A DNA stretch of 64,000 nucleotides from Sulfobacillus thermosulfidooxidans (lineage in GTDB: Bacteria > Bacillota > Sulfobacillia > Sulfobacillales > Sulfobacillaceae). Position 1 is the stretch's first letter. Every line of letters starts with the position of its first letter. The stretch lies in contig NZ_LGRO01000002.1 of assembly GCF_001280565.1 (NCBI RefSeq), forward strand, positions 434,001-498,000. Direction: 5' to 3'. Positions 1 through 64,000 of the stretch are shown here, piece by piece. The position numbers and the translations under genes are program-made. Below the pieces are notes generated by a model. That model saw only the letters and a list, made by a program, of their open reading frames with translations, was not told the origin of the DNA and ran no database searches.

Positions 1-144
1 TGATCCTTTGATCCTCTGAGCATGCCTACAACGCTGATAGCACGAGAAAACCTCGTCAAACGCCATTGTCCAAAAGACGGCTATATCGTCTCAAATGCCC
101 ATGAAAATTTCATGCGAAATGTGTTCAAAATTTTTCACGATCAC

Positions 145-186
145 CAAAAAGAGACCCTCTTCGCTAAGGGCGAAAAGAGTCTCTTT
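145..186 (-). terminator. T-box terminator hairpin
   Basis: The 8-bp stem AAAGAGAC/GTCTCTTT is followed by a T run on the minus strand. It directly abuts the T-box antiterminator sequence, so it is the attenuator of the leader rather than an end-of-gene terminator. Confidence 0.85.
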
Positions 187-393
187 CGCGGTACCACCTT
201 AATTCGCCCTAAAATCTTTAGGGCCTCCTTTTGCGATAACGGGCAAAACCGTTTTAGATTGCCAAGGCTAACCTTGACTCACTAAAACACCTCGGGGTCC
301 ACCTGCAAGTCATCACGCACGAAGATTTCACCAAATTACTTCGCTCTCTACGCGTTTGTGTCCCGCTTCTTCCCGTCATCGGCAAAAGATATG
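145..393 (-). promoter_or_regulatory. T-box riboswitch leader
   Basis: On the minus strand the conserved T-box sequence AAGGTGGTACCGCG (200 down to 187) is followed at once by a terminator hairpin (186-148, stem AAAGAGAC/GTCTCTTT, then a T run). Upstream lies an AGAGAG motif and a GGTG-containing loop closed by CGAAG/CTTCG, as in stem I of T-box leaders. Such leaders sense uncharged tRNA and control aminoacyl-tRNA synthetase or amino-acid genes. The controlled gene lies at or beyond the left edge: an open frame begins with ATG at 66 and runs off position 1, but it has no good ribosome binding site. I could not fix the specifier codon, so the amino acid is unknown. Confidence 0.88.
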
Positions 394-394
394 A

Positions 395-661
395 TTAATC
401 TTCCACGACAGCCAGAATATCGTCAGTCGACAGAATGAGGTGTTCCTCATTGCCAATCTTGATTTCGGTGCCGGCAAATTTGGCAAATAAGACCCGCTGG
501 CCTTCCTTTACCTTAATGTCTTCACCATCGCCGACTGCTACGATAAGACCGGTCTGGGGTTTATCTTTGGCAGTATCGGGTATGTAAATACCACTCTGAG
601 TCCGTTCCTGTTCCTCCACCAGTTTTACCAGAACGCGGTCCCCTAACGGCTTGACCTGCAT
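395..661 (-). CDS. groES: Co-chaperonin GroES (Hsp10)
   Basis: This is the 10 kDa lid of the GroEL folding chamber, acting in the cytoplasm. The start MQVKPLGDRVLVK, the central AKDKPQTGLIVAVG segment (the mobile-loop/beta region) and the C-terminal LSTDDILAVVED are typical of the family, and the 88-residue length fits. The frame stays open 20 codons further upstream, but AAGGGGGAT sits at the right distance before the ATG at 661, which decides the start. No groEL follows: downstream there is a T-box leader instead, so groEL must lie elsewhere. I saw no CIRCE repeat upstream. Confidence 0.93.
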   Translation of the reverse strand: MQVKPLGDRVLVKLVEEQERTQSGIYIPDTAKDKPQTGLIVAVGDGEDIKVKEGQRVLFAKFAGTEIKIGNEEHLILSTDDILAVVED

Positions 662-826
662 TGGAAATATCCCCCTTGGATGGTGTATCTGATGTTCCAC
701 AAAAATCGTGGCATCTAACATTATATCGTACAGCCTAAGCGTGTCAATGAACCAACCCGGGCTGGTCTCAAACCTGTCCTCTATGCATAGTGTGGATTGA
801 TATCCATCGCTGAGGAGGATGCTGTG

Positions 827-1732
827 ATGAAAAATCCCCGAAAATGGAAGAAATGGATCCTTCCCTGGCTGACGCTCACCTTAACAGCCTGCGGACAGCA
901 CACACCAAAGCCACCTCAACCTTCATGGCCTATAGTGCGTGTTTCGGTCAATGTGTCATCACCTTTTCTCGCATTGCCCCTTTATATTGCCCAGAACCTT
1001 CACTTGTTCCAAGATGAACATATTCGTGTAGACATCGTATCAGCCAATCACAGCGAGCTCATGATTGCGGATACTGTCAAATCATGGCCTGTTTTAGGCT
1101 CCTTGGCAAGTCGTCCTGATATGTTTTTGGTAGCCCCTGCCCCAGATCCACATTTTCGTCTAAGAGTCTTAGACCGTCTTCCCGTAGAATATGCCGATAA
1201 TCTCCACATCTCCATTCCCTTACTGCAGAGCATTATGACACTCAATCGTACCCATCCCTATTTGGAGACCGTATCCTTTAGACATATACAGAATTTATGG
1301 AAGCAGCGTCACTTACCCTGGGCCATCGTAACTCTTCAACAATTTTATCAACTACACCAGCAAGATCCTCACACAGTGATTTTGAACTGGCTAGGAGCGT
1401 CCACCGGTGCCATTCCTGCCCTGACCATCAGTGGCCATAGTAAAGACAGCGTGCAATTTCTTCGGGCCATCAACCTCGCATTATGGTACATCCATACATC
1501 ATCCCCAAAAACCATTGCAGGTATTCTTTCCAATCCTCAGGAAAAGTTCCTGCCACAACAAATAGCTCAGGGACTCCATTATGGATTGTGGCCCGTTACA
1601 ACCTATATATCCCCCAGCGAATATAACCGGGGACGAGCATTATATAGTTTAAGCACCAAGGATACCTGGCCCCCTTATTACGCGGGCGTTGATAAAGATT
1701 TAGCCACTCAAGCTTTAAGTGCAGCATATTGA
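827..1732 (+). CDS. Substrate-binding lipoprotein, NMT1/SsuA type
   Basis: Probable extracellular solute-binding lipoprotein of an ABC importer. A lysine-rich N-terminus is followed by a hydrophobic stretch and the lipobox LTAC (Cys22). The next part, ending in ALPLYIAQNLHLFQDEHI, resembles the start of NMT1/THI5/SsuA-type binding proteins for pyrimidines, sulfonates or similar ligands. The length of about 301 residues fits. GAGGAG lies before the ATG at 827; a GTG directly upstream is an alternative start. No permease or ATPase gene is adjacent, so the ligand is unknown and the protein may serve a transporter encoded elsewhere. Confidence 0.7.
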   Translation: MKNPRKWKKWILPWLTLTLTACGQHTPKPPQPSWPIVRVSVNVSSPFLALPLYIAQNLHLFQDEHIRVDIVSANHSELMIADTVKSWPVLGSLASRPDMFLVAPAPDPHFRLRVLDRLPVEYADNLHISIPLLQSIMTLNRTHPYLETVSFRHIQNLWKQRHLPWAIVTLQQFYQLHQQDPHTVILNWLGASTGAIPALTISGHSKDSVQFLRAINLALWYIHTSSPKTIAGILSNPQEKFLPQQIAQGLHYGLWPVTTYISPSEYNRGRALYSLSTKDTWPPYYAGVDKDLATQALSAAY

Positions 1733-2244
1733 TGTGCCCATGATTCCATGAGCACCAGTTCTGTGCTGCCTTCTAGACGTCCTGATGCGGCTAGCATGGC
1801 GATCTTTTTAAATCCCGCTTTTTCATAGGCGCGAATTGCTCGATAATTATCTTTTTTCACTCGTAAATAAATCTTATTGAGTCCATAGCGGACATAGGCC
1901 ACATCCAACACATCTAAGATGGCCCCAGAGCCATAGCCTTGATTCCAATATCGTTTATCGCCAATAGAAATCCTCAGCTCGGCTTGCCCATTGCGCCAGG
2001 TGATATGCTCTAATTCCACGTCCCCAATCAACTGACCCTCTTCGGTCTGAATAGCAAATCCCAGGCGAATGGGACTCGTCATTAAGTCGCGCCACCAGCC
2101 AAGATCAATCTGGTTAGCCCGTCCAAATTTCTTCCCGCTAAGCTCGGTAATTTCTTCATCTTCATCCCATAACAGCAACATTGCGAGGTCGTCATCCTTT
2201 AATTCCCGGATATAGCGGTAACGACCCTCCAAATCCAATACCAT
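1708..2244 (-). CDS. GNAT family N-acetyltransferase, RimJ/RimL-like
   Basis: Acetyl-CoA dependent N-acetyltransferase of the RimJ/RimL/SpeG type (Acetyltransf_3). The fold is visible from the beta segment LRISIGDKRYWNQGYGSGAI, where Q/RxxGxG-type residues bind the CoA pyrophosphate, and from the C-terminal NYRAIRAYEKAGFKK typical of the family. The substrate cannot be told. An upstream in-frame GTG exists, but its codon overlaps the AGGTGA that serves as ribosome binding site for the ATG at 2244. The gene converges on the lipoprotein gene, overlapping its end by 25 bases. Confidence 0.8.
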   Translation of the reverse strand: MVLDLEGRYRYIRELKDDDLAMLLLWDEDEEITELSGKKFGRANQIDLGWWRDLMTSPIRLGFAIQTEEGQLIGDVELEHITWRNGQAELRISIGDKRYWNQGYGSGAILDVLDVAYVRYGLNKIYLRVKKDNYRAIRAYEKAGFKKIAMLAASGRLEGSTELVLMESWAHQYAALKA

Positions 2245-2485
2245 GTATTTCTTCACCTCGTCTCAATCTCACTTCTTCAATTCGACAGAAGAGAGCTCGT
2301 CTCCTGTTTTCTCGAGTGAGACGCGGAGGACTTTCTTCTGGTAAGGCTGGGAATATCGACCTCCCATCTTTCTCGGTTATCATAGTCAACACCACAGTAG
2401 AATGTGCACATCTCCCGAATCTCCCGAACCTCCCAACATTCGGTATAATCAATGTCATACTCCCATAAAAGGAGGCTCTATCATT

Positions 2486-2836
2486 ATGGCCAAATTGTTA
2501 GTCTTGATTGTTTCCGGTCCCAAGGATCCCGCTAAAGTTAAAGCAGGATTAGGCTTTTCTATAGTGTCCCAACAAAGCGAACAAGTAGACGATGTCAAAA
2601 TTTGTTTCTTTGCTGACGGTGTAGAAGTTCTTGCCCCAGAAGCCATCCAGCCATTTGAGTCCCTCATCCATAAGGTGCAAGAGTTGGGAATCTTTACAAT
2701 GGCGTGTCAATTACATGCCGAGCAAAAGCATCTAGACGATGTGATTCGCAAGGAGCAACCGACTATTGATTTGCACTATGTGGGTGAAGATCTGGTCAAA
2801 GCCTTGACGGAAGGATACCAATTCGTTAGTTTTTAA
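2486..2836 (+). CDS. DsrE/DsrF-like family protein
   Basis: Small cytoplasmic protein of about 116 residues with the DsrE-like pattern: an N-terminal beta strand MAKLLVLIVSGP, an alternating alpha/beta core with FFADGVEVL, and a central MACQLHAEQ carrying a cysteine. DsrE-like proteins often take part in sulfur relay or form small oligomers; the role of this one is unknown. AAAAGGAGG precedes the ATG at 2486; the longer upstream frame lacks such a site. The histidine phosphatase gene begins two bases after its stop, so the two are probably co-translated. Confidence 0.7.
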   Translation: MAKLLVLIVSGPKDPAKVKAGLGFSIVSQQSEQVDDVKICFFADGVEVLAPEAIQPFESLIHKVQELGIFTMACQLHAEQKHLDDVIRKEQPTIDLHYVGEDLVKALTEGYQFVSF

Positions 2837-2838
2837 CT

Positions 2839-3438
2839 ATGGACACTTTTGCGTCACGCACCTTTTGGGTTATGCGGCATGGTCGCCCTGACTTACCCCG
2901 TAACCCATTTTTCATGGATCACGACCAGTTTAACCGATATTTAGAAGCCTATGACCGGGCCGCCTTAAGTGACGTTGAAACACAGCGATTAACCGCATTA
3001 TTTCAACAATATCCGGTTCCCGATTTGGTTATCTGTTCGGATTTGCCAAGAGCTCAAGCCACCGCCGAGCTCTTTGCTCGGTCATCCCCTATCATTGTCG
3101 ACCCAACATTTCGGGAAATTCCCGTCTGGCTTCCCGATTCGTCTACAAGATTTCTCAAGAGCCGTTGGCCCGAAGAATTTTGGTGGAGTTATTTGCGTCT
3201 AAATTGGTTTCGGGATCAGGGCCCCGAAGGTAAAACGCGTTCTCGTCAACGGGCTCAGGAAGCCATCACACGCTTGCTGGCGTATCAAGAAGGACACCAA
3301 CGCATCGCGCTGGTGTCCCATGCTGGATTTCTGTCCTTACTGATTACCATGCTGCATCAGCAGCACCGGATTAAAGGCCCGCTTCTCCCGTCCATTCGTT
3401 TTGGCCGGCCAACCAGGTATACATGGATTAAATCGTAA
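2839..3438 (+). CDS. Histidine phosphatase superfamily protein
   Basis: Phosphoglycerate-mutase-like histidine phosphatase of 199 residues. The catalytic RHG motif is in WVMRHGRPDLP near residue 14. A second conserved arginine is in SDLPRAQATAELF, and the second catalytic histidine in LVSHAGFLSLL. The insert between them (FWWSYLRLNWF) is aromatic-rich and not one I know. The substrate cannot be assigned; members dephosphorylate sugars, nucleotides or small metabolites. It follows the DsrE-like gene after two bases and overlaps convergent engB by 11 bases. Confidence 0.82.
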   Translation: MDTFASRTFWVMRHGRPDLPRNPFFMDHDQFNRYLEAYDRAALSDVETQRLTALFQQYPVPDLVICSDLPRAQATAELFARSSPIIVDPTFREIPVWLPDSSTRFLKSRWPEEFWWSYLRLNWFRDQGPEGKTRSRQRAQEAITRLLAYQEGHQRIALVSHAGFLSLLITMLHQQHRIKGPLLPSIRFGRPTRYTWIKS

Positions 3439-4000
3439 GACCCAGTCCCCTAATTGCCTCTTTGACCTTGTTCAGGCCTTCACCAGTCCGGTTCGATACG
3501 GGATATATGGTGCGGTGGTACAATTCTTCCAACCGTTGAATCCGGTTTTGCTGTTCCGTTTTGTTTAGGCGGTCCAGTTTAGTACCCACCACAGCCAAAA
3601 ACAGATTACGCTCACTTGCCCATTGCAATATTTGTCTTTCCTCATCTTCGGGATCACGCCGGATGTCTTGCACGAGAATTCCGCCGATTAAGGGTTGTCG
3701 GGATGACAGATACTCTTCTACGGCTTGGCCAAATTCATCCCGGATGGTCTTGGAAACTTTCGCATAGCCATAGCCTGGTAAATCCACCAGGTACCAGTTT
3801 GCCATTTGGTAAAAATGGATTCGCTGGGTTTTACCCGGGTTACTACTCACGTGCGCCATTTTAGAGCGGGTGAGAGCATTGATTAAGGATGACTTGCCCG
3901 CATTAGACCGCCCTAAAAAAGCCAGTTCGATCAAGCCGTCTTTGGGCATTTCCGCTATTGTCAAGCATGACGCTACGAGCCGATTACTTTTGGGGGGCAA
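3428..4000 (-). CDS. engB: Ribosome biogenesis GTPase EngB/YsxC
   Basis: Essential small GTPase for late 50S ribosomal subunit assembly. All G motifs are seen: G1 [10 protein letters not shown]2 Thr in NPGKTQR, G3 DLPGYGYA, and G4 GTKLD. The 190-residue length is normal. The start is TTG, overlapping the last codons of lon by 17 bases, with AGGGAAG upstream in lon, so translation is likely coupled. It is the last gene of the tig-to-engB block, an order also known in Bacillus (lonA followed by engB/ysxC). Confidence 0.95.
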
Positions 4001-6329
4001 TTTCTTCCCTCACAATCTTCTGAGTGAGTGCAAATTCCAGCACTTCATCCAAATGCTCGACAAGATGAATTTGCATGGAGCGCCTGACATTGCGCGGCAA
4101 ATCTTCTAAATCGCTCTCATTATCTTTCGGCAAAATAATTTCTCGAATTCCCGCGCGATGTGCTGCCAACGTCTTCTCTTTGATACCCCCCACCGGTAAC
4201 ACGTGTCCACGGAGGGTAATCTCACCAGTCATCGCAATTTGGGATTTGACCGGAATATTACTTAGAGCCGAAACCATGGCCGTCGCCATAGCAATGCCCG
4301 CAGACGGGCCATCTTTGGGTATTGCGCCTTCTGGCACGTGCACATGTAAATCCAAAGTTTCATGGAAGGATGGATCGATGCCAAATTCCCGTGCACGAGA
4401 ACGGATGAAGCTATAGGCTGCGCGCGCACTTTCTTGCATCACGTCCCCTAATTGCCCCGTCAGATTCAAATGGCCTTTCCCCGGCATGGTCGTGACCTCA
4501 ATCGGCATGACATCGCCCCCAGCCTCGGTCACAGCGAGCCCTGTTACAATTCCCACCTCATCTTGGGATTCTTTGGTACGGTGATGGACTTGGTGAGGTC
4601 CTAAATATTTTTCAAGATTGTTCACTGTGACCCGTACCGTCCCCTGATAGCCCTGAACGATTTCGCGTGCTACTTTGCGGCAAATGGCCCCTAATTGGCG
4701 TTCTAACTGCCTTACCCCTGCTTCGCGCGTGTAATGGCGAATAACGTCGGCAATGGCATGCTGGCTAATTTCCACCATTTCCGGTTTCAGTCCATGATTT
4801 TCCATCTGTTTAGGCCATAAATATTGAAGGGCGATGTGCAGTTTCTCTTCTTCAGTGTATCCAGGGATGACAATGGTTTCCATCCGGTCCAACAAGGGTT
4901 TGGGGATGGTATGCAAGACATTAGCTGTCGTAATAAACATGACATGGGATAGGTCAAAAGGCACTTCAATGTAGTGATCCGAAAAATGGGAGTTCTGTTC
5001 CGGATCCAAAACCTCCAGCAGCGCCGCGGATGGATCCCCCCGAAAATCCATCGCCATTTTATCGACTTCATCGAGCAAAAATAATGGATTTTTGGATCCC
5101 GCCTGTTTCATGCCTTGAATAATCCGTCCCGGTAAGGCCCCAACATACGTGCGCCGGTGACCGCGGATCTCGGCTTCATCCCGCACGCCCCCCAGCGAGA
5201 CTCGAACAAAATTGCGTCCGGTCGCCCGGGCAATGGAACGGGCCAATGAGGTTTTTCCGACCCCTGGCGGACCTACTAAACACAAAATAGGCCCTTTAAG
5301 ACTTTGAGACAGCTGACGCACCGCCAAATATTCCAAAATGCGGTCTTTGACCTTTTTCAGCCCGTAGTGATCTTCGTTGAGAATTCGTTCCGCTTCGGCG
5401 ACATCAACCCGTTCATCGGTTTCAATGCCCCACGGCAGATTTAATAACCAATCGACATAATTGCGCACGACCACCGCTTCTGCCGACATTGTTGGCATTT
5501 TTGCCAAACGGTCAATTTCCCGAGAAATTTTCTCACGAATTTCGTCTGTTAATCCCTGGGTGTCGGCCAAGCGCTGTCGGAGTTCTTCCACTTCACCTAA
5601 ATGGTCGTCAGCTTCCCCGAGCTCCTTTTGAATCGCTTTCAGTTGCTCGCGCAAGTAATACTCTTTTTGAGTCCGCTCCATTTGTTTGCGGACCCGGATG
5701 TTAATGCGTTTCTCAATCTCTAACAATTCCATCTGACGGGACAAGATATCCGACACTTTTTTTAACCGCTCATCTGCTGAAAAGATTTCCAACACTTCTT
5801 GCTTCTCGGCAGTGCGAATATCCAAGTAACTTATAATCGTATCGGCAAGCCGACCCGGATCATCGACATTCATACTTAATGATGCTTCACCGGGCATTTT
5901 TTTCGAATTTTTAATGTAAAGTTCGAACAGATCCACCACAGCGTGCATCAAGGCCTCAGTTTCATCGGTGATTTCGTTATCTTCAGCCACCGCTTCTACA
6001 AGAGCCTCAAAATATGTTCCTTCATCGGTAATCTTATGTATGATAGCCCGGGATCGACCTTCCACAACCACTTTCGCGCCGCCTGTCGGCATTTTCAAGA
6101 GCTGCTTGACTTCTCCAATAATCCCGACCCGATACAGATCATCTTCATGCGGTTCATCTAGACGCGTATCTTTCTGCGCGACAAAAACCAACTCTTGTGA
6201 ACCCAGCATCGCTTGTTCGAGCGCTTTCAAACTGCGTTCGCGACCAACCTCCAAGGGTACAACCATATACGGGAAAAGGAGCACACCCCTTAGCGGAAGC
6301 AATGGCAGTTGAGTTTCCACGTCATGCAT
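3984..6329 (-). CDS. lon: ATP-dependent protease Lon (LonA)
   Basis: Cytoplasmic homo-oligomeric AAA+ serine protease that removes misfolded and regulatory proteins. Domains in order: N-terminal substrate-binding LAN domain (about 1-200), coiled-coil segment (about 200-260), AAA+ module with Walker A GPPGVGKT and Walker [10 protein letters not shown], and C-terminal protease domain with the Ser676/Lys719 dyad (KDGPSAG and IKEKTLAAH). The 781-residue length is usual for LonA. The ATG at 6329 directly abuts the GGGGG, so a GTG three codons on (6320) is better spaced. A terminator separates it from lonB, implying its own promoter. Confidence 0.97.
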
Positions 6330-6385
6330 CCCCCTATCTGATAGACCTATCCTCTTCTATCCTAACCATAATACTCAAATACATG

Positions 6386-6418
6386 AAAAGAGACGACCCT
6401 TTTCAATAAGGTCGTCTC
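6386..6418 (-). terminator. Rho-independent terminator after lonB
   Basis: A 9-bp stem GAGACGACC/GGTCGTCTC is followed by TTTT on the minus strand, between lonB and lon. It should end or attenuate the upstream clpX-lonB transcript. Confidence 0.85.
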
Positions 6419-6434
6419 AGACTTTTAAGAAAGT

Positions 6435-8123
6435 CTACGAAGGCATGCTTGCCGAGGGACTGGCCGTGAGCAAATCCGTTGGCACCAAAGCTGTTGTGCC
6501 TTTCGTCGCTTCCACAGCCAAGGCCATATCGATAGCTTCCTGCAAACGGTCAATGGCGATAATCTCAATGCCGGGATGATCAGCAAACGCCTGTTGCCAA
6601 TTGTCCCGGGGAATTAATACACGGGTGCAGCCAGCTTGTTTAGCCGCTTCCACTTTTGCAACAATCCCGCCAACCGGCTTAATATAGCCACGAATCGATA
6701 ACTCACCTGTCATCGCTATCCGCCCGTCACACGGCTTGCCTGTCATGGCAGAGTACAAGGCTGTGGCAATTGCGACCCCTGCCGAGGGCCCATCAAGGGG
6801 AACCCCACCGGGAAAATTAACGTGCAAATCAAAGTTTCTCGGTTCCACGCCACATTGGTTGCGTAATACGGTCAACACATTTTCAATCGATCCGCGCGCC
6901 ATCGACTTCCTGCGAATAGTTCGTCCCGATGTCCCCATCTCTTCTTCATCAACGATGCCGGTGACATATAGTTGTCCACTGCCCTCACTCACGGGATTGG
7001 CCACTGCCTCAATATCAATGACCGTGCCTAGGTTGGGCCCATAAACGGCTAAGCCGTTGACAACACCCACTTGGGGTTCGGATCCCACTTTTTTGTCCGG
7101 ACGAGGATTGTATTGTCCGGAGGTAACGACCCATTCCACATCGGCCTGGGTCATAGTTCGCCGTCCTTCGGTCAACGCAAGCCCACAGGCTATTTGAATC
7201 AAATTGACCGCTTCTCGGCCATTGGTCGCGTACCGTTTGACCACATCAATGGCCCCGCGTTCGGCCTCCATGCCCAGTTTATTCACCGCATTGGTTGCAA
7301 TCACCTGGATTTCATCGGGCAATAAGGCCCGGAAAAACACTTCCACACAGCGGGAACGAATGGCCGGCGGAATCTCATGGGGTTGCCGGGTTGTCGCACC
7401 AATGAGTCGGAAATCCGCCGGCAAGCCATTTTCAAAAATATCTTGAATGTGAGTCGGGACATTACTATCTTCCGAATTATAATACGCGGATTCCAACATC
7501 ACTTTGCGATCCTCTAGCACCTTCAACAACTTATTGAGTTGAATGGGATGCAGTTCCCCAATCTCGTCAATGAAGAGAATACCACCATGGGCCTTTGTCA
7601 CCGCACCCGGTTTGGGTTGCGGTATCCCGGCCATCCCTAAAGGTCCCGCGCCTTGATAAATGGGATCATGCACCGAGCCGATAAGCGGATCTGCAATACC
7701 GCGCTCATCAAACCGGGCTGTTGTGGCATCCAGTTCTACAAATTTAGCGTCGGGCTGGAACGGTGTCCATGGCGTTTTCTTGGCTTCTTCCAACACGAGC
7801 CGGGCCGCAGCTGTCTTGCCCACGCCAGGCGGTCCGTAAACGATAATATGCTGGGGATTGGGCCCACATAGCGCGGCTTTCAAAGCCCGTATCCCTTCTT
7901 GTTGGCCGACAATTTCATCAAACCGGGTGGGTCTGGTCTTTTCCGACAACGGTTCGCTAAGATGAATGGAGCGAAGGCGCCGTAACTTCTCAATTTCCTT
8001 TTTTGATTCCCGTTCTACGGCAACCTTGTTACCTTGTTGGGATTTCAACAGATTCCAAAAATATAACCCTATGACAATCGCAAAAAAGAATTGAATAAAG
8101 GTGACGATGTTGGTGAGATTCAC
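6435..8123 (-). CDS. lonB: ATP-dependent protease LonB
   Basis: Membrane-anchored Lon paralogue of the Bacillus LonB type, 562 residues. One N-terminal membrane segment (about residues 7-24) replaces the long LonA substrate domain. An AAA+ module follows with Walker A GPPGVGKT and Walker B ILFIDEIGEL, then the Lon protease domain with Ser447 (LDGPSAG) and Lys490. In Bacillus LonB is linked to the forespore; sporulation here is not shown by this window. The start is GTG at 8123 with AAGGAGGGG before it. It lies between clpX and lon, as in B. subtilis. Confidence 0.95.
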   Translation of the reverse strand: MNLTNIVTFIQFFFAIVIGLYFWNLLKSQQGNKVAVERESKKEIEKLRRLRSIHLSEPLSEKTRPTRFDEIVGQQEGIRALKAALCGPNPQHIIVYGPPGVGKTAAARLVLEEAKKTPWTPFQPDAKFVELDATTARFDERGIADPLIGSVHDPIYQGAGPLGMAGIPQPKPGAVTKAHGGILFIDEIGELHPIQLNKLLKVLEDRKVMLESAYYNSEDSNVPTHIQDIFENGLPADFRLIGATTRQPHEIPPAIRSRCVEVFFRALLPDEIQVIATNAVNKLGMEAERGAIDVVKRYATNGREAVNLIQIACGLALTEGRRTMTQADVEWVVTSGQYNPRPDKKVGSEPQVGVVNGLAVYGPNLGTVIDIEAVANPVSEGSGQLYVTGIVDEEEMGTSGRTIRRKSMARGSIENVLTVLRNQCGVEPRNFDLHVNFPGGVPLDGPSAGVAIATALYSAMTGKPCDGRIAMTGELSIRGYIKPVGGIVAKVEAAKQAGCTRVLIPRDNWQQAFADHPGIEIIAIDRLQEAIDMALAVEATKGTTALVPTDLLTASPSASMPS

Positions 8124-8278
8124 CGTACCCCTCCTTCCGCGCTTTGGCGAAAATTTTTCGAGTCCTCGCTCACATAAGATAGAGTGACCGAAAATGGGGA
8201 CGAGCAGACGGTCAATTGATGGACATCATGGATCTCTTCCCTATGGGAATTATGCCCAGTTTCTGCCGAACTTATGCA

Positions 8279-8317
8279 CGAAAAAGCCTCCCGCCAAGGA
8301 ATCCTTGGACGGGAGGC
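8279..8317 (-). terminator. Rho-independent terminator after clpX
   Basis: A long hairpin GCCTCCCG...CGGGAGGC with an inner CCAAGG/CCTTGG extension is followed by TTTTT on the minus strand, 18 bases downstream of the clpX stop. The 212-base clpX-lonB gap holds this and probably the lonB promoter. Confidence 0.9.
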
Positions 8318-8334
8318 AAGGGGCCTGATAGGAT

Positions 8335-9606
8335 TTAGGCCGTTTCTTCTTTCTGTTTCTTGGCACGTTTGGCTCGATCTTGCGTGACAAGCAGCGGCTC
8401 TTCATGTTTTTCGACGACATCTTGGGTAATGATGCACTTGGCGATGTCGGTTCGGCTTGGGATATCATACATGACATCCAACATAATATCCTCGATAATC
8501 GCCCGCAAAGCACGCGCACCCGTATTACGGCGCATGGCTTCACGCGCCACTGCCCGAACAGCTTCTTCTTTGAACTCCAATTCCACATTATCCAAAGTCA
8601 ACATCTTCTGATACTGCTTGACTAAGGCATTACGCGGCTCGGTCAAAATTTTGACTAAAGCTTCCTCATCGAGTGCATCCAACGTCACCAATATCGGCAA
8701 ACGGCCAACAAACTCCGGAATTAAACCAAACTTTAAGAGATCTTCCGGCATAATCTTGGCGAGAACATCACCAATATTGTTTTCAGGCATTTGGATTTCT
8801 GCATTGAAACCCAGACCCTTACGCCCAATCCGGCGCTTGATAATCTTGTCGATGCCATCAAATGCTCCACCGACAATAAAGAGAATGTTGGTCGTGTCAA
8901 TTTGAATAAATTCTTGATGAGGGTGTTTCCGTCCACCTTGAGGGGGAACAGACGCAACGGTGCCTTCCAAAATCTTCAAGAGAGCCTGCTGCACACCTTC
9001 ACCGGAAACATCGCGTGTGATAGACGGATTTTCCGATTTCCGGGCAATTTTGTCGACCTCGTCGATGTACACAATACCCTTTTCGGCTTTTTCCACATCA
9101 TAGTCGGCCGCTTGAATGAGCTTCAGTAAGATGTTCTCCACATCTTCTCCAACATATCCCGCTTCCGTTAACGACGTGGCGTCGGCGATGGCAAACGGCA
9201 CATTTAAGATCTTTGCTAAAGTCTGAGCCAGAAGCGTCTTACCTGAACCGGTAGGGCCTAACATCAAGATATTGGACTTTTGCAGTTCAACGTCATCGAC
9301 TTTACTCCCTAGGTTGATCCGTTTGTAGTGGTTATATACCGCGACCGATAGGGTCTTTTTGGCACGGTCTTGTCCCACGACGTACTGGTCGAGAATGGCT
9401 CGGATTTCTTGCGGTTTCGGGATGTCTTTCAATTCGAATTCAACGTCATCACTGAGTTCTTCCTCAATAATTTCGGAACACAGCTCGACGCATTCGTCAC
9501 AAATATAGACACCGCCAGGCCCAGCAATTAATCGCTTGACTTGATCCTGGTATTTACCGCAAAACGAGCACTTTAACTGACCTTTTTCATCGGTGAACTT
9601 GAACAT
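8335..9606 (-). CDS. clpX: ATP-dependent Clp protease ATP-binding subunit ClpX
   Basis: AAA+ unfoldase that recognises tagged proteins, including SsrA-tagged ones, and feeds them to ClpP. An N-terminal zinc-binding domain carries Cys13, Cys16, Cys36 and Cys39. The AAA+ core has Walker A GPTGSGKT, Walker [10 protein letters not shown] and the pore loop GYVGED. The IGF-type loop is seen as [10 protein letters not shown]. The 423-residue length is normal. GAGGGGGG precedes the ATG. It stands 49 bases behind clpP in the same direction, and the tmRNA/SmpB pair that produces its substrates lies about 6 kb upstream. Confidence 0.97.
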
Positions 9607-9655
9607 TATAAGCCCCCCTCTTTGACACCCCTACAATCACCAAGCTGACCATAAG

Positions 9656-10282
9656 TTATTCTTCAGACTTTTGTTCCGAATCCGCCTTGCTGCGGGGAGT
9701 GACCACTTCATCAATGAGATGATAGGCTTTTGCTTCCTCCGCTGTCATCCAGTAGTCACGTTGAGTCTCTTCCAAAATTTGTTCAACTGAATGATTGGTG
9801 TGCTTGGCTAAAATTCCGGCCAGAGCCTCTCGACTCCGCAATAGCTCTTTCATCTGTATTTCCACATCGGTGGTTTTACCGCCGAGATTGTTAATCCACG
9901 GCTCGTGAATCATGACCCGTGAATTCGGCAAGGCAAACCGTTTACCTTCTGCCCCACCAGCCAAGAGCAATGCCCCCATACTGGCAGCCATACCGACACA
10001 AATGGTCGAGACATCAGGTTTAATATATTGCATCGTATCATAAATTCCCAAACCAGCACTAACTGAGCCGCCAGGAGAATTGATGTATAGATGAATATCG
10101 CGGTCGGGATCATCACTTTCTAGAAAGAGCAATTGAGCAACCACCAAATTCGCCACATCATCATCAATAGCGTTTCCTAGAAAAATGATTCGCTCTTTTA
10201 ACAGACGCGAATAGATATCATAGGAACGCTCTCCGCGGTTGGTTTGCTCAACAACCATCGGAACGAGGTAACCAAAACTCAT
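9656..10282 (-). CDS. clpP: ATP-dependent Clp protease proteolytic subunit ClpP
   Basis: Serine peptidase that forms the tetradecameric barrel of ClpXP. The catalytic triad is Ser101 (MAASMGALL), His126 (VMIHEP) and Asp176 (RDYW). GGSVSAG is the oxyanion-hole region. Length 208 residues, slightly longer than usual because of a charged C-terminal tail. Its ATG overlaps the tig stop by four bases (ATGA), so it is translationally coupled to trigger factor. Confidence 0.97.
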
Positions 10283-11595
10283 TGTTCACTCTCCCCTTGT
10301 CCGCCGGCCACCGTAGAGGCCAAATACGTGCTGGCCTTAGACAACAGAATATTGGTTCGCAAAGCCTCAAATTCACCAGAACTCCTAAAAAGGCGAACCA
10401 TATCACTTAAGGGTTGCCGGTACATATCGGCAACGGGTTTGATCGCTTGAATAACCTCTTCGTCACTGACCTCAAAACCTTGTTGCTTTGCGATAGCTTC
10501 AAGCAGTAATTCTTCTTTCACGCGCTCTTCAGCGGCAGGTCGAAGCTCATCGTGTAAGGCCTCAGGTGTGATTTGTCGGCTTTCCAAATATTCCTGCGTG
10601 CTGGCTCCTATACGCGCGAGCGTGTTTTCTAATTCATGCAACTGGTTGTGAATGGCTTGATCAACCAGAGCTGAAGGCACTTCAACAGACACACGCTCTT
10701 TTAGTTTACCCAAGATGGTTTGTAACCGAGCATTTTTGGCTTGCTCTTCCAATCTGGTTTTTAAATTATTCGTCACTTGCTCACGTAATTCCTGCAATGA
10801 TTCCAAACCAACTGCTTTGGCTAAATCATCATTGATTTCCGGAATATCCGGCCTTTTATTCTCCACAACGGTCAATTCAAACCGAACGGGTTTCCCTGCT
10901 AAAGAAACATCGGGATGATTTTCCGGATAGGTGAGTTTAATCACCTGAGGTTCATTGACTTTGAGGCCAATAAGCTGGTCTTCCAATCCCTCTACGACGG
11001 TCCCCGCACCGACTTCAATCGTATAGGCATCGTCATCAACAAACGGTTCCGAATCGTCCTCGCCGTCATCCAAAAAACCTTTAAGGCTGACAACAATCCG
11101 GTTTCCTTTCGCGACAGGTTCATCATCAGCGGGAACCATTTGGGCTTGACCCTTAGCGACCAACGCTAATTCGGCATCAATTTGCTCGTCGGTTGGTACG
11201 GGAATCTCCAAAGGTTCTTGCAAAAGATCTTGATAATCCGGCAAATCAATTTGTGGCTTTGATTCCACCTCAATATCAAATTCAAAGGGCTGGCCATCAT
11301 CAAGTTTCACGATGTTGATCTTTGGCTCTGCCACGGGTTCAACGGATACTTCACTTAATGCTTCATAATAGCGGTTCTCGACCAGTTGCTGAGCAGCTTC
11401 TTGGAGAATAACCTCCCGACCCACAAAACGTTCAAAAATTGGGCGGGGAACTTTGCCCCGACGAAATCCGGGAATATTGTACTTGCCTACGACGTTGCGA
11501 AAAGCTTTATCCATCGCTTTAGAAAGATCACTGGGGTCAATGGTGACGGAAACCTTTGCGACTGAATTCGGTAACCGCTGTAATGCCACTTGCAT
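10279..11595 (-). CDS. tig: Trigger factor
   Basis: Ribosome-associated folding chaperone and peptidyl-prolyl isomerase. The N-terminal ribosome-binding domain carries the signature [10 protein letters not shown] central FKBP-like PPIase domain (about 160-240) follows, with KGFLDDG and [18 protein letters not shown], and then the helical C-terminal domain. About 438 residues, usual for the family. The frame opens seven codons earlier at a TTG, but that TTG lies inside the GAGGAGG ribosome binding site, so the ATG at 11595 is the start. It heads tig-clpP-clpX-lonB-lon-engB. Confidence 0.96.
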
Positions 11596-11703
11596 TGTTG
11601 TGTAATTCCTCCTCAATACCCGTTACAAATAAACTCATTATAACACGCCCCGGGACAGTATCCAAGCCATGCAAAAAACGAGGCGCTCTACCGCCTCGGC
11701 AAA

Positions 11704-11778
11704 TGGAGCGGAAGACGGGATTTGAACCCGCGACCCTCGCCTTGGCAAGGCGATGCTCTACCGCTGAGCTACTTCCGC
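11704..11778 (-). tRNA. tRNA-Gly (GCC)
   Basis: A full cloverleaf can be drawn: acceptor GCGGAAG/CTTCCGC, anticodon GCC within CTTGCCAAG, T loop GGTTCAAAT, and encoded CCA. It is the last member of a six-tRNA minus-strand cluster. Confidence 0.97.
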
Positions 11779-11784
11779 ATTGAA

Positions 11785-11868
11785 TGGTGCGAGGGAAGGG
11801 ACTTGAACCCTTACGCCTTGCGGCACGAGATCCTAAGTCTCGCATGTCTGCCATTCCATCACCCTCGC
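11785..11868 (-). tRNA. tRNA-Leu (TAG)
   Basis: Class II tRNA with a long variable arm (GTGCCGCAAGGCGT), acceptor GCGAGGG/CCCTCGC, anticodon TAG and encoded CCA. It stands 6 bases upstream of tRNA-Gly. Confidence 0.97.
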
Positions 11869-11869
11869 C

Positions 11870-11945
11870 TGGTGCGCCCGGTAGGATTTGAACCTACGAC
11901 CTGCGGATTCGAAGTCCGTCACTCTATCCACTGAGCTACGGGCGC
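11870..11945 (-). tRNA. tRNA-Arg (TCG)
   Basis: Acceptor GCGCCCG/CGGGCGC, anticodon TCG in GACTTCGAAGTC, encoded CCA. It is separated from tRNA-Leu by a single base. Confidence 0.97.
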
Positions 11946-11979
11946 AAAAAATCCCGGCATACCGGGGAAGAAACTTTTT

Positions 11980-12057
11980 TGGGGTGAATGAGGGGACTTG
12001 AACCCCCGACCCCCAGGGCCACAACCTGGTGCTCTAACCAACTGAGCTACATCCACC
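11980..12057 (-). tRNA. tRNA-His (GTG)
   Basis: Anticodon GTG. The extra 5' G (G-1) pairs with the discriminator C73, the hallmark of tRNA-His. The acceptor is GTGGATG/CATTCAC (with one G-T pair), and CCA is encoded. Confidence 0.97.
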
Positions 12058-12072
12058 ATGTTAAACAATTCT

Positions 12073-12149
12073 TGGTGTCCCCGGCAGGACTTGAACCTGC
12101 GACGCCGGGATTAGAAGTCCCGCGCTCTATCCAACTGAGCTACGGGGAC
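12073..12149 (-). tRNA. tRNA-Arg (TCT)
   Basis: Acceptor GTCCCCG/CGGGGAC, anticodon TCT in GACTTCTAATC, encoded CCA. It is the second arginine tRNA in the cluster. Confidence 0.97.
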
Positions 12150-12158
12150 GCCTCTGTC

Positions 12159-12235
12159 TGGTCGGGGCGACAGGATTTGAACCTGCGACCCCTTGCTCCC
12201 AAAGCAAGTGCGCTACCAAGCTGCGCCACGCCCCG
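12159..12235 (-). tRNA. tRNA-Pro (TGG)
   Basis: Acceptor CGGGGCG/CGCCCCG, anticodon TGG in GCTTTGGGAGC, encoded CCA. It is the first gene of the cluster in the direction of transcription. Confidence 0.97.
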
Positions 12236-12296
12236 ATTCGAAGCATAAACACTATATCATGGTTTTATCACTTCGTCAACGCAAGAGGCAAATCTC

Positions 12297-12482
12297 TTAA
12301 GACCGACGTACACTCCACATAATCGAACCTGCTATGAGACCAAAAAGTACCAGACCTGACAATCGCGCTAATCCAATATGGGCTAATAAGAATACGATAG
12401 CTAAGGAAATAAGGCTCAATACCGCCAAAAGGGGATCATCGACAAATAAACCATACACTTTCTTTAGCCATTTCATGGTCAT
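12297..12482 (-). CDS. Small membrane protein, two predicted TM segments
   Basis: A 61-residue protein with two hydrophobic helices (about residues 17-35 and 39-55) and a basic tail MWSVRRS. I recognise no family. Its ATG overlaps the stop of the larger membrane protein upstream by four bases (ATGA), so the two are probably translated together and may work as a pair. Confidence 0.6.
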   Translation of the reverse strand: MTMKWLKKVYGLFVDDPLLAVLSLISLAIVFLLAHIGLARLSGLVLFGLIAGSIMWSVRRS

Positions 12483-13198
12483 GAGGCCCGCATCCCGTCC
12501 TTCTTTAACATACGAATGGAGAGCAGGCTAATTAAGACATAACCCGCAATCAAGAGCAACAATGTAGCATCAGACAATGGCCAGTTAATTCCCATTGACT
12601 GCCCTGCCCAAAATGTGCCAAAGCTGGTTAACATCACACCGACGACAAATTTCAAAGTATTCTCAGGTACTTTGGCTAAAGGAGCGCGTAACGAAATGCC
12701 CAACAATAACACAAGACCTAGCCCTATTGCTGCCCCAGCGATCGCGCTACCAAAAGCATGGGCTCCTGAACCCATAGTTAAAATAATGACAACCACTTCC
12801 AAACCTTCTAACACGACGCCATTATACGCGGTGGCTTGGGCTTCAAAACTCCCTTTATTGCTTGCCTTTAACCGACTAATCTGTTTTTCATAGGCTTCTT
12901 CTTCATTGTGCAAGGCTTTTAAGCCAGCATAACGTAATATCGCCTTTCGAATCCATTTCAACCCGAACAGGAGCAGCAATATGCCAACAATTCCCTGCAA
13001 AATCTGTAAGGGAATAACGCGCAATATTCCTTCCCCTAAAACGGCGACCAATAATGCCAGCGTTAAAATACCATAAAATACCCCTTTGAGAGCAGGGCGA
13101 AACCCATAAACAACTCCCGCGGCCAGCACAATCGATAATGCCTCAATAAATTCGACCGACGAGGCCAAAAGTGACGCGATTAAAACATAAAAATTCAC
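12479..13198 (-). CDS. Polytopic membrane protein with FTR1/COG4280-like motifs
   Basis: A 239-residue integral membrane protein with about six or seven hydrophobic helices. Two acidic helix motifs recur: EFIEALSIVLAAG near residues 16-28 and LEGLEVVVIILTMG near 129-142. Paired glutamates spaced like this recall the REGLE motifs of FTR1-type iron permeases, and the protein looks like an uncharacterised COG4280-type membrane protein; a transport role is inference. A charged loop with many Glu and Lys (about 91-120) lies between the halves. The start is GTG with AAAGGGGG before it. Confidence 0.6.
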   Translation of the reverse strand: MNFYVLIASLLASSVEFIEALSIVLAAGVVYGFRPALKGVFYGILTLALLVAVLGEGILRVIPLQILQGIVGILLLLFGLKWIRKAILRYAGLKALHNEEEAYEKQISRLKASNKGSFEAQATAYNGVVLEGLEVVVIILTMGSGAHAFGSAIAGAAIGLGLVLLLGISLRAPLAKVPENTLKFVVGVMLTSFGTFWAGQSMGINWPLSDATLLLLIAGYVLISLLSIRMLKKDGMRAS

Positions 13199-13240
13199 TT
13201 AAGTGCCCCCTTTATAACTTAAGCCATATTATACTATGTA

Positions 13241-13732
13241 TTATGTTTTCGATGAAAAAGGTAGGTCTTCCCACCAAATCTTCAGCTGATCTTTAGTTTC
13301 GCCGACAATCCACCCGACCCCAGGCGGAAAACCTCGCGGCCGAAATACTGATCCAGGATTGAAAAAGATAGTTTCCTCATGGACAAACTGTTGACGACGG
13401 TGAGTGTGGCCAAAAATCACGATATCCAAAAGATGACTCTGGGCAAAATGCCAAAGCCCTTGTTGCCGGCGGGAAGATAACCATTGATGCCCATGAATGA
13501 CTCCAAAGCGGATATGATCTACAGTCCAGATCGTTATCCATGGCGCAGTTTCTTCATGGTCGTTATTTCCTTGGGCTCCATAATAGGGCACACCAAAATT
13601 TTCGGCCAGCCACTTCCCATCGCGGTAAAAATCTCCAGCCCCAATGACCCCATCAAGCAAAACAGTAGAAGCTATGAGGGGTTTCAACCGCTCGAGATGC
13701 CCATGAATATCGGCCACAACCAAATACCGCAT
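13241..13732 (-). CDS. YfcE/MJ0936-type metallophosphoesterase
   Basis: Calcineurin-like phosphodiesterase of 163 residues. Metal-binding motifs are DIHGH near the N-terminus, GAGD, GNND, GVIHGH and FGHTHRRQ. The product resembles YfcE/YsnB phosphodiesterases that act on small phosphodiesters. The longer upstream frame is an artefact of overlap with rdgB: the ATG at 13732 shares one base with the rdgB TAA stop (TAATG), implying coupled translation. It is the third gene of rph-rdgB-yfcE, the order seen in many Bacillota. Confidence 0.9.
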   Translation of the reverse strand: MRYLVVADIHGHLERLKPLIASTVLLDGVIGAGDFYRDGKWLAENFGVPYYGAQGNNDHEETAPWITIWTVDHIRFGVIHGHQWLSSRRQQGLWHFAQSHLLDIVIFGHTHRRQQFVHEETIFFNPGSVFRPRGFPPGVGWIVGETKDQLKIWWEDLPFSSKT

Positions 13733-14331
13733 TAAAGAGCCATCACCTGTTGGATAATGGGAATAATCCCTTGAACGGCCATACCTCGGTGGGATACTCG
13801 GTCTTTGAGTTCCTGACTCCACTGGGCAAATGAACTTTCTCCGTCGATGCTGAAAATAGGATCGACTCCAAATCCTGCTTGCCCTTTCGGCCATGTCAAT
13901 ATTCGGCCTTCAACCACTCCTTCTGCAAAAAATACCAAACCATCAGGAGACGCCAAACAGAGAACCGCCCGCATCCGAGCCGTCCGTTGAGGCCAGGGCA
14001 CATCAAGTAATCTCAACAAAATTTCGCGCGTATTTTCCCAACTATTGTCACTCACAAAACGGGCGGAATGAATTCCTGGCTGACCTCCTAAGGCATCGAC
14101 TTCTACACCAGAGTCGTCGGCCAAAGCCCAGTGCCCTGTTCGCCTTGCAACCGCCCGTGCTTTCAGTTCAGCATTTTCACGGTACGTTGTCCCGGTTTCC
14201 TCAACAATTTCCTTGCCGCCAAAATCGTCTAAAATCAAACGAATATTGGTGGACGCAAATAATCGACGAAATTCTTGTAACTTTCCCGGATTATGCGAAG
14301 CTAAAATAATAGGCGGGTGAACCCTATCCAA
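13732..14331 (-). CDS. rdgB: RdgB/HAM1 non-canonical purine NTP pyrophosphatase
   Basis: House-cleaning enzyme that hydrolyses dITP, ITP and XTP to monophosphates. Conserved parts are the N-terminal SHNPGKLQEF, the metal-binding ETGTTYRENAELKA and the catalytic DDSGVEVDALGGQPGIHSAR. Near the C-terminus FGVDPIF and SHRGMA(V) match the base-recognition region. 199 residues. The TTG start overlaps the end of rph by 8 bases, so the gene is probably co-translated. Confidence 0.95.
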   Translation of the reverse strand: MDRVHPPIILASHNPGKLQEFRRLFASTNIRLILDDFGGKEIVEETGTTYRENAELKARAVARRTGHWALADDSGVEVDALGGQPGIHSARFVSDNSWENTREILLRLLDVPWPQRTARMRAVLCLASPDGLVFFAEGVVEGRILTWPKGQAGFGVDPIFSIDGESSFAQWSQELKDRVSHRGMAVQGIIPIIQQVMAL

Positions 14332-15064
14332 TTAACAACGCTCCTTCTGGCAAAACCGATTTCTCTAAAGCAATTAATTCATCAATAGCCGGCTCAACAA
14401 AGTCGAGCAACAAGTCTAACTGGGCTCGCGAGAAAAGACCATGCTCGGCTGTTCCTTGAATCTCGATTAACTGATGTTTGCTGGTCATGACAACATTCAT
14501 GTCCACACCAATTTGGGAATCTTCATGGTAATTGAGATCGAGATACACGTCCTCACCATGCAAACCGACGCTTATCGCAGCCATCCAATCTTTCAGCGGT
14601 TTGGTGGTGAAGGCCGACGTTTTATGAATTTTCGTCAACGCTTGTGTTAACGCCATAAATCCCGCTGTAATCGCCGCCGTGCGCGTTCCTCCGTCCGCTT
14701 GAATGACGTCACAATCCAACAAAATACTTTTTTCGCCTAAGGCCTTAAGATTGAGTATAGCCCGTAAAGAACGACCAATCAGACGTTGAATCTCAATCGT
14801 TCGACCTTGTTGACGTCCTCTGGCAGCCTCACGCATCGTGCGTTCATGAGTCGCCCGGGGTAGCATCCCATATTCTGCCGATACCCAACCTTGACCGCTT
14901 CCACGAACAAATGGAGGAACTTTGTCTTCAACCGTTGCTGTGACTAAAACGCGTGTATTGCCAACAGAAATTAGACACGATCCTTCAGCCCAGGCATTGA
15001 AACCCAATTGAAAATCTACAGGACGAATCGCATCATTACTTCGCCCATCTTGACGCAACCCCAT
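14324..15064 (-). CDS. rph: Ribonuclease PH
   Basis: Phosphorolytic 3'-5' exoribonuclease that trims tRNA 3' ends. The N-terminal RxDGRxxDxIRPV pattern appears as RQDGRSNDAIRPV. ISVGNTRVLVTATVE, the basic RRATHERTMREAARGRQQGR-like region (seen as PRATHERTMRE) and CDVIQADGGTRTAAITG-type phosphate-binding residues are present. 246 residues, normal. GAGGGG precedes the ATG. It heads rph-rdgB-yfcE, just downstream of the ssrA terminator. Confidence 0.96.
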   Translation of the reverse strand: MGLRQDGRSNDAIRPVDFQLGFNAWAEGSCLISVGNTRVLVTATVEDKVPPFVRGSGQGWVSAEYGMLPRATHERTMREAARGRQQGRTIEIQRLIGRSLRAILNLKALGEKSILLDCDVIQADGGTRTAAITAGFMALTQALTKIHKTSAFTTKPLKDWMAAISVGLHGEDVYLDLNYHEDSQIGVDMNVVMTSKHQLIEIQGTAEHGLFSRAQLDLLLDFVEPAIDELIALEKSVLPEGALLIG

Positions 15065-15089
15065 GAGACAACCCCTCTCAAAACGTTCT

Positions 15090-15121
15090 AAAAAAAACTC
15101 CCACCCTGTTGGCGGGAGAAA
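15090..15121 (-). terminator. Rho-independent terminator of ssrA
   Basis: The hairpin CTCCCGCC/GGTGGGAG with loop AACA(G) is followed by TTTTTTTT on the minus strand, directly after the tmRNA CCA end. Confidence 0.92.
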
Positions 15122-15125
15122 AACT

Positions 15126-15481
15126 TGGTGGAGGCGGGGACGTGCTGCCCGTCCCGTCCGAAGACACGTCGTGCCGGACCCCTACGAGCGTAGCTGTGAA
15201 ATTCGTCTCACCAAGCAGTGTCGTACACAGCGCGGCATCTGCATGGCCAGCCCTTAATTTCCCTTGATATCTCGGGCCTTATACCAAGGTATCCTACATT
15301 TTTACGCCACGAATCCGAAGGTAGGAACTTGGGATTCAGGCGTTAGCTGGGATTAAGCAGCTAAAGCGTAGTTTTCTTCAGTGTTGTTGGCACTTAATGA
15401 TTTCCTGCTGTTTAACGAGGCACAGGACCTCGGCTCGCGTTCCAACACCCCGTTCATCCCCGTCGAATCTAGTTCGCCCCC
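15126..15481 (-). ncRNA. ssrA: Transfer-messenger RNA (tmRNA)
   Basis: The 5' GGGGGCG pairs with 3' CGCCTCC, followed by A and encoded CCA, forming the tRNA-like domain. The 5' part contains AGATTCGACGGGG, a tmRNA hallmark, and the 3' end has the matching T arm. The tag frame runs from the GCC resume codon (15391) to TAA (15353) and encodes ANNTEENYALAA, ending in the ALAA degron read by ClpXP. The length is 356 nt. The RNA rescues stalled ribosomes with SmpB, whose gene ends 25 bases upstream. Confidence 0.97.
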
Positions 15482-15506
15482 ATGCAATATCAACACCATC
15501 CAACGG

Positions 15507-15968
15507 TTATACCCGTTGTTTAAGCGCTCGTTCAATCCGCCGATTCGCGTCACGTTGTGCTATCGACTGCCGCTTATCATAATTCTTCTTACCACGGGCT
15601 ACTCCGAGCGCCAATTTTGCGCGTCCGTGTTTATCAAAATACATCCGGACAGGGATTAAAGTCATCCCGTCTTGTTGGACACGAGCTGCCAGTTCCCGCA
15701 ACTGCTTGCGGTGCACTAACAGCTTCCGACTCCGGTACGGATCATGATTATAGCGGTTACCGTACTCATATGGTGCAATGTGGCAATTAAATAGAAACAG
15801 TTCCCCTTTGTCAAATCGCGCGAAACTGTCCCGTAAATTGACACGTCCTGCACGCAACGATTTGACTTCCGTGCCTGTTAACACCATTCCAGCTTCGATA
15901 ACCTCGTCAATAAAATAATCGTGACGAGCCTTTCGGTTCTCGGCAATGGGTTTTTCATTTCTCGCCAT
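15507..15968 (-). CDS. smpB: SsrA-binding protein SmpB
   Basis: RNA-binding partner of tmRNA that delivers it to stalled ribosomes. Conserved segments: [11 protein letters not shown] at the N-terminus, [45 protein letters not shown] and the basic C-terminal tail with GKKNYDKRQ. 153 residues, normal. GGGGGTT lies before the ATG. The tmRNA gene follows after 25 bases, so protein and RNA partner may share a transcript, although ssrA usually has its own promoter. Confidence 0.97.
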
Positions 15969-16021
15969 TGAACATAACCCCCGTCACGTATTGCCTTAAA
16001 ATTATATGATCCTTCGCAAAA

Positions 16022-16050
16022 AATATCAAATCCCCAATAATGGGGATTGG
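16022..16050 (-). terminator. Hairpin with T-rich tail, possible terminator
   Basis: AATCCCCA/TGGGGATT with loop TTAT is followed on the minus strand by GATATTTTTT. It lies between the orphan gene at 16156-16554 and smpB and would end the former. Confidence 0.55.
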
Positions 16051-16155
16051 CATGATCACTCCGAGCTTCAAATTTTCCCTAAAGCACTGTTGTCCCCTGA
16101 AAATACCATAGGGCATCTCCATATGAAACGTAGAAAAAAATAATGAATCCCGCAT

Positions 16156-16554
16156 TTACCGAGCAGCCCTTTGATGATGATCCGTCTTTGGATCTTGAAA
16201 TTTTGCCGTACAGGGAGCACCCGATGGCATCATCCCGCTACAGGAGCCACGTCCAGGCGGAATTATTCCCGTCCACTGCCCTTGAGTCAGGACCACCCGA
16301 GGACGCCTGCCGCGTCCAATGACGACGACCACATTGCCTCGTTGGCCACACCACCACGTGCTGTCGCCAAAGTGTAAACGACTCCATGAAGGCGATTCCT
16401 TTTTCCAAATAAGTTTTCCCACTGTCCATAGGGGCGCTGAGCCAAATTCCGTCCATAAGATACGTGTATTTTCAAAGCTCAATGCAACATGAGCTTTATA
16501 TGGCAGGGTCGCATTTTTGGGATTGCCAATGTACCACTCTTTCCATATCCGCAT
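16156..16554 (-). CDS. Hypothetical protein, Trp-rich
   Basis: A 132-residue protein I do not recognise. The N-terminal half is rich in Trp and beta-prone residues (RIWKEWYIGN, ILWTEFGSAPLWTVGKLIWKK), and the middle has GNVVVVIGRGRRPRVVL. The C-terminal part has two cysteines (near SCSG and PCTAK) and a basic tail. No signal peptide or membrane helix is evident. GAGGTGAGTACT before the ATG at 16554 supports translation from there; the frame opens six codons earlier. It stands alone between smpB and the NicO-like pseudogene. Confidence 0.5.
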   Translation of the reverse strand: MRIWKEWYIGNPKNATLPYKAHVALSFENTRILWTEFGSAPLWTVGKLIWKKESPSWSRLHFGDSTWWCGQRGNVVVVIGRGRRPRVVLTQGQWTGIIPPGRGSCSGMMPSGAPCTAKFQDPKTDHHQRAAR

Positions 16555-16696
16555 AGTACTCACCTCTATCACACATAACGCCGGGAACTCTCAAAAGGTT
16601 TCATACTGATGCAGATTCCAACGAACTTCCAAAAAATTTTGCGAGAGTTGGGAGAGGTTTTTGTTCATACTGCTTAATGAAAAGGAGCATAAGAGC

Positions 16697-17566
16697 ATGT
16701 TTGCGGACATTAATCTGTGGAATCCTCATAGCGGACTGCCTATCAACCTTATTATCGTGACTGCCTTTCTTCTAGGCATGGTCCATGGAATTACACCTGA
16801 TGAGCATACCTGGCCCATTACCTTTAGCTACGCGATTGGAGCTTATTCTACCCAGGGCGGTCTTGTTGCCGGATTGTCCTTTTCTTTGGCCTTTACCCTC
16901 CAAGGGGCCATTGCCTCAGAACGGGCATATTTAGCCTTAGCCAAATGGTTGCAAAATCCGCGCATCGATGCGGTCGTTTATATCGTCGTGGGTATCGCTA
17001 TGTTTCTAGCAGGAAAATATATTCGTTCCTAAAGCCGGGTACTCCATATTCATGGGCTTGGTAGCCATCATCACGATAACTTCAAGCCCATGCGCAATAT
17101 CCCGCCACAAATGGCCATGGTCCACGGATTCCTAGCAGGATGGGGGCTTGGTGCCTTTGCCATCATCATTTACACTGTGCTCGCGCCGAGTATGCACAGC
17201 ACCTGGTGGGAATGGGTTCCGGGCGCATTTTTTGGACCAGGCACTTTCAAGCCAGTGCCGGCGCGCTCTTTGGCCACTGGATGAGTCGTGCGCATATTCC
17301 TGCCGACTTGGCTAAAAATGTTGCCCAAAGTACAGCCAGCGCCACATTGCTCTATGGAGGTCTGACATTCATGCTCGCCGGAGGCTTAAGCCTTATGTTC
17401 CCCAGGTTGCAAAAAATGGCATGGGTTACACCGATCCATATTCATAAATTGCACACGCTGGGGGATTGGCTTTATTCTCGTAGCCTTTACCGTGCTCGTC
17501 GTTGGTCTGGGAACCCTCATACGCGCCATGCGTAAAGCACAACGGCTCGTAGCGAAACGTTCTTAA
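16697..17566 (+). pseudogene. NicO/UreH-type permease gene, disrupted
   Basis: Remnant of a polytopic membrane transporter. The first part has MVHGITPDEHTWPITF, the His/Asp motif region of nickel/cobalt-type or UreH-like permeases, and a later part has HIHGLGSHHHDNF and MVHGFLAGWG. Three lesions break it: an in-frame TAA at 17030-17032, a frame change near the T6 run at 17228-17233, and another at the G5 run at 17460-17464. After the last, the frame reads ILVAFTVLVVGLGTLIRA to a stop at 17566, overlapping the rnr end. AAAGGAG precedes the ATG at 16697. Two lesions sit on homopolymers, so sequencing error must be excluded; the TAA is not homopolymeric. Confidence 0.75.
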
Positions 17567-19752
17567 ACTTTTTGTCGGCGCTTTGGTTTGGCCCGACTTT
17601 CATTTTCTTGGACCAAGCGAAAATCGATGCGTTTCATCGCCACGTCGACACGAATAACTTCAGCTCGCACAGTCTGTCCGAGTTGATATTCCCGGCCTGT
17701 CCGTTGACCTTTGAGCCGGTAGCGAACAGGATCAAACACCCAGTAATCAGAGGGCAGATCCTCAAGTCGCACCAAGCCCTCAATCAAATTGGGCAATTCC
17801 ACAAACAGTCCAAAATTGGTCACCCCAGAGATTACCGCATCATATTGCTCTCCCAATTTATCAGCCATGAACTGGGCTTCTTTCAATGCCACCGAATCGC
17901 GCTCGGCATCCATGGCTTCGCGTTCGCGCAACGAAGCGACCTCTCCCACCATACTGACTTTTGAGCGCCAACGGGAAAGTGTCTCTTCGTCCAGTCGTCC
18001 TTCCAAATACGCCGTAAGCACGCGGTGAACCCATAAATCGGGATATCGGCGTATCGGAGAGGTAAAATGAGTATATTCATCAGCAGCCAGCCCAAAATGC
18101 CCGGTATTTTCGCTCTGGTAACGTGCCTGCTTCATCGCGCGCAATAACGCCGTATTGACTACACGTTCTTCCGGTTTATCCTGAACCCGGTTAATCAAAT
18201 CTTGTAAATGTTTAGGAGTAAGAGCTTCCGGCAACCGGTAGCCGAGGGCTCCAATCATTTCCCGGAATTGTTCCATACGTTCTCCTGGCGGTTCATGGAC
18301 CCGAAAAAGTCCCGGGAGGTTTTTGTCAATCATTTCTCGGGCCACCACTTCATTAGCCAACAACATCAATTCTTCGATAATACTTTCCGCTAAACCACGC
18401 TCTCGGAGCACAACGTCAACGGGAAAACCATTCGCATCCAAAATCACTTTCGATTCGGGCACATCAAAATCAATCGCTCCTCGGGCGATGCGGCGGTTCC
18501 GCAGAATATTGCGTACAGTCAGAGCAGTTTCTAAAAATGGTCGCAAGTGATGAACATCATCTTGTTGATCGGCTAAGAGGGCATTCACCCCTTCATAGGT
18601 GAGACGGAATTTCGATCGAATGACCGAACGGTGGAATTCGACATGCTGCACCTCTCCCGTAGCATCCATTGTCATAATGGCTGACACAGTTAAGCGGGGG
18701 ATACCCGGATTTAAACTGGCTATGCCATTGGATAAACGTTCAGGCAACATCGGAATGACCCGGTCAACTAAATACACACTCGTGCCACGTTCCATAGCCT
18801 CAAGGTCCAACGGCGAATTTTCTTCCACATAATAACTCACATCGGCAATATGCACTCCCACTTCAAACAAACCGTGCTCTAAGGCCTTGACCGATATCGC
18901 ATCATCTAAGTCTTTGGCATCCGCCCCATCGATAGTGACAATCAGTTCGTCCGTTAAATCCAGGCGTCCTTCATAATCTTCTGGTCGCACTTTAGCAGGC
19001 AGTAATTCGGCGGCTTTGATGACGGCAGGAGGAAATTCCAATGGTAAGTGGTGTTCGAGCGCCACCACCGACACATCCACTCCGGGCGTAAACGGGTTTC
19101 CCAAATTTTTCGTCAGCTCACCACGGACCGATCGCCTGGGGTCTAATGGCCACTCCGTAATGGTAGCTTGAACCATATCTCCGGGTCGCACCTTTTCGTG
19201 TTTCGGGACCACGACTTCCACTTCGGGTTTACGCGGATCATCCGGAATCACCCGCCACCCCATACGGTTTCGATCTAATCGACCTGTGACTTGGGTTGTC
19301 GCCCGCGACAAGACATCCATCACGCGCCCTTCCAGCCCGTCAGGGGTTTTACGGTACCAAACGAGCACTTCATCATCATGCCGGGCTCCTTGAAACCAAC
19401 GGGCAGGAACAAAAATGTCGTCTTGCGGATATTCGGAATTCATCACAAATCCAAATCCCCGAGGATTAATACGCAAATGACCCGGACGAACTAATATGCT
19501 GATATGACCACTTTCTGTGCGCACGAGCCAACCTTCCTTGCGATATTGCGCATAAATCCGGAAGAGCGACTTGTCAGGGCTGCGGCCTTTATTGAGTTTT
19601 TTCAATAACTGCTCTTCTAAGATAGGTTGTCCATTAGCCAAAATCGAAAAAAGTCTTTCCGGCAACCGTTTGGGATCCGCATGCGCACCATACGCCTTTG
19701 GGCTCAGAGAATGGCGCGCCCTGGGATGCACGATTTTCTTTTTCTTGGGCAT
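17563..19752 (-). CDS. rnr: Ribonuclease R
   Basis: RNB-family 3'-5' exoribonuclease that degrades structured RNA, including non-stop mRNAs freed by tmRNA. An N-terminal winged-helix region (about 25-85) is followed by cold-shock domains, then the RNB catalytic core with TIDGADAKDLDDAISV, where aspartates bind Mg, and HIADVSYYV. The C-terminal S1 domain starts near DAVISGVTNFGLFVELPN, and a basic tail ends the protein. 729 residues, normal. AAAGGAGG lies at the right distance before the ATG. secG upstream is separated by a terminator. Confidence 0.96.
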   Translation of the reverse strand: MPKKKKIVHPRARHSLSPKAYGAHADPKRLPERLFSILANGQPILEEQLLKKLNKGRSPDKSLFRIYAQYRKEGWLVRTESGHISILVRPGHLRINPRGFGFVMNSEYPQDDIFVPARWFQGARHDDEVLVWYRKTPDGLEGRVMDVLSRATTQVTGRLDRNRMGWRVIPDDPRKPEVEVVVPKHEKVRPGDMVQATITEWPLDPRRSVRGELTKNLGNPFTPGVDVSVVALEHHLPLEFPPAVIKAAELLPAKVRPEDYEGRLDLTDELIVTIDGADAKDLDDAISVKALEHGLFEVGVHIADVSYYVEENSPLDLEAMERGTSVYLVDRVIPMLPERLSNGIASLNPGIPRLTVSAIMTMDATGEVQHVEFHRSVIRSKFRLTYEGVNALLADQQDDVHHLRPFLETALTVRNILRNRRIARGAIDFDVPESKVILDANGFPVDVVLRERGLAESIIEELMLLANEVVAREMIDKNLPGLFRVHEPPGERMEQFREMIGALGYRLPEALTPKHLQDLINRVQDKPEERVVNTALLRAMKQARYQSENTGHFGLAADEYTHFTSPIRRYPDLWVHRVLTAYLEGRLDEETLSRWRSKVSMVGEVASLREREAMDAERDSVALKEAQFMADKLGEQYDAVISGVTNFGLFVELPNLIEGLVRLEDLPSDYWVFDPVRYRLKGQRTGREYQLGQTVRAEVIRVDVAMKRIDFRLVQENESRAKPKRRQKV

Positions 19753-19813
19753 TTTTCCACCTCCTTTTTCTCAACAAATGGGAAAAATCCTTGAGAATAT
19801 CCTCTGACTTAAC

Positions 19814-19858
19814 ACAGAAAACCTCTGTCCGGTTAACCGCCGTTTCAGAGGTTCCTTA
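19814..19858 (-). terminator. Rho-independent terminator between secG and rnr
   Basis: The stem AACCTCTG/CAGAGGTT encloses a GC-rich inner hairpin (CGGTTAACCG) and is followed by TT-rich sequence on the minus strand, downstream of the secG stop. Confidence 0.75.
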
Positions 19859-19887
19859 AGGGGTCTCGTCTCACAAATATATCCATC

Positions 19888-20136
19888 CTACCGCCAATAA
19901 TGAACCATTAACAGGGTAACAATGGCTAGAGCAATAGAAAGATACAGGGCAATTTTTTCAAGAAGTTGATCAACTCCTTGTTTTTTACCCGTATAAGGCG
20001 ACGGTCCGCCTCCGCCAAAAGCTCCGGAAATTCCCGCACTATAACCAGTTTGCAAAATAATCGAACCAATTACAGCCACTGATAAGACCACTTCTAAAAT
20101 CGCCAATAAGGTTATCACCGAAACATCCTTCCCCAT
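19888..20136 (-). CDS. secG: Preprotein translocase subunit SecG
   Basis: Small membrane subunit of the SecYEG translocon. Two hydrophobic helices (about residues 6-27 and 58-80 of 82) flank a Gly-rich loop (TGYSAGISGAFGGGG), the usual SecG layout. The ATG at 20136 gives MGKDVSVITLLAIL; a TTG three codons upstream also keeps the frame, and neither has a strong ribosome binding site. secG followed by rnr (and often smpB) is a familiar Bacillota arrangement; here the order is secG, rnr, then smpB further down. Confidence 0.92.
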   Translation of the reverse strand: MGKDVSVITLLAILEVVLSVAVIGSIILQTGYSAGISGAFGGGGPSPYTGKKQGVDQLLEKIALYLSIALAIVTLLMVHYWR

Positions 20137-20191
20137 TATGCGCAAGCTAGGCCCGCTTTATAAGTCATCATATTATACCACAATCATGACA

Positions 20192-20229
20192 AAGACAGTC
20201 GAGACCTTGCTTAAGGTCTCGACTGTCTT
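20192..20229. terminator. Strong hairpin terminator, secG/MFS gap
   Basis: A perfect 17-bp stem (AAGACAGTCGAGACCTT and its complement) encloses a 4-base loop. On the minus strand it is followed by TTTGTC and lies after the MFS gene at 20254-21570, which it should terminate. Confidence 0.85.
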
Positions 20230-20253
20230 GTAAATCAAAGGGCGAGAAATCTC

Positions 20254-21570
20254 TTAACCTTCAGGCGCATTGACAATCTCTAGCGATTTGCCTTTGGTCT
20301 CTTTGCCTAAAATCATCACGGTTAATGCCGCAATGAATAAGGCTGCGGCAAACACACCGAAGATTGACACCAGACCCAATTTCATAGCGAGCAACACGCC
20401 GACAATCGTCGGCCCGATGATGCCGCCAATGCGCCCAATGCCCATGGCCCATCCGGCACCTGTTCCCCGGTTCATGGTGGGATATTGTTCAACCGTATAC
20501 GCATAGGTAACACCCCATGCTCCCAAATTAAAAAAGGATAGCATCGAACCGAATATTAAAACCTGTTCGACTCCATGGGCATGGCCAAAGAGATAGGCGG
20601 ATACCGCTGACATAAGAATATAGAACACCAGAACCGGTTTGCGGCCGAGACGGTCCACCAGAAATCCTGCTGACAAATATCCGGGCAATTGAACAATGGT
20701 GACAATCAACGTATATTTCAACGAATCCACCAAGGAATAGCCATGAGTGACCAAAACCGATGGCAACCACAAGAACATTCCGTAATAGGCGAAGTTCATT
20801 CCCATCCACAAAATCCACAGCATAATGGTTTTGGAGCTTTGCCCATGGCGAAAAAGATCAAGAACACTCCCTTTCGTTCTCGCTTTAACCGGGACGTGCA
20901 TAGTCGCAGCAACTTCATGCCCTGCCACCACACTCATCACGCGCTGGGCCTCTTGCACTCTTCCCGTGCGCAATAGAAATCGCGGTGATTCGGGAATATG
21001 CCGGCGCAAATATAAAATATACAAAGCCGGTAACATACCAAAGAGAAAGCCCATCCGCCATCCGTATCGGGGAATCAATAAATACGAGACTAACGCCGCA
21101 ATCAGCCATCCGACAGCCCAAAAACTTTCTAATAAGACAATCCCGCGGCCACGGTCTTTTCGTGGTAAAAATTCCGTCACCATGGTGCTCGTGACAGGCA
21201 ACTCGCCTCCGAGACCAATGCCCACGATAAAGCGAAAGAGAACTAACATCCACACCGCCAAGGCGGCCGCGGAAAGCCCCGTGGCAATACTATAAATCGC
21301 CAGGGTCAACATAAAGATTTTTCGTCGTCCTAAGCGGTCGGCTACAGTTCCAGCCAAAGCCGCACCAATGGCCATTCCAACCAAGCTGATCGAGGCGACG
21401 ACGCCCACCATCACATTGCTTAAATGCCAAGCCCCAATCAATGCCGCTAAGACAAACGAAATAATCCCAACATCCAATGAGTCGAATAAGGTTCCTAATC
21501 CGGCCACAGTGATAAGCCGGTAATGAAATCGCGTCATATTTAACGCATCAAGATCTTGTTCTAGTTGCAT
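20254..21570 (-). CDS. MFS transporter, sugar/organic-acid porter type
   Basis: A 438-residue permease with twelve predicted helices. The MFS signature ADRLGRRK (loop 2-3) and its half-repeat VDRLGRKPVL (loop 8-9) are clear, as is ESPRFLL after helix 6, typical of the sugar porter and aromatic-acid/NiaP-type branch. The acidic DSLDVG in helix 1 recalls metabolite:H+ symporters. The substrate cannot be read from the sequence. AAGGAGGG lies before the ATG. It stands alone between two terminators, downstream of the glycolytic operon. Confidence 0.88.
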   Translation of the reverse strand: MQLEQDLDALNMTRFHYRLITVAGLGTLFDSLDVGIISFVLAALIGAWHLSNVMVGVVASISLVGMAIGAALAGTVADRLGRRKIFMLTLAIYSIATGLSAAALAVWMLVLFRFIVGIGLGGELPVTSTMVTEFLPRKDRGRGIVLLESFWAVGWLIAALVSYLLIPRYGWRMGFLFGMLPALYILYLRRHIPESPRFLLRTGRVQEAQRVMSVVAGHEVAATMHVPVKARTKGSVLDLFRHGQSSKTIMLWILWMGMNFAYYGMFLWLPSVLVTHGYSLVDSLKYTLIVTIVQLPGYLSAGFLVDRLGRKPVLVFYILMSAVSAYLFGHAHGVEQVLIFGSMLSFFNLGAWGVTYAYTVEQYPTMNRGTGAGWAMGIGRIGGIIGPTIVGVLLAMKLGLVSIFGVFAAALFIAALTVMILGKETKGKSLEIVNAPEG

Positions 21571-21667
21571 TGTTCTTAGCCCTCCTTAGCAATACTCCAT
21601 CATACGAACGCGATAACCAAATGTGCGTACTGCCAAGCTTTAGACCATCAAATCCTGCGCGCCAAAA

Positions 21668-21703
21668 ATAAAAAAGACCTCTGTTTGTTCAACAGAGGTC
21701 TAG
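21668..21703 (-). terminator. Rho-independent terminator of the glycolytic operon
   Basis: AGACCTCTGTT/AACAGAGGTCT with loop GAACA-like bases is followed by TTTTTTATTTTT on the minus strand, downstream of the HAD gene that ends the gap-to-eno operon. Confidence 0.92.
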
Positions 21704-21737
21704 CCAGTTCTTAGGGGTTAAAATCCTTAGCAAGCGA

Positions 21738-24022
<2,285 letters not shown>

Positions 24023-25570
24023 TTAATTCCGGCCTCCTTTAACGAGCAAGGATTCTCCTGTCATCTCTTTGGGTATCGGCACACCCATAGCCTCTAACAC
24101 GGTGGGCGCCACATCCTTTAGCCCGCCTCCGGCTCTTAGTGACCAGCTGTCTAATACGCTAGGATGTCCAACTAATATAAAAGGAACCGGACTCGTGCTA
24201 TGTTGGGTATGAATTTCGCCATGACTTCCCACCATAATTTCGGCATTGCCGTGATCGGCCACAATCGCCAAGAGTCCATTGTGCTCTAGCACCTTCCTCG
24301 CAATGCGTCCAATTTGTTCATCAACAATCCGAATGGCTTCCTTGGTCGCCTCTAAGTTACCCGTATGCCCGACCATATCACTATTAGCAAAGTTCAGCAA
24401 GATAAAATCGTTGTGCCCCTGGTCCAAAGCCTCTATGACGGCATCAGCAATAAGGGCTGCACTCATCCCCGGTGCTAAATCATAGGTAGCCACTTTCGGT
24501 GACGGGATCAGGATGCGTGACTCGCCATCGTAAACATGTTCGACCCCACCATTAAAGAAAAATGTCACATGGGCATATTTTTCCGTTTCTGCGACATGGA
24601 GCTGCGTCAAGCCTTGCCGGCTTAACCATTCCGCCATATTGTTCTCAACTGTTATGGGGGCAAACACGTGAGGTAAGATAAACTCTTCGTCATATTGGGT
24701 CATGCCGGCCACATCATGCATCGCTCCCTTGGGACGATCAAATGCATGAAAATCGGGATCAGCCAACGCTCGAGTGATTTGACGAACCCGGTCTGGCCGA
24801 AAATTGAAGACAAAGATCGGATCTTCGGGATCAATTGTGGCCACGGGTGAACCATGATTATCCACCAGCACTGTAGGTTCAACAAATTCATCGCTGATTC
24901 CGTGTTCGTAGGATGCTAAAACGGCTTCCACCACACTTTGCGCCTTTTGACCTTCCCCTAAAACCATCGCCCGGTAGGCTTTCTCCGTTCGGTCCCATCG
25001 TTTGTCGCGGTCCATTGCGTAATACCGCCCCGATACGGTCGCAATGCGCCCTAGGTCGAGTTCGTTCATCACTCCCGCTAAAAAGGCCAAAGAAGCCGGG
25101 GAACTATGGGGATCTACATCACGGCCATCTAGCCAAACATGCAAAAACACCTCTTTTAGTCCCGCCTCAGCAAAAATCTTCAATAGGGCTTTGAGATGTT
25201 CTTGATGGCTATGAACCCCTCCAGGGGACAACAATCCCATCACATGCAACCTGTGATGCTTAGCCCGATTAATTAGCTCATGAATGACCGGGCTATTAGC
25301 TAATTCTCCAGATTCTATGGCATCAAAAATCCTCACTAAATTTTGGGGTATAATGCGGCCGGCACCAATAGTCAAATGCCCGACATTTGAATCACCCATT
25401 TGTCCGTCCATGAGGCCAACGGCTCGTCCATGAGCTTGAACTTGGGTAAATAAATATGTTTGTTGCAATGCCTGCATATTGCGATCGGGTGCTTCTGAAA
25501 TGGCATTAGATGGAGAGGGGGGAGCAATCCCCCATCCATCCAATACCATCAGCACCGTAGGTCGTACCAC
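24023..25570 (-). CDS. gpmI: 2,3-bisphosphoglycerate-independent phosphoglycerate mutase
   Basis: Interconverts 3- and 2-phosphoglycerate using two Mn ions. The alkaline-phosphatase-fold signature MVLDGWG is at the N-terminus, followed by MGDSNVGHLTIGAGR with the catalytic Ser. HVWLDGRDVDP, FNFRPDRVRQ, NFANSDMVGHTG and VADHGNAE supply the other metal ligands. 515 residues, normal. The start is GTG. It is seven bases upstream of eno and follows tpiA by 34 bases. Confidence 0.97.
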   Translation of the reverse strand: MVRPTVLMVLDGWGIAPPSPSNAISEAPDRNMQALQQTYLFTQVQAHGRAVGLMDGQMGDSNVGHLTIGAGRIIPQNLVRIFDAIESGELANSPVIHELINRAKHHRLHVMGLLSPGGVHSHQEHLKALLKIFAEAGLKEVFLHVWLDGRDVDPHSSPASLAFLAGVMNELDLGRIATVSGRYYAMDRDKRWDRTEKAYRAMVLGEGQKAQSVVEAVLASYEHGISDEFVEPTVLVDNHGSPVATIDPEDPIFVFNFRPDRVRQITRALADPDFHAFDRPKGAMHDVAGMTQYDEEFILPHVFAPITVENNMAEWLSRQGLTQLHVAETEKYAHVTFFFNGGVEHVYDGESRILIPSPKVATYDLAPGMSAALIADAVIEALDQGHNDFILLNFANSDMVGHTGNLEATKEAIRIVDEQIGRIARKVLEHNGLLAIVADHGNAEIMVGSHGEIHTQHSTSPVPFILVGHPSVLDSWSLRAGGGLKDVAPTVLEAMGVPIPKEMTGESLLVKGGRN

Positions 25571-25604
25571 GTTGCTGAACCCTTCTTTCCGTCAATCCGT
25601 CTGG

Positions 25605-26369
25605 TTAGTGGCCAATATCCGCCATTTTAAGAAATTCATCCACTTGCAATGATGCGCCGCCAACCAGCGAACCGTCAATATGTGCTTGTTCGAGAAATTG
25701 ATGGATGTTCTTGGAAGAAACGCTTCCCCCGTATAACACGGGAACCGTATTGCTATCGTCCGAAATTTGTTTGGAGAGGATTTGGCGGATTAAGCCGGCC
25801 ACTTCATTCGCTTGTTCAGGTTCAGGTACTTCCCCGCTACCGATCGCCCACACCGGTTCATAGGCCACCACCAGGGATTTCAATACCTCTGGACTCGCAT
25901 AAGGAAAGATCGCCTCAATTTGGCGGGTAATAACGGCAAAGGTTTGTCCGGAACGATAATCATCGAGCGATTCACCGACGCACAAAATTGGACGCAAATG
26001 CGCGTCAAAGGCTTGAGCGACTTTTTGCCCAATCAAAGCATCTGTTTCACCAAAAAGGTTGCGCCGTTCAGAGTGACCAACAATGACCCACCGAGCCCCG
26101 GCTTCATGGATTAAATAGCCTGATAACGCCCCAGTGAGAGCACCTTCTCGCCCTAAATCGAGATTTTGTGCCCCCAGCATGACCGGTGAGGTGGCTAATT
26201 CTTGTCCGACAGCCCAAAGGCTTAAGGCTGTCGGACAAATAATCAATTGATGCTTTGGAGACACATTTTCTAAACGGCGAACCAATTCCCTAGCAAAAGC
26301 ACGCCCTTCCTCCACCGTTTTATGCATTTTCCAGTTCGCAATGAGAAAAGTCTCGCGCGTATCGTTCAC
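25605..26369 (-). CDS. tpiA: Triosephosphate isomerase
   Basis: TIM-barrel enzyme interconverting DHAP and glyceraldehyde-3-phosphate. Conserved: ANWKMHKT (Asn/Lys), VIVGHSERR (catalytic His), VAYEPVWAIGSGEV (catalytic Glu and the flexible loop), and LYGGSVSSKN (phosphate binding). 254 residues. The GTG start follows the pgk stop after three bases, so translation is likely coupled. Confidence 0.97.
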   Translation of the reverse strand: MNDTRETFLIANWKMHKTVEEGRAFARELVRRLENVSPKHQLIICPTALSLWAVGQELATSPVMLGAQNLDLGREGALTGALSGYLIHEAGARWVIVGHSERRNLFGETDALIGQKVAQAFDAHLRPILCVGESLDDYRSGQTFAVITRQIEAIFPYASPEVLKSLVVAYEPVWAIGSGEVPEPEQANEVAGLIRQILSKQISDDSNTVPVLYGGSVSSKNIHQFLEQAHIDGSLVGGASLQVDEFLKMADIGH

Positions 26370-26372
26370 CCC

Positions 26373-27575
26373 CTATTCATGCACGGCATGTTTCAAGGCA
26401 CGCACGCCGGGAAGATCTTCCCCTTCAAGATAGCGCAAGGTAGCGCCACCGCCTGTGGAAATGTGAGTAAGCTTGTCTTTGACGCCCGCTTTGTTCACCG
26501 CAGCGACGGAATCGCCGCCGCCTACTACCACCGCAGCATTAAGGTGAGCCAATTCTCGGGCTACAGCCAGTGTGCCTTGAGCAAACGCTTCAAACTCAAA
26601 AACACCCATGGGCCCATTCCATAGGACCGTTTTCGCCGGATTCAGTGCCTGGACAATCGCCTTGACCGTCTCAGGACCAATGTCGAGCGCCATTTCATCG
26701 GAGTGAATATCTGTTATCTTGGCAACCCGAGATGGGGCATCGGCCTTAAATTCTTTCGCTAAAACCATATCCGTAGGCAAGATGACAGGAATTCCTTTAG
26801 TCTTAGCTCGTTCGACCAGGTCTTTTGCCGTATTCACGGCCCCCGGTTCAACCAAGGACTTTCCCATATCATAGCCTTCAGCATACAAAAAGGTATTGGC
26901 CATCCCGCCGCCAATGATGAGCCCGTCGACTAAATCTAGCAGACGAGCCAATAATTTTACCTTGTCACTGACCTTGGCACCACCAATAATCGCCCAATAC
27001 GGACGCTGGGGGTGGGTCAAAATCTCATCTAATGTGTCTAATTCTTCGGCCATTAAAAGGCCCGCATACGCTGGTAAAAATTCTGGCACCCCGACAATCG
27101 AAGCATCTTCGCGGTGGGATGTACCAAAAGCATCATTGACGTAAATATCGGCAAGACTCGCCAGGTACGCGGCAAATTCACGGGAATTTGTTTTTTCGCC
27201 CGGATGAAAACGCAAGTTTTCCAAAATTAAGAGTTCCCCGGGTTTTAATGCCTGGCTGGCTTCCGTAACCCTGGGCGACATGACCTCATTCACAAAACGC
27301 ACGGGGAAGTCCAAGTGTTCTTGCAAATAGTCGAATACCGGTTGCAATGAATCTTGCGGATTGGGTGATTTGGGACGGCCCCGGTGACTGATCGCGATCA
27401 CGCGACCACCTTTTTGCAACAAGGATTTTAGCGTGGGTAATGACCCTTGAATGCGGCTGTCATCTGTAATTTTTCCCGTAGTGGGATCGATGGGAATATT
27501 AAAATCGACCCGTACAAGAATACGCTTTCCATAGATATCTCCCAGTTCCTCCATGCGACGAAATGCGTTTGTCAT
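26373..27575 (-). CDS. pgk: Phosphoglycerate kinase
   Basis: Substrate-level ATP formation in glycolysis. RILVRVDFNIPID, SHRGRPK, LENLRFHPGE, FGTSHREDAS, GGAKVSDKVKLL, LWNGPMGVFE and the C-terminal GGGDSVAAV and STGGGATLRYLEG loops are all present. About 400 residues. The frame opens before 27575, but the upstream codons lie in the end of gap; the ATG at 27575 comes one base after the gap stop. A later ATG (MEELGD) is also possible. Confidence 0.97.
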   Translation of the reverse strand: MTNAFRRMEELGDIYGKRILVRVDFNIPIDPTTGKITDDSRIQGSLPTLKSLLQKGGRVIAISHRGRPKSPNPQDSLQPVFDYLQEHLDFPVRFVNEVMSPRVTEASQALKPGELLILENLRFHPGEKTNSREFAAYLASLADIYVNDAFGTSHREDASIVGVPEFLPAYAGLLMAEELDTLDEILTHPQRPYWAIIGGAKVSDKVKLLARLLDLVDGLIIGGGMANTFLYAEGYDMGKSLVEPGAVNTAKDLVERAKTKGIPVILPTDMVLAKEFKADAPSRVAKITDIHSDEMALDIGPETVKAIVQALNPAKTVLWNGPMGVFEFEAFAQGTLAVARELAHLNAAVVVGGGDSVAAVNKAGVKDKLTHISTGGGATLRYLEGEDLPGVRALKHAVHE

Positions 27576-27576
27576 C

Positions 27577-28656
<1,080 letters not shown>

Positions 28657-28717
28657 TCACTTTCTCGGTGAAATGAGTTGACTTTTGCCAATTTTACGTC
28701 GGGTTCGAGGTGAACCG

Positions 28718-29374
28718 CTAGTCATTCAATTCTTGGCGCTGACCACTTACCATATATATTACCCATTCGCCAAGATTCGTCGCATGATCCGCTACCCGTT
28801 CAATATAATTGGCCACAAACAAAAGATAGGTGCCTTGTCCAATAGTTTCAGGCTGAGCCCGCATAATTTCTAGCAATTCTCGGAACACGCGGGCATAAAG
28901 ATGATCGACATCGTCGTCCAATCGGATCATGGTCATTGCTTCTTCAATACTACGGTGAATATAGGCATTTAATGCTAGGCGAACCATGGAACTGGTGAGT
29001 CGCGCCATTTCCGGGATATCGATAAGGGGTTTGATAGGGGGCTCATGATTCAGCCTCACCGTCACTTTGGCAATATCCGAAGCATGATCCGCCATCCGCT
29101 CAAGATCTGTAATAATCTTAAGAACCGTCGAAACCACACGCAAATCACTGGCTAAAGGCTGTTGCAGGGCTAAAAGCGTCAAACACCGGCGCTCGATATC
29201 CATTTCCATGGCATCGACCCGGTCATCATCGGCAATCACTTGATGCGCCAAGGCGACATCTTGTTCGGTTAAAGACCGTACAGCACGCCGCAATTGGTCT
29301 TCGACCAATGCCCCCATGCGTATTAATTCCTGCTCAAGTTCCGTTAATTGGTGATGAAATGTTTGCCGCACCAT
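28718..29374 (-). CDS. phoU: Phosphate signalling protein PhoU
   Basis: Regulator that links the Pst transporter to the PhoR kinase and limits phosphate uptake. Two similar three-helix PhoU repeats are visible, with DLERMADHASDIAK in the first and YIERVADHATNLGEWVIY in the second (metal-cluster E/DxxxD motifs). 218 residues, normal. It is the last gene of the phosphate operon, 33 bases after pstB. About 130 bases separate it from gap, with no clear terminator. Confidence 0.96.
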   Translation of the reverse strand: MVRQTFHHQLTELEQELIRMGALVEDQLRRAVRSLTEQDVALAHQVIADDDRVDAMEMDIERRCLTLLALQQPLASDLRVVSTVLKIITDLERMADHASDIAKVTVRLNHEPPIKPLIDIPEMARLTSSMVRLALNAYIHRSIEEAMTMIRLDDDVDHLYARVFRELLEIMRAQPETIGQGTYLLFVANYIERVADHATNLGEWVIYMVSGQRQELND

Positions 29375-29407
29375 GCTTAAAGACTCCTCAAGGTCTATTG
29401 GGAGGAA

Positions 29408-30184
29408 TTAATCAAATCGGCCAGTCAAAAATTCTTCCGTTCGTTTTTCTCTTGGAGCCGTAAAGATATCTTGGGTAAAACCCATTTCAATTAGCTGGCC
29501 CTGTTCAAAAAAGGCCACCACATCGGATACCCTCGCGGCTTGTTGCAAATTGTGCGTCACAATAATCATCGTATATTGTGACTTTAATTGCACAATCAAT
29601 TCCTCAATCTTGGCACTAGAAACGGGATCTAAAGAAGCCGTGGGCTCATCCAACAATAAGACTTGCGGATCGACGGCTAAGGCCCTCGCAATGCATAAGC
29701 GTTGTTGCTGCCCTCCCGATAATGTGCTAGCACTTCGCCGCAGCTTTCCTCGCACTTCATCCCATAACGCTGCTCGCTTTAAGCTATCTTCCACAGTTTT
29801 ACGTAATTGTGTCGAGGATTTGATGCCAAAAATTCGCGGGCCATATGCCACATTGTCAAAAATCGTCATAGGAAAGGGATTAGGATGTTGAAAGACCATG
29901 CCCACGGTACGTCTCAAATGGGTCACATCAACGTGATCATCGAGAACATCGAAGCTCCCTACCCGCACGCTCCCTTCAATTCTGACAAGTGCCAACCGTT
30001 CAATCATCCGGTTTAACACCCTCAAAAAGGTGGATTTTCCACATCCCGACGGACCAATAATGGCTAACACTTGTCCAGCATCAACACGTAAGTTAATGTT
30101 TTTCAAGGCTGGCGTATGGCCATACCATACCGAAAGATGGCGGACTTCAATATCGGGTACAGAACGATCGTCCACGTTGCCCAA
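29408..30184 (-). CDS. pstB: Phosphate ABC transporter ATPase PstB
   Basis: Cytoplasmic ATPase of the Pst importer. Walker A GPSGCGKST, the Q-loop MVFQHPNPFPMTIFDN typical of PstB, the signature LSGGQQQRLCIARAL, Walker B VLLLDEPTASLD and the H-loop IVTHNL are all present. 258 residues. The open frame begins at a TTG with GGAGAGGGAG before it; a GTG three codons later is an alternative. Confidence 0.97.
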   Translation of the reverse strand: MGNVDDRSVPDIEVRHLSVWYGHTPALKNINLRVDAGQVLAIIGPSGCGKSTFLRVLNRMIERLALVRIEGSVRVGSFDVLDDHVDVTHLRRTVGMVFQHPNPFPMTIFDNVAYGPRIFGIKSSTQLRKTVEDSLKRAALWDEVRGKLRRSASTLSGGQQQRLCIARALAVDPQVLLLDEPTASLDPVSSAKIEELIVQLKSQYTMIIVTHNLQQAARVSDVVAFFEQGQLIEMGFTQDIFTAPREKRTEEFLTGRFD

Positions 30185-30226
30185 TCTCCCTCTCCTTTCT
30201 CTTTCACAGCCATAAGCGTTGGGCTC

Positions 30227-31090
30227 TTACAGACCTTTCACCCACTGCGCCAATTTCTGACTTCCCCATAACACCAAGAAAACCGCTGCCAGCAGCACCA
30301 CACCAGTGGCAGCCGCTTCTTGATGGGCATCTGGCATGAGCCCCTCGGTTCTGACATACCATAAATGGACAGCTAAAGTTTCCCCTGGTGCCGACAAGGC
30401 GAAATGGTTTCCCACGTTGAGACCTGCTGTATAAATTAACGCGGCCGTTTCGCCCATCAAGCGGGCCACAGTCAAGCCTACCTGTTCAATCATATCCGCC
30501 AAGGCGACGGGTAAAATCAAATACCATATTGTTTGCCAGCGAGATGCTCCAAGAGCCCAGGATCCCTCCCGCCAACTTCCGGGAATACGCCGTAAAACGG
30601 TAATAAGAACCGATATAGCAAAGGGCCAATTGATTAGGGTCAAGGCCACAATGCCACTTTGGACGGATACCGGCCAGTGCCACCGGACTATGACCACATC
30701 CACGACAATGAGTCCAATTACCATAGTCGGCAAACTTAACAAGATTTGCAACCCTTGATCAAACCATCGGATAAGTGGGGAAAAATGATCATACTCAACC
30801 CGGTATATCGCAATCAAAAGTGCCAGGGGCAGCGAAATACCTTGACTAATGCCCACCATTGCAAGCGTATTGATCACTTCTGGCCCGATGCCTCCTCCCC
30901 CCAGTTCTTGAGGACGCAAGAATAAAAATTGTGGAGTGATACGAGAAGCGCCTTGTACAATCAAGGGAATGATCACCAGCAGCAAAAATCCTATCGCCAT
31001 GGCGCCTAGAATCGCCAGCAGGATATGAAATGTACGTCCTTGACGTGTCGGTTTCAACACTTTAGGCGGATGTAAAGGGGGTTTAGTCAT
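30227..31090 (-). CDS. pstA: Phosphate ABC transporter permease PstA
   Basis: Membrane subunit of the Pst importer with about six helices. The EAA-type loop appears as EGSWALGASRWQTIWYLILPVA, where the coupling helix contacts PstB. The late GETAALIYTAG is typical of PstA. The ATG at 31090 lies inside the pstC stop region (8-base overlap) with GAGGTG upstream, so it is better than the GTG three codons earlier. Confidence 0.95.
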   Translation of the reverse strand: MTKPPLHPPKVLKPTRQGRTFHILLAILGAMAIGFLLLVIIPLIVQGASRITPQFLFLRPQELGGGGIGPEVINTLAMVGISQGISLPLALLIAIYRVEYDHFSPLIRWFDQGLQILLSLPTMVIGLIVVDVVIVRWHWPVSVQSGIVALTLINWPFAISVLITVLRRIPGSWREGSWALGASRWQTIWYLILPVALADMIEQVGLTVARLMGETAALIYTAGLNVGNHFALSAPGETLAVHLWYVRTEGLMPDAHQEAAATGVVLLAAVFLVLWGSQKLAQWVKGL

Positions 31091-31931
31091 CTCGAACACC
31101 TCGAAGTCGGGATGTTATCCACACAATTCCGAGCATCAAGATCATGAGCCATAGGGCCATGAAATCGAGCACATGATGTCCCGCAGTTCCTGGTGGTAAT
31201 AAGGGAAGATCGGTAAGAAGCTGGGTCGTCAATGTCGCCGCAGGATGAAATATTGAAGTAAGGCGGGGTTGACCTCCAATCACCATCTGGACCGCAATCG
31301 TCTCCCCTAATCCCCGAGCCATGGCAATTAATGCCGCTTGAATAATACGGGGTCTGGCTGTAGGCAAGATAATAGCCCACAGCGTTTGATCTTCCGTGGC
31401 GCCTAAGGCCATCGATCCTTCAATATATGATGGCGGAACATGCCGTAAGGCTTCAAAGGACAAAATGCTAAACGTCGGCAAAATCATCAATGCCAATACC
31501 ACACTGGCGGAAAATGGGCCATAGCCGGATGTCCCGCTAAGACGTCTGATGCACGGCACAATTACCGTTAACCCCCACCAACCGTAAAGAACCGAAGGAA
31601 TGGCTACAAATAACGTTAAAAAGCGTATAAACTGTTTCTGCCACACTCCTCGCAATATTCTGGCTCCCAATACACTTAAAGCAAGACCCCAGGGTAAAAC
31701 CAGTACCAGGGCTAATACCGCCACCATAATGCTTCCAAGGATAAAAGACCACAATCCAAATTGCCCGTGCAAGGGACTCCAATGCGACGAAACGATAGGG
31801 GAAAGCCCGTGATGGCGGATAAATTGCCATGAACCCTGTACGATAATGCCCACGACAAAAAGCCATACCACCACAAACAGGGCAAGACTGAAATGGGTTA
31901 ATTGGTCCATGATTTTATCCATCGTTGTCAT
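31083..31931 (-). CDS. pstC: Phosphate ABC transporter permease PstC
   Basis: Second Pst membrane subunit, about six helices. The coupling loop appears as EGSMALGATEDQTLWAIILP, and GLGETIAVQMVIGG is the family's conserved later motif. 282 residues. Its ATG overlaps the stop of pstS by four bases. The reading frames pstS, pstC and pstA overlap in series, implying tight coupling. Confidence 0.95.
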   Translation of the reverse strand: MTTMDKIMDQLTHFSLALFVVVWLFVVGIIVQGSWQFIRHHGLSPIVSSHWSPLHGQFGLWSFILGSIMVAVLALVLVLPWGLALSVLGARILRGVWQKQFIRFLTLFVAIPSVLYGWWGLTVIVPCIRRLSGTSGYGPFSASVVLALMILPTFSILSFEALRHVPPSYIEGSMALGATEDQTLWAIILPTARPRIIQAALIAMARGLGETIAVQMVIGGQPRLTSIFHPAATLTTQLLTDLPLLPPGTAGHHVLDFMALWLMILMLGIVWITSRLRGVRDD

Positions 31932-32755
31932 GACGCGCCTCCCTGGGTAGGCTCCGGATAAATGCCAAATGCAGGACGACTAGGATCATGAGCGAGATAT
32001 TCCGCCAAATCCACGACCAAGGGTTCGGCATCTTCCCGGATGAAGATGGCAGGTTCTGCAAATAACACCCACTGTCCCGGATCATTTCTCTGGTAACAAT
32101 GATTACCTAGACACATAATGTGCAGATTATCTAAAGGCATGACCGCTTCCACATAGCCAATCGCACCCGGAGTTTCTCGCACGGTTTTCGCTACCGCACC
32201 ATTAGACAATTGAATAATAGCATGAGGCGAAAACTCGCTTCCGGCCAACAGTCTGGTTTGTACCACCTCACGGGCCCCAGAACTCAAAGGCCGGGACACC
32301 ACCACGATGGGGACATCTTGACCGCCAATTTGTCGCCAATTTTGAATGAGACCTTGAAACACTTGACGGGCTTGTTGCCATGATAGCCGCTTAATCCCCA
32401 CACCAGAATGCGCCACAATCACAATGGGAATCCGCCCTAAAGAATATCGCCGCAACGGGACGACAATGTAGCCAGGTGGAGGTATCACGTCCGCTATGGC
32501 CATCTCAACTTGTCCATTAGCTATAGCCTTTAAACCGGCATAAGATCCTCCCCCACTGATGGCCACATGAACACGACTATGCCCCCTTTCCCAATTTGGG
32601 AGCACCGCTTTCACATAGCCCATACACGAGCTCGCTCCCATAATCGTTAAACGCAAGATGGGATCTTGTGTGCGGAGCAAATGGATAACCCGAAGAGCTC
32701 CATAGAGCAATGGTCCGCTCAGTATGCCCATAACGAATTGCCGACGTGAAATCAT
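31928..32755 (-). CDS. pstS: Phosphate-binding protein PstS-like
   Basis: Periplasmic-side phosphate receptor of the Pst system, 275 residues. The N-terminus MISRRQFVMG is a twin-arginine-type motif before a hydrophobic segment, suggesting Tat export or anchoring rather than the usual lipobox. The ligand region has ISGGGSYAGLKAIANGQVEMAIADV and RPLSSGAREVV, as in PstS proteins. It is shorter than many PstS. It overlaps phoR at a single base and pstC by four. Confidence 0.88.
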   Translation of the reverse strand: MISRRQFVMGILSGPLLYGALRVIHLLRTQDPILRLTIMGASSCMGYVKAVLPNWERGHSRVHVAISGGGSYAGLKAIANGQVEMAIADVIPPPGYIVVPLRRYSLGRIPIVIVAHSGVGIKRLSWQQARQVFQGLIQNWRQIGGQDVPIVVVSRPLSSGAREVVQTRLLAGSEFSPHAIIQLSNGAVAKTVRETPGAIGYVEAVMPLDNLHIMCLGNHCYQRNDPGQWVLFAEPAIFIREDAEPLVVDLAEYLAHDPSRPAFGIYPEPTQGGAS

Positions 32756-34137
32756 TAATCATCGCGCTCACTCTCGAATTCTGGCAACCATAGCAAAAAT
32801 TCGGTGCCGACACCCACTGTACTTTTTACTTCTATGCGGCCGTGGTGGAGTTCCATGATATGTTTTACAATGGCTAAACCTAATCCGGTACCACCAGAAG
32901 CCCGAGAACGAGCACGATCCACGCGGTAAAACCGTTCAAAAATACGTGGAACATCTTGAGCCGGAATACCAATCCCAGTATCTTTCACCGAGATACCGAC
33001 CATATGATTAGGCACATCAAGTGCCATATCCAGGGTAATGCGTCCCCCAGCAGGCGTATATTGCACAGCATTGGATACCAAATTCATAAAGACTTCGGCT
33101 AAAAGATCGGGATCCCCGGCCACAAGAGGCATATGTGCCGGAATGTGATTTTCCAAGGTTAAACCGGCACTTTGGATACGGGGGGACAATTTGACGGTTA
33201 CAGACTCGATTAAGACCGGAACATCCACACCTTGGCGTCTCATGGGCATCGAGTGGTGTTCCATGCGAGATAATGTCAACAAATCATCGACCAAACGGCT
33301 CATCCGGGTGGCTTCCTCATGAATAAGTTCCAAAAACCGGCGTGCGGAAGGATCATCGGGATTATCCAACAATGTTTCTGTAAATCCCCGAATGACCGTT
33401 AAAGGCGTTTGTAGTTCATGACTTACGTTGGCCACAAAGTCCTGGCGCATTCGTTCAACCTGCTTTTGTGCGGAAACATTCCGAGCCACTAAAACGGCGC
33501 CAAGGCCGCCAATAGGCTGATTTAATGCCCCGACCGTTACTTCGACAACGAAACTATCATTATCGGGAGGACTCCATAAAACAGTATCTGTGCCTCCCTC
33601 CCGCGTTACTTTGGTCACGGCATCATCCAGGGCCATATCCCGAATCACTTCCAAAAGATGTTTGCCGGTTACGGGTTCATCACCCAATCCAAACAGTTCA
33701 TACGCCGCCCGGTTAATGAGAGTAATGGTCAAACCGTGCCCTAAAATAATAATACCGTTCGCCATACTACTCAGGATCGCTTCCAGACGCTCTTTATCCT
33801 GTTGCAAGTCTTCAGTACGTTCAGCTAAAACCTCTGCCACCCGGTTCATCCCATGCGCTAAAGAATCTAATGGATCGGCTTGATCGAGGTAAACTCGCGC
33901 CTGTAAATCCCCCGAAGCCCAGCGATCCACAGTTTCTGTTAGCTGGATTACCGTTTCATCAAGTAACCGGTCCCGGTGTCTTAACCATTCAGAAAAATGA
34001 AAAGCCCAAATCCACGCTACCGCGTAGAGAATAATGGCCTCGACGGGACCATGCGGTGTCCGCATAATCAGTCCTGCCAGGGTTGCAACAAGCAGAATTG
34101 CCAAAGGTAATAAAAAGCAGCGGTTGCATTTTTTCAT
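32755..34137 (-). CDS. phoR: Phosphate sensor histidine kinase PhoR-like
   Basis: Membrane histidine kinase of 460 residues. Two N-terminal helices with a very short outside loop (about residues 8-50) are followed by a HAMP-like region, a PAS domain (about 110-200), HisKA with FVANVSHELQTPLTVIRGF (phospho-His), and HATPase with NLVSNAVQYTP, DTGIGIP and GTGLGLAIVKHI. Like other PhoR kinases next to pst genes it probably reads the state of the transporter through PhoU rather than phosphate itself. It overlaps phoP by four bases. Confidence 0.92.
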   Translation of the reverse strand: MKKCNRCFLLPLAILLVATLAGLIMRTPHGPVEAIILYAVAWIWAFHFSEWLRHRDRLLDETVIQLTETVDRWASGDLQARVYLDQADPLDSLAHGMNRVAEVLAERTEDLQQDKERLEAILSSMANGIIILGHGLTITLINRAAYELFGLGDEPVTGKHLLEVIRDMALDDAVTKVTREGGTDTVLWSPPDNDSFVVEVTVGALNQPIGGLGAVLVARNVSAQKQVERMRQDFVANVSHELQTPLTVIRGFTETLLDNPDDPSARRFLELIHEEATRMSRLVDDLLTLSRMEHHSMPMRRQGVDVPVLIESVTVKLSPRIQSAGLTLENHIPAHMPLVAGDPDLLAEVFMNLVSNAVQYTPAGGRITLDMALDVPNHMVGISVKDTGIGIPAQDVPRIFERFYRVDRARSRASGGTGLGLAIVKHIMELHHGRIEVKSTVGVGTEFLLWLPEFESERDD

Positions 34138-34829
34138 AACTCTTTAAACCGATATCCCACTCCCCGCACCGTTTCAATAAAACGCGGTGACTGCAAATCC
34201 TCTTGTAATTTTTCCCGCAGATGGCGGATATGGACGTCGACTGTACGGGCATCGCCAAAGAAATCTTGTCCCCACACTTTGACCAGCAAATCATCCCGAG
34301 TGAATGCCCGTCCAGGGTTCTTCGCCAGAATCGATAACAATTCAAATTCTGTAAACGTCAACGGCAAAGGCGTCCCGTCCAGCAAAACCTCCCGTTTGTC
34401 AAATTCGATTTTCAAGCCATAATGTTCCACGACTTCGGGTTCTGTGGTATCTTTGTCCGCTGGCCGTTTCACTCGCCTGAGAATCGCCTTGACTCTGGCC
34501 ACCAATTCCCGCGGAGAAAAAGGCTTCGTCACATAATCATCGGCTCCCAGTTCCAATCCTAATATCCGGTCGAGTTCGTCTTTACGGGCTGTCAGCATGA
34601 TTACAGGAATGTCGGTTTCATGCCGAATTGAACGACACACATCAAGTCCTGAGAGTCCCGGTAACATGACATCTAAAACCACCAGGTCCGGTTTATCCTG
34701 CAAAGCGCGTTTGAGCCCTTGTTGTCCATCATATTCAGTAAGCACATCAAAGCCTTCACGTCTTAAATTGTAAGCCACTAATTCAACAATGGCTTTTTCA
34801 TCATCCACGACCAACACCCGTTGCGGCAT
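34134..34829 (-). CDS. phoP: Response regulator PhoP/PhoB-like
   Basis: OmpR-type transcription factor of 231 residues. The receiver domain has the acidic pocket (VDDEKA), phospho-Asp in LVVLDVMLPG, Thr in VIMLTARK and Lys in YVTKPFSPRE. The winged-helix DNA-binding domain (about 130-230) has TRDDLLVKVWG and RTVDVHIRHLREKL. It probably activates this operon when phosphate is scarce. GAGAGGAGG precedes the ATG inside the end of the upstream gene, a 29-base overlap. Confidence 0.95.
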   Translation of the reverse strand: MPQRVLVVDDEKAIVELVAYNLRREGFDVLTEYDGQQGLKRALQDKPDLVVLDVMLPGLSGLDVCRSIRHETDIPVIMLTARKDELDRILGLELGADDYVTKPFSPRELVARVKAILRRVKRPADKDTTEPEVVEHYGLKIEFDKREVLLDGTPLPLTFTEFELLSILAKNPGRAFTRDDLLVKVWGQDFFGDARTVDVHIRHLREKLQEDLQSPRFIETVRGVGYRFKEL

Positions 34830-35712
34830 GATGTCCTCCTCTCTCGACTTGGGAAGGTAAGACTCGTGACGACGATTCGCTCGTCAAAGTCTCAGAACGC
34901 GTCTTAAGCCTAAAATGCCTAGCTTCAACATCTAATGCCAGCACATTTAACGCCGTCATCTCCTCGATCGCCTGGCGAATATGCGTTTGTACCTCTTCCA
35001 ATAACGCAAATAACTGGAACTGACGACTCACGCCTAGTTCCACAGTAATACTCACTCCAGCAGGCGCACTTTGAACGACCACCCGGTAAACATGGGACAC
35101 ATCTCGACTTTGGCGTGCCGCATGAATGACAATCGCCGTAATCACGGTATCAGAAATATAAAATCGCCCCAATCCTGAATAGGTCGGACGCACAATCGAT
35201 TTTTCCACAAACACGGACCGGCCTTTGCGTCGAAAGATAAACCGCAATGGATCGATTAAGTATCCAGAAAAACTTTTCCGCACTTCCATCGTCGGAGCAG
35301 GAATCACATGCTTGCCTTGTTCTCGACGGATCTTTTGTGCTAAGGCCCGTTCCTCTGGGGACGCGACCGTTTCAATGGGAATCCACATCACCGAATCCGG
35401 GTCCAAATGGAGAGCATGCACAATATGGTTGACCATATTCACCGAGGTACCAAGAATCAATAAGGATGACAGGTTTAAGCGAGCAATCGCTTGACGGACC
35501 GAAGCCGCGTGCTCGGGATCAGAAAAAATGGCACGTTTCACAGCCGCGACCCGAGTCGCTTCCCGCTTCGCAGAATATCCCGCAACAATACGACCATCTG
35601 CAATTAATAGCCCATCATCGATAATCGCTTCGGCATTCTTTTCAATTGCCACCATTGAGGCTCGGTGGCTCTTACCTGTGCCACTCGGACCAATTAACGC
35701 ATAAATTTTCAT
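34801..35712 (-). CDS. P-loop NTPase fused to Asp23/Gls24-like domain
   Basis: A 303-residue cytoplasmic protein in two parts. Residues 1-165 form a nucleotide-binding region with Walker A GPSGTGKS (8-15), DDGLLIADGR and a kinase-like body. Residues 168-272 resemble the Asp23/Gls24 (DUF322) fold, with VFVEKSIVRPTYSGLGRFYI, VYRVVVQSAPAGVSITVELG and a helix ending IRQAIEEMTAL. Asp23 proteins are linked to envelope stress. A hypothesis is phosphorylation or nucleotide sensing; the function is unknown. It is the first gene of the Pho operon, overlapping phoP by 29 bases. Confidence 0.7.
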   Translation of the reverse strand: MKIYALIGPSGTGKSHRASMVAIEKNAEAIIDDGLLIADGRIVAGYSAKREATRVAAVKRAIFSDPEHAASVRQAIARLNLSSLLILGTSVNMVNHIVHALHLDPDSVMWIPIETVASPEERALAQKIRREQGKHVIPAPTMEVRKSFSGYLIDPLRFIFRRKGRSVFVEKSIVRPTYSGLGRFYISDTVITAIVIHAARQSRDVSHVYRVVVQSAPAGVSITVELGVSRQFQLFALLEEVQTHIRQAIEEMTALNVLALDVEARHFRLKTRSETLTSESSSRVLPSQVERGGHHAATGVGRG

Positions 35713-35816
35713 TCCTTAGTGCGGAACACCCCGAGCCTGCTGAAGGCTCCCTTCCCGCTCCTCCTTTTGTCGAAGGTATCTGGGTCCACCATGACCTATG
35801 ACCTGCCCACACAACT

Positions 35817-36950
35817 TCAATCGTTAAATAGGGTGGTTGACGAATCCATCGGTTCTTGTCCTGCCCGGACAACCAACTCGTGAACGAGTCTTTGACGCCA
35901 GGGCACGAATCGCCATTCAATGTGTTCGTGGCGCGCATGCGCTCCCTGCCCTACCGCTCCTAACCCGTCTAAGGTTGGTGTGATAGCCGCCGTAAAATTC
36001 CCATCGCTGGCGCCGCCCACATTAATTCCAGCTAATGGCTTCCCCCGCACGCTTTCCCAGATTTCCGCGGCTTGGCGAAACCACTGCTCCGCCACCGGAC
36101 CATGGTCCATTGGCGGCCGGTTAAACCCTCCTACGTACCGGGTTGAGGTCCTCGTGTCAAACTGAGGCGGCGCATTCAAAGTCTTTTCAATCCGCTCTTG
36201 CTCTTTTTGCGTTTTGACCCGGATATCGATTTCAGCAACCGCCGATGCTGCCACCACATTGGTCGTATTGCCCCCTTTGACCACCCCTACATTGATGGTT
36301 GTCCCAAGAACACGATTTTCTAAACTCGCCAGCCACAATATTTGTTGAGCCAATTCCCGAATGGCACTTGCTCCCTGATCCGGGTCGAGACCGGCATGGC
36401 TTTCAATGCCGGTAATCTCCATTCGGAAATTGCCAACACCGGATCGGCCAATTTTTAATGCACCTTCATTGCCTCCGGGCTCTAAAACGAGTGTCACCGA
36501 TGCCTTTCGAGCCTTCTCTTCAATTAGCTGTCGGCTCAGCGCACTACCAATTTCTTCATCTGGAGTAATCAACCAGCAAAAAGGAACATCGGCAGGCACA
36601 TCGTATAAAGCGCCGACGCCAATCACTAAACCGGCTTTCATGTCCAAAACGCCTGGTCCAAAAATGCGGTCTCCTTGTATCTGCAAGGGCATCGTCTTGA
36701 GAGTACCCAGCGGCCAGACGGTATCAGCGTGCGCCAGTAATAGGGGACCTTGGCGCCCAGGCATTATTCGGAAAATCTCAAGAATCGGACCATGCTCGGT
36801 AAAATGCCACTGGTATTGAAGAGAAAGAGGCTTTAAGGCGTCAAGAACCCGTTCCTGCACTTGGCGGATTCCTTGGACATACCGCGATGGCGATTCAATA
36901 TGCACCAAGTCAGCCAATAGCTTTTTCCCCTGGTTATCATCCCAAGTCAA
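35817..36950 (-). CDS. M20 family peptidase/deacylase (ArgE/CPG2 type)
   Basis: Zinc-dependent amidohydrolase of about 377 residues. Metal residues: His in LLAHADTVWP, Asp in GVLDMKAG, the general-base Glu pair in TPDEEIG, Glu in VLEPGG, and His in GQGAHARHEH. A dimerisation domain sits between. It stands behind an enolase-superfamily racemase and a GNAT, and in such clusters it removes the succinyl group from N-succinyl-L-amino acids. The start is probably TTG at 36950, ten bases after AAAGGAGG; the frame opens upstream at 37016 in the racemase gene. Confidence 0.82.
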   Translation of the reverse strand: MTWDDNQGKKLLADLVHIESPSRYVQGIRQVQERVLDALKPLSLQYQWHFTEHGPILEIFRIMPGRQGPLLLAHADTVWPLGTLKTMPLQIQGDRIFGPGVLDMKAGLVIGVGALYDVPADVPFCWLITPDEEIGSALSRQLIEEKARKASVTLVLEPGGNEGALKIGRSGVGNFRMEITGIESHAGLDPDQGASAIRELAQQILWLASLENRVLGTTINVGVVKGGNTTNVVAASAVAEIDIRVKTQKEQERIEKTLNAPPQFDTRTSTRYVGGFNRPPMDHGPVAEQWFRQAAEIWESVRGKPLAGINVGGASDGNFTAAITPTLDGLGAVGQGAHARHEHIEWRFVPWRQRLVHELVVRAGQEPMDSSTTLFND

Positions 36951-38106
36951 GTTCCGGAAACCTCCTTTTGAGGTTGAGATCATCCATGCCACCAGCAATT
37001 TTCCACGTTTCTTCATACGTACAGACTTCTTGCATACGCTTCGGATCCAAATTGACGCCGATGCCAGGACCCTTGGGAACGGTTAAGGTTCCATCACCAT
37101 TTAATACAAAAGGTTCTGTAATAATATCTTGCCAAAAATAGCGGTCACTCGCGGAGGTATCGCCTGGTAAGGTAAATCCCGCTAAAGTCGTTAAATGAAG
37201 ATTATGAGCCCGTCCAATCCCTGTTTCCAACATGCCCCCACACCATAGTGGAATATGATGCTGCCGGGCAAATGCTTCAATGGCTAATGACGGGCCATAA
37301 CCGCCTACACGCCCTACTTTTAAGTTAATGATGCCGAGCGCTCCTAATTCCCACGCTTTTCTAACATCATCAGCCGAATGAATGGACTCATCCAGACAAA
37401 TGGGAGTCGAAAGCGTTTTTGCCAACGTCGCGTGATCAACAATATCATCATAGGCAAGGGGTTGTTCGATCATCATCAAATGCAGGTCCTCAAAATCTTT
37501 GAAATGATCTCGCTCAGCGAGACGATAAGCCGAGTTCGCGTCGGCCATTATAGGAACCTCATCTCCAAGACGTGCGCGTAACATGCGCAAGGGGATTATG
37601 TCCCAACCCGGTCGAATTTTGATTTTCAGTCGTCGGTAGCCTTGCTTCCAATAGGTTTCTGCGACGGAGCCTAGTTGTTCGAGATTGTCTTGAATGCCAA
37701 TGGATACCCCAACAGGAATCCGGTCTACCTCACGACCTCCTAACAAACGATACAAAGGCTGGCGCTCAGATTTGGCAAACCAGTCCCATATCGCCATTTC
37801 CACAGCCGCTTTCGCCATGCGATTGCCGCGTATACTTTGTAAGCGGACGGAAATCTCCCGAGGGTCCGTGATGTCTCCTTGTAAGCGGGGAATAATGGCA
37901 TCACGGATGGCGTAATAGACGGATGCATGGGTTTCCTCACTGTATAAGGGCCAATCCGATGCTACCGATTCCGCATAGCCTTCAATGCCGTCTCCGCGCA
38001 CCGTAATGATCCACGCACGCTTTGTGTCTTCGCGGCCAAAGGAAGTGGCAAAGGGTGTTTTCAACGGCAGTGAAATGAATTGTAATTGAATTTCTTCTAG
38101 ACGCAT
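36937..38106 (-). CDS. N-succinylamino acid racemase / o-succinylbenzoate synthase family
   Basis: Enolase-superfamily enzyme of about 389 residues. The catalytic KxK is in LKIKIRPGWD, the metal ligands are ADANSAY, MIEQPL and CLDES, and the second catalytic Lys is in INLKVGRVGG. WCGGMLETGIGRA is typical of the NSAR/OSBS group, which can racemise N-succinylamino acids and make o-succinylbenzoate. With no other menaquinone genes here and a GNAT and an M20 enzyme adjacent, the NSAR role is favoured. AAGGGGAT precedes the ATG at 38106; the longer frame lacks a site. Confidence 0.85.
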   Translation of the reverse strand: MRLEEIQLQFISLPLKTPFATSFGREDTKRAWIITVRGDGIEGYAESVASDWPLYSEETHASVYYAIRDAIIPRLQGDITDPREISVRLQSIRGNRMAKAAVEMAIWDWFAKSERQPLYRLLGGREVDRIPVGVSIGIQDNLEQLGSVAETYWKQGYRRLKIKIRPGWDIIPLRMLRARLGDEVPIMADANSAYRLAERDHFKDFEDLHLMMIEQPLAYDDIVDHATLAKTLSTPICLDESIHSADDVRKAWELGALGIINLKVGRVGGYGPSLAIEAFARQHHIPLWCGGMLETGIGRAHNLHLTTLAGFTLPGDTSASDRYFWQDIITEPFVLNGDGTLTVPKGPGIGVNLDPKRMQEVCTYEETWKIAGGMDDLNLKRRFPELDLG

Positions 38107-38110
38107 ACAT

Positions 38111-38836
38111 TTATCCCCTTCGCGTTTCTCGAGTCTCGCCGAGCCTTGGTTTATCACTGCATACATAACATAATCGTCCTTGAGGCGATCTCGCCAGCCC
38201 CAGCACCGAAAAGGCATCTTGTGAAAACTGGGTCACGTAATATTCAGCCCACCACATGGCCTTAGAAGGGTCTTGTTGACGTAATACCGCTATATTTTCC
38301 GGAATCGGGATAAGTTTCTTGGCCGTCTTGTTCGATGTCGCCGGCCAATTCGGATTAAGCCCCACAAAAAAGCGATGAGTAGGCCATGCCCCATTAATCG
38401 CGTCATGTAACACACCATAATAGTTGGGATAAAATTCTAAAACTCGAGCTTTTAATATACCGAGATTTAACTGGGCGTTACGCCGTTGCAGAGGATCAAA
38501 AGTCCATCCTACAAACTCATATCCTTGGTCCAGGGCCCATTTCAACTGATACGATTTCATTTGCCGGCCAATACCTTGACTGCGGTAGGGGGGTAACACC
38601 GCCATCATATGGGAATGCAAATACCATAACCCATGATACCGGGCCGGAAAAGCAGCGGACATGGCAATCATGTTATGTTCCTCATCATATGCCCCTAAAA
38701 TGAGTCCCCCGTGATCCGCAAATACCCTTAATAAACTCACAGGCGTACTATGTCCATGGCGCCACACGTTTTGTTCAATATGCAGAACTTGTTGCAATTC
38801 CTCGTCCGTCTGTAACGACCGAATCGTCACGGGCAT
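38111..38836 (-). CDS. GNAT family N-acyltransferase (COG3375-like)
   Basis: A 241-residue GNAT protein with the CoA-binding signature PPYRSQGIGRQMKSYQ (Q/RxxGxG/A) and a following Trp-rich segment EFVGWTFDPLQRRNAQLNLG. It stands five bases before the racemase gene. In the published Geobacillus case such a protein is the succinyl-CoA:D-amino acid N-succinyltransferase that makes the racemase substrate; here that is inferred from context. GGACTGGAGT lies before the ATG. Confidence 0.78.
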   Translation of the reverse strand: MPVTIRSLQTDEELQQVLHIEQNVWRHGHSTPVSLLRVFADHGGLILGAYDEEHNMIAMSAAFPARYHGLWYLHSHMMAVLPPYRSQGIGRQMKSYQLKWALDQGYEFVGWTFDPLQRRNAQLNLGILKARVLEFYPNYYGVLHDAINGAWPTHRFFVGLNPNWPATSNKTAKKLIPIPENIAVLRQQDPSKAMWWAEYYVTQFSQDAFSVLGLARSPQGRLCYVCSDKPRLGETRETRRG

Positions 38837-38851
38837 ACTCCAGTCCTCAAT

Positions 38852-39331
38852 TCACGCATATGGTAGAAGTTGTTGAATAATGCGAGCCGTTGCTCCCCAA
38901 ATTGTGCCGATATCACTTCGATATGCTATGCCGTAAGGGCCCTTGTAACATCCAGCTCGGAGATCTCGCCAAGAAATCCAAACCGCTTCAGTCACCTCTT
39001 GGGGATTAGGGGTCAACGCAACCTTGTGAGAAGTGGCAACAAGCCAAGGCCATATCCAATATTTCGACGCCTTTACGACGACCGGAGTTAGACATCCCAA
39101 GCACTGAGTGGCTGTCAATAAAATTCCGACTTCCTCTTCAGTTTCTCGCATTGCCGTCTCCCATAGGCTTTCATCCCCGGCCTCCCTTTTCCCGCCGGGA
39201 AAACCCATCTCGAGGGGATGTTCCTTCATCCATGAAGGCCGCTTAATAAAGAGCATCCACCAATCATCTTGATCATAAGCAACAAGTACACTTACCGAAG
39301 CGGCTTTAAATCCCAAGGGTGGCTCCCACAC
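38852..39331 (-). CDS. Nudix hydrolase, CoA pyrophosphatase-like
   Basis: A 159-residue Nudix protein. The Nudix box reads GFPGGKREAGDESLWETAMRE then TEEEVGI, with Asp where most have Glu in the Gx5E part, as is common in CoA/acyl-CoA diphosphatases. The role may be hydrolysis of CoA derivatives, which would suit the CoA-using GNAT 15 bases downstream, but this is inference. The start is GTG with AGGGAG before it. It lies next to the IS element. Confidence 0.8.
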   Translation of the reverse strand: MWEPPLGFKAASVSVLVAYDQDDWWMLFIKRPSWMKEHPLEMGFPGGKREAGDESLWETAMRETEEEVGILLTATQCLGCLTPVVVKASKYWIWPWLVATSHKVALTPNPQEVTEAVWISWRDLRAGCYKGPYGIAYRSDIGTIWGATARIIQQLLPYA

Positions 39332-39376
39332 GTTTTTATCTCCCTAACATAAACCCTTCACTATTATTTTAACCTG

Positions 39377-39425
39377 ATGCGGCAAGAAGTCTCCTATCCT
39401 CTCTAGGTGGGAGATGAATTGCCGC
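39377..39425 (+). repeat. IS605-type left-end hairpin
   Basis: GCGGCAA pairs with TTGCCGC, enclosing an imperfect TCTCCTA/TAGGTGGGAGA stem. TnpA of this family recognises such subterminal hairpins in single-stranded DNA. Confidence 0.65.
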
Positions 39426-39499
39426 CTTCAAAGCATTGCTTACAACATACACATCGTCATGGTATAACCAGTTGTATAGTTGTATTTGACGGTGATGCT

Positions 39500-39901
39500 G
39501 TGGAATTGGATAGTAATAATCATTCAGTGTTCTTGATGTGCTATCACCTTATCCTTGTGATAAAGTATCGTCGAAAAGTCATTGACGATCAAATATCGAA
39601 TCGTCTCAAAGAAATATTTGAGTATATTGCACCAACTTACCATGTGGCATTGCAGGAATGGAATCACGATAAAGATCACGTGCATATTTTGTTCAAAGCA
39701 CAGCCGAACAGTGAATTGTCGAAGTTCATCAATGCCTATAAGAGTGCATCATCTCGCCTCATCAAAAAAGACTACCCGCGCATAAGAAAATCCCTATGGA
39801 AAGAGTATTTTTGGTCAAGAAGTTTTTGTTTGCTTACAACAGGTGGTGCGCCGATTGAAATGGTTAGCCGATATATTGAAAGTCAGGGGAAAAAAATATG
39901 A
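39500..39901 (+). CDS. tnpA: Y1 HUH transposase TnpA (IS200/IS605)
   Basis: Single-strand transposase of 133 residues. The HUH motif is in HDKDHVHILF, and the catalytic Tyr is in SRYIESQGKK near the C-terminus. The GTG at 39500 gives the familiar N-terminus ELDSNNHSVF followed by YHLILVIKYRRKVID; the open frame is 31 codons longer but does not resemble the family there. It appears intact. Its TGA overlaps the tnpB ATG. Confidence 0.92.
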   Translation: MELDSNNHSVFLMCYHLILVIKYRRKVIDDQISNRLKEIFEYIAPTYHVALQEWNHDKDHVHILFKAQPNSELSKFINAYKSASSRLIKKDYPRIRKSLWKEYFWSRSFCLLTTGGAPIEMVSRYIESQGKKI

Positions 39902-41022
39902 ATAAAGCATTCAAATATCGCATCGACCCGAGCGTTGAACAAGAAAGTCTCATCAATAAAACGTTTGGTTGTGTCCGTTTCATTTATAATCGAATGCTTG
40001 CGAATCGTAAGGAAATCTATGAGCAATGCAAGGATGACAAAGAATCTCTGAAACAACAAAGATATTTACTTCCAGCCGATTTCAAAAAAGAGTTTAAGTG
40101 GCTCAAAGAAGTGGATAGTTTGGCTTTGGTAAATGCACAACTCAATTTGCAGGCAGCGTATCGGAATTTCTTCCGAGATAAGTCCGTAGGATTTCCGCAG
40201 TTCAAAAGTAAGCATCGTGATAAGTTGTCCTATACAACGAACAATCAAGGCGGCACGATTCGGTTAATAGATAATAAGACGCTTCGATTGCCCAAACTAA
40301 AAGATGTGCGAATTAAGCTTCATCGTTCCTTACCGTAGGGGTCTGTGATTAAGTCTGCAACTATTAGTAAAACCCCAACGGGTAAATATTATGTTTCCCT
40401 ATTGGTTGAGTTCGAGATGAGTAGTCAGCCCGTGGCACCCGTAACAGAAACGGTATTAGGATTGGATTATTCGTCGAAATCTTTGGTTATTGATAGTCAA
40501 GGAAATTCTGTGGATTACCCCAAGTTCTATCGTCAAGCCGAGGCGAAACTGAAGAAGGCTCAACGTAAATTATCCCAACGTAAAAAAGGCCGTAAGAACC
40601 GTGAAAAGCAACGTCGTAAAGTGGCTAAACTGCACGAAAAAGTGGCCAATCAGCGCAAAGACTTCTTGCATAAACTCTCTAGGCAGATAGCCAATGCCTA
40701 TACAGCAGTTGTGATAGAAGACGTAAATATGCGTGATATGGCTCAAAGCCTTAATTTAGGAAAGTCTACGAACGATAATGGATTCGGGATGTTCAAAACT
40801 TTTCTGGCATACAAACTGGCTGATCAAGGGAAACAACTTGTTGTCATAGACAAATGGTTTCCGTCTAGTAAACGGTGTCGATTCTGTCAAAAAGACAACA
40901 AACCGTTGACATTGGCGGATCGAGTGTGGATATGTCCGCATTGTGGGGCAGAGTTAGACAGAGACATCAATGCAGCCATCAACATCAAAAATGAAGGGTG
41001 TCGGATACTGGGTATCGCCTAA
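39898..41022 (+). pseudogene. tnpB: TnpB RNA-guided nuclease gene with an in-frame amber codon
   Basis: Full-length TnpB coding frame of about 374 codons, ancestor-type relative of Cas12. The RuvC parts are present: LGLDYSSKS (first Asp), VVIEDVNMRDM (Glu) and DRDINAAINIKNEG (last Asp). The zinc ribbon is CRFCQKDNKP then CPHCG. A single TAG at 40336-40338, after LHRSLP, splits the protein into an N-terminal part and a part restartable at GTG 40345. The rest is undamaged, so the mutation is recent, is suppressed, or produces two polypeptides. The flanks and frame are otherwise continuous. Confidence 0.85.
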
Positions 41023-41141
41023 TCCGTCCTAAAGAACCGTGGGGCACACGGGGATAGCTTGGTCATTATACTAGCGATAGCTAGTACGTCCCAAGAAGCC
41101 CCCACCTCTAAGCGTTAGCGTAGGTGGTGGGAGCAAGTCAC
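41023..41141 (+). ncRNA. Probable omegaRNA (reRNA) region and right-end hairpin
   Basis: The segment after tnpB holds a small hairpin (ACTAGCGATAGCTAGT near 41070-41085) and the terminal hairpin CCACCT/AGGTGG. In this family the guide RNA overlaps the tnpB 3' end and runs over the right end, its guide coming from the flanking CAAAGTCGAGAAAACC. The RNA itself is inferred from position and folding, not seen. Confidence 0.5.
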
Positions 41142-41424
41142 CAAAGTCGAGAAAACCTGCATCCTTATCATAGACAAATGCAGCGCAAACCCCTTCATCA
41201 TTTGGTTTTTCTGCCGTGGTCGCCACACTCTTTTTTCCGGTAATATGGTCATGTACCAAAAAACAAATAACCTGGGAAAAATCGGTTATGGTGTTTCTTT
41301 AAGGTGTATTGAGAAACATTCTGAGTCCTCCCCTATAGCGACGAGATCTTCCCACTTAGGGCAGGACCAGGCCATAAGGATAAAGCCCGTTAATAACAGC
41401 CAATATTGGGAGGCATCATAGAAG
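41142..41424. other. Intergenic stretch between IS right end and S9 peptidase gene
   Basis: On the minus strand 41259 to 41146 is an open run beginning at a TTG and ending at the IS junction, with text such as VHDHITGKKSVATTAEK and DKDAGFLDFG. It looks protein-like but matches nothing I know. The rest (41260-41424) holds the promoter region of the S9 gene; I see no clear -35/-10 pair. Confidence 0.3.
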
Positions 41425-43440
41425 ATGAGAACCATAGCAGGCGACGACCTGTTTCGTTTTAAATTAGGCGGTGATATTCAGATTTGTCCCGGTAGGAAAC
41501 TTGCCGTCTATGTGGAAAATCAGGCTGATCGCAAAACTAACAGTTATCATACCCGGCTCATAAAAATTTGGCCGGGCGAAAAACCCGAACCCTTTACACA
41601 AGGTCCGCATGATCAAGCGCCCCAATTTTCGCCCGATGGCGAGTGGCTTGCCTTCATATCCAAGCGCAGTGGACAAAAACAAATTTGGATTATGTCTACC
41701 GCAGGCGGAGAAGCCCAACAAATTTCCCATATTGATGGCGGCATTGAGTCCTTTATTTGGGCGCCCGATTCCCGCACCCTCTACGCCACGGCGCTGTTAA
41801 CCGATGCCGGTATTGTGGATGAGACCGCTACGGATAATGACGACGACTATGTAAAATTCAATAAAGATGTTAAAGTCATCACGGAATTATCGCATAAAAT
41901 GGATGGGATTGGATTCTACGGGACAAGACGTCCCCACATTATACGTTTATCCCGTGATGGTGCTAACCCTGTACAGTTAACCTTTGGGCCATACCGCCAT
42001 AGTCAACTGGCTATCTCCCCTGATGGCCACCAACTATTTTTTAGCTCACGTTATGGCGAAGACTACGACCGCGAATCCTTTGAACATCATATCTATGTCC
42101 TCGATGTGTCGGACACACAATCGTCTAAACCTGGAGAACCCCAGCGCGTCTCGCCGCCAGGTCTTAGTGCCGCATCTCCCACCATGCATCCTCATGGCGA
42201 GTACCTTTTCTTTATCGGTACACGGACTGAAGATTTGGGATATGACAACCCGTCTTTATATGTCGTCCCCTTAACTCATCCGGATCAAATCCACATGATT
42301 GCGCCGTGGTGGGACCGGCCCTTTGCTGACGAATCCTTATCGGATATGTTAGGCCCCGCTAGTAACCCCCTGCGCTTTGATGCCGATGGCTCCCATATTT
42401 TCTCGTTAACTAGCTATAACGGCACTGTGCAACTGGCTCGCATTGACTGGCAACATGATCAAGTGGAATTACTCACCAAGGGCGACCATGTCTATTACAG
42501 TTACGATATCTCCTCCGATGGACAGCTCGCGATCTTGGCGAAAAATTCTCCCACCAACCCTTCACAAATTGAATGGTTGGAATCATCCGCATCGTCTTAT
42601 GACACCCAATTATTAACGAATCCTAATCAGGAACTATTATCATCTTTAAAGCTTTCAACACCGACACGATTCCATTATCATGCGGAAAACGGTCCGGAAA
42701 TCGATGGTTGGGTCCTTCCTCCTATCGACCGCGAAGAGGGGAAGAAATATCCGGCCGTACTTGAAATTCATGGCGGGCCCATGATGATGTACGCGGACAG
42801 CTTTTTCCTCGAATTTCAGTGGTTGGCCGCTCACGGTTACGGTGTCATTTACACTAACCCTCGGGGTTCCCAAGGTTATGGTCGAGAATTTTGCTTAGCT
42901 ATTCAACACGAATGGGGAAATCTTGACTATCAGGACATCATGGCAGGGCTTGAGACCGCATTAGCAGAAAACCCTTGGATCGACAAAGACCGCCTCGCTG
43001 TGGCTGGAGGCTCTTATGGCGGCTATATGACGAACTGGATTGTTGGGCACACAAACCGGTTTAAGGCGGCTATCACCATGCGTTCGGTGGTCGACTGGAA
43101 AGCCATGGTCGGCACCGGAGATGGAGGATGGCACTGGATGCGCCGCGCACATGACCAAAAGCCATGGCAGTCGGATGATCAATGGTATCGTCAACAAAGT
43201 CCGATTACTTATGTCGAGAATATCACCACGCCTTTGCTTATTGAGCATCAAGAAGGTGACTTACGTTGCCCAATAGAACAAGGCGAAATCCTGTACACCG
43301 CCGTCAAATATCTTAATAAGGCGCCCGTGAAATTCATCCGCTATCCCGAGGAATTTCACGGTATGAGTCGTAATGGCAAACCCTGGCACCGTATCTTTCG
43401 CCTCAACAGTTTCACCGATTGGTTAGCCCAATATGTTTAA
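41425..43440 (+). CDS. S9 family prolyl oligopeptidase/acylaminoacyl peptidase
   Basis: A 671-residue serine peptidase with an N-terminal seven-bladed propeller region (WD40-like PD40 repeats such as PQFSPDGEWLAFIS) and a C-terminal alpha/beta hydrolase. The nucleophile is in AVAGGSYGGYMTNW; the Asp is probably in HQEGDLRCP and the His in EEFHGMSRNG. Such enzymes clip short or N-acylated peptides. No signal peptide is seen, so it is cytoplasmic. GGGAGG lies 12 bases before the ATG. It likely works with the other peptidases in this region. Confidence 0.93.
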   Translation: MRTIAGDDLFRFKLGGDIQICPGRKLAVYVENQADRKTNSYHTRLIKIWPGEKPEPFTQGPHDQAPQFSPDGEWLAFISKRSGQKQIWIMSTAGGEAQQISHIDGGIESFIWAPDSRTLYATALLTDAGIVDETATDNDDDYVKFNKDVKVITELSHKMDGIGFYGTRRPHIIRLSRDGANPVQLTFGPYRHSQLAISPDGHQLFFSSRYGEDYDRESFEHHIYVLDVSDTQSSKPGEPQRVSPPGLSAASPTMHPHGEYLFFIGTRTEDLGYDNPSLYVVPLTHPDQIHMIAPWWDRPFADESLSDMLGPASNPLRFDADGSHIFSLTSYNGTVQLARIDWQHDQVELLTKGDHVYYSYDISSDGQLAILAKNSPTNPSQIEWLESSASSYDTQLLTNPNQELLSSLKLSTPTRFHYHAENGPEIDGWVLPPIDREEGKKYPAVLEIHGGPMMMYADSFFLEFQWLAAHGYGVIYTNPRGSQGYGREFCLAIQHEWGNLDYQDIMAGLETALAENPWIDKDRLAVAGGSYGGYMTNWIVGHTNRFKAAITMRSVVDWKAMVGTGDGGWHWMRRAHDQKPWQSDDQWYRQQSPITYVENITTPLLIEHQEGDLRCPIEQGEILYTAVKYLNKAPVKFIRYPEEFHGMSRNGKPWHRIFRLNSFTDWLAQYV

Positions 43441-43452
43441 CTTCTATCCTGT

Positions 43453-43480
43453 GCCCAGCTGGCATTTTACGCAGCTGGGC
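43453..43480. terminator. Hairpin between convergent genes
   Basis: GCCCAGCTG and CAGCTGGGC form a 9-bp stem around a 10-base loop between the S9 peptidase and MFS stops. No T run follows on either strand, so termination is uncertain. Confidence 0.45.
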
Positions 43481-43486
43481 CCTATC

Positions 43487-44893
43487 TCATGGAATTTTCT
43501 GACAATCATATGCTTCATCTCCCTTGTGGGAGGGATCGACTTGCAAGGTGAGATATATCGCTGCCAACAAAAAACTTACCACCGCAGTGGCGATCCATAT
43601 CATCCCCAACCGTTCATGATCTAATATGAGAGCAGCCAACAGGGGTGCCAAGGGCGTGCCCAATTGCACAAAGCCTCCGAGAAAGCCAAAGAGACGTCCT
43701 CGCAGATTCAAAGGGGTCGCTCGCATAAATAACGTGTTTTTCAAGGCGTTACTGGCGCTGTTCGCGTATCCAGCTCCCATGAAGGCCGCTAGACTCACAC
43801 CCATGTTTGGAGACAAAACAAATACCATAAAGCACAGCCCTTGAACACACGCAGCACCCGCAGCCGTCGTTTTGACCGGAAAATTCTGAAAGCGGGGCAC
43901 CGTCATCGCCCCCAGAATCTGCCCGACCGACCACATGATTAAAAATAGGCTATAGCGAAGAGCCGTTGCATGGAAACGGTGTTTGATAAAAGCGGATAAA
44001 AGCAAAAAGGACGCCGAAAAAACGATGTTGATCAGGACGCTAGCCGGCGCGAAGGTCATCAGCCACCGCACGCGCCAGAATATCGAGAATTCGGCCAAAA
44101 ACCGGCGGTTCAGAACATTTTTCGATATGGTTACCGGACTTTCAGCCCGGTTGTGTATCCAGCCTAACAAGAGCGCACTGATGACAAAGGTCGCGGCATC
44201 AGTCCACAATACCGCACTGAATCGTAGAGAAGCCATGATTAATCCGCCCAATAATTGCCCGGCAATTCGGCCGGAATGATTGACGGTGGTAATAATCCCG
44301 TTACCAGCCAAAAGGTCGTCGGCCTCGACGATCTGTGCCATCAGTGCCATGCGGGCGGGATCATAGACAGCATCTGCTAAAGCGACCATGCCCAAACTCG
44401 CGATCCCGATAAAGACGGTGGCATCCATGTTGCAGTGACTGACGCCTAACGCGGCTCCCATCAAGACGATTCCGCGAAACAGGTCAAGAGACATCATGGA
44501 TCGGCGCAACGGCACGTGATCGGCCACCCATCCGCCTATCATCGTGAGAATCCGCGGAATCATCACAACCAGACCCAGGAGAGGCAGAAAGTGCACATCC
44601 AACATGGTAATCCGCCACACCACGGCGACGGAGAGCGCGGCGTCGCCGAGTGTGGAAAAGAAGAGACCCAGTGCAAGTTTGCCGAAATCGTGATTTCTTC
44701 TCAGAAGCGCCAATGCGGGATCAGAACGAGTGGCCAAAGGTGTCCACCACACTTTCTCGAGAGACGTTGGGAAACAATCCTTCTTTAATCGTGTTGACAC
44801 CCCAAGGAACACTGCATCGAGGAACACCCATATTCGCCATAAGCAGTCGGGTGAGGAAATCCCTTGCATGATTCCCGGAACCACGTGAATCAC
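43487..44893 (-). CDS. MFS transporter (MFS_3/EntS-like)
   Basis: A membrane protein of up to 468 residues with about eleven or twelve helices. The first helix begins near FGKLALGLFFSTLGD, and the loop GGWVADHVPLRRSMM matches the MFS loop 2-3 motif. DPARMALMAQIVEADDLLAGNG is typical of the MFS_3 branch that exports siderophores, antibiotics or other compounds. The true start is uncertain: about 70 residues before helix 1 are unusual, and no good ribosome binding site marks one of the ATG or GTG codons. The substrate is unknown. Confidence 0.78.
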   Translation of the reverse strand: MIHVVPGIMQGISSPDCLWRIWVFLDAVFLGVSTRLKKDCFPTSLEKVWWTPLATRSDPALALLRRNHDFGKLALGLFFSTLGDAALSVAVVWRITMLDVHFLPLLGLVVMIPRILTMIGGWVADHVPLRRSMMSLDLFRGIVLMGAALGVSHCNMDATVFIGIASLGMVALADAVYDPARMALMAQIVEADDLLAGNGIITTVNHSGRIAGQLLGGLIMASLRFSAVLWTDAATFVISALLLGWIHNRAESPVTISKNVLNRRFLAEFSIFWRVRWLMTFAPASVLINIVFSASFLLLSAFIKHRFHATALRYSLFLIMWSVGQILGAMTVPRFQNFPVKTTAAGAACVQGLCFMVFVLSPNMGVSLAAFMGAGYANSASNALKNTLFMRATPLNLRGRLFGFLGGFVQLGTPLAPLLAALILDHERLGMIWIATAVVSFLLAAIYLTLQVDPSHKGDEAYDCQKIP

Positions 44894-44910
44894 TCAAATG
44901 TCAGAAAAGT

Positions 44911-45048
44911 TCACGCATTACCAAGCCTTTCGGCCGTCTTGACAAACTGGAAAAAATTTAAGGGTGCCGCCTGCCAACTCCCATTAGCAATACGTCTGGA
45001 GGCGTAGGCATTCCCTTTGCTAATAATAATTTTATCAGGATGTGCCAT
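44911..45048 (-). CDS. Small ORF, 45 residues, unknown
   Basis: An ATG-to-TGA frame of 45 codons reading MAHPDKIIISKGNAYASR and later FFQFVKTAERLGNA. The composition looks like a folded protein, but I recognise no family and the ATG lacks a clear ribosome binding site. It lies between the decayed IS200 tnpA and the MFS gene and may be a fragment of something larger. Confidence 0.3.
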   Translation of the reverse strand: MAHPDKIIISKGNAYASRRIANGSWQAAPLNFFQFVKTAERLGNA

Positions 45049-45071
45049 TTTACGGCGTTACCCCGCAGGGA

Positions 45072-45339
45072 TCAATGTGGAGTTTCTTACTGTCCGATGT
45101 ATTGCTTGATGATCGACAGGGAAGATCCCCCAGTCGATCCGGCAAAATAAGTCGGCGACCAGAGGTTCCCGCCCCATAGGCTCGCTCCCTGCGCGGTAGG
45201 ACTTCTGACGGACCCGGCGGGATGAGACGCGCTGAAGGCGATTCCCCGGTCGAGAAATCACGACCTTAGGCGGGGCAGCGATGAACCCATGTCCATGGTC
45301 CCTCTCGCCGTCGAATCCGTCCCGCGGGGCGGTTTTCAA
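45072..45339 (-). pseudogene. Decayed IS200-type tnpA fragment
   Basis: The 5' part reads DGERDHGHGFIAAPPKVVI and then SSRRVRQ, matching the HUH region of IS200 transposases. A frame change follows, and the 3' part reads LWSPTYFAGSTGGSS and SIIKQYIGQ, the catalytic tyrosine region. A TAA at 45089-45087 replaces what is probably a Gln codon, and the text resumes ETPH to a TGA at 45074-45072. The N-terminal third is missing. It is unrelated in sequence to the intact tnpA at 39500. Confidence 0.65.
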
Positions 45340-45420
45340 CGCTCACGCCTCTTGACGCGCTTTTTGTGCAGATAGCTCATTGCTCCGAGAAAAGAGTGTC
45401 GAACTGCCCCTATCGTCACC

Positions 45421-45543
45421 CTAGACAAGACAGTGGGAAATTACCAAGACCGCGCCGTTATCCGTGCCAGCAACACCAACAGCTCTGATTAAGGCATCGT
45501 TACCGTTTTTTAACTGTTTTAAAGCCTTGTGAATCCCATTCAT
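45421..45543 (-). CDS. Small ORF, 40 residues, unknown
   Basis: A frame reading MNGIHKALKQLKNGNDALIR and ending NGAVLVISHCLV, from ATG to TAG. An overlapping frame has a better ribosome binding site (CAGGAGG) but stops after 20 codons, so this may be the remains of one gene after a frameshift. No family is recognised. Confidence 0.25.
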   Translation of the reverse strand: MNGIHKALKQLKNGNDALIRAVGVAGTDNGAVLVISHCLV

Positions 45544-45637
45544 CGTACACAAAGAAGAGCATGGCGATCCTCCTGAGGCCGAACATGATAGCTCTCACAC
45601 CCCGAAATTTCTGATGAACGATGAGGCCAATAACGTG

Positions 45638-46606
45638 TCAATGCGGACCCCCTCTCCCATGGGTGGTCTTTAAACTAGGTAGATAGGACGGAGCATACAA
45701 ATGGCCCCAGCGAGATAAAAACGCATATAAATGCTCAGCATAATCAAATGGGACCACCTTAAATGCCTGAATATGCCCCGCTCCCCGAACAAGCCATAAC
45801 CTCGCATTGGGATCGGTCTTTTGCGCCTTGTGATACAGGTCCACGGCATTATGAACTGGCACTAAAGGATCTCGCTTTCCCGCAATGATGAGCAACGGGC
45901 GATCGCCAAGTTGCCTTAAATGTTGGGCGGGATTGGCATCGTCCAAAGAGAGATGCGCCACACGAGGCAATACCGTCATGAGAACGGGTTGGAATATGCT
46001 GCGGGGCAAGTACTGCCAAATCGGCAAATCCTCTTCCAAGTACCGTTTTAAACTATCATAGGGACTATCGGCAATAATTCCAGAAACGTGGGAATTCGAT
46101 TCGGCCGTCAGAAGGGCTGTGGAAGCCCCCATCGAATAGCCTAATAAAATGATATGACTGCCTGGGGCCAAATATCTGCTGGTATAATCAACCGCCATAT
46201 TTAAATCTTGCGACTCTAATGCGCCAATCGTCACCATATGGCCTTGTGATAACCCATGCGCACGAAAATCAAAATCTAAGACACTAACTCCCATATCATG
46301 AAGAACCCGAATCACAGCCAATAAAGGAATACAAGGTTCGGAGCGGTTGGATGAATAACCATGCGCAATAATAACCGTAACAGAGTGATTCGACGGTTGG
46401 GGAATCCACCATCCAGATAGCACTAGGGGATGTCCAAAATGCACCGATTGGTAGGCCATTCCCCAGCCCCAAGGATTTCCCACCACCGGTGACCGTCTGG
46501 GATGTAAAAACATCCATCCAGCGACAAGCTCGTATATCGTAGCCACCACAAAAACAACTAACGCCATAATTAGCCCTTTTTTAAGGACACGTGCCATATT
46601 CTTCAC
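45638..46606 (-). CDS. Alpha/beta hydrolase, membrane-anchored
   Basis: A 322-residue hydrolase with one N-terminal membrane helix (about residues 10-32). The nucleophile elbow is LLGYSMGAST. HGYSSNRSE provides the oxyanion loop (HG), an Asp is in AGKRDPLVP and the His in RGAGHIQAF. It resembles BEM46/YqkD-like hydrolases of unknown substrate. Its GTG start overlaps the TGA of the upstream hydrolase gene (GTGA), so the two are coupled. Confidence 0.82.
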   Translation of the reverse strand: MKNMARVLKKGLIMALVVFVVATIYELVAGWMFLHPRRSPVVGNPWGWGMAYQSVHFGHPLVLSGWWIPQPSNHSVTVIIAHGYSSNRSEPCIPLLAVIRVLHDMGVSVLDFDFRAHGLSQGHMVTIGALESQDLNMAVDYTSRYLAPGSHIILLGYSMGASTALLTAESNSHVSGIIADSPYDSLKRYLEEDLPIWQYLPRSIFQPVLMTVLPRVAHLSLDDANPAQHLRQLGDRPLLIIAGKRDPLVPVHNAVDLYHKAQKTDPNARLWLVRGAGHIQAFKVVPFDYAEHLYAFLSRWGHLYAPSYLPSLKTTHGRGGPH

Positions 46607-47460
46607 GATTCTTTTTCCTTATGCTGAATCATTTGATAGGCTTCATTTAATAGCCCGATAAACCTATCGAGATCATAGTCATAGGGAAGATGGCCGGCGC
46701 CCGGAAGTACGAGAAGAGGAAATGCCGAACCAATGGCTTCACGCACCTTTGGCAACGGAAACAAAATATCGCGATCCCCATGAATGACCACAGTAGGCAC
46801 TCGACTCTGAGCAATGTCTTCCACGAAATTCGGTGCAGCATAAAATTCTCGCATCCGAGCCATCTCTTTAGCCCGCCGCCACCCATAGCGCATCCGTTCG
46901 CGCGTGATAGGCGGGATCTGGGAAGGATTCAGTCCTAAAGCTTGTAACATCCGGTCCCCATAAAAGTCAAAACTCGTTATCCAAATGCCAATACGGTTAA
47001 GCCACGTCCATGGCAAGGTTTTCATAGCATTGTCAGGCGGAAAATAGCCTGCACTCGCCACTAACACTAATCCCCCCACATCTTGGGGATAATGGCTGAC
47101 CACGCTCCCTGCCACCATCCCACCAAAAGAATGCCCCACCAAAATTGGCCGCACCAGGTGCAACTGTTCTATGAGTTGATGCACTGCTTCCCGAAAATCA
47201 TCTAACGTCTGCACGAAAGGGGGCAACATGGAATCGCCAAATCCCGGTAAATCCACTGCAAGATATTGTCCGGGCACAGGTCTGCGTACCAATAGATCGG
47301 CAAACGCCCACCGTGATGATCCCATGCCGTGGATAAATATCCAGGGTGGGCGTTCACTCTGACCTGGCCACAAGGAATACACCAAGCGAAGAGGGCGATC
47401 TCTTAGAAGAATGACCGTCGTCTGTTTTCTTGGATCGGCAAGCACGTTTGTCACCACCAA
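46603..47460 (-). CDS. Alpha/beta hydrolase
   Basis: A 285-residue soluble hydrolase of the haloperoxidase/esterase type. IFIHGMGSSRWAF is the HG oxyanion motif, ILVGHSFGGMVAG the nucleophile elbow, VIHGDRDILFP the Asp region and LPGAGHLPYDYD the His region. A cap domain lies between. The substrate is unknown. It overlaps the CAP protein gene by ten bases and the second hydrolase by four, implying an operon. Confidence 0.85.
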   Translation of the reverse strand: MVVTNVLADPRKQTTVILLRDRPLRLVYSLWPGQSERPPWIFIHGMGSSRWAFADLLVRRPVPGQYLAVDLPGFGDSMLPPFVQTLDDFREAVHQLIEQLHLVRPILVGHSFGGMVAGSVVSHYPQDVGGLVLVASAGYFPPDNAMKTLPWTWLNRIGIWITSFDFYGDRMLQALGLNPSQIPPITRERMRYGWRRAKEMARMREFYAAPNFVEDIAQSRVPTVVIHGDRDILFPLPKVREAIGSAFPLLVLPGAGHLPYDYDLDRFIGLLNEAYQMIQHKEKES

Positions 47461-49010
47461 AATTGCGCACTGTTTCCACTAGCTGTTATGGCTTCAAATA
47501 TTTCTTTACGAGGCGGTTTGGGGATACGGCACGATACCAAACCTTCACCATTGGTCACTCCCTGTCCCACAACCATGGAATGCTCAGGGGAAACGGCACG
47601 ATAGATGCGGACCGCTTCCCCTTGAATCGGAACACCACTACCCGCTTTAACCACAGAAATCGTCACGATACCGGATGAACGCGGTTCTACAGCGACTGAT
47701 TGATCACTACCTCCCGTTGTAAAATGCCAACTTAAGCGGATGGGATGCACACTTTGATTATTAAAATGGGCATTGGCCGTCACCGACACCTGATATTGGC
47801 TATCGGGTCGTAGCACCTGAGAAGGAACAATGCCCACCTGATTGCTAGCCATGTCGTGAAGACCCGGTTCATCAACAACCGCCGGGAGTGTGACATTGCC
47901 CCATGTAATCTCAGCATGCACGTCACTAAGTTGTTGCACCGTGGGAAAGTCCACGGTAATAGGGTATCCAAATTGCTTTGAAAATCCTCCCACTACCGGG
48001 CTCGGACTTTCCATATCTATCCATCCCGTGGGAACTCCATGCTGTCCCGGCGCTGGATAGACCACGGCAAATGGCAATGTGGAGCGGTATCCAAAGCCTA
48101 GGTCCATGACCACGGCTCCTGTTGGACCTGTACTTTCGCCTGTTCCCATCGCCACCGCATTAGGGGATAAAATAGACAATCGGTGAAAAACCGTATCGAC
48201 AAGGTTTTGAATAACCGCAACGGGCGCCATGGGAACACTCCACTCAATACCGACTTCACCATCTAGCGGCGTGGGCCAGCCAAAAGTCATGTCACGGTCC
48301 CACGGATTTCGTCCTGTAAAATCAGGTTTGAAAGGCTCTTCAAGATGAAATGACGGGGCATGATAGCCATTTTGCTGCACATAGCGCGCATGAGCGGCAG
48401 CAGCCCAAGTCAGTCCCTTGCTCCAGGACACGGGCGCCTCATACAAACGGCTCCGTACAGCATTTAACGCCCTAATAAAATTCTTTTGATCAGCAGTTGC
48501 TAAATAAGGCTGGAGACTTTGTTGTTGAGCCGTCGACCACGGCTTGACGGTAATCGACCACGTAGAAAGCGGGGTTTGGAACCCTGGGGTTATAAAACGA
48601 ACCGTATAACGACCTGGCAATAAGGGTCTCTTCAAGTGAACCCCGACAAATCCATTGGACTCATAGCGCAGTGGGCTCGTGTGGATGAGACCTTTGCTGC
48701 CGATAAGTTGTAACTGAAAGTTGTCTGCTTTTAAGATCCCAGGATTATCCCCAATAAACTGAACGCCGACAAATTTCGGTGAACGGATCGCGGTATAGGA
48801 ATTGGGAATAATTGGGCTAATTGTATTAGCCGATTCATAACCATAATTGGTTTGGGTCGAATCCGGGCCAAATATCGTTGCCGGAGCGGGAAGAATTCCA
48901 TCCGTTGCTGGCGGTATCACAAAGCTTGTGACGCCGGCATCAAGACGACTACCGCCAAAAGCCAACAATAACACCATAACGATTTTGCCGAGTCGAGGAA
49001 TTCCAGCCAC
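47451..49010 (-). CDS. Secreted CAP (SCP/PR1)-domain protein
   Basis: A 519-residue exported protein. A signal peptide (about residues 1-25) is followed by an N-terminal beta region with a YTVRFITPGF strand pattern, a CAP domain (about 175-310: LNAVRSRLYEAPVSWSKGL, HARYVQQNGYHAPSFHLEE, GEVGIEWS) and C-terminal Ig-like beta domains with LSWHFTTGG and IQGEAVRIYR. Bacterial CAP proteins act outside the cell; some bind lipids or peptidoglycan or are proteases, so function is open. The GTG start follows AGGAGG after five bases. It precedes two hydrolase genes. Confidence 0.8.
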   Translation of the reverse strand: MAGIPRLGKIVMVLLLAFGGSRLDAGVTSFVIPPATDGILPAPATIFGPDSTQTNYGYESANTISPIIPNSYTAIRSPKFVGVQFIGDNPGILKADNFQLQLIGSKGLIHTSPLRYESNGFVGVHLKRPLLPGRYTVRFITPGFQTPLSTWSITVKPWSTAQQQSLQPYLATADQKNFIRALNAVRSRLYEAPVSWSKGLTWAAAAHARYVQQNGYHAPSFHLEEPFKPDFTGRNPWDRDMTFGWPTPLDGEVGIEWSVPMAPVAVIQNLVDTVFHRLSILSPNAVAMGTGESTGPTGAVVMDLGFGYRSTLPFAVVYPAPGQHGVPTGWIDMESPSPVVGGFSKQFGYPITVDFPTVQQLSDVHAEITWGNVTLPAVVDEPGLHDMASNQVGIVPSQVLRPDSQYQVSVTANAHFNNQSVHPIRLSWHFTTGGSDQSVAVEPRSSGIVTISVVKAGSGVPIQGEAVRIYRAVSPEHSMVVGQGVTNGEGLVSCRIPKPPRKEIFEAITASGNSAQFWW

Positions 49011-49076
49011 TCAGTCCTCCTGAAATGTCTTTGCCCTGGTTGAGTTTAGGTCAATTTTCCCGCTATTATTCTAGAC

Positions 49077-49370
49077 CTATAACCGACCTTTCGCATTGAG
49101 TTCGGCTAAAATCGCTCGAATCTGTTCCGGATCTAGTGGTCCGGCTGCTTGTTCAATTCCATCTACCACCCCGCATGCGCTAACGACACGAGCGACTTGG
49201 CTGAGTGCCCCAGAAATCGCCGCCAATTGAGTCAAAATAGCTTTGCAATCCTCGTCGCGCTCAAGCATGGCCTGGACGCCACGTGCTTGGCCTTCGATCC
49301 GACGCATACGGCGTATTAAATCGTCTCGGTCCCAATATTTCGCAATGACAGGGCGTTTTTCTGTGTCCAT
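49077..49370 (-). CDS. CsoR/RcnR-family (DUF156) regulator, atypical ligands
   Basis: A 97-residue all-helical repressor of the CsoR type. RRIEGQARGVQAM and DCKAILTQLAAISGAL match the family. The first ligand Cys is present (Cys42). The His expected at +25 is Gly67, and the Cys expected at +29 is Gly71; instead Cys66 stands at +24. Canonical copper (Cys-His-Cys) sensing is therefore unlikely; a thiol-based or other signal is possible. GAGGGG lies before the ATG. A perfect inverted repeat stands 87 bases upstream. Confidence 0.85.
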   Translation of the reverse strand: MDTEKRPVIAKYWDRDDLIRRMRRIEGQARGVQAMLERDEDCKAILTQLAAISGALSQVARVVSACGVVDGIEQAAGPLDPEQIRAILAELNAKGRL

Positions 49371-49731
49371 ACTTTACCCCTCACCGCCCTTTGCCGTCTC
49401 TAGGATATCCGGCTCATCGTGAAAAAATGCCGTTACATCTTCATATTATATACCCTACCCGGTATGAAGACGAGATACCGGGTGAGGAGCCAATAATTTC
49501 AACCTTTTCAGGTGATCTTCTGAAACTTGAAACATCTTTGAAACAACTTCCGTGTTTAATAACATCAACAACCATAGTTATTCATCTATCTCCTAGAAAC
49601 TCTTGACTGATGAATAGATGACACGGCGTTTGTAAAGTTTAAACATTTTGATTGTGTGTAATAACTGACACGGATTCTTGTGTTTTTTGAAGTGTTCATT
49701 TGCATGGTTATTTTCAAGGAGGGGTAATAAG
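49371..49731. other. Regulatory stretch between CsoR-like gene and zinc-ribbon gene
   Basis: 361 bases without a gene. It contains the inverted repeat at 49457-49483, a minus-strand TATAAT at 49450-49445, and a looser inverted repeat TCATCTAT/ATAGATGA near 49582-49613. I see no transcript signal for the plus-strand gene other than its ribosome binding site. Confidence 0.6.
49445..49483 (-). promoter_or_regulatory. Inverted-repeat operator with -10 box for the CsoR-like gene
   Basis: ACCCGGTAT (49457-49465) and ATACCGGGT (49475-49483) are perfect 9-bp arms around a 9-base spacer. On the minus strand the repeat is followed at 49450-49445 by TATAAT, so it would cover the -35 region of a promoter reading into the CsoR-like gene. 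GC-rich inverted repeats are typical operators of CsoR proteins, but the spacing here is longer than the classic one. Confidence 0.6.
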
Positions 49732-49926
49732 ATGCTAACAATTATGATTTGTCCCAAATGTCGGAGACATCCTCTTCGCACGGTCACCAACCATATTTCG
49801 GGAGACGTCTACAAAATCTGTGATAATTATCCGATCTGCTCTTATGTCGAGGATCTAGAACCGTGGATTCCGATTGACCTAATTAGCGCCGAACATCCAA
49901 CACCACCAATGAGTCACACGGCGTAA
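49732..49926 (+). CDS. Small zinc-ribbon-like protein
   Basis: A 64-residue protein with Cys pairs CPKC near the N-terminus and KICDNYPIC in the middle, spaced as in a topoisomerase-type zinc ribbon. The rest is unremarkable. GGAGGGG precedes the ATG. It is the only gene of its kind here; a DNA-binding or protein-binding role is only a guess. Confidence 0.6.
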   Translation: MLTIMICPKCRRHPLRTVTNHISGDVYKICDNYPICSYVEDLEPWIPIDLISAEHPTPPMSHTA

Positions 49927-50188
49927 GTTGCCGTCTGGCGTCCATTTCCATATACTAGAAAAGGGCTTTTGTCGATGAATAGGGAACAGATATAACGTAC
50001 GGCAGAGTACCCTCCAAATCTGCCGTACATTTTTGCTTTGGACATAGTTTATCAGGATGCGCCGTAAAACCTCGTCGTTCAGGGCAGGAATATCAGGCGC
50101 TACCGTGAAGCGGTTATTCTGGGTTCTCCTATTGCTCCATATCCCGGCGGATGATCGCGGAGGTTCAACCAAGAAAGGACGGAATCTT

Positions 50189-50791
50189 GTGATTTTGGTG
50201 ACATACTTTGATCCCTTTGGTGGTGATACGATCAATGTGTCCAAAGAAGTTGCCACCCGTCTTCCCCAGCGCGATTATATTGTCAGTGCTGAACTGAAAA
50301 CCAGTAAGCGCGACGTGGAACAACAAATTCCTGAATTGATCGCCAAAGTGCGTCCCGATGCCATTTTGGGTTTAGGACAGGCCGAAGGCCGTGTCGTACC
50401 AACTCTGGAGCGTGTTGGCATTAATCTGATTGATAGCCGTATCGAGGACAACCGACATGAACAATATCATGATGAGATGATTAGACCAGACGGTCCCCCG
50501 GCATATTTTAGTACGCTTCCCGTCCGTCGGATTGTCGAGACCGTTCACCAACACGGTTTGCCCATCGAATTGTCCTTGTCAGCGGGAGCGTTTATGTGCA
50601 ATCAGGCTTTATATCTTATGCGTCATAGCGCAAAGGACATCCCGGCAGGATTTTTGCATTTGCCTCTCTTACCTAGCCAAGCCGCCTCAAGACGGCATAT
50701 GCCAAGTATGGGATTAACGGACCAAATTGCCGTGGTCAGTATCGTCTTGGAAACCATTTGGCTATGGCTACAAGAAGAGGAGTCCCGGTGA
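50189..50791 (+). CDS. pcp: Pyroglutamyl-peptidase I
   Basis: Cysteine peptidase (C15) that removes N-terminal pyroglutamate, 200 residues. TYFDPFGGDTINVS is the N-terminal signature. The catalytic Cys137 is in SAGAFMCNQALY and His157 in GFLHLPLLPSQ. The frame is open further upstream, but GTG at 50189 follows AAAGGACGG, and residues before it are not like the family. It is directly upstream of tricorn protease, which fits a peptide-degradation role. Confidence 0.93.
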   Translation: MILVTYFDPFGGDTINVSKEVATRLPQRDYIVSAELKTSKRDVEQQIPELIAKVRPDAILGLGQAEGRVVPTLERVGINLIDSRIEDNRHEQYHDEMIRPDGPPAYFSTLPVRRIVETVHQHGLPIELSLSAGAFMCNQALYLMRHSAKDIPAGFLHLPLLPSQAASRRHMPSMGLTDQIAVVSIVLETIWLWLQEEESR

Positions 50792-50961
50792 CAGTCCCCA
50801 GGCGCGTAGGTCCTCTCTTCATCTGCCGCACGAGGGAGGAGGACCATCACAGGATCGATCTTTAAGCATCTCAGTATGTCTTTTTTCCCTATAACAAAAA
50901 CTGGACATAACCGATACGGAAATTGTCCGGGTTTCAAACGGCTCAATTAAGGAGGGTCATT

Positions 50962-53900
50962 ATGGGTATTGCCGGTTATTATCGGTATCCAACCATTGCT
51001 CAACATCACGTCGTTTTTGTTTCCGAAGATGATTTATGGACCGTAGACCAGGATGGAGGGGTGGCAAGGCGGCTCACTGCAGGATGGGGCTCGGCAACTC
51101 GTCCCCTATTGTCACCCGATGGGCAATGGATTGCCTTTGTCGGCCGCGAAGAAGGCGACAATGAAGTCTATATCATGCCTCAGGAAGGCGGAGAAGTCAC
51201 CCGCTTGACATATTTAGGCGCTAACACACAACCCGTCGCCTTTCATCCTGACGGTTCCCTCATTATTTCATCCAATGCGGGCCAGCCCTTTCGTTCACTG
51301 TTCATGCTTTATCGTCTCCCTTTAAGTGGCGGCGAGCCTGAACCGATGCATTGGGGCCCAGCTAACAACATTGCCTTTGGGCCGGATCAAGGCGTGGTAT
51401 TAGGACGTAATACCGCAGATCCTGCCCGATGGAAGAGGTACCGGGGCGGAACACGCGGTCAATTATGGATCGATCAAGACGGAAGCGGCCACTTTGAGCG
51501 CTATGAAGGGGTCAATGGAAATTTTGCATCCCCTATGTGGATTAGAAACCGTATTTACTTTATTTCTGACCATGAAGGTTATGCCAATATTTATTCGATT
51601 GAGCCAGATGGTCGCCATTTAGAACGCCATACCGACCATGAAACCTATTACGTACGTAATGCCTCCACAGATGGTCATTTTATTGTCTATCATGCTGGTG
51701 CTGACTTATATGTCCTCGATCCTCTAAGCGGTGAGAATACCCGTTTGGCTATTGAATATTACAGCCAAAAAACCCAAGTCGAACCCTATTATGCCAAGGC
51801 TCAAGATTATTGGACGGACTATGCGTTAAATCCTTCGGGAGAGAAAGTACTCATCACCACCCGTGGTAAGCTTTTTCAAATGGGTAACTGGGAAGGACCC
51901 GTCGAACCTCTAGGCGCTCTCGAAGGAGTGCGGTACCGGTTAAGTCAGTGGATACCAGGCAGTGATCAGGTCTTGACCATCTCTGATGATGGCGGTGAAG
52001 AAGGGCTCGAATTACTGGACCCAAAAACCCATTCCCGCACGCGATTTCCCGGCAGCATTGGCCAAGCTACGGCATTGAAAGTCTCGCCCGATGGCCAGTT
52101 TGCTGTCATAGCCAATCAACGCCATGAATTATGGCTAGCGGATTTAAAGGCTTTTACCTTATCTCAAATTGATGGGTCGATTTATGGTCCGGTTCGCGGT
52201 ATCAACTTTTCCCCCGACAGTCGCTGGGTCGCTTATGGATTGCATCAATCTTCCAAAACCTGCGCCATCAAAGTGTATAATTTGATTAGTCGCGAAAGCC
52301 AGTGGATCACGCGCCCCGTTCTGATTGATTCCGACCCGGTTTTTGATCCCGCTGGACGATTTTTATATTTCCTGTCCCACCGAGTTTTTGATCCGGTGTA
52401 CGATAATCTGCGTTTTGATTTGGGTTTTCCAAATGGCATGCACCCTTATCTCATTCCTTTACAAAAGGAACAACGTTCACCCTTCATGCCAGAGCCACGT
52501 CCTGTCGTGGACACCAATGACAAATCCGAGACGGAGGGGTCTGATGCCAACAAACTGGTCACTATCGATTTTGAAGGGATATTAGACCGGGCTGTGCCCT
52601 TTCCCGTGCAAGAAGGGCTGTATCGTCAGTTAGAAGCCGGCCCCGATAAAGTGTACTGGACCACGGTGGAACCTCACGGCAGTTTACATACCTCATTTTA
52701 TGACGGTGAATCATCCCAGGCGACTCTTCACGAATATTCCTTAAAAGACTTGAAGGAGGAGGTATTAGGCTCTCACATCACCAGTTTTTCGCTCAACGCC
52801 CTCCGTAACACTATGGCTATCCGATTGGGCAAAAAGCTGCGAATTGCCAAAGCCGGGGACAAACTGGATGAGAAAGCATCGACAAAACCGGGACGGGAAA
52901 CAGGCTTCGTTGATTTTCAACGTATCTCATTATTTGTTAACCGGCGCGCAGAATGGGAACAAATGTTGCGTGAAGCCTGGCGGCTTATGCGGGACAACTT
53001 TTGGTCTGAATCGATGTCGGGCATTGATTGGGAACAAATTTTTCACCGATACCAAATTCTACTTCCGCGAGTGGCCACCCGCTCCGAATTTTCCGACTTA
53101 GTCTGGGAAATGCAGGGCGAATTAGGCACATCCCACGCCTATGAAATCGGTGGCGATTATCGCAAAGAACCTAGTAACCGAATTGGTTTCTTAGCTGCCA
53201 AATGGCGTTGGGTTCCGGAATTTAATGGCTATCAAATCATTGCGATTGCACGGGGCGACAGCACCACTGAGGGGGAAAACTCTCCGTTATTGGCGCCTGG
53301 TATCGACATTCAAGAAGGCGATATTGTCACCATGGTAGACAACAAGCCATTAGATCCCACATTGCCTCCCGAGGCGCATTTAATCAACAAGGCAAAACAA
53401 GCCGTACGCCTGAGTTATATTCGGCCAGGTGACAGGGTTCTTAAAACCGCCGATGTCCTTGCGTTACCTCAAGAAATGCCTGTCTATTATCGACAATGGG
53501 TCAATAATAATCGCGAAAAGGTGCATCATGCCTCTTCAGGGCGGCTAGGGTATGTGCATATTCCTGACATGGGTCCCCGCGGATTCGCCGAATTTTACCG
53601 CGCTTACCTTAAAGAATCGGAATATGAAGGGCTCATTGTAGATGTACGCTTCAACGGCGGCGGACATGTTTCGCAGTTGATTTTAGAAAACTTGCAACGC
53701 CAGCGTCTGGGCTATGATGTGCCCCGTCATGGTCAGCCGGAACCTTATCCGCAAGACAGTATCTTGGGCCCTATTGTGGCCCTCACCAATGAATATGCGG
53801 GATCTGACGGCGATATCTTCTCGCATTCCTTTAAGCTGATGGGAATCGGTCCCTTAGTCGGACAACGAACCTGGGGCGGGGTCATTGGCATATGGGCCCG

Positions 53901-54177
53901 GCACCGGTTAGTCGATGGCAGTATTACGACGCAACCCGAATTTTCCTTTTGGTTTAAAGATGTGGGTTGGGGAGTTGAAAATTATGGGACAGATCCTACG
54001 ATTCCCGTAGAAAACCGTCCTGAAGACTACCATAATGGTTATGACCGCCAGCTCGATCGGGCCATTGCTGAGGGCATGCGCCTGCTCACTGAAAATCCCC
54101 CCGCGATGCCGGATTTTAGTCAAAAACCGGTATTGACGCCAGGACATTTACCACCGAGACCCCAAAGCCGAGCTTAA
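50962..54177 (+). CDS. tri: Tricorn protease
   Basis: Giant serine peptidase of 1071 residues that acts on oligopeptides from larger proteases. Domains in order: six-bladed and seven-bladed beta propellers (about 1-680), a C1 helical domain, a PDZ domain (near 760-850), and the S41-type catalytic domain. The catalytic Ser948 is in NEYAGSDGDIFSH, and the conserved His is in LGTSHAYEIGG. GGHVSQLIL and RTWGGVIGIW are also typical. AAGGAGGG lies before the ATG. The terminator stem overlaps its stop codon. Confidence 0.96.
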   Translation: MGIAGYYRYPTIAQHHVVFVSEDDLWTVDQDGGVARRLTAGWGSATRPLLSPDGQWIAFVGREEGDNEVYIMPQEGGEVTRLTYLGANTQPVAFHPDGSLIISSNAGQPFRSLFMLYRLPLSGGEPEPMHWGPANNIAFGPDQGVVLGRNTADPARWKRYRGGTRGQLWIDQDGSGHFERYEGVNGNFASPMWIRNRIYFISDHEGYANIYSIEPDGRHLERHTDHETYYVRNASTDGHFIVYHAGADLYVLDPLSGENTRLAIEYYSQKTQVEPYYAKAQDYWTDYALNPSGEKVLITTRGKLFQMGNWEGPVEPLGALEGVRYRLSQWIPGSDQVLTISDDGGEEGLELLDPKTHSRTRFPGSIGQATALKVSPDGQFAVIANQRHELWLADLKAFTLSQIDGSIYGPVRGINFSPDSRWVAYGLHQSSKTCAIKVYNLISRESQWITRPVLIDSDPVFDPAGRFLYFLSHRVFDPVYDNLRFDLGFPNGMHPYLIPLQKEQRSPFMPEPRPVVDTNDKSETEGSDANKLVTIDFEGILDRAVPFPVQEGLYRQLEAGPDKVYWTTVEPHGSLHTSFYDGESSQATLHEYSLKDLKEEVLGSHITSFSLNALRNTMAIRLGKKLRIAKAGDKLDEKASTKPGRETGFVDFQRISLFVNRRAEWEQMLREAWRLMRDNFWSESMSGIDWEQIFHRYQILLPRVATRSEFSDLVWEMQGELGTSHAYEIGGDYRKEPSNRIGFLAAKWRWVPEFNGYQIIAIARGDSTTEGENSPLLAPGIDIQEGDIVTMVDNKPLDPTLPPEAHLINKAKQAVRLSYIRPGDRVLKTADVLALPQEMPVYYRQWVNNNREKVHHASSGRLGYVHIPDMGPRGFAEFYRAYLKESEYEGLIVDVRFNGGGHVSQLILENLQRQRLGYDVPRHGQPEPYPQDSILGPIVALTNEYAGSDGDIFSHSFKLMGIGPLVGQRTWGGVIGIWARHRLVDGSITTQPEFSFWFKDVGWGVENYGTDPTIPVENRPEDYHNGYDRQLDRAIAEGMRLLTENPPAMPDFSQKPVLTPGHLPPRPQSRA

Positions 54178-54189
54178 GCTCGGCTTTTT
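54164..54189 (+). terminator. Rho-independent terminator overlapping the tricorn stop
   Basis: The palindrome AAAGCCGAGCTT/AAGCTCGGCTTT is followed by TTTTT on the plus strand. The stem spans the TAA stop codon at 54175-54177. Confidence 0.9.
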
Positions 54190-54300
54190 CATGACGGTCT
54201 CAATTGAAATATCGCTAGAAGATCTCAGAAATACTTAGGCATAGTCTAAGAGACTAGTAACAGGCAAAACGCGCATGGTACTATTTTGCATAATGTTTCA

Positions 54301-54459
54301 TTACGGGTCATTCATCAACAATGTCCCATCAGTCACGTGCCCACTTGTTTTCGTTGCGCGCTGAACGCGGGTCTCTGCGATTTCTTTGGTTGTGATTCCT
54401 TTCGGCTCTAGCGCCTTTCACAGCCAGCCTAATTTGAGCGACGTGGCATCAGCGGCCAT
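54301..54459 (-). pseudogene. Protein-gene relic of unknown family
   Basis: A frame of 53 codons from ATG reads MAADATSLKLGWL, then a TGA (54420-54418), then KALEPKGITTKEIAETRVQR and onwards to a TAA at 54303-54301. The TGA may have been a Trp codon. The text looks protein-derived, perhaps from a transposase, but I do not recognise it. Confidence 0.3.
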
Positions 54460-54513
54460 GATAAGACATACACTGTGGTAAGCGATTATGGAGGCCGAAT
54501 TAAGGAGAATACC

Positions 54514-55572
54514 ATGTCAGGAAAAATTCTAGACTTCATCAGGTCATGGCAATGGGGAGCAGAATATTTTCGGGTAGTGCGTCCCCGTGTCGTCCATTTA
54601 ATCGGTGAGTTGCACCAAATGGCGCAAGACATCCCAGACCCTGTTTTACGTGAACAGGCTTTGAGCTCTTTACAAACCAAACAATTTCACTGTGAAGGCG
54701 GAGGGGTGTTTGGAGGACCGTCTCGTGATCCTCACGGCTATCTTTTGGAATTTCTAGTCCCCTACCAAAGTTTATGCGACTACTTGGATACCGTCACCGA
54801 CAGAGGTCCCTCCCAAGATCCGGACAATTTGCGGGAACTGCATCAAGGCTTAATCGATGCCATCACGCCCTTAGCCCCCGTCAGAGACTATTACCGGAAT
54901 CATCCCCATGGCGAAGATGGCGGTTACCTGGCGTCTTTGGTGCACCGTTCGCAAGCCGCCCTAAGCCATTTCCCCGGCTATCCAGCGGTTCAACCCGCGA
55001 TCACGCGTTTAGTTCACCTCTATGTGGATTTACAAGTGTATAAGCATGGTCCGGTGCCTACTCGCTTGGATCGTCTCACCACCTGGTTTCAAAAGGAATC
55101 GGATCCCGAAAATGGCTTATTTTGGTGGGAGTTTGCTGCCGCGACGGGGTCTACTCTTGGTATTTTTGCTTTACTCACCTTAGCATTAGAAAAAGATCCG
55201 GACGATAAACAAATCGAAACCTTATTTCGTCTCTATTTTCCCTGGATTGGGGCGTTACACATTCTACTCGATTATCTCATCGATCAAGAAGAGGACCGTG
55301 AAGGCGGCGATTTGAATTTTGTCACTTATTACCACAGTCCCGAACAGGCAACCCAGCGGCTTCAATGGATTTATCACCATATTGTCCAAGAGGCCCGAAA
55401 CTTTCCTGACGCGGCTTTTCACCGTTATGTTGCCCGCGGGCTACTCGGCTTCTATCTATCCGACCGCAAAGTCCGCCATGAACTCAACCGTCCGGCATGT
55501 CACTTACTAGCAACCGGAGGCAGTGTGAGCATCGGCGTCTGGTTAGCAGCGCATGTCGGGCGCTCTCCGTGA
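54514..55572 (+). CDS. ytpB: YtpB-type tetraprenyl-beta-curcumene synthase (DUF2600)
   Basis: A 352-residue class I-like terpene synthase without the classic aspartate-rich motif. DYLDTVTDR near the N-terminal third, LVHLYVDLQVYKHGP and HILLDYLIDQEEDREGGDLNFV are the acidic helix segments seen in the DUF2600/YtpB family. The Bacillus enzyme cyclises heptaprenyl diphosphate to a C35 sesquarterpene, a membrane lipid. Product and substrate here are inferred. AAGGAGAATACC lies before the ATG at 54514. It overlaps convergent recQ by 30 bases. No prenyltransferase gene is nearby. Confidence 0.85.
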   Translation: MSGKILDFIRSWQWGAEYFRVVRPRVVHLIGELHQMAQDIPDPVLREQALSSLQTKQFHCEGGGVFGGPSRDPHGYLLEFLVPYQSLCDYLDTVTDRGPSQDPDNLRELHQGLIDAITPLAPVRDYYRNHPHGEDGGYLASLVHRSQAALSHFPGYPAVQPAITRLVHLYVDLQVYKHGPVPTRLDRLTTWFQKESDPENGLFWWEFAAATGSTLGIFALLTLALEKDPDDKQIETLFRLYFPWIGALHILLDYLIDQEEDREGGDLNFVTYYHSPEQATQRLQWIYHHIVQEARNFPDAAFHRYVARGLLGFYLSDRKVRHELNRPACHLLATGGSVSIGVWLAAHVGRSP

Positions 55573-57681
55573 TTTCTTTACCAGGGCTCGGGCAATGCGC
55601 AGTTGGTCATAGGAATACTTTCCTTGTAAAGCAATGAACAAACTCTTTAACGTCTGGTTGGGATCATGGGTCAAACAGTCTTCCACTTGTTGTTGAACCT
55701 CGGGATGAACCAGACTCTCGCCATACCAACTCCATGCCCGGCTTTCATCTTGGATGATCCATTCCTCTAGGTAACCGATGACAGTGGAAGGCCTTCGGTT
55801 CACTCGCTCAGCCACTTCTGGCACCGGCAATCCTTCAGCAAAAAGATTCCACGCTTGTTCTTTCGCCGACTTCACCCGAACTCTGTCAGATGTCTTTATC
55901 GGCTTGTCTTCAGAGGCCTGACGAAAAAGCGCTATCAGGGCTTGACCGTAGCGCGCTAATTTTACCGGTCCTATGCCCGGACATTGGCGCAATTCTTCCC
56001 ACGTTTTTGGCTGGCGCTCACAGAGTTCGTGCAGCACTCGATCACTAAAAATAAGATATGCAGCAACCTTTTCATCAAGCGCTTGCTGCTGGCGCCATGC
56101 CCGGAGTTTTTCCCACACCTTTCTATCACTTTCCGTGTTTATCAACGCCGGTTGTGGCCCGGAAAATGAAGACTGTGCACACCGATCACAGCACAGCTGA
56201 GGAGTGTGCGAAGGGGTAGACAGGGATTGGCCAAAATATTGGTAAATCGCTTCACGCCGACAACGGGCTGTATCGATATACGCTTTCATCTGTTCATATT
56301 GGGTGGTTCGGTGAGCATATAAGCGTTGAAGCCTGTCATTGAGGGCTTGGGTCATCCAGGATTCCACGGGTTTTTTGACGCGCACGAACATTTGATGCGC
56401 TTTTTTTGCCAGTACCTCAACCACATCCATTTCTTCCAGCGCCGTCACAATAACCTCCGCCATGGCTTCAAAATCTAAACTTCCTTCATCTAGCGTCATC
56501 GTCCCCGCGCTGTTAAGGTCCCACCATACTCCACGGTGTAACGGCCAACGGTCAACAATCTTCATAATTTGCTGGACCGTTTGTTCACGCGGACGTTCTC
56601 GTTCTAACATTCTGCGCCGCTGTGTCATGTCTTGGGGCGTAACAATCAAGCGAGCCCAAGCTCTTTGGCCATCACGTCCGGCCCGTCCCCATTCTTGGGT
56701 GTAAGCATCTAATGACTCCGGCATCCCAATGTTCAAAACCCCGCGCACATCGCTGCGGTCGATTCCCATTCCAAATGCGGTGGTCGCCGCCACAATCCGT
56801 AAGTGACCCGTGGAAAATGCATCGTGTACAGCCATTCTTTCCTTCTGCGTAAGTCCGGCATGATAAATACCGGTCGGTTCATGAATGGCTTGATGAATCC
56901 ACCGCCCCCAATACTCCGCTTGTTTACGGGTGGTAGTATAGACAATAACAGCTCCAGATTCTTGCTGTATCGCATCAAGAACGGCGTGGTGCTGTTCCTT
57001 ACTGCTGGCCACTTTTTCTACCGCTAAGAAAATATTGGCGCGATCCATAGATTGTCGTGTGACCAGGCATTTTTCCGGGCTGAGCCCTAATTGCCGGAGA
57101 ATATCATCTTCCACTTGCGGAGTTGCGGTGGCCGTCAACGCCAAAATGGGAGGTTGTCCCAGTAAGCGGTGAAACTGTTTAATCCGGCGGTAATCGGGAC
57201 GAAAATCATGGCCCCATTCCGAAATCGAATGGGCTTCATCAACAACTAGTAAACTGCACGGCAAGCGGTCAATCTGTCTCAGCAAATCCGGATGCCTAAG
57301 CCGTTCAGGGGCGAGAAAAATCACCCGCAATCGTCCCCGAGCCCATGCTGTCAAGACATCTTCGGTGCCCTCACCCAAGTGTTCCCAATGGCTCCAGTGC
57401 GCCGCCCTAATGCCCAGCTCATTCAAACGCTGGGTTTGTTCGCGCATTAAACTCAATAATGGAGAGATAACCACGGTGGGAGCGGGAAGGAGTACACTGG
57501 GAAGTTGATAGCATAACGATTTACCAGCCCCAGTAGGCAATATGGCGAGTTGCGAGATGTTTAAAAACACATGGCTTATGATTTCCCGTTGTAACGGCCG
57601 GAAATCAGGCAAATGAAAAACGTTGTGCAAAGTCCATTCAATTTTTCGGTGCAATGATTCGGAAATGCCAATGGTGTCCAT
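55543..57681 (-). CDS. recQ: ATP-dependent DNA helicase RecQ
   Basis: A 712-residue superfamily 2 helicase. Motif I GAGKS, motif II VVDEAHSISEWGHDFRPDY (with the aromatic-rich loop), motif V and VI near GMGIDRSDVRGVLNIG and QEWGRAGRDGQ are present. The RecQ-Ct zinc site has the cysteines of CRREAIYQYFG and CCDRCAQS. A C-terminal HRDC domain (ELRQCPGIGPVKLARYG) and a helix-turn-helix tail follow. The start ATG has no strong ribosome binding site. Confidence 0.95.
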   Translation of the reverse strand: MDTIGISESLHRKIEWTLHNVFHLPDFRPLQREIISHVFLNISQLAILPTGAGKSLCYQLPSVLLPAPTVVISPLLSLMREQTQRLNELGIRAAHWSHWEHLGEGTEDVLTAWARGRLRVIFLAPERLRHPDLLRQIDRLPCSLLVVDEAHSISEWGHDFRPDYRRIKQFHRLLGQPPILALTATATPQVEDDILRQLGLSPEKCLVTRQSMDRANIFLAVEKVASSKEQHHAVLDAIQQESGAVIVYTTTRKQAEYWGRWIHQAIHEPTGIYHAGLTQKERMAVHDAFSTGHLRIVAATTAFGMGIDRSDVRGVLNIGMPESLDAYTQEWGRAGRDGQRAWARLIVTPQDMTQRRRMLERERPREQTVQQIMKIVDRWPLHRGVWWDLNSAGTMTLDEGSLDFEAMAEVIVTALEEMDVVEVLAKKAHQMFVRVKKPVESWMTQALNDRLQRLYAHRTTQYEQMKAYIDTARCRREAIYQYFGQSLSTPSHTPQLCCDRCAQSSFSGPQPALINTESDRKVWEKLRAWRQQQALDEKVAAYLIFSDRVLHELCERQPKTWEELRQCPGIGPVKLARYGQALIALFRQASEDKPIKTSDRVRVKSAKEQAWNLFAEGLPVPEVAERVNRRPSTVIGYLEEWIIQDESRAWSWYGESLVHPEVQQQVEDCLTHDPNQTLKSLFIALQGKYSYDQLRIARALVKKSRRAPDMRC

Positions 57682-57822
57682 ACCATATCATTCGCGATAA
57701 AAGGGACAAGTTCCTGTTTCCTTAGCAGCACGAAAAATTTTGTCTTTTCCGAATCCCAATAAAGTTTTAAACTAGAGTTTACCGTGACTGAATCATTTTT
57801 GCACCAAGAAAGGGGAACATCT

Positions 57823-58980
57823 GTGTACTGGGCCCAACCAGACAATCTGCCAACTTCAGGAATCCGAGAAATTCTCGATATCGCTTTGCAAATGCCCGGG
57901 GCCATTCGCTTAGAAACCGGAGAACCCAATTTCCCTCCCGATCCGGCCGTTATCGACGCGTTTAACGAAGCGGCTCGTGGCGGACACAATCGTTATACGT
58001 CCTCATGGGGTATTTTGCCGTTACGGGAAGCACTAGCGGAAAAAATTCGCAGCGTCAATCACGTAATTCGGTCACCCGAAGAAATTCTGGTCACTCCCGG
58101 AGGAAGCCCTGGTCTCTTTTTAGCCTTTCTTGGCACGCTCGGTGTTGGGGATCAGGTTCTTGTGCCCAACCCGGGCTGGCCGGATTATTTAGGTGGCATT
58201 CGTGCGTTGCATCTTGATCCGATTTTTTATCCCTTACCAGCTCCCCAATTTTGGCCGGATCTCTCTCTTTTAGAAGAATTCGTCACACCAAGAACTCGCG
58301 CCATCGTGGTGAATTTCCCCGGCAATCCCGCAGGCAGCATTCCCCCGCGTCAGGTCATTGAAGCGCTTGTCGAGTTTGCTCACAAACATGATTTGTGGAT
58401 TATCTCTGATGAGGTCTATGATCAAATCATCTACACCGATACCGTGATTTCTCCCGCACAACTTGCGCCAGAACGCACCATCTCTGTGTATTCATTTTCT
58501 AAAACATATGCCATGACAGGATGGCGGTTAGGATATGTGGCCCTGCCATGGCCCTACAGCGAATCGTTGAACCGTATTGCGATGGGATTGTGGTCATCCG
58601 TTTCCGAACCACTACAATATGCGGGACTCACCGCCCTAAAAACCGGTGCCCAAGGAATTACGACCCGTCTTGAACATTATCGGCGGCGGCGTGATCTCGC
58701 AGTCAACTTGCTGAACTCTTATCAGATCCCTTCTCACCGCCCTGATGGAGCATTTTATCTCTTAGTTGACATCTCCCGCACGGGAATGGGTTCACGAGAC
58801 TTTGCACTGCAACTGCTCAAACAAGAAAAAGTTGCCGTAGCTCCGGGGTCCGCATTTGGCTCCGTGACCGACAACTATGTACGCATTTCCTTAGCCTCAT
58901 CAGAAGAGGACCTGGCCCGGGGCTTAACTATTTTGGCCCAGATCCTCCAAGATCCTATAAGTTTAGCACCACGACGGTAG
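57823..58980 (+). CDS. Class I/II PLP aminotransferase
   Basis: Fold-type I aminotransferase of about 385 residues. The PLP lysine is in YSFSKTYAMTGWRLGY, the phosphate-binding loop in VTPGGSPGLFLAF, NFPGNPAG and SDEVYDQIIY hold the conserved Asn and Asp, and RISLASSEEDL the substrate Arg. The amino donor is unknown. GTG at 57823, with AAAGGGG seven bases before it, is a better start than GTG at 57784. It overlaps convergent aldehyde dehydrogenase by 26 bases. Confidence 0.88.
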   Translation: MYWAQPDNLPTSGIREILDIALQMPGAIRLETGEPNFPPDPAVIDAFNEAARGGHNRYTSSWGILPLREALAEKIRSVNHVIRSPEEILVTPGGSPGLFLAFLGTLGVGDQVLVPNPGWPDYLGGIRALHLDPIFYPLPAPQFWPDLSLLEEFVTPRTRAIVVNFPGNPAGSIPPRQVIEALVEFAHKHDLWIISDEVYDQIIYTDTVISPAQLAPERTISVYSFSKTYAMTGWRLGYVALPWPYSESLNRIAMGLWSSVSEPLQYAGLTALKTGAQGITTRLEHYRRRRDLAVNLLNSYQIPSHRPDGAFYLLVDISRTGMGSRDFALQLLKQEKVAVAPGSAFGSVTDNYVRISLASSEEDLARGLTILAQILQDPISLAPRR

Positions 58981-60364
58981 GATAGGTCATTTCCAAAATC
59001 GCATATTCGGGCCCTTCTCGTCCCAGACCCGAATTTTTAATTCCGCCATATGGCATATTATCGGCTCGGTAGGAGGAAGAATCATTGATGATGACGCCTC
59101 CTACTTCGAGTTGCTGCGCACACTGCATGGCTACCGACAAAGAGCGGGTGAATACCCCGGCTTGTAAGCCGTAACGACTCTCATTAGCCCAAGCAATCGC
59201 TTCATCGATGCTGTCATAGGGAACTAAACCCGCAAGCGGCGCAAACACTTCTTCCGCCATAACCTGCATAGAAGGAGCCACATTGACTAATATGGTCGGC
59301 GTCACCAAAGCGCCTTGTTTTTCCGCGGGCAAGAGGGCATGCGCTCCTTGTTGTAAGGCATTTTCATACCAGGCCCAAGCCCGGTTGGCTGCATCTTCGG
59401 TAATCATAGGCCCTACATCCGTACGGGGATCTTCGGGATCGCCAACCACCAAAGCCTTCGATGCCGCAATCAAGCGTTCTTGAAATTGCTCAAAAATGTT
59501 ACGCTGAACATAGATGCGCTGAACGGCTATACACACTTGTCCGGCATATCCAAAGGCTCGGGCGGCGAGGGTTTTAGCCGCCAAGTCAATATCCGCATCT
59601 TCGTGCACAATATTCGCCGAGTTGTTGCCAAGTTCTAAAAGGACGGGTTTGAGTCCTGCATGGGCTCGGATTTCTTGTCCCACTTTCTCGGACCCCGTAA
59701 AGCTAATCAGTTGGATGTCGGGATGGGACACAAGCTTTTGCCCCAATTCCGGGCCCGAGCCGGTAAGAACATTGAGCCATCCCGGAGCAAGCCCCGCGTC
59801 AGCCATAAGTTCTGCCAATTTCATAGCCGTCAAAGGCGTTTGCGGAGCCGGCTTTAAAATGACGGCATTGCCGCCCGCAATGGCCGGGGCCACTTTATGT
59901 AAGACGAGGTTGAGAGGAAAATTAAACGGAGTAATGGCCAAAATAGTGCCATAGGGTTTTCGCAAGGTTAAAGCTAACCGATTCTCCGATCCGGGATTGC
60001 CGCGCACGGGAATTTCTTCACCATGTAAAGTTCTCGCAGCCACGGCCGCATACCGGAGCGTCTGTTGTCCCCGGCTGACTTCCGTGCGCGCATCTTTTAA
60101 CGGCTTCCCCGCTTCCTGACAAATCAATTTAGCAAACTCTTCGTGCCGCTCTTGCAAAAGATCGGCCGCCTTCTCTAAAATACGGTAGCGTTCATGCACA
60201 CTAAGAGGTTTACTTCTAGCCCGCTTGGCACTGTCAATTGCTAACGCTATCGCGGTATCATCCGCTTCTCCAGCCATACCGATGACCTGATGGCGATATT
60301 TGTGATAGACCGGGTACGCGGTTGCAACAGGCACTCTTCGCCCATCAATCCATACCTCTGCCAT
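58955..60364 (-). CDS. NAD(P)-dependent aldehyde dehydrogenase
   Basis: A 469-residue ALDH-superfamily enzyme oxidising an aldehyde to an acid. PFNFPLNL (proton relay Asn), FTGSEKVGQ (Rossmann), LLELGNNS (general-base Glu) and AGQVCIAVQR (nucleophile Cys) are present. It resembles lactaldehyde and non-phosphorylating glyceraldehyde-3-phosphate dehydrogenases; the substrate cannot be read. AGAGGTGAGAGAAC lies before the ATG. Confidence 0.9.
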   Translation of the reverse strand: MAEVWIDGRRVPVATAYPVYHKYRHQVIGMAGEADDTAIALAIDSAKRARSKPLSVHERYRILEKAADLLQERHEEFAKLICQEAGKPLKDARTEVSRGQQTLRYAAVAARTLHGEEIPVRGNPGSENRLALTLRKPYGTILAITPFNFPLNLVLHKVAPAIAGGNAVILKPAPQTPLTAMKLAELMADAGLAPGWLNVLTGSGPELGQKLVSHPDIQLISFTGSEKVGQEIRAHAGLKPVLLELGNNSANIVHEDADIDLAAKTLAARAFGYAGQVCIAVQRIYVQRNIFEQFQERLIAASKALVVGDPEDPRTDVGPMITEDAANRAWAWYENALQQGAHALLPAEKQGALVTPTILVNVAPSMQVMAEEVFAPLAGLVPYDSIDEAIAWANESRYGLQAGVFTRSLSVAMQCAQQLEVGGVIINDSSSYRADNMPYGGIKNSGLGREGPEYAILEMTYPTVVVLNL

Positions 60365-60470
60365 GTTCTCTCACCTCTTTAACAGACTTTGGACGCTGTT
60401 ATGGAATATTTTTTACTCCGATGTCCCGTGACCTCAAGTGAAAGGAGTACCAGAAATAACGCTTGAAATG

Positions 60471-61652
60471 TCAATCCAGAGCATTTTCTAAATCAGCAAT
60501 GAGATCCTTGACGTCCTCAATCCCCACCGACAGCCGAATCAGCCCTGGCACGATGCCGCGGCGATTTCGTTCCTCTTCAGGAATTGCACTGTGTGTCATG
60601 GTGGCGGGATGACTAACTAATGATTCCACACCGCCTAGACTTTCAGCGACAGCAAACACGCGAAACTTCCGCAAAACTTCGTAGACGTGTTTGGTATCAG
60701 CATCTTTTAACACGAAGGAAATCATTCCCCCGCCACCCCGCATTTGTTGGGAAAAGGCCACTTGTCCTTCCGGATAATAAAGCCGACTGACTCGGGGATG
60801 AGTCTTCAGAAACTGAACAATACGTAACGCATTTTGGGTATGTTGCTGCATGCGTAAGGCCAGAGTTTTCACTCCACGGAGAATAAGCCATGCGTCAAAA
60901 GGACCTAAAATCGGGCCTGTCGCATTGCGAAGAAACCGCAAAGGCTCGCGCCAGCGACCATCCCCCCCAATTACCACACCACCGATGACATCGGAATGCC
61001 CGGCAATATATTTTGTCATCGAATGAACCACCAGGTCGGCTCCTAAGCGAAGAGGATTTTGCAGATAGGGTGAGGCAAAAGTATTATCGACAACCACTGT
61101 CAAATCATGCGAATGCGCCTGGCGCGTTACACGTTCAATATCAATGACATGTAAAAGGGGATTGGTTGGTGTCTCCAACCAAATGAGACGGGTCGTGGGT
61201 CGGATCCTTTTCACCCAATCATCGGTATCGAACGTGCAATAATCAACCGCGATATTATGCTGGCGATAGACTTGTTCTAATAACCGGTAGACGCCTCCGT
61301 AGAGATCTAATCCCGCAATGACATGGTCGCCAGGGTTTAAGTGCCGTAAAATGGCATCACAAGCCGCCATTCCCGACCCAAAGACGACAGCAAACTGGCC
61401 ATGTTCCAACGCCGTCAACGTATCTTCCAACGCTTCCCGATTCGGTGAATCTCCGCGGCCATATTCATAGTGGACGGGTGTCCCATCAAGCGCTTGGGTA
61501 TATGTACTGGTTTGGTAGATAGGCATTGTTGTCGACCGGGATTGGTCTAATGAGCTTTGCGCTTGGTGAATGGCTCGTGTGCTAAATCCCCAGTCTTCGT
61601 GCTGATCCTTAGATTGATTCGCGGTCGCCACCACCTCTTGGTATAGTTTCAT
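60471..61652 (-). CDS. Cys/Met metabolism PLP enzyme (cystathionine gamma-synthase/lyase type)
   Basis: A 393-residue trans-sulfuration enzyme. PIYQTSTYTQ, YEYGRGDSPNREALE and MAACDAILRHLNPGDH form the N-terminal and PLP-binding parts; the PLP lysine is in HSMTKYIAGHSDVIGG. SLGGVESLVSHPATMTH is the C-terminal signature. It could be cystathionine gamma-synthase (metB) or gamma-lyase; residues alone do not decide. The gene is separate from its neighbours. Confidence 0.92.
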   Translation of the reverse strand: MKLYQEVVATANQSKDQHEDWGFSTRAIHQAQSSLDQSRSTTMPIYQTSTYTQALDGTPVHYEYGRGDSPNREALEDTLTALEHGQFAVVFGSGMAACDAILRHLNPGDHVIAGLDLYGGVYRLLEQVYRQHNIAVDYCTFDTDDWVKRIRPTTRLIWLETPTNPLLHVIDIERVTRQAHSHDLTVVVDNTFASPYLQNPLRLGADLVVHSMTKYIAGHSDVIGGVVIGGDGRWREPLRFLRNATGPILGPFDAWLILRGVKTLALRMQQHTQNALRIVQFLKTHPRVSRLYYPEGQVAFSQQMRGGGGMISFVLKDADTKHVYEVLRKFRVFAVAESLGGVESLVSHPATMTHSAIPEEERNRRGIVPGLIRLSVGIEDVKDLIADLENALD

Positions 61653-61690
61653 GGTCCACTCTTCTATTTAAGCAACCCGGACACGAAAAC

Positions 61691-62197
61691 TCAACTGTTG
61701 ACGAGGACTGCATCCCACGAGACATCAAGAACTTGCCCATTGGGCAATAGTTTAAAGGAGAACGGGGCTAAATGGGTGCTGGGATCAAAATAAAGACGGT
61801 CAAAAGCCATATTCGGCAGCGGCGGAATATTAATATAGACTTCTTCCGGAATCGTTGTCGACTCAATGGGATGGGGGAGATAGTGGAGGCTCTTTTCCAG
61901 ACCCGCCACATTTATTGGTACTTCTAACGTAACGTAATACGTGTTTGAGCCATTATCATAAGCCGGCCCATAGTTATAGTAACCAGGAATTTGACCACTA
62001 CCCAGATATTCCTGGTTGCCTGTCGCCTGCAAAATATTCGCCCCAATATTATAGCCGGATAGGGTGGGAGTATTGATAATCTTGCGCACGGGTCCTGGCA
62101 TGTTGCCAATGCTATTGGGGCTGCCACAACCGGCGAGAACGACGCTGACACCCATCAACAAAACTATCTGCCGCCCATGGCGCAACCACAATGACAT
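61691..62197 (-). CDS. Lipoprotein of unknown function
   Basis: A 168-residue lipoprotein precursor. The N-terminus is basic, then hydrophobic, with lipobox VLAGC (Cys24). The mature part is beta-prone, with YNYGPAYDNGSNTYYVTLEVP and NMAFDRLYFDPST. No family is recognised. GGAGG lies before both the GTG at 62200 and the ATG at 62197; I give the ATG. Confidence 0.75.
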   Translation of the reverse strand: MSLWLRHGRQIVLLMGVSVVLAGCGSPNSIGNMPGPVRKIINTPTLSGYNIGANILQATGNQEYLGSGQIPGYYNYGPAYDNGSNTYYVTLEVPINVAGLEKSLHYLPHPIESTTIPEEVYINIPPLPNMAFDRLYFDPSTHLAPFSFKLLPNGQVLDVSWDAVLVNS

Positions 62198-62273
62198 CAC
62201 GCTCGCCTCCTCTTGCCCTATATATATCGGTTGAGGAGCGAACTATGTTAGCCAGGTCGACAGGTCTTGAACC

Positions 62274-62612
62274 TCATTTTCCTTTCAACGGGTTGCGCGG
62301 CAAGGAGAAATCTTCAAAAGCAAATCCTCGTGTCAACATAATCCAAAATAATAACAGATCTGCTTGAAGAGAATACCGAGGAAAACGCCATGTTGCCGGT
62401 CGATTTTGTTCAATAAATAAATGGCCGTACCAAGCGAACCCATAACCCATGACAAGGGCAAGCAATAAATACCAAGCGTTAAAGGTTAGAAGAGCCAGCA
62501 AAATCGCAATCAACGCCGTGCCAGTGCCAATGAAATGGGTGAGACGCGTAGCGGACTTTTGGTGCTGCGCAAGATAATATGGCCAAAACTCTTCAAATGA
62601 ATGCATTCTCAT
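62274..62612 (-). CDS. DUF962/Mpo1-like membrane protein
   Basis: A 112-residue protein of the DUF962 (YGL010w) family. It has the N-terminal SFEEFWPYYLAQHQ, then RLTHFIGTG, a helix (about 32-55), YGHLFIEQNRPATWRFP and RYSLQADLLLFW. The yeast homologue Mpo1 is a dioxygenase in the oxidation of 2-hydroxy fatty acids; bacterial roles are unproven. His residues that could bind iron are retained. GAGGTG lies before the ATG. Confidence 0.85.
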   Translation of the reverse strand: MRMHSFEEFWPYYLAQHQKSATRLTHFIGTGTALIAILLALLTFNAWYLLLALVMGYGFAWYGHLFIEQNRPATWRFPRYSLQADLLLFWIMLTRGFAFEDFSLPRNPLKGK

Positions 62613-62704
62613 CTGTTTTTCACCTCATCATAATATTTCGCGAGAATCGCGGAAAATCCTTCCTTAGAGAGGCACAGACTAGCAATTTGATCTATTTTTT
62701 TCCA

Positions 62705-62737
62705 TAAAAAATGAGAGCAGCGAAATACTGCTCTCAT
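62705..62737 (-). terminator. Rho-independent terminator after the 3D-domain gene
   Basis: ATGAGAGCAG/CTGCTCTCAT with a 7-base loop is followed by TTTTTTATGG on the minus strand. Confidence 0.92.
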
Positions 62738-62751
62738 TGTCTAATGCGAAA

Positions 62752-63882
62752 TTACTTGCCTAGAACATAGACGGTAACGGGCTCAATGCCAAAGTTGGAG
62801 ACGGTTTGAGAATTGGCATCCATGAATATGTCAATTCGGTGTCCCACAATCGCTCCACCTGTATCCATTGCGCGGCCTAAAAATCCGCCGGCCGGCAAAT
62901 TGGGATCGGTGTATCCGGTCACGTACACGTAGGATTTTAATGGAATGAGTGATGGATCCACAGCAATCATTCCCGGTTCCAAAGGTTGGCCAAATGCATC
63001 GACCGGTCCGTAGGGGTAGTTGTCTTTAAGACTCGGACCATATGCCGTTGCGCGCATATGATAGACCGCAATCACGGGGCGGCCATCAATCGTGCTGGGC
63101 GTAGAGGAAGACGACGAGGACACTTGCGACGCGTCTGATACGTTAGCCGCTTGGGTGCCTTGGGTGTTCTGACTGGAGGTCGTGTTGCTGACACTTGTTT
63201 GTGCCGTATTTGCAGCGGTCAGATCAGTATTGGGCGCTAAAATTCCGAGACCAATCAAAATCTGTTTCCAGGTATCATATGTGGTTACACCCGAAGGGGT
63301 CAGTCCCTGAGCTCGCTGAAAAGCTTCCACCGCTGCCTGGGTTTTAGGTCCAAAAATTCCATCTGTCGGTCCCACTTGAGTATACCCCAGTAACTTTAGG
63401 TCAGCTTGTAGCGTCGCCACCCAATGTCCTTGGGAACCGATGGAGAGTTTCTGATAAAGTGCTGGATGTTCTTGTGCATTAATGGGAGGCACATTGACGG
63501 AGAATGTCATAGGACCGGTGTAACGCGGAGTCAGATTAAACCCAGCTAAAATATCTTGCCAAACGGGCGGACTGGTCACTCCTGTAGGAGCAAACCCGTT
63601 ATTTTCCTGGAAGGCCTTAAGAGCCGCCAGCGTTTTGGGTCCAAAGATTCCATCATCCGTTCCGACACTGTGGTATCCCAATAAATAGAGATCGGCTTGT
63701 AGTGTGGCCACCCAGTGTCCCACGCTCCCTTGTTGGAGCACTTGATTCATGGCAGGATGTTGCTGCGCTAACATTTGAGTGGTTTCGGGAATTGAGGCAG
63801 CTTCAGCAGATCCAGAAATCATCATACCGAGTGCTGCAGTCGCCCCAGTCATTAGGGCTCCGGCAAGAAAACGATAATGCAT
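62752..63882 (-). CDS. Exported PG-binding and 3D-domain protein
   Basis: A 376-residue secreted protein. A signal peptide (about residues 1-28) is followed by two PG_binding_1 domains (about 40-95 and 130-190, each with LQADLxLLGYxxVGxxDGIFGPKT), a Ser/Thr-rich linker, and a C-terminal 3D domain (YHMRATAYGPS, DPSLIPLKSYVYV, GRAMDTGGAIVGHRIDIF) with the catalytic-type aspartates of lytic 3D/MltA-like proteins. It probably remodels the cell wall. GAGGGGAG precedes the ATG at 63882. A c-di-AMP riboswitch lies upstream. Confidence 0.88.
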   Translation of the reverse strand: MHYRFLAGALMTGATAALGMMISGSAEAASIPETTQMLAQQHPAMNQVLQQGSVGHWVATLQADLYLLGYHSVGTDDGIFGPKTLAALKAFQENNGFAPTGVTSPPVWQDILAGFNLTPRYTGPMTFSVNVPPINAQEHPALYQKLSIGSQGHWVATLQADLKLLGYTQVGPTDGIFGPKTQAAVEAFQRAQGLTPSGVTTYDTWKQILIGLGILAPNTDLTAANTAQTSVSNTTSSQNTQGTQAANVSDASQVSSSSSSTPSTIDGRPVIAVYHMRATAYGPSLKDNYPYGPVDAFGQPLEPGMIAVDPSLIPLKSYVYVTGYTDPNLPAGGFLGRAMDTGGAIVGHRIDIFMDANSQTVSNFGIEPVTVYVLGK

Positions 63883-63906
63883 TAAACAATCTCCCCTCAA
63901 CAATTT

Positions 63907-64000
63907 TGCCTCCGGAGTTAGCTGACGGGTTAGGGCGCGGAGAGTGGCCCCTTCGACCGAAAACTGTCGAATTCACCCCAGATTTGGATCCCCCGGTTGT
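63907..64000 (-). promoter_or_regulatory. c-di-AMP (ydaO/yuaA) riboswitch, 5' end cut
   Basis: On the minus strand CCGGGGGATCC, GGGGTGAATT and CCTAACCCGTCAGCTAACTC, then CGGAGGC, follow in order, as in the ydaO/yuaA class. The element is cut by the window edge. In Bacillus and actinobacteria it turns down cell-wall enzyme genes when c-di-AMP is high, which fits the PG-binding/3D gene downstream. Confidence 0.9.

Follow-up and report, generated by a model that had tools for sequence, protein, structure and literature searches.

The closest described counterpart of the locus presented here is that of Geobacillus kaustophilus, for which Sakai et al. reportedly described, in 2006, a cluster of genes for an M20 hydrolase, a GNAT N-succinyltransferase, and an N-succinylamino acid racemase (NSAR). 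In Geobacillus-like genomes, a name that we infer from racemase genes of seven genomes (3.4 to 3.7 Mb) that are 88 to 92% identical to a racemase probe, a single gene of the TIGR01928 subfamily lies inside an M20D-GNAT-NSAR cluster, and menD is also present. The N-acylamino acid racemase (NAAAR) of Deinococcus radiodurans (PDB accession number 1r0m), encoded on plasmid MP1, is a further relative and is 48% identical to the racemase of this study. A GNAT of the same family (25% identity, 76 bits) is encoded shortly downstream of it (locus L233, 5977 to 8815); however, genes for transporter binding proteins lie between the two, and no M20 gene is found in the annotated neighborhood. NSAR enzymes act on substrates with many different N-acyl groups (PMC7431475), and enzymes that catalyze both the NSAR reaction and the o-succinylbenzoate synthase (OSBS) reaction have been characterized (PMC4215206).

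The window analyzed in this study is a stretch of 64,000 nucleotides from the genome of Sulfobacillus thermosulfidooxidans (3.83 Mb in three contigs, 99.98% complete). As shown in Table 1, it contains intact and adjacent genes for a GNAT, a racemase, and an M20 hydrolase, which follow a Nudix hydrolase gene in this order on the minus strand. The Nudix gene is separated from the GNAT gene by 15 bp and the GNAT stop codon from the racemase start by 4 bases, whereas the 5' part of the M20 gene, which starts at either 37016 or 36983, overlaps the end of the racemase gene by at most 80 bases. The racemase open reading frame as listed extends from 36937 to 38217, and its likely start is at 38106. 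Thus, coordinates, gaps, and family models agree with the tight trio of the original prediction; the span proposed for it (36000 to 38836) held the right genes but clipped the M20 gene short of its end at 35817 and left out the Nudix gene. Similar to the clusters of the Geobacillus-like genomes, in which the racemase (47% identity) and the GNAT (37% identity over 160 amino acids) are encoded side by side with an M20 hydrolase, the locus combines all three genes. On the other hand, the order in those clusters is M20-GNAT-racemase instead of GNAT-racemase-M20, their M20 hydrolase is of the M20D type instead of resembling carboxypeptidase G2 (CPG2), and the upstream Nudix gene is a feature of the window. 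Neither an RpiR nor a YkvI gene neighbors the operon, as such genes often do in further clusters of Bacilli. The grouping of the genes is far beyond chance: a GNAT gene adjoins the racemase gene at 29 of 41 loci from relatives of the organism and at 43 of 80 racemase-family loci from Bacilli, another 15 of which are men operons, with no locus being both. Promoter and terminator scans gave hits at chance level only.

Table 1. Genes of the operon and neighboring features of the window
Feature	Position	Strand	Basis
Nudix hydrolase, with which the operon probably begins	38852-39331	-	PF00293, 55.1 bits
GNAT (241 aa), a putative succinyl-CoA:D-amino acid N-succinyltransferase	38111-38836	-	PF00583, orthology
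Racemase/o-succinylbenzoate synthase, NSAR/OSBS subfamily, 389 aa	36937-38106	-	TIGR01928
M20 metallohydrolase, CPG2-like branch, predicted N-succinyl-L-amino acid deacylase	35817-37016	-	PF01546/PF07687
303-aa protein with a P-loop start	34801-35712	-	Weak Asp23-like tail, 23.0 bits (cut-off, 28)
TnpA/TnpB pair, IS200/IS605 type	39407-41022	+	

The position of the Nudix gene upstream of the GNAT gene is conserved in relatives, and its nearest NCBIfam model is CoA pyrophosphatase, which it matches with 57.3 bits, below the cut-off of 134. The inserted TnpA/TnpB pair separates the Nudix gene from an S9 peptidase gene; in a relative (G003, locus L038), these two genes adjoin without the pair. 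Homologues of the 303-aa protein on the other side of the operon almost always adjoin phoB-phoR in relatives. The peptidases encoded at 41425 to 54177 had been proposed to supply D-amino acids to the pathway, a proposal that found no support and was rejected, since these genes are on the opposite strand, lie beyond the insertion element, and nothing connects them with D-residues.

The racemase scores 309.7 bits with the TIGR01928 model (menC_lowGC_arch; cut-off, 200.65), and the closest proteins in the PDB are N-acylamino acid racemases (phmmer, 345 bits to 1r0m). The nearest solved structures are from Deinococcus, Thermus, and Amycolatopsis, and residue numbers counted from the likely start at 38106 coincide with the Amycolatopsis numbering. 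All of the catalytic residues are present, i.e., Lys161 and Lys163 of the KxK motif, the three metal ligands Asp189, Glu214, and Asp239, and Lys263 and Arg266. Lys263 and Arg266 are invariant in all 82 labeled rows of the family, including the MenC proteins encoded in men operons, and the catalytic residues, being present in every row, confirm the subfamily and cannot separate NSAR from OSBS. Arg266, Phe19, and position 293 were considered as discriminators between the two activities and were rejected as invariant or uninformative. The MenC proteins encoded in men operons of Bacilli and of g4 and g7, two genera within the organism's own family, share both the TIGR01928 subfamily and the catalytic residues with the racemase of the window, whereas their genes directly follow menE and form one group in the tree.

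In a quick tree of 84 rows, in which two PDB rows have long branches, a single branch (SH-aLRT, 91) sets all 18 rows of MenC from men operons, including those of the two genera mentioned above, apart from the racemase of the window. In this phylogenetic comparison, which the original prediction had proposed, the latter groups with the GNAT-linked racemases of its relatives; an OSBS function would not require a place among the MenC proteins of men operons. The labels change less often along the tree than after shuffling (GNAT linkage, 11 versus 27 changes; men linkage, 1 versus 16). No NSAR cluster is present in G010, G013, and G021, relatives whose men operon includes menC (loci L075 to L077), and the menC copy in G010 is 42% identical to the racemase of the window. 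In these loci of g4 and g7, menC follows menE and groups with MenC of Bacilli, which suggests that the men operon was replaced or transferred.

The GNAT scores 30.7 bits with PF00583 (cut-off, 20.7). When the NSAR-linked GNAT of Cytobacillus firmus is used as the query, the single match in the genome is the GNAT of the operon (E = 2.4e-27), and the two are reciprocal best matches. The alignment of these GNATs contains 24 invariant columns, among which is the motif W-T-x-D-P-L-x(3)-N. The NSAR-linked GNATs of Bacilli and of the Geobacillus type reportedly catalyze N-succinylation, and the GNAT of the operon is predicted, from this relationship, to be a D-amino acid N-succinyltransferase, the acyl donor and the specificity for D-amino acids included. 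In a genome of the same genus (G006, locus L042), the Nudix, racemase, and M20 genes are kept, and no GNAT open reading frame was found between them (4768 to 5083).

These features are best explained by an operon for the conversion of D- to L-amino acids by the NSAR route, whose racemase is probably bifunctional and also serves menaquinone synthesis. In this route, the GNAT would N-succinylate a D-amino acid with succinyl-CoA, instead of an acetyl donor; the racemase would interconvert the N-succinyl-D and N-succinyl-L forms by proton transfer between two lysines; and the M20 hydrolase would hydrolyze succinate off the L form, which would draw the equilibrium toward the L-amino acid. The same active site of the racemase would dehydrate SHCHC to o-succinylbenzoate for the products of menF-D-H-B-E-A. 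All of these activities and substrates are predicted from sequence. Phylogeny, catalytic residues, and GNAT orthology support the NSAR pathway of the original prediction, which was nonetheless incomplete, having missed the probable OSBS role and the different identity of the M20 hydrolase.

The M20 hydrolase is above the cut-offs of both PF01546 and PF07687, and its best structural relative is carboxypeptidase G2 (PDB accession number 1cg2; E = 1.3e-32), with which the residues of the zinc site (His, Asp, Glu-Glu, Glu, and His) are aligned; the site is intact. The nearest NCBIfam model is PRK06133, which is named "glutamate carboxypeptidase" (218.7 bits; cut-off, 349). The third gene of the clusters in Bacilli and in the Geobacillus-like genomes, on the other hand, encodes an M20D amidohydrolase (TIGR01891, 290 bits). 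By its sequence, the M20 hydrolase of the window is a member of the carboxypeptidase-G2-like branch and not a homologue of the Bacilli deacylase: its score with TIGR01891 is 46 bits, against a cut-off of 153.75, and a pairwise comparison with M20D of Bacilli gives 20 bits, i.e., no meaningful similarity. The gene is for this reason not assigned as an orthologue of that deacylase, and such orthology is not treated here as a requirement of the pathway. Among the relatives, an M20 gene follows the racemase gene at 21 loci, and G002 has a second racemase copy (locus L074) that is again followed by a gene for a CPG2-like M20 hydrolase; this recurrence supports a functional tie. Some genera have no M20 gene at the locus (L046, L058, and L064), and four M20D genes, each of which is a possible deacylase, are found elsewhere in the genome (loci L179 to L182), so that the removal of succinate by the M20 hydrolase of the window is proposed here as its predicted role. 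In other genera, a gene of approximately 300 codons for a protein similar to D-2-hydroxyacid dehydrogenases follows the M20 gene or takes its place (L044, 7646 to 8572; L058, 6020 to 6943; and similar loci), and it is possibly linked to the metabolism of D-amino acids or 2-oxo acids.

The men genes bear on the second role of the racemase. The genome encodes menF-menD-menH-menB-menE-menA in one run, as confirmed by NCBIfam models, on a contig other than that of the racemase, and no menC is found inside this operon. The racemase is the only member of the OSBS family in the genome. The only other gene with an MR_MLE C-terminal domain was rejected as a second menC because it encodes L-rhamnonate dehydratase (640 bits; cut-off, 393), which leaves the racemase as the sole OSBS candidate and makes it most likely bifunctional. 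For Sulfobacillus relatives, the presence of menaquinones or demethylmenaquinones and of genes for the pathway has been reported (PMC8489842 and PMC4378227); the presence of menaquinone in the strain itself is assumed. Of 50 relatives with a completeness of 90% or more, all 32 genomes with menD contain the racemase family, as do 2 of the 18 without menD (Fisher's exact test, P = 3e-11). Five genomes (G006, G035, G038, G040, and G041) keep the racemase and menD with no GNAT match at an E value of 1e-8 or lower, whereas two (G042 and G048) keep the racemase and a GNAT without menD, and the ties of the racemase to menD and to the GNAT therefore show a double dissociation among the relatives. The original prediction had regarded a men operon lacking another menC as evidence against the NSAR function. 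Such an operon is indeed present, but the refutation does not follow, since the same arrangement occurs in the Geobacillus-like genomes and enzymes with both activities are known (PMC4215206).

It is rather unlikely that the racemase is only the MenC of this lineage in vivo, with the NSAR reaction an idle side activity and the GNAT and the M20 hydrolase acting on other compounds. The strict co-occurrence with menD and the five genomes in which the racemase persists without a GNAT are what such an enzyme would leave, and the Amycolatopsis enzyme, originally called a racemase, was subsequently considered to be biologically an OSBS (PMC4215206). However, linkage to a GNAT gene recurs in relatives of the organism, in Bacilli, and in Deinococcus, the racemase is phylogenetically apart from MenC of men operons, and G042 and G048 retain it together with a GNAT where menD is missing. 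A slim chance is given to a GNAT that is an N-acetyltransferase, in a set of genes for the detoxification or salvage of N-acyl rather than N-succinyl amino acids, with glutamyl or other N-acyl-L-amino acids as substrates of the M20 hydrolase; the closest model and the best structural relative of the M20 hydrolase fit such a function, as does the acceptance of many N-acyl groups by NSAR enzymes (PMC7431475), whereas the GNAT shares its family with the NSAR-linked GNATs of Bacilli and of the Geobacillus-like genomes, for which N-succinylation has been reported. Slightly slimmer still is the chance of a racemase devoted to the NSAR reaction while an unrecognized, nonhomologous enzyme makes o-succinylbenzoate: its clustering with GNAT-linked racemases and its retention in the two genomes without menD would agree with this, but the men operon is complete apart from menC with no other OSBS candidate in the genome, every relative with menD carries the racemase family, and MqnA/MqnD-family (futalosine) genes were not found in the genome.

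With a bifunctional racemase as the preferred reading, what is known of the locus is the Geobacillus-type pathway, and what is new is the different branch of the M20 hydrolase together with the probable use of the racemase as MenC. A comparable arrangement is seen in Bacilli, in which 7 of the 19 genomes with the cluster have a single TIGR01928 gene and menD, and eight have an extra copy adjacent to menE. There is about an even chance that, in this lineage, a CPG2-like M20 hydrolase has taken over the third NSAR step and that two unlinked pathways select at the same time on one bifunctional racemase, of which some natural relatives have retained a single role. If this is true, the relatives with only one role each would allow the division of an ancestral generalist to be tested. 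The men operon without menC predicts a dual role and is no argument against the NSAR function. The NSAR/OSBS enzymes serve as a standard model for the acquisition of new functions by promiscuous enzymes, and this lineage offers close relatives whose racemase is linked to menaquinone alone, to the N-succinyl pathway alone, or to the two together, in addition to sister genera with a dedicated menC; i.e., it is a natural comparison set for asking which of the two roles constrains the racemase.
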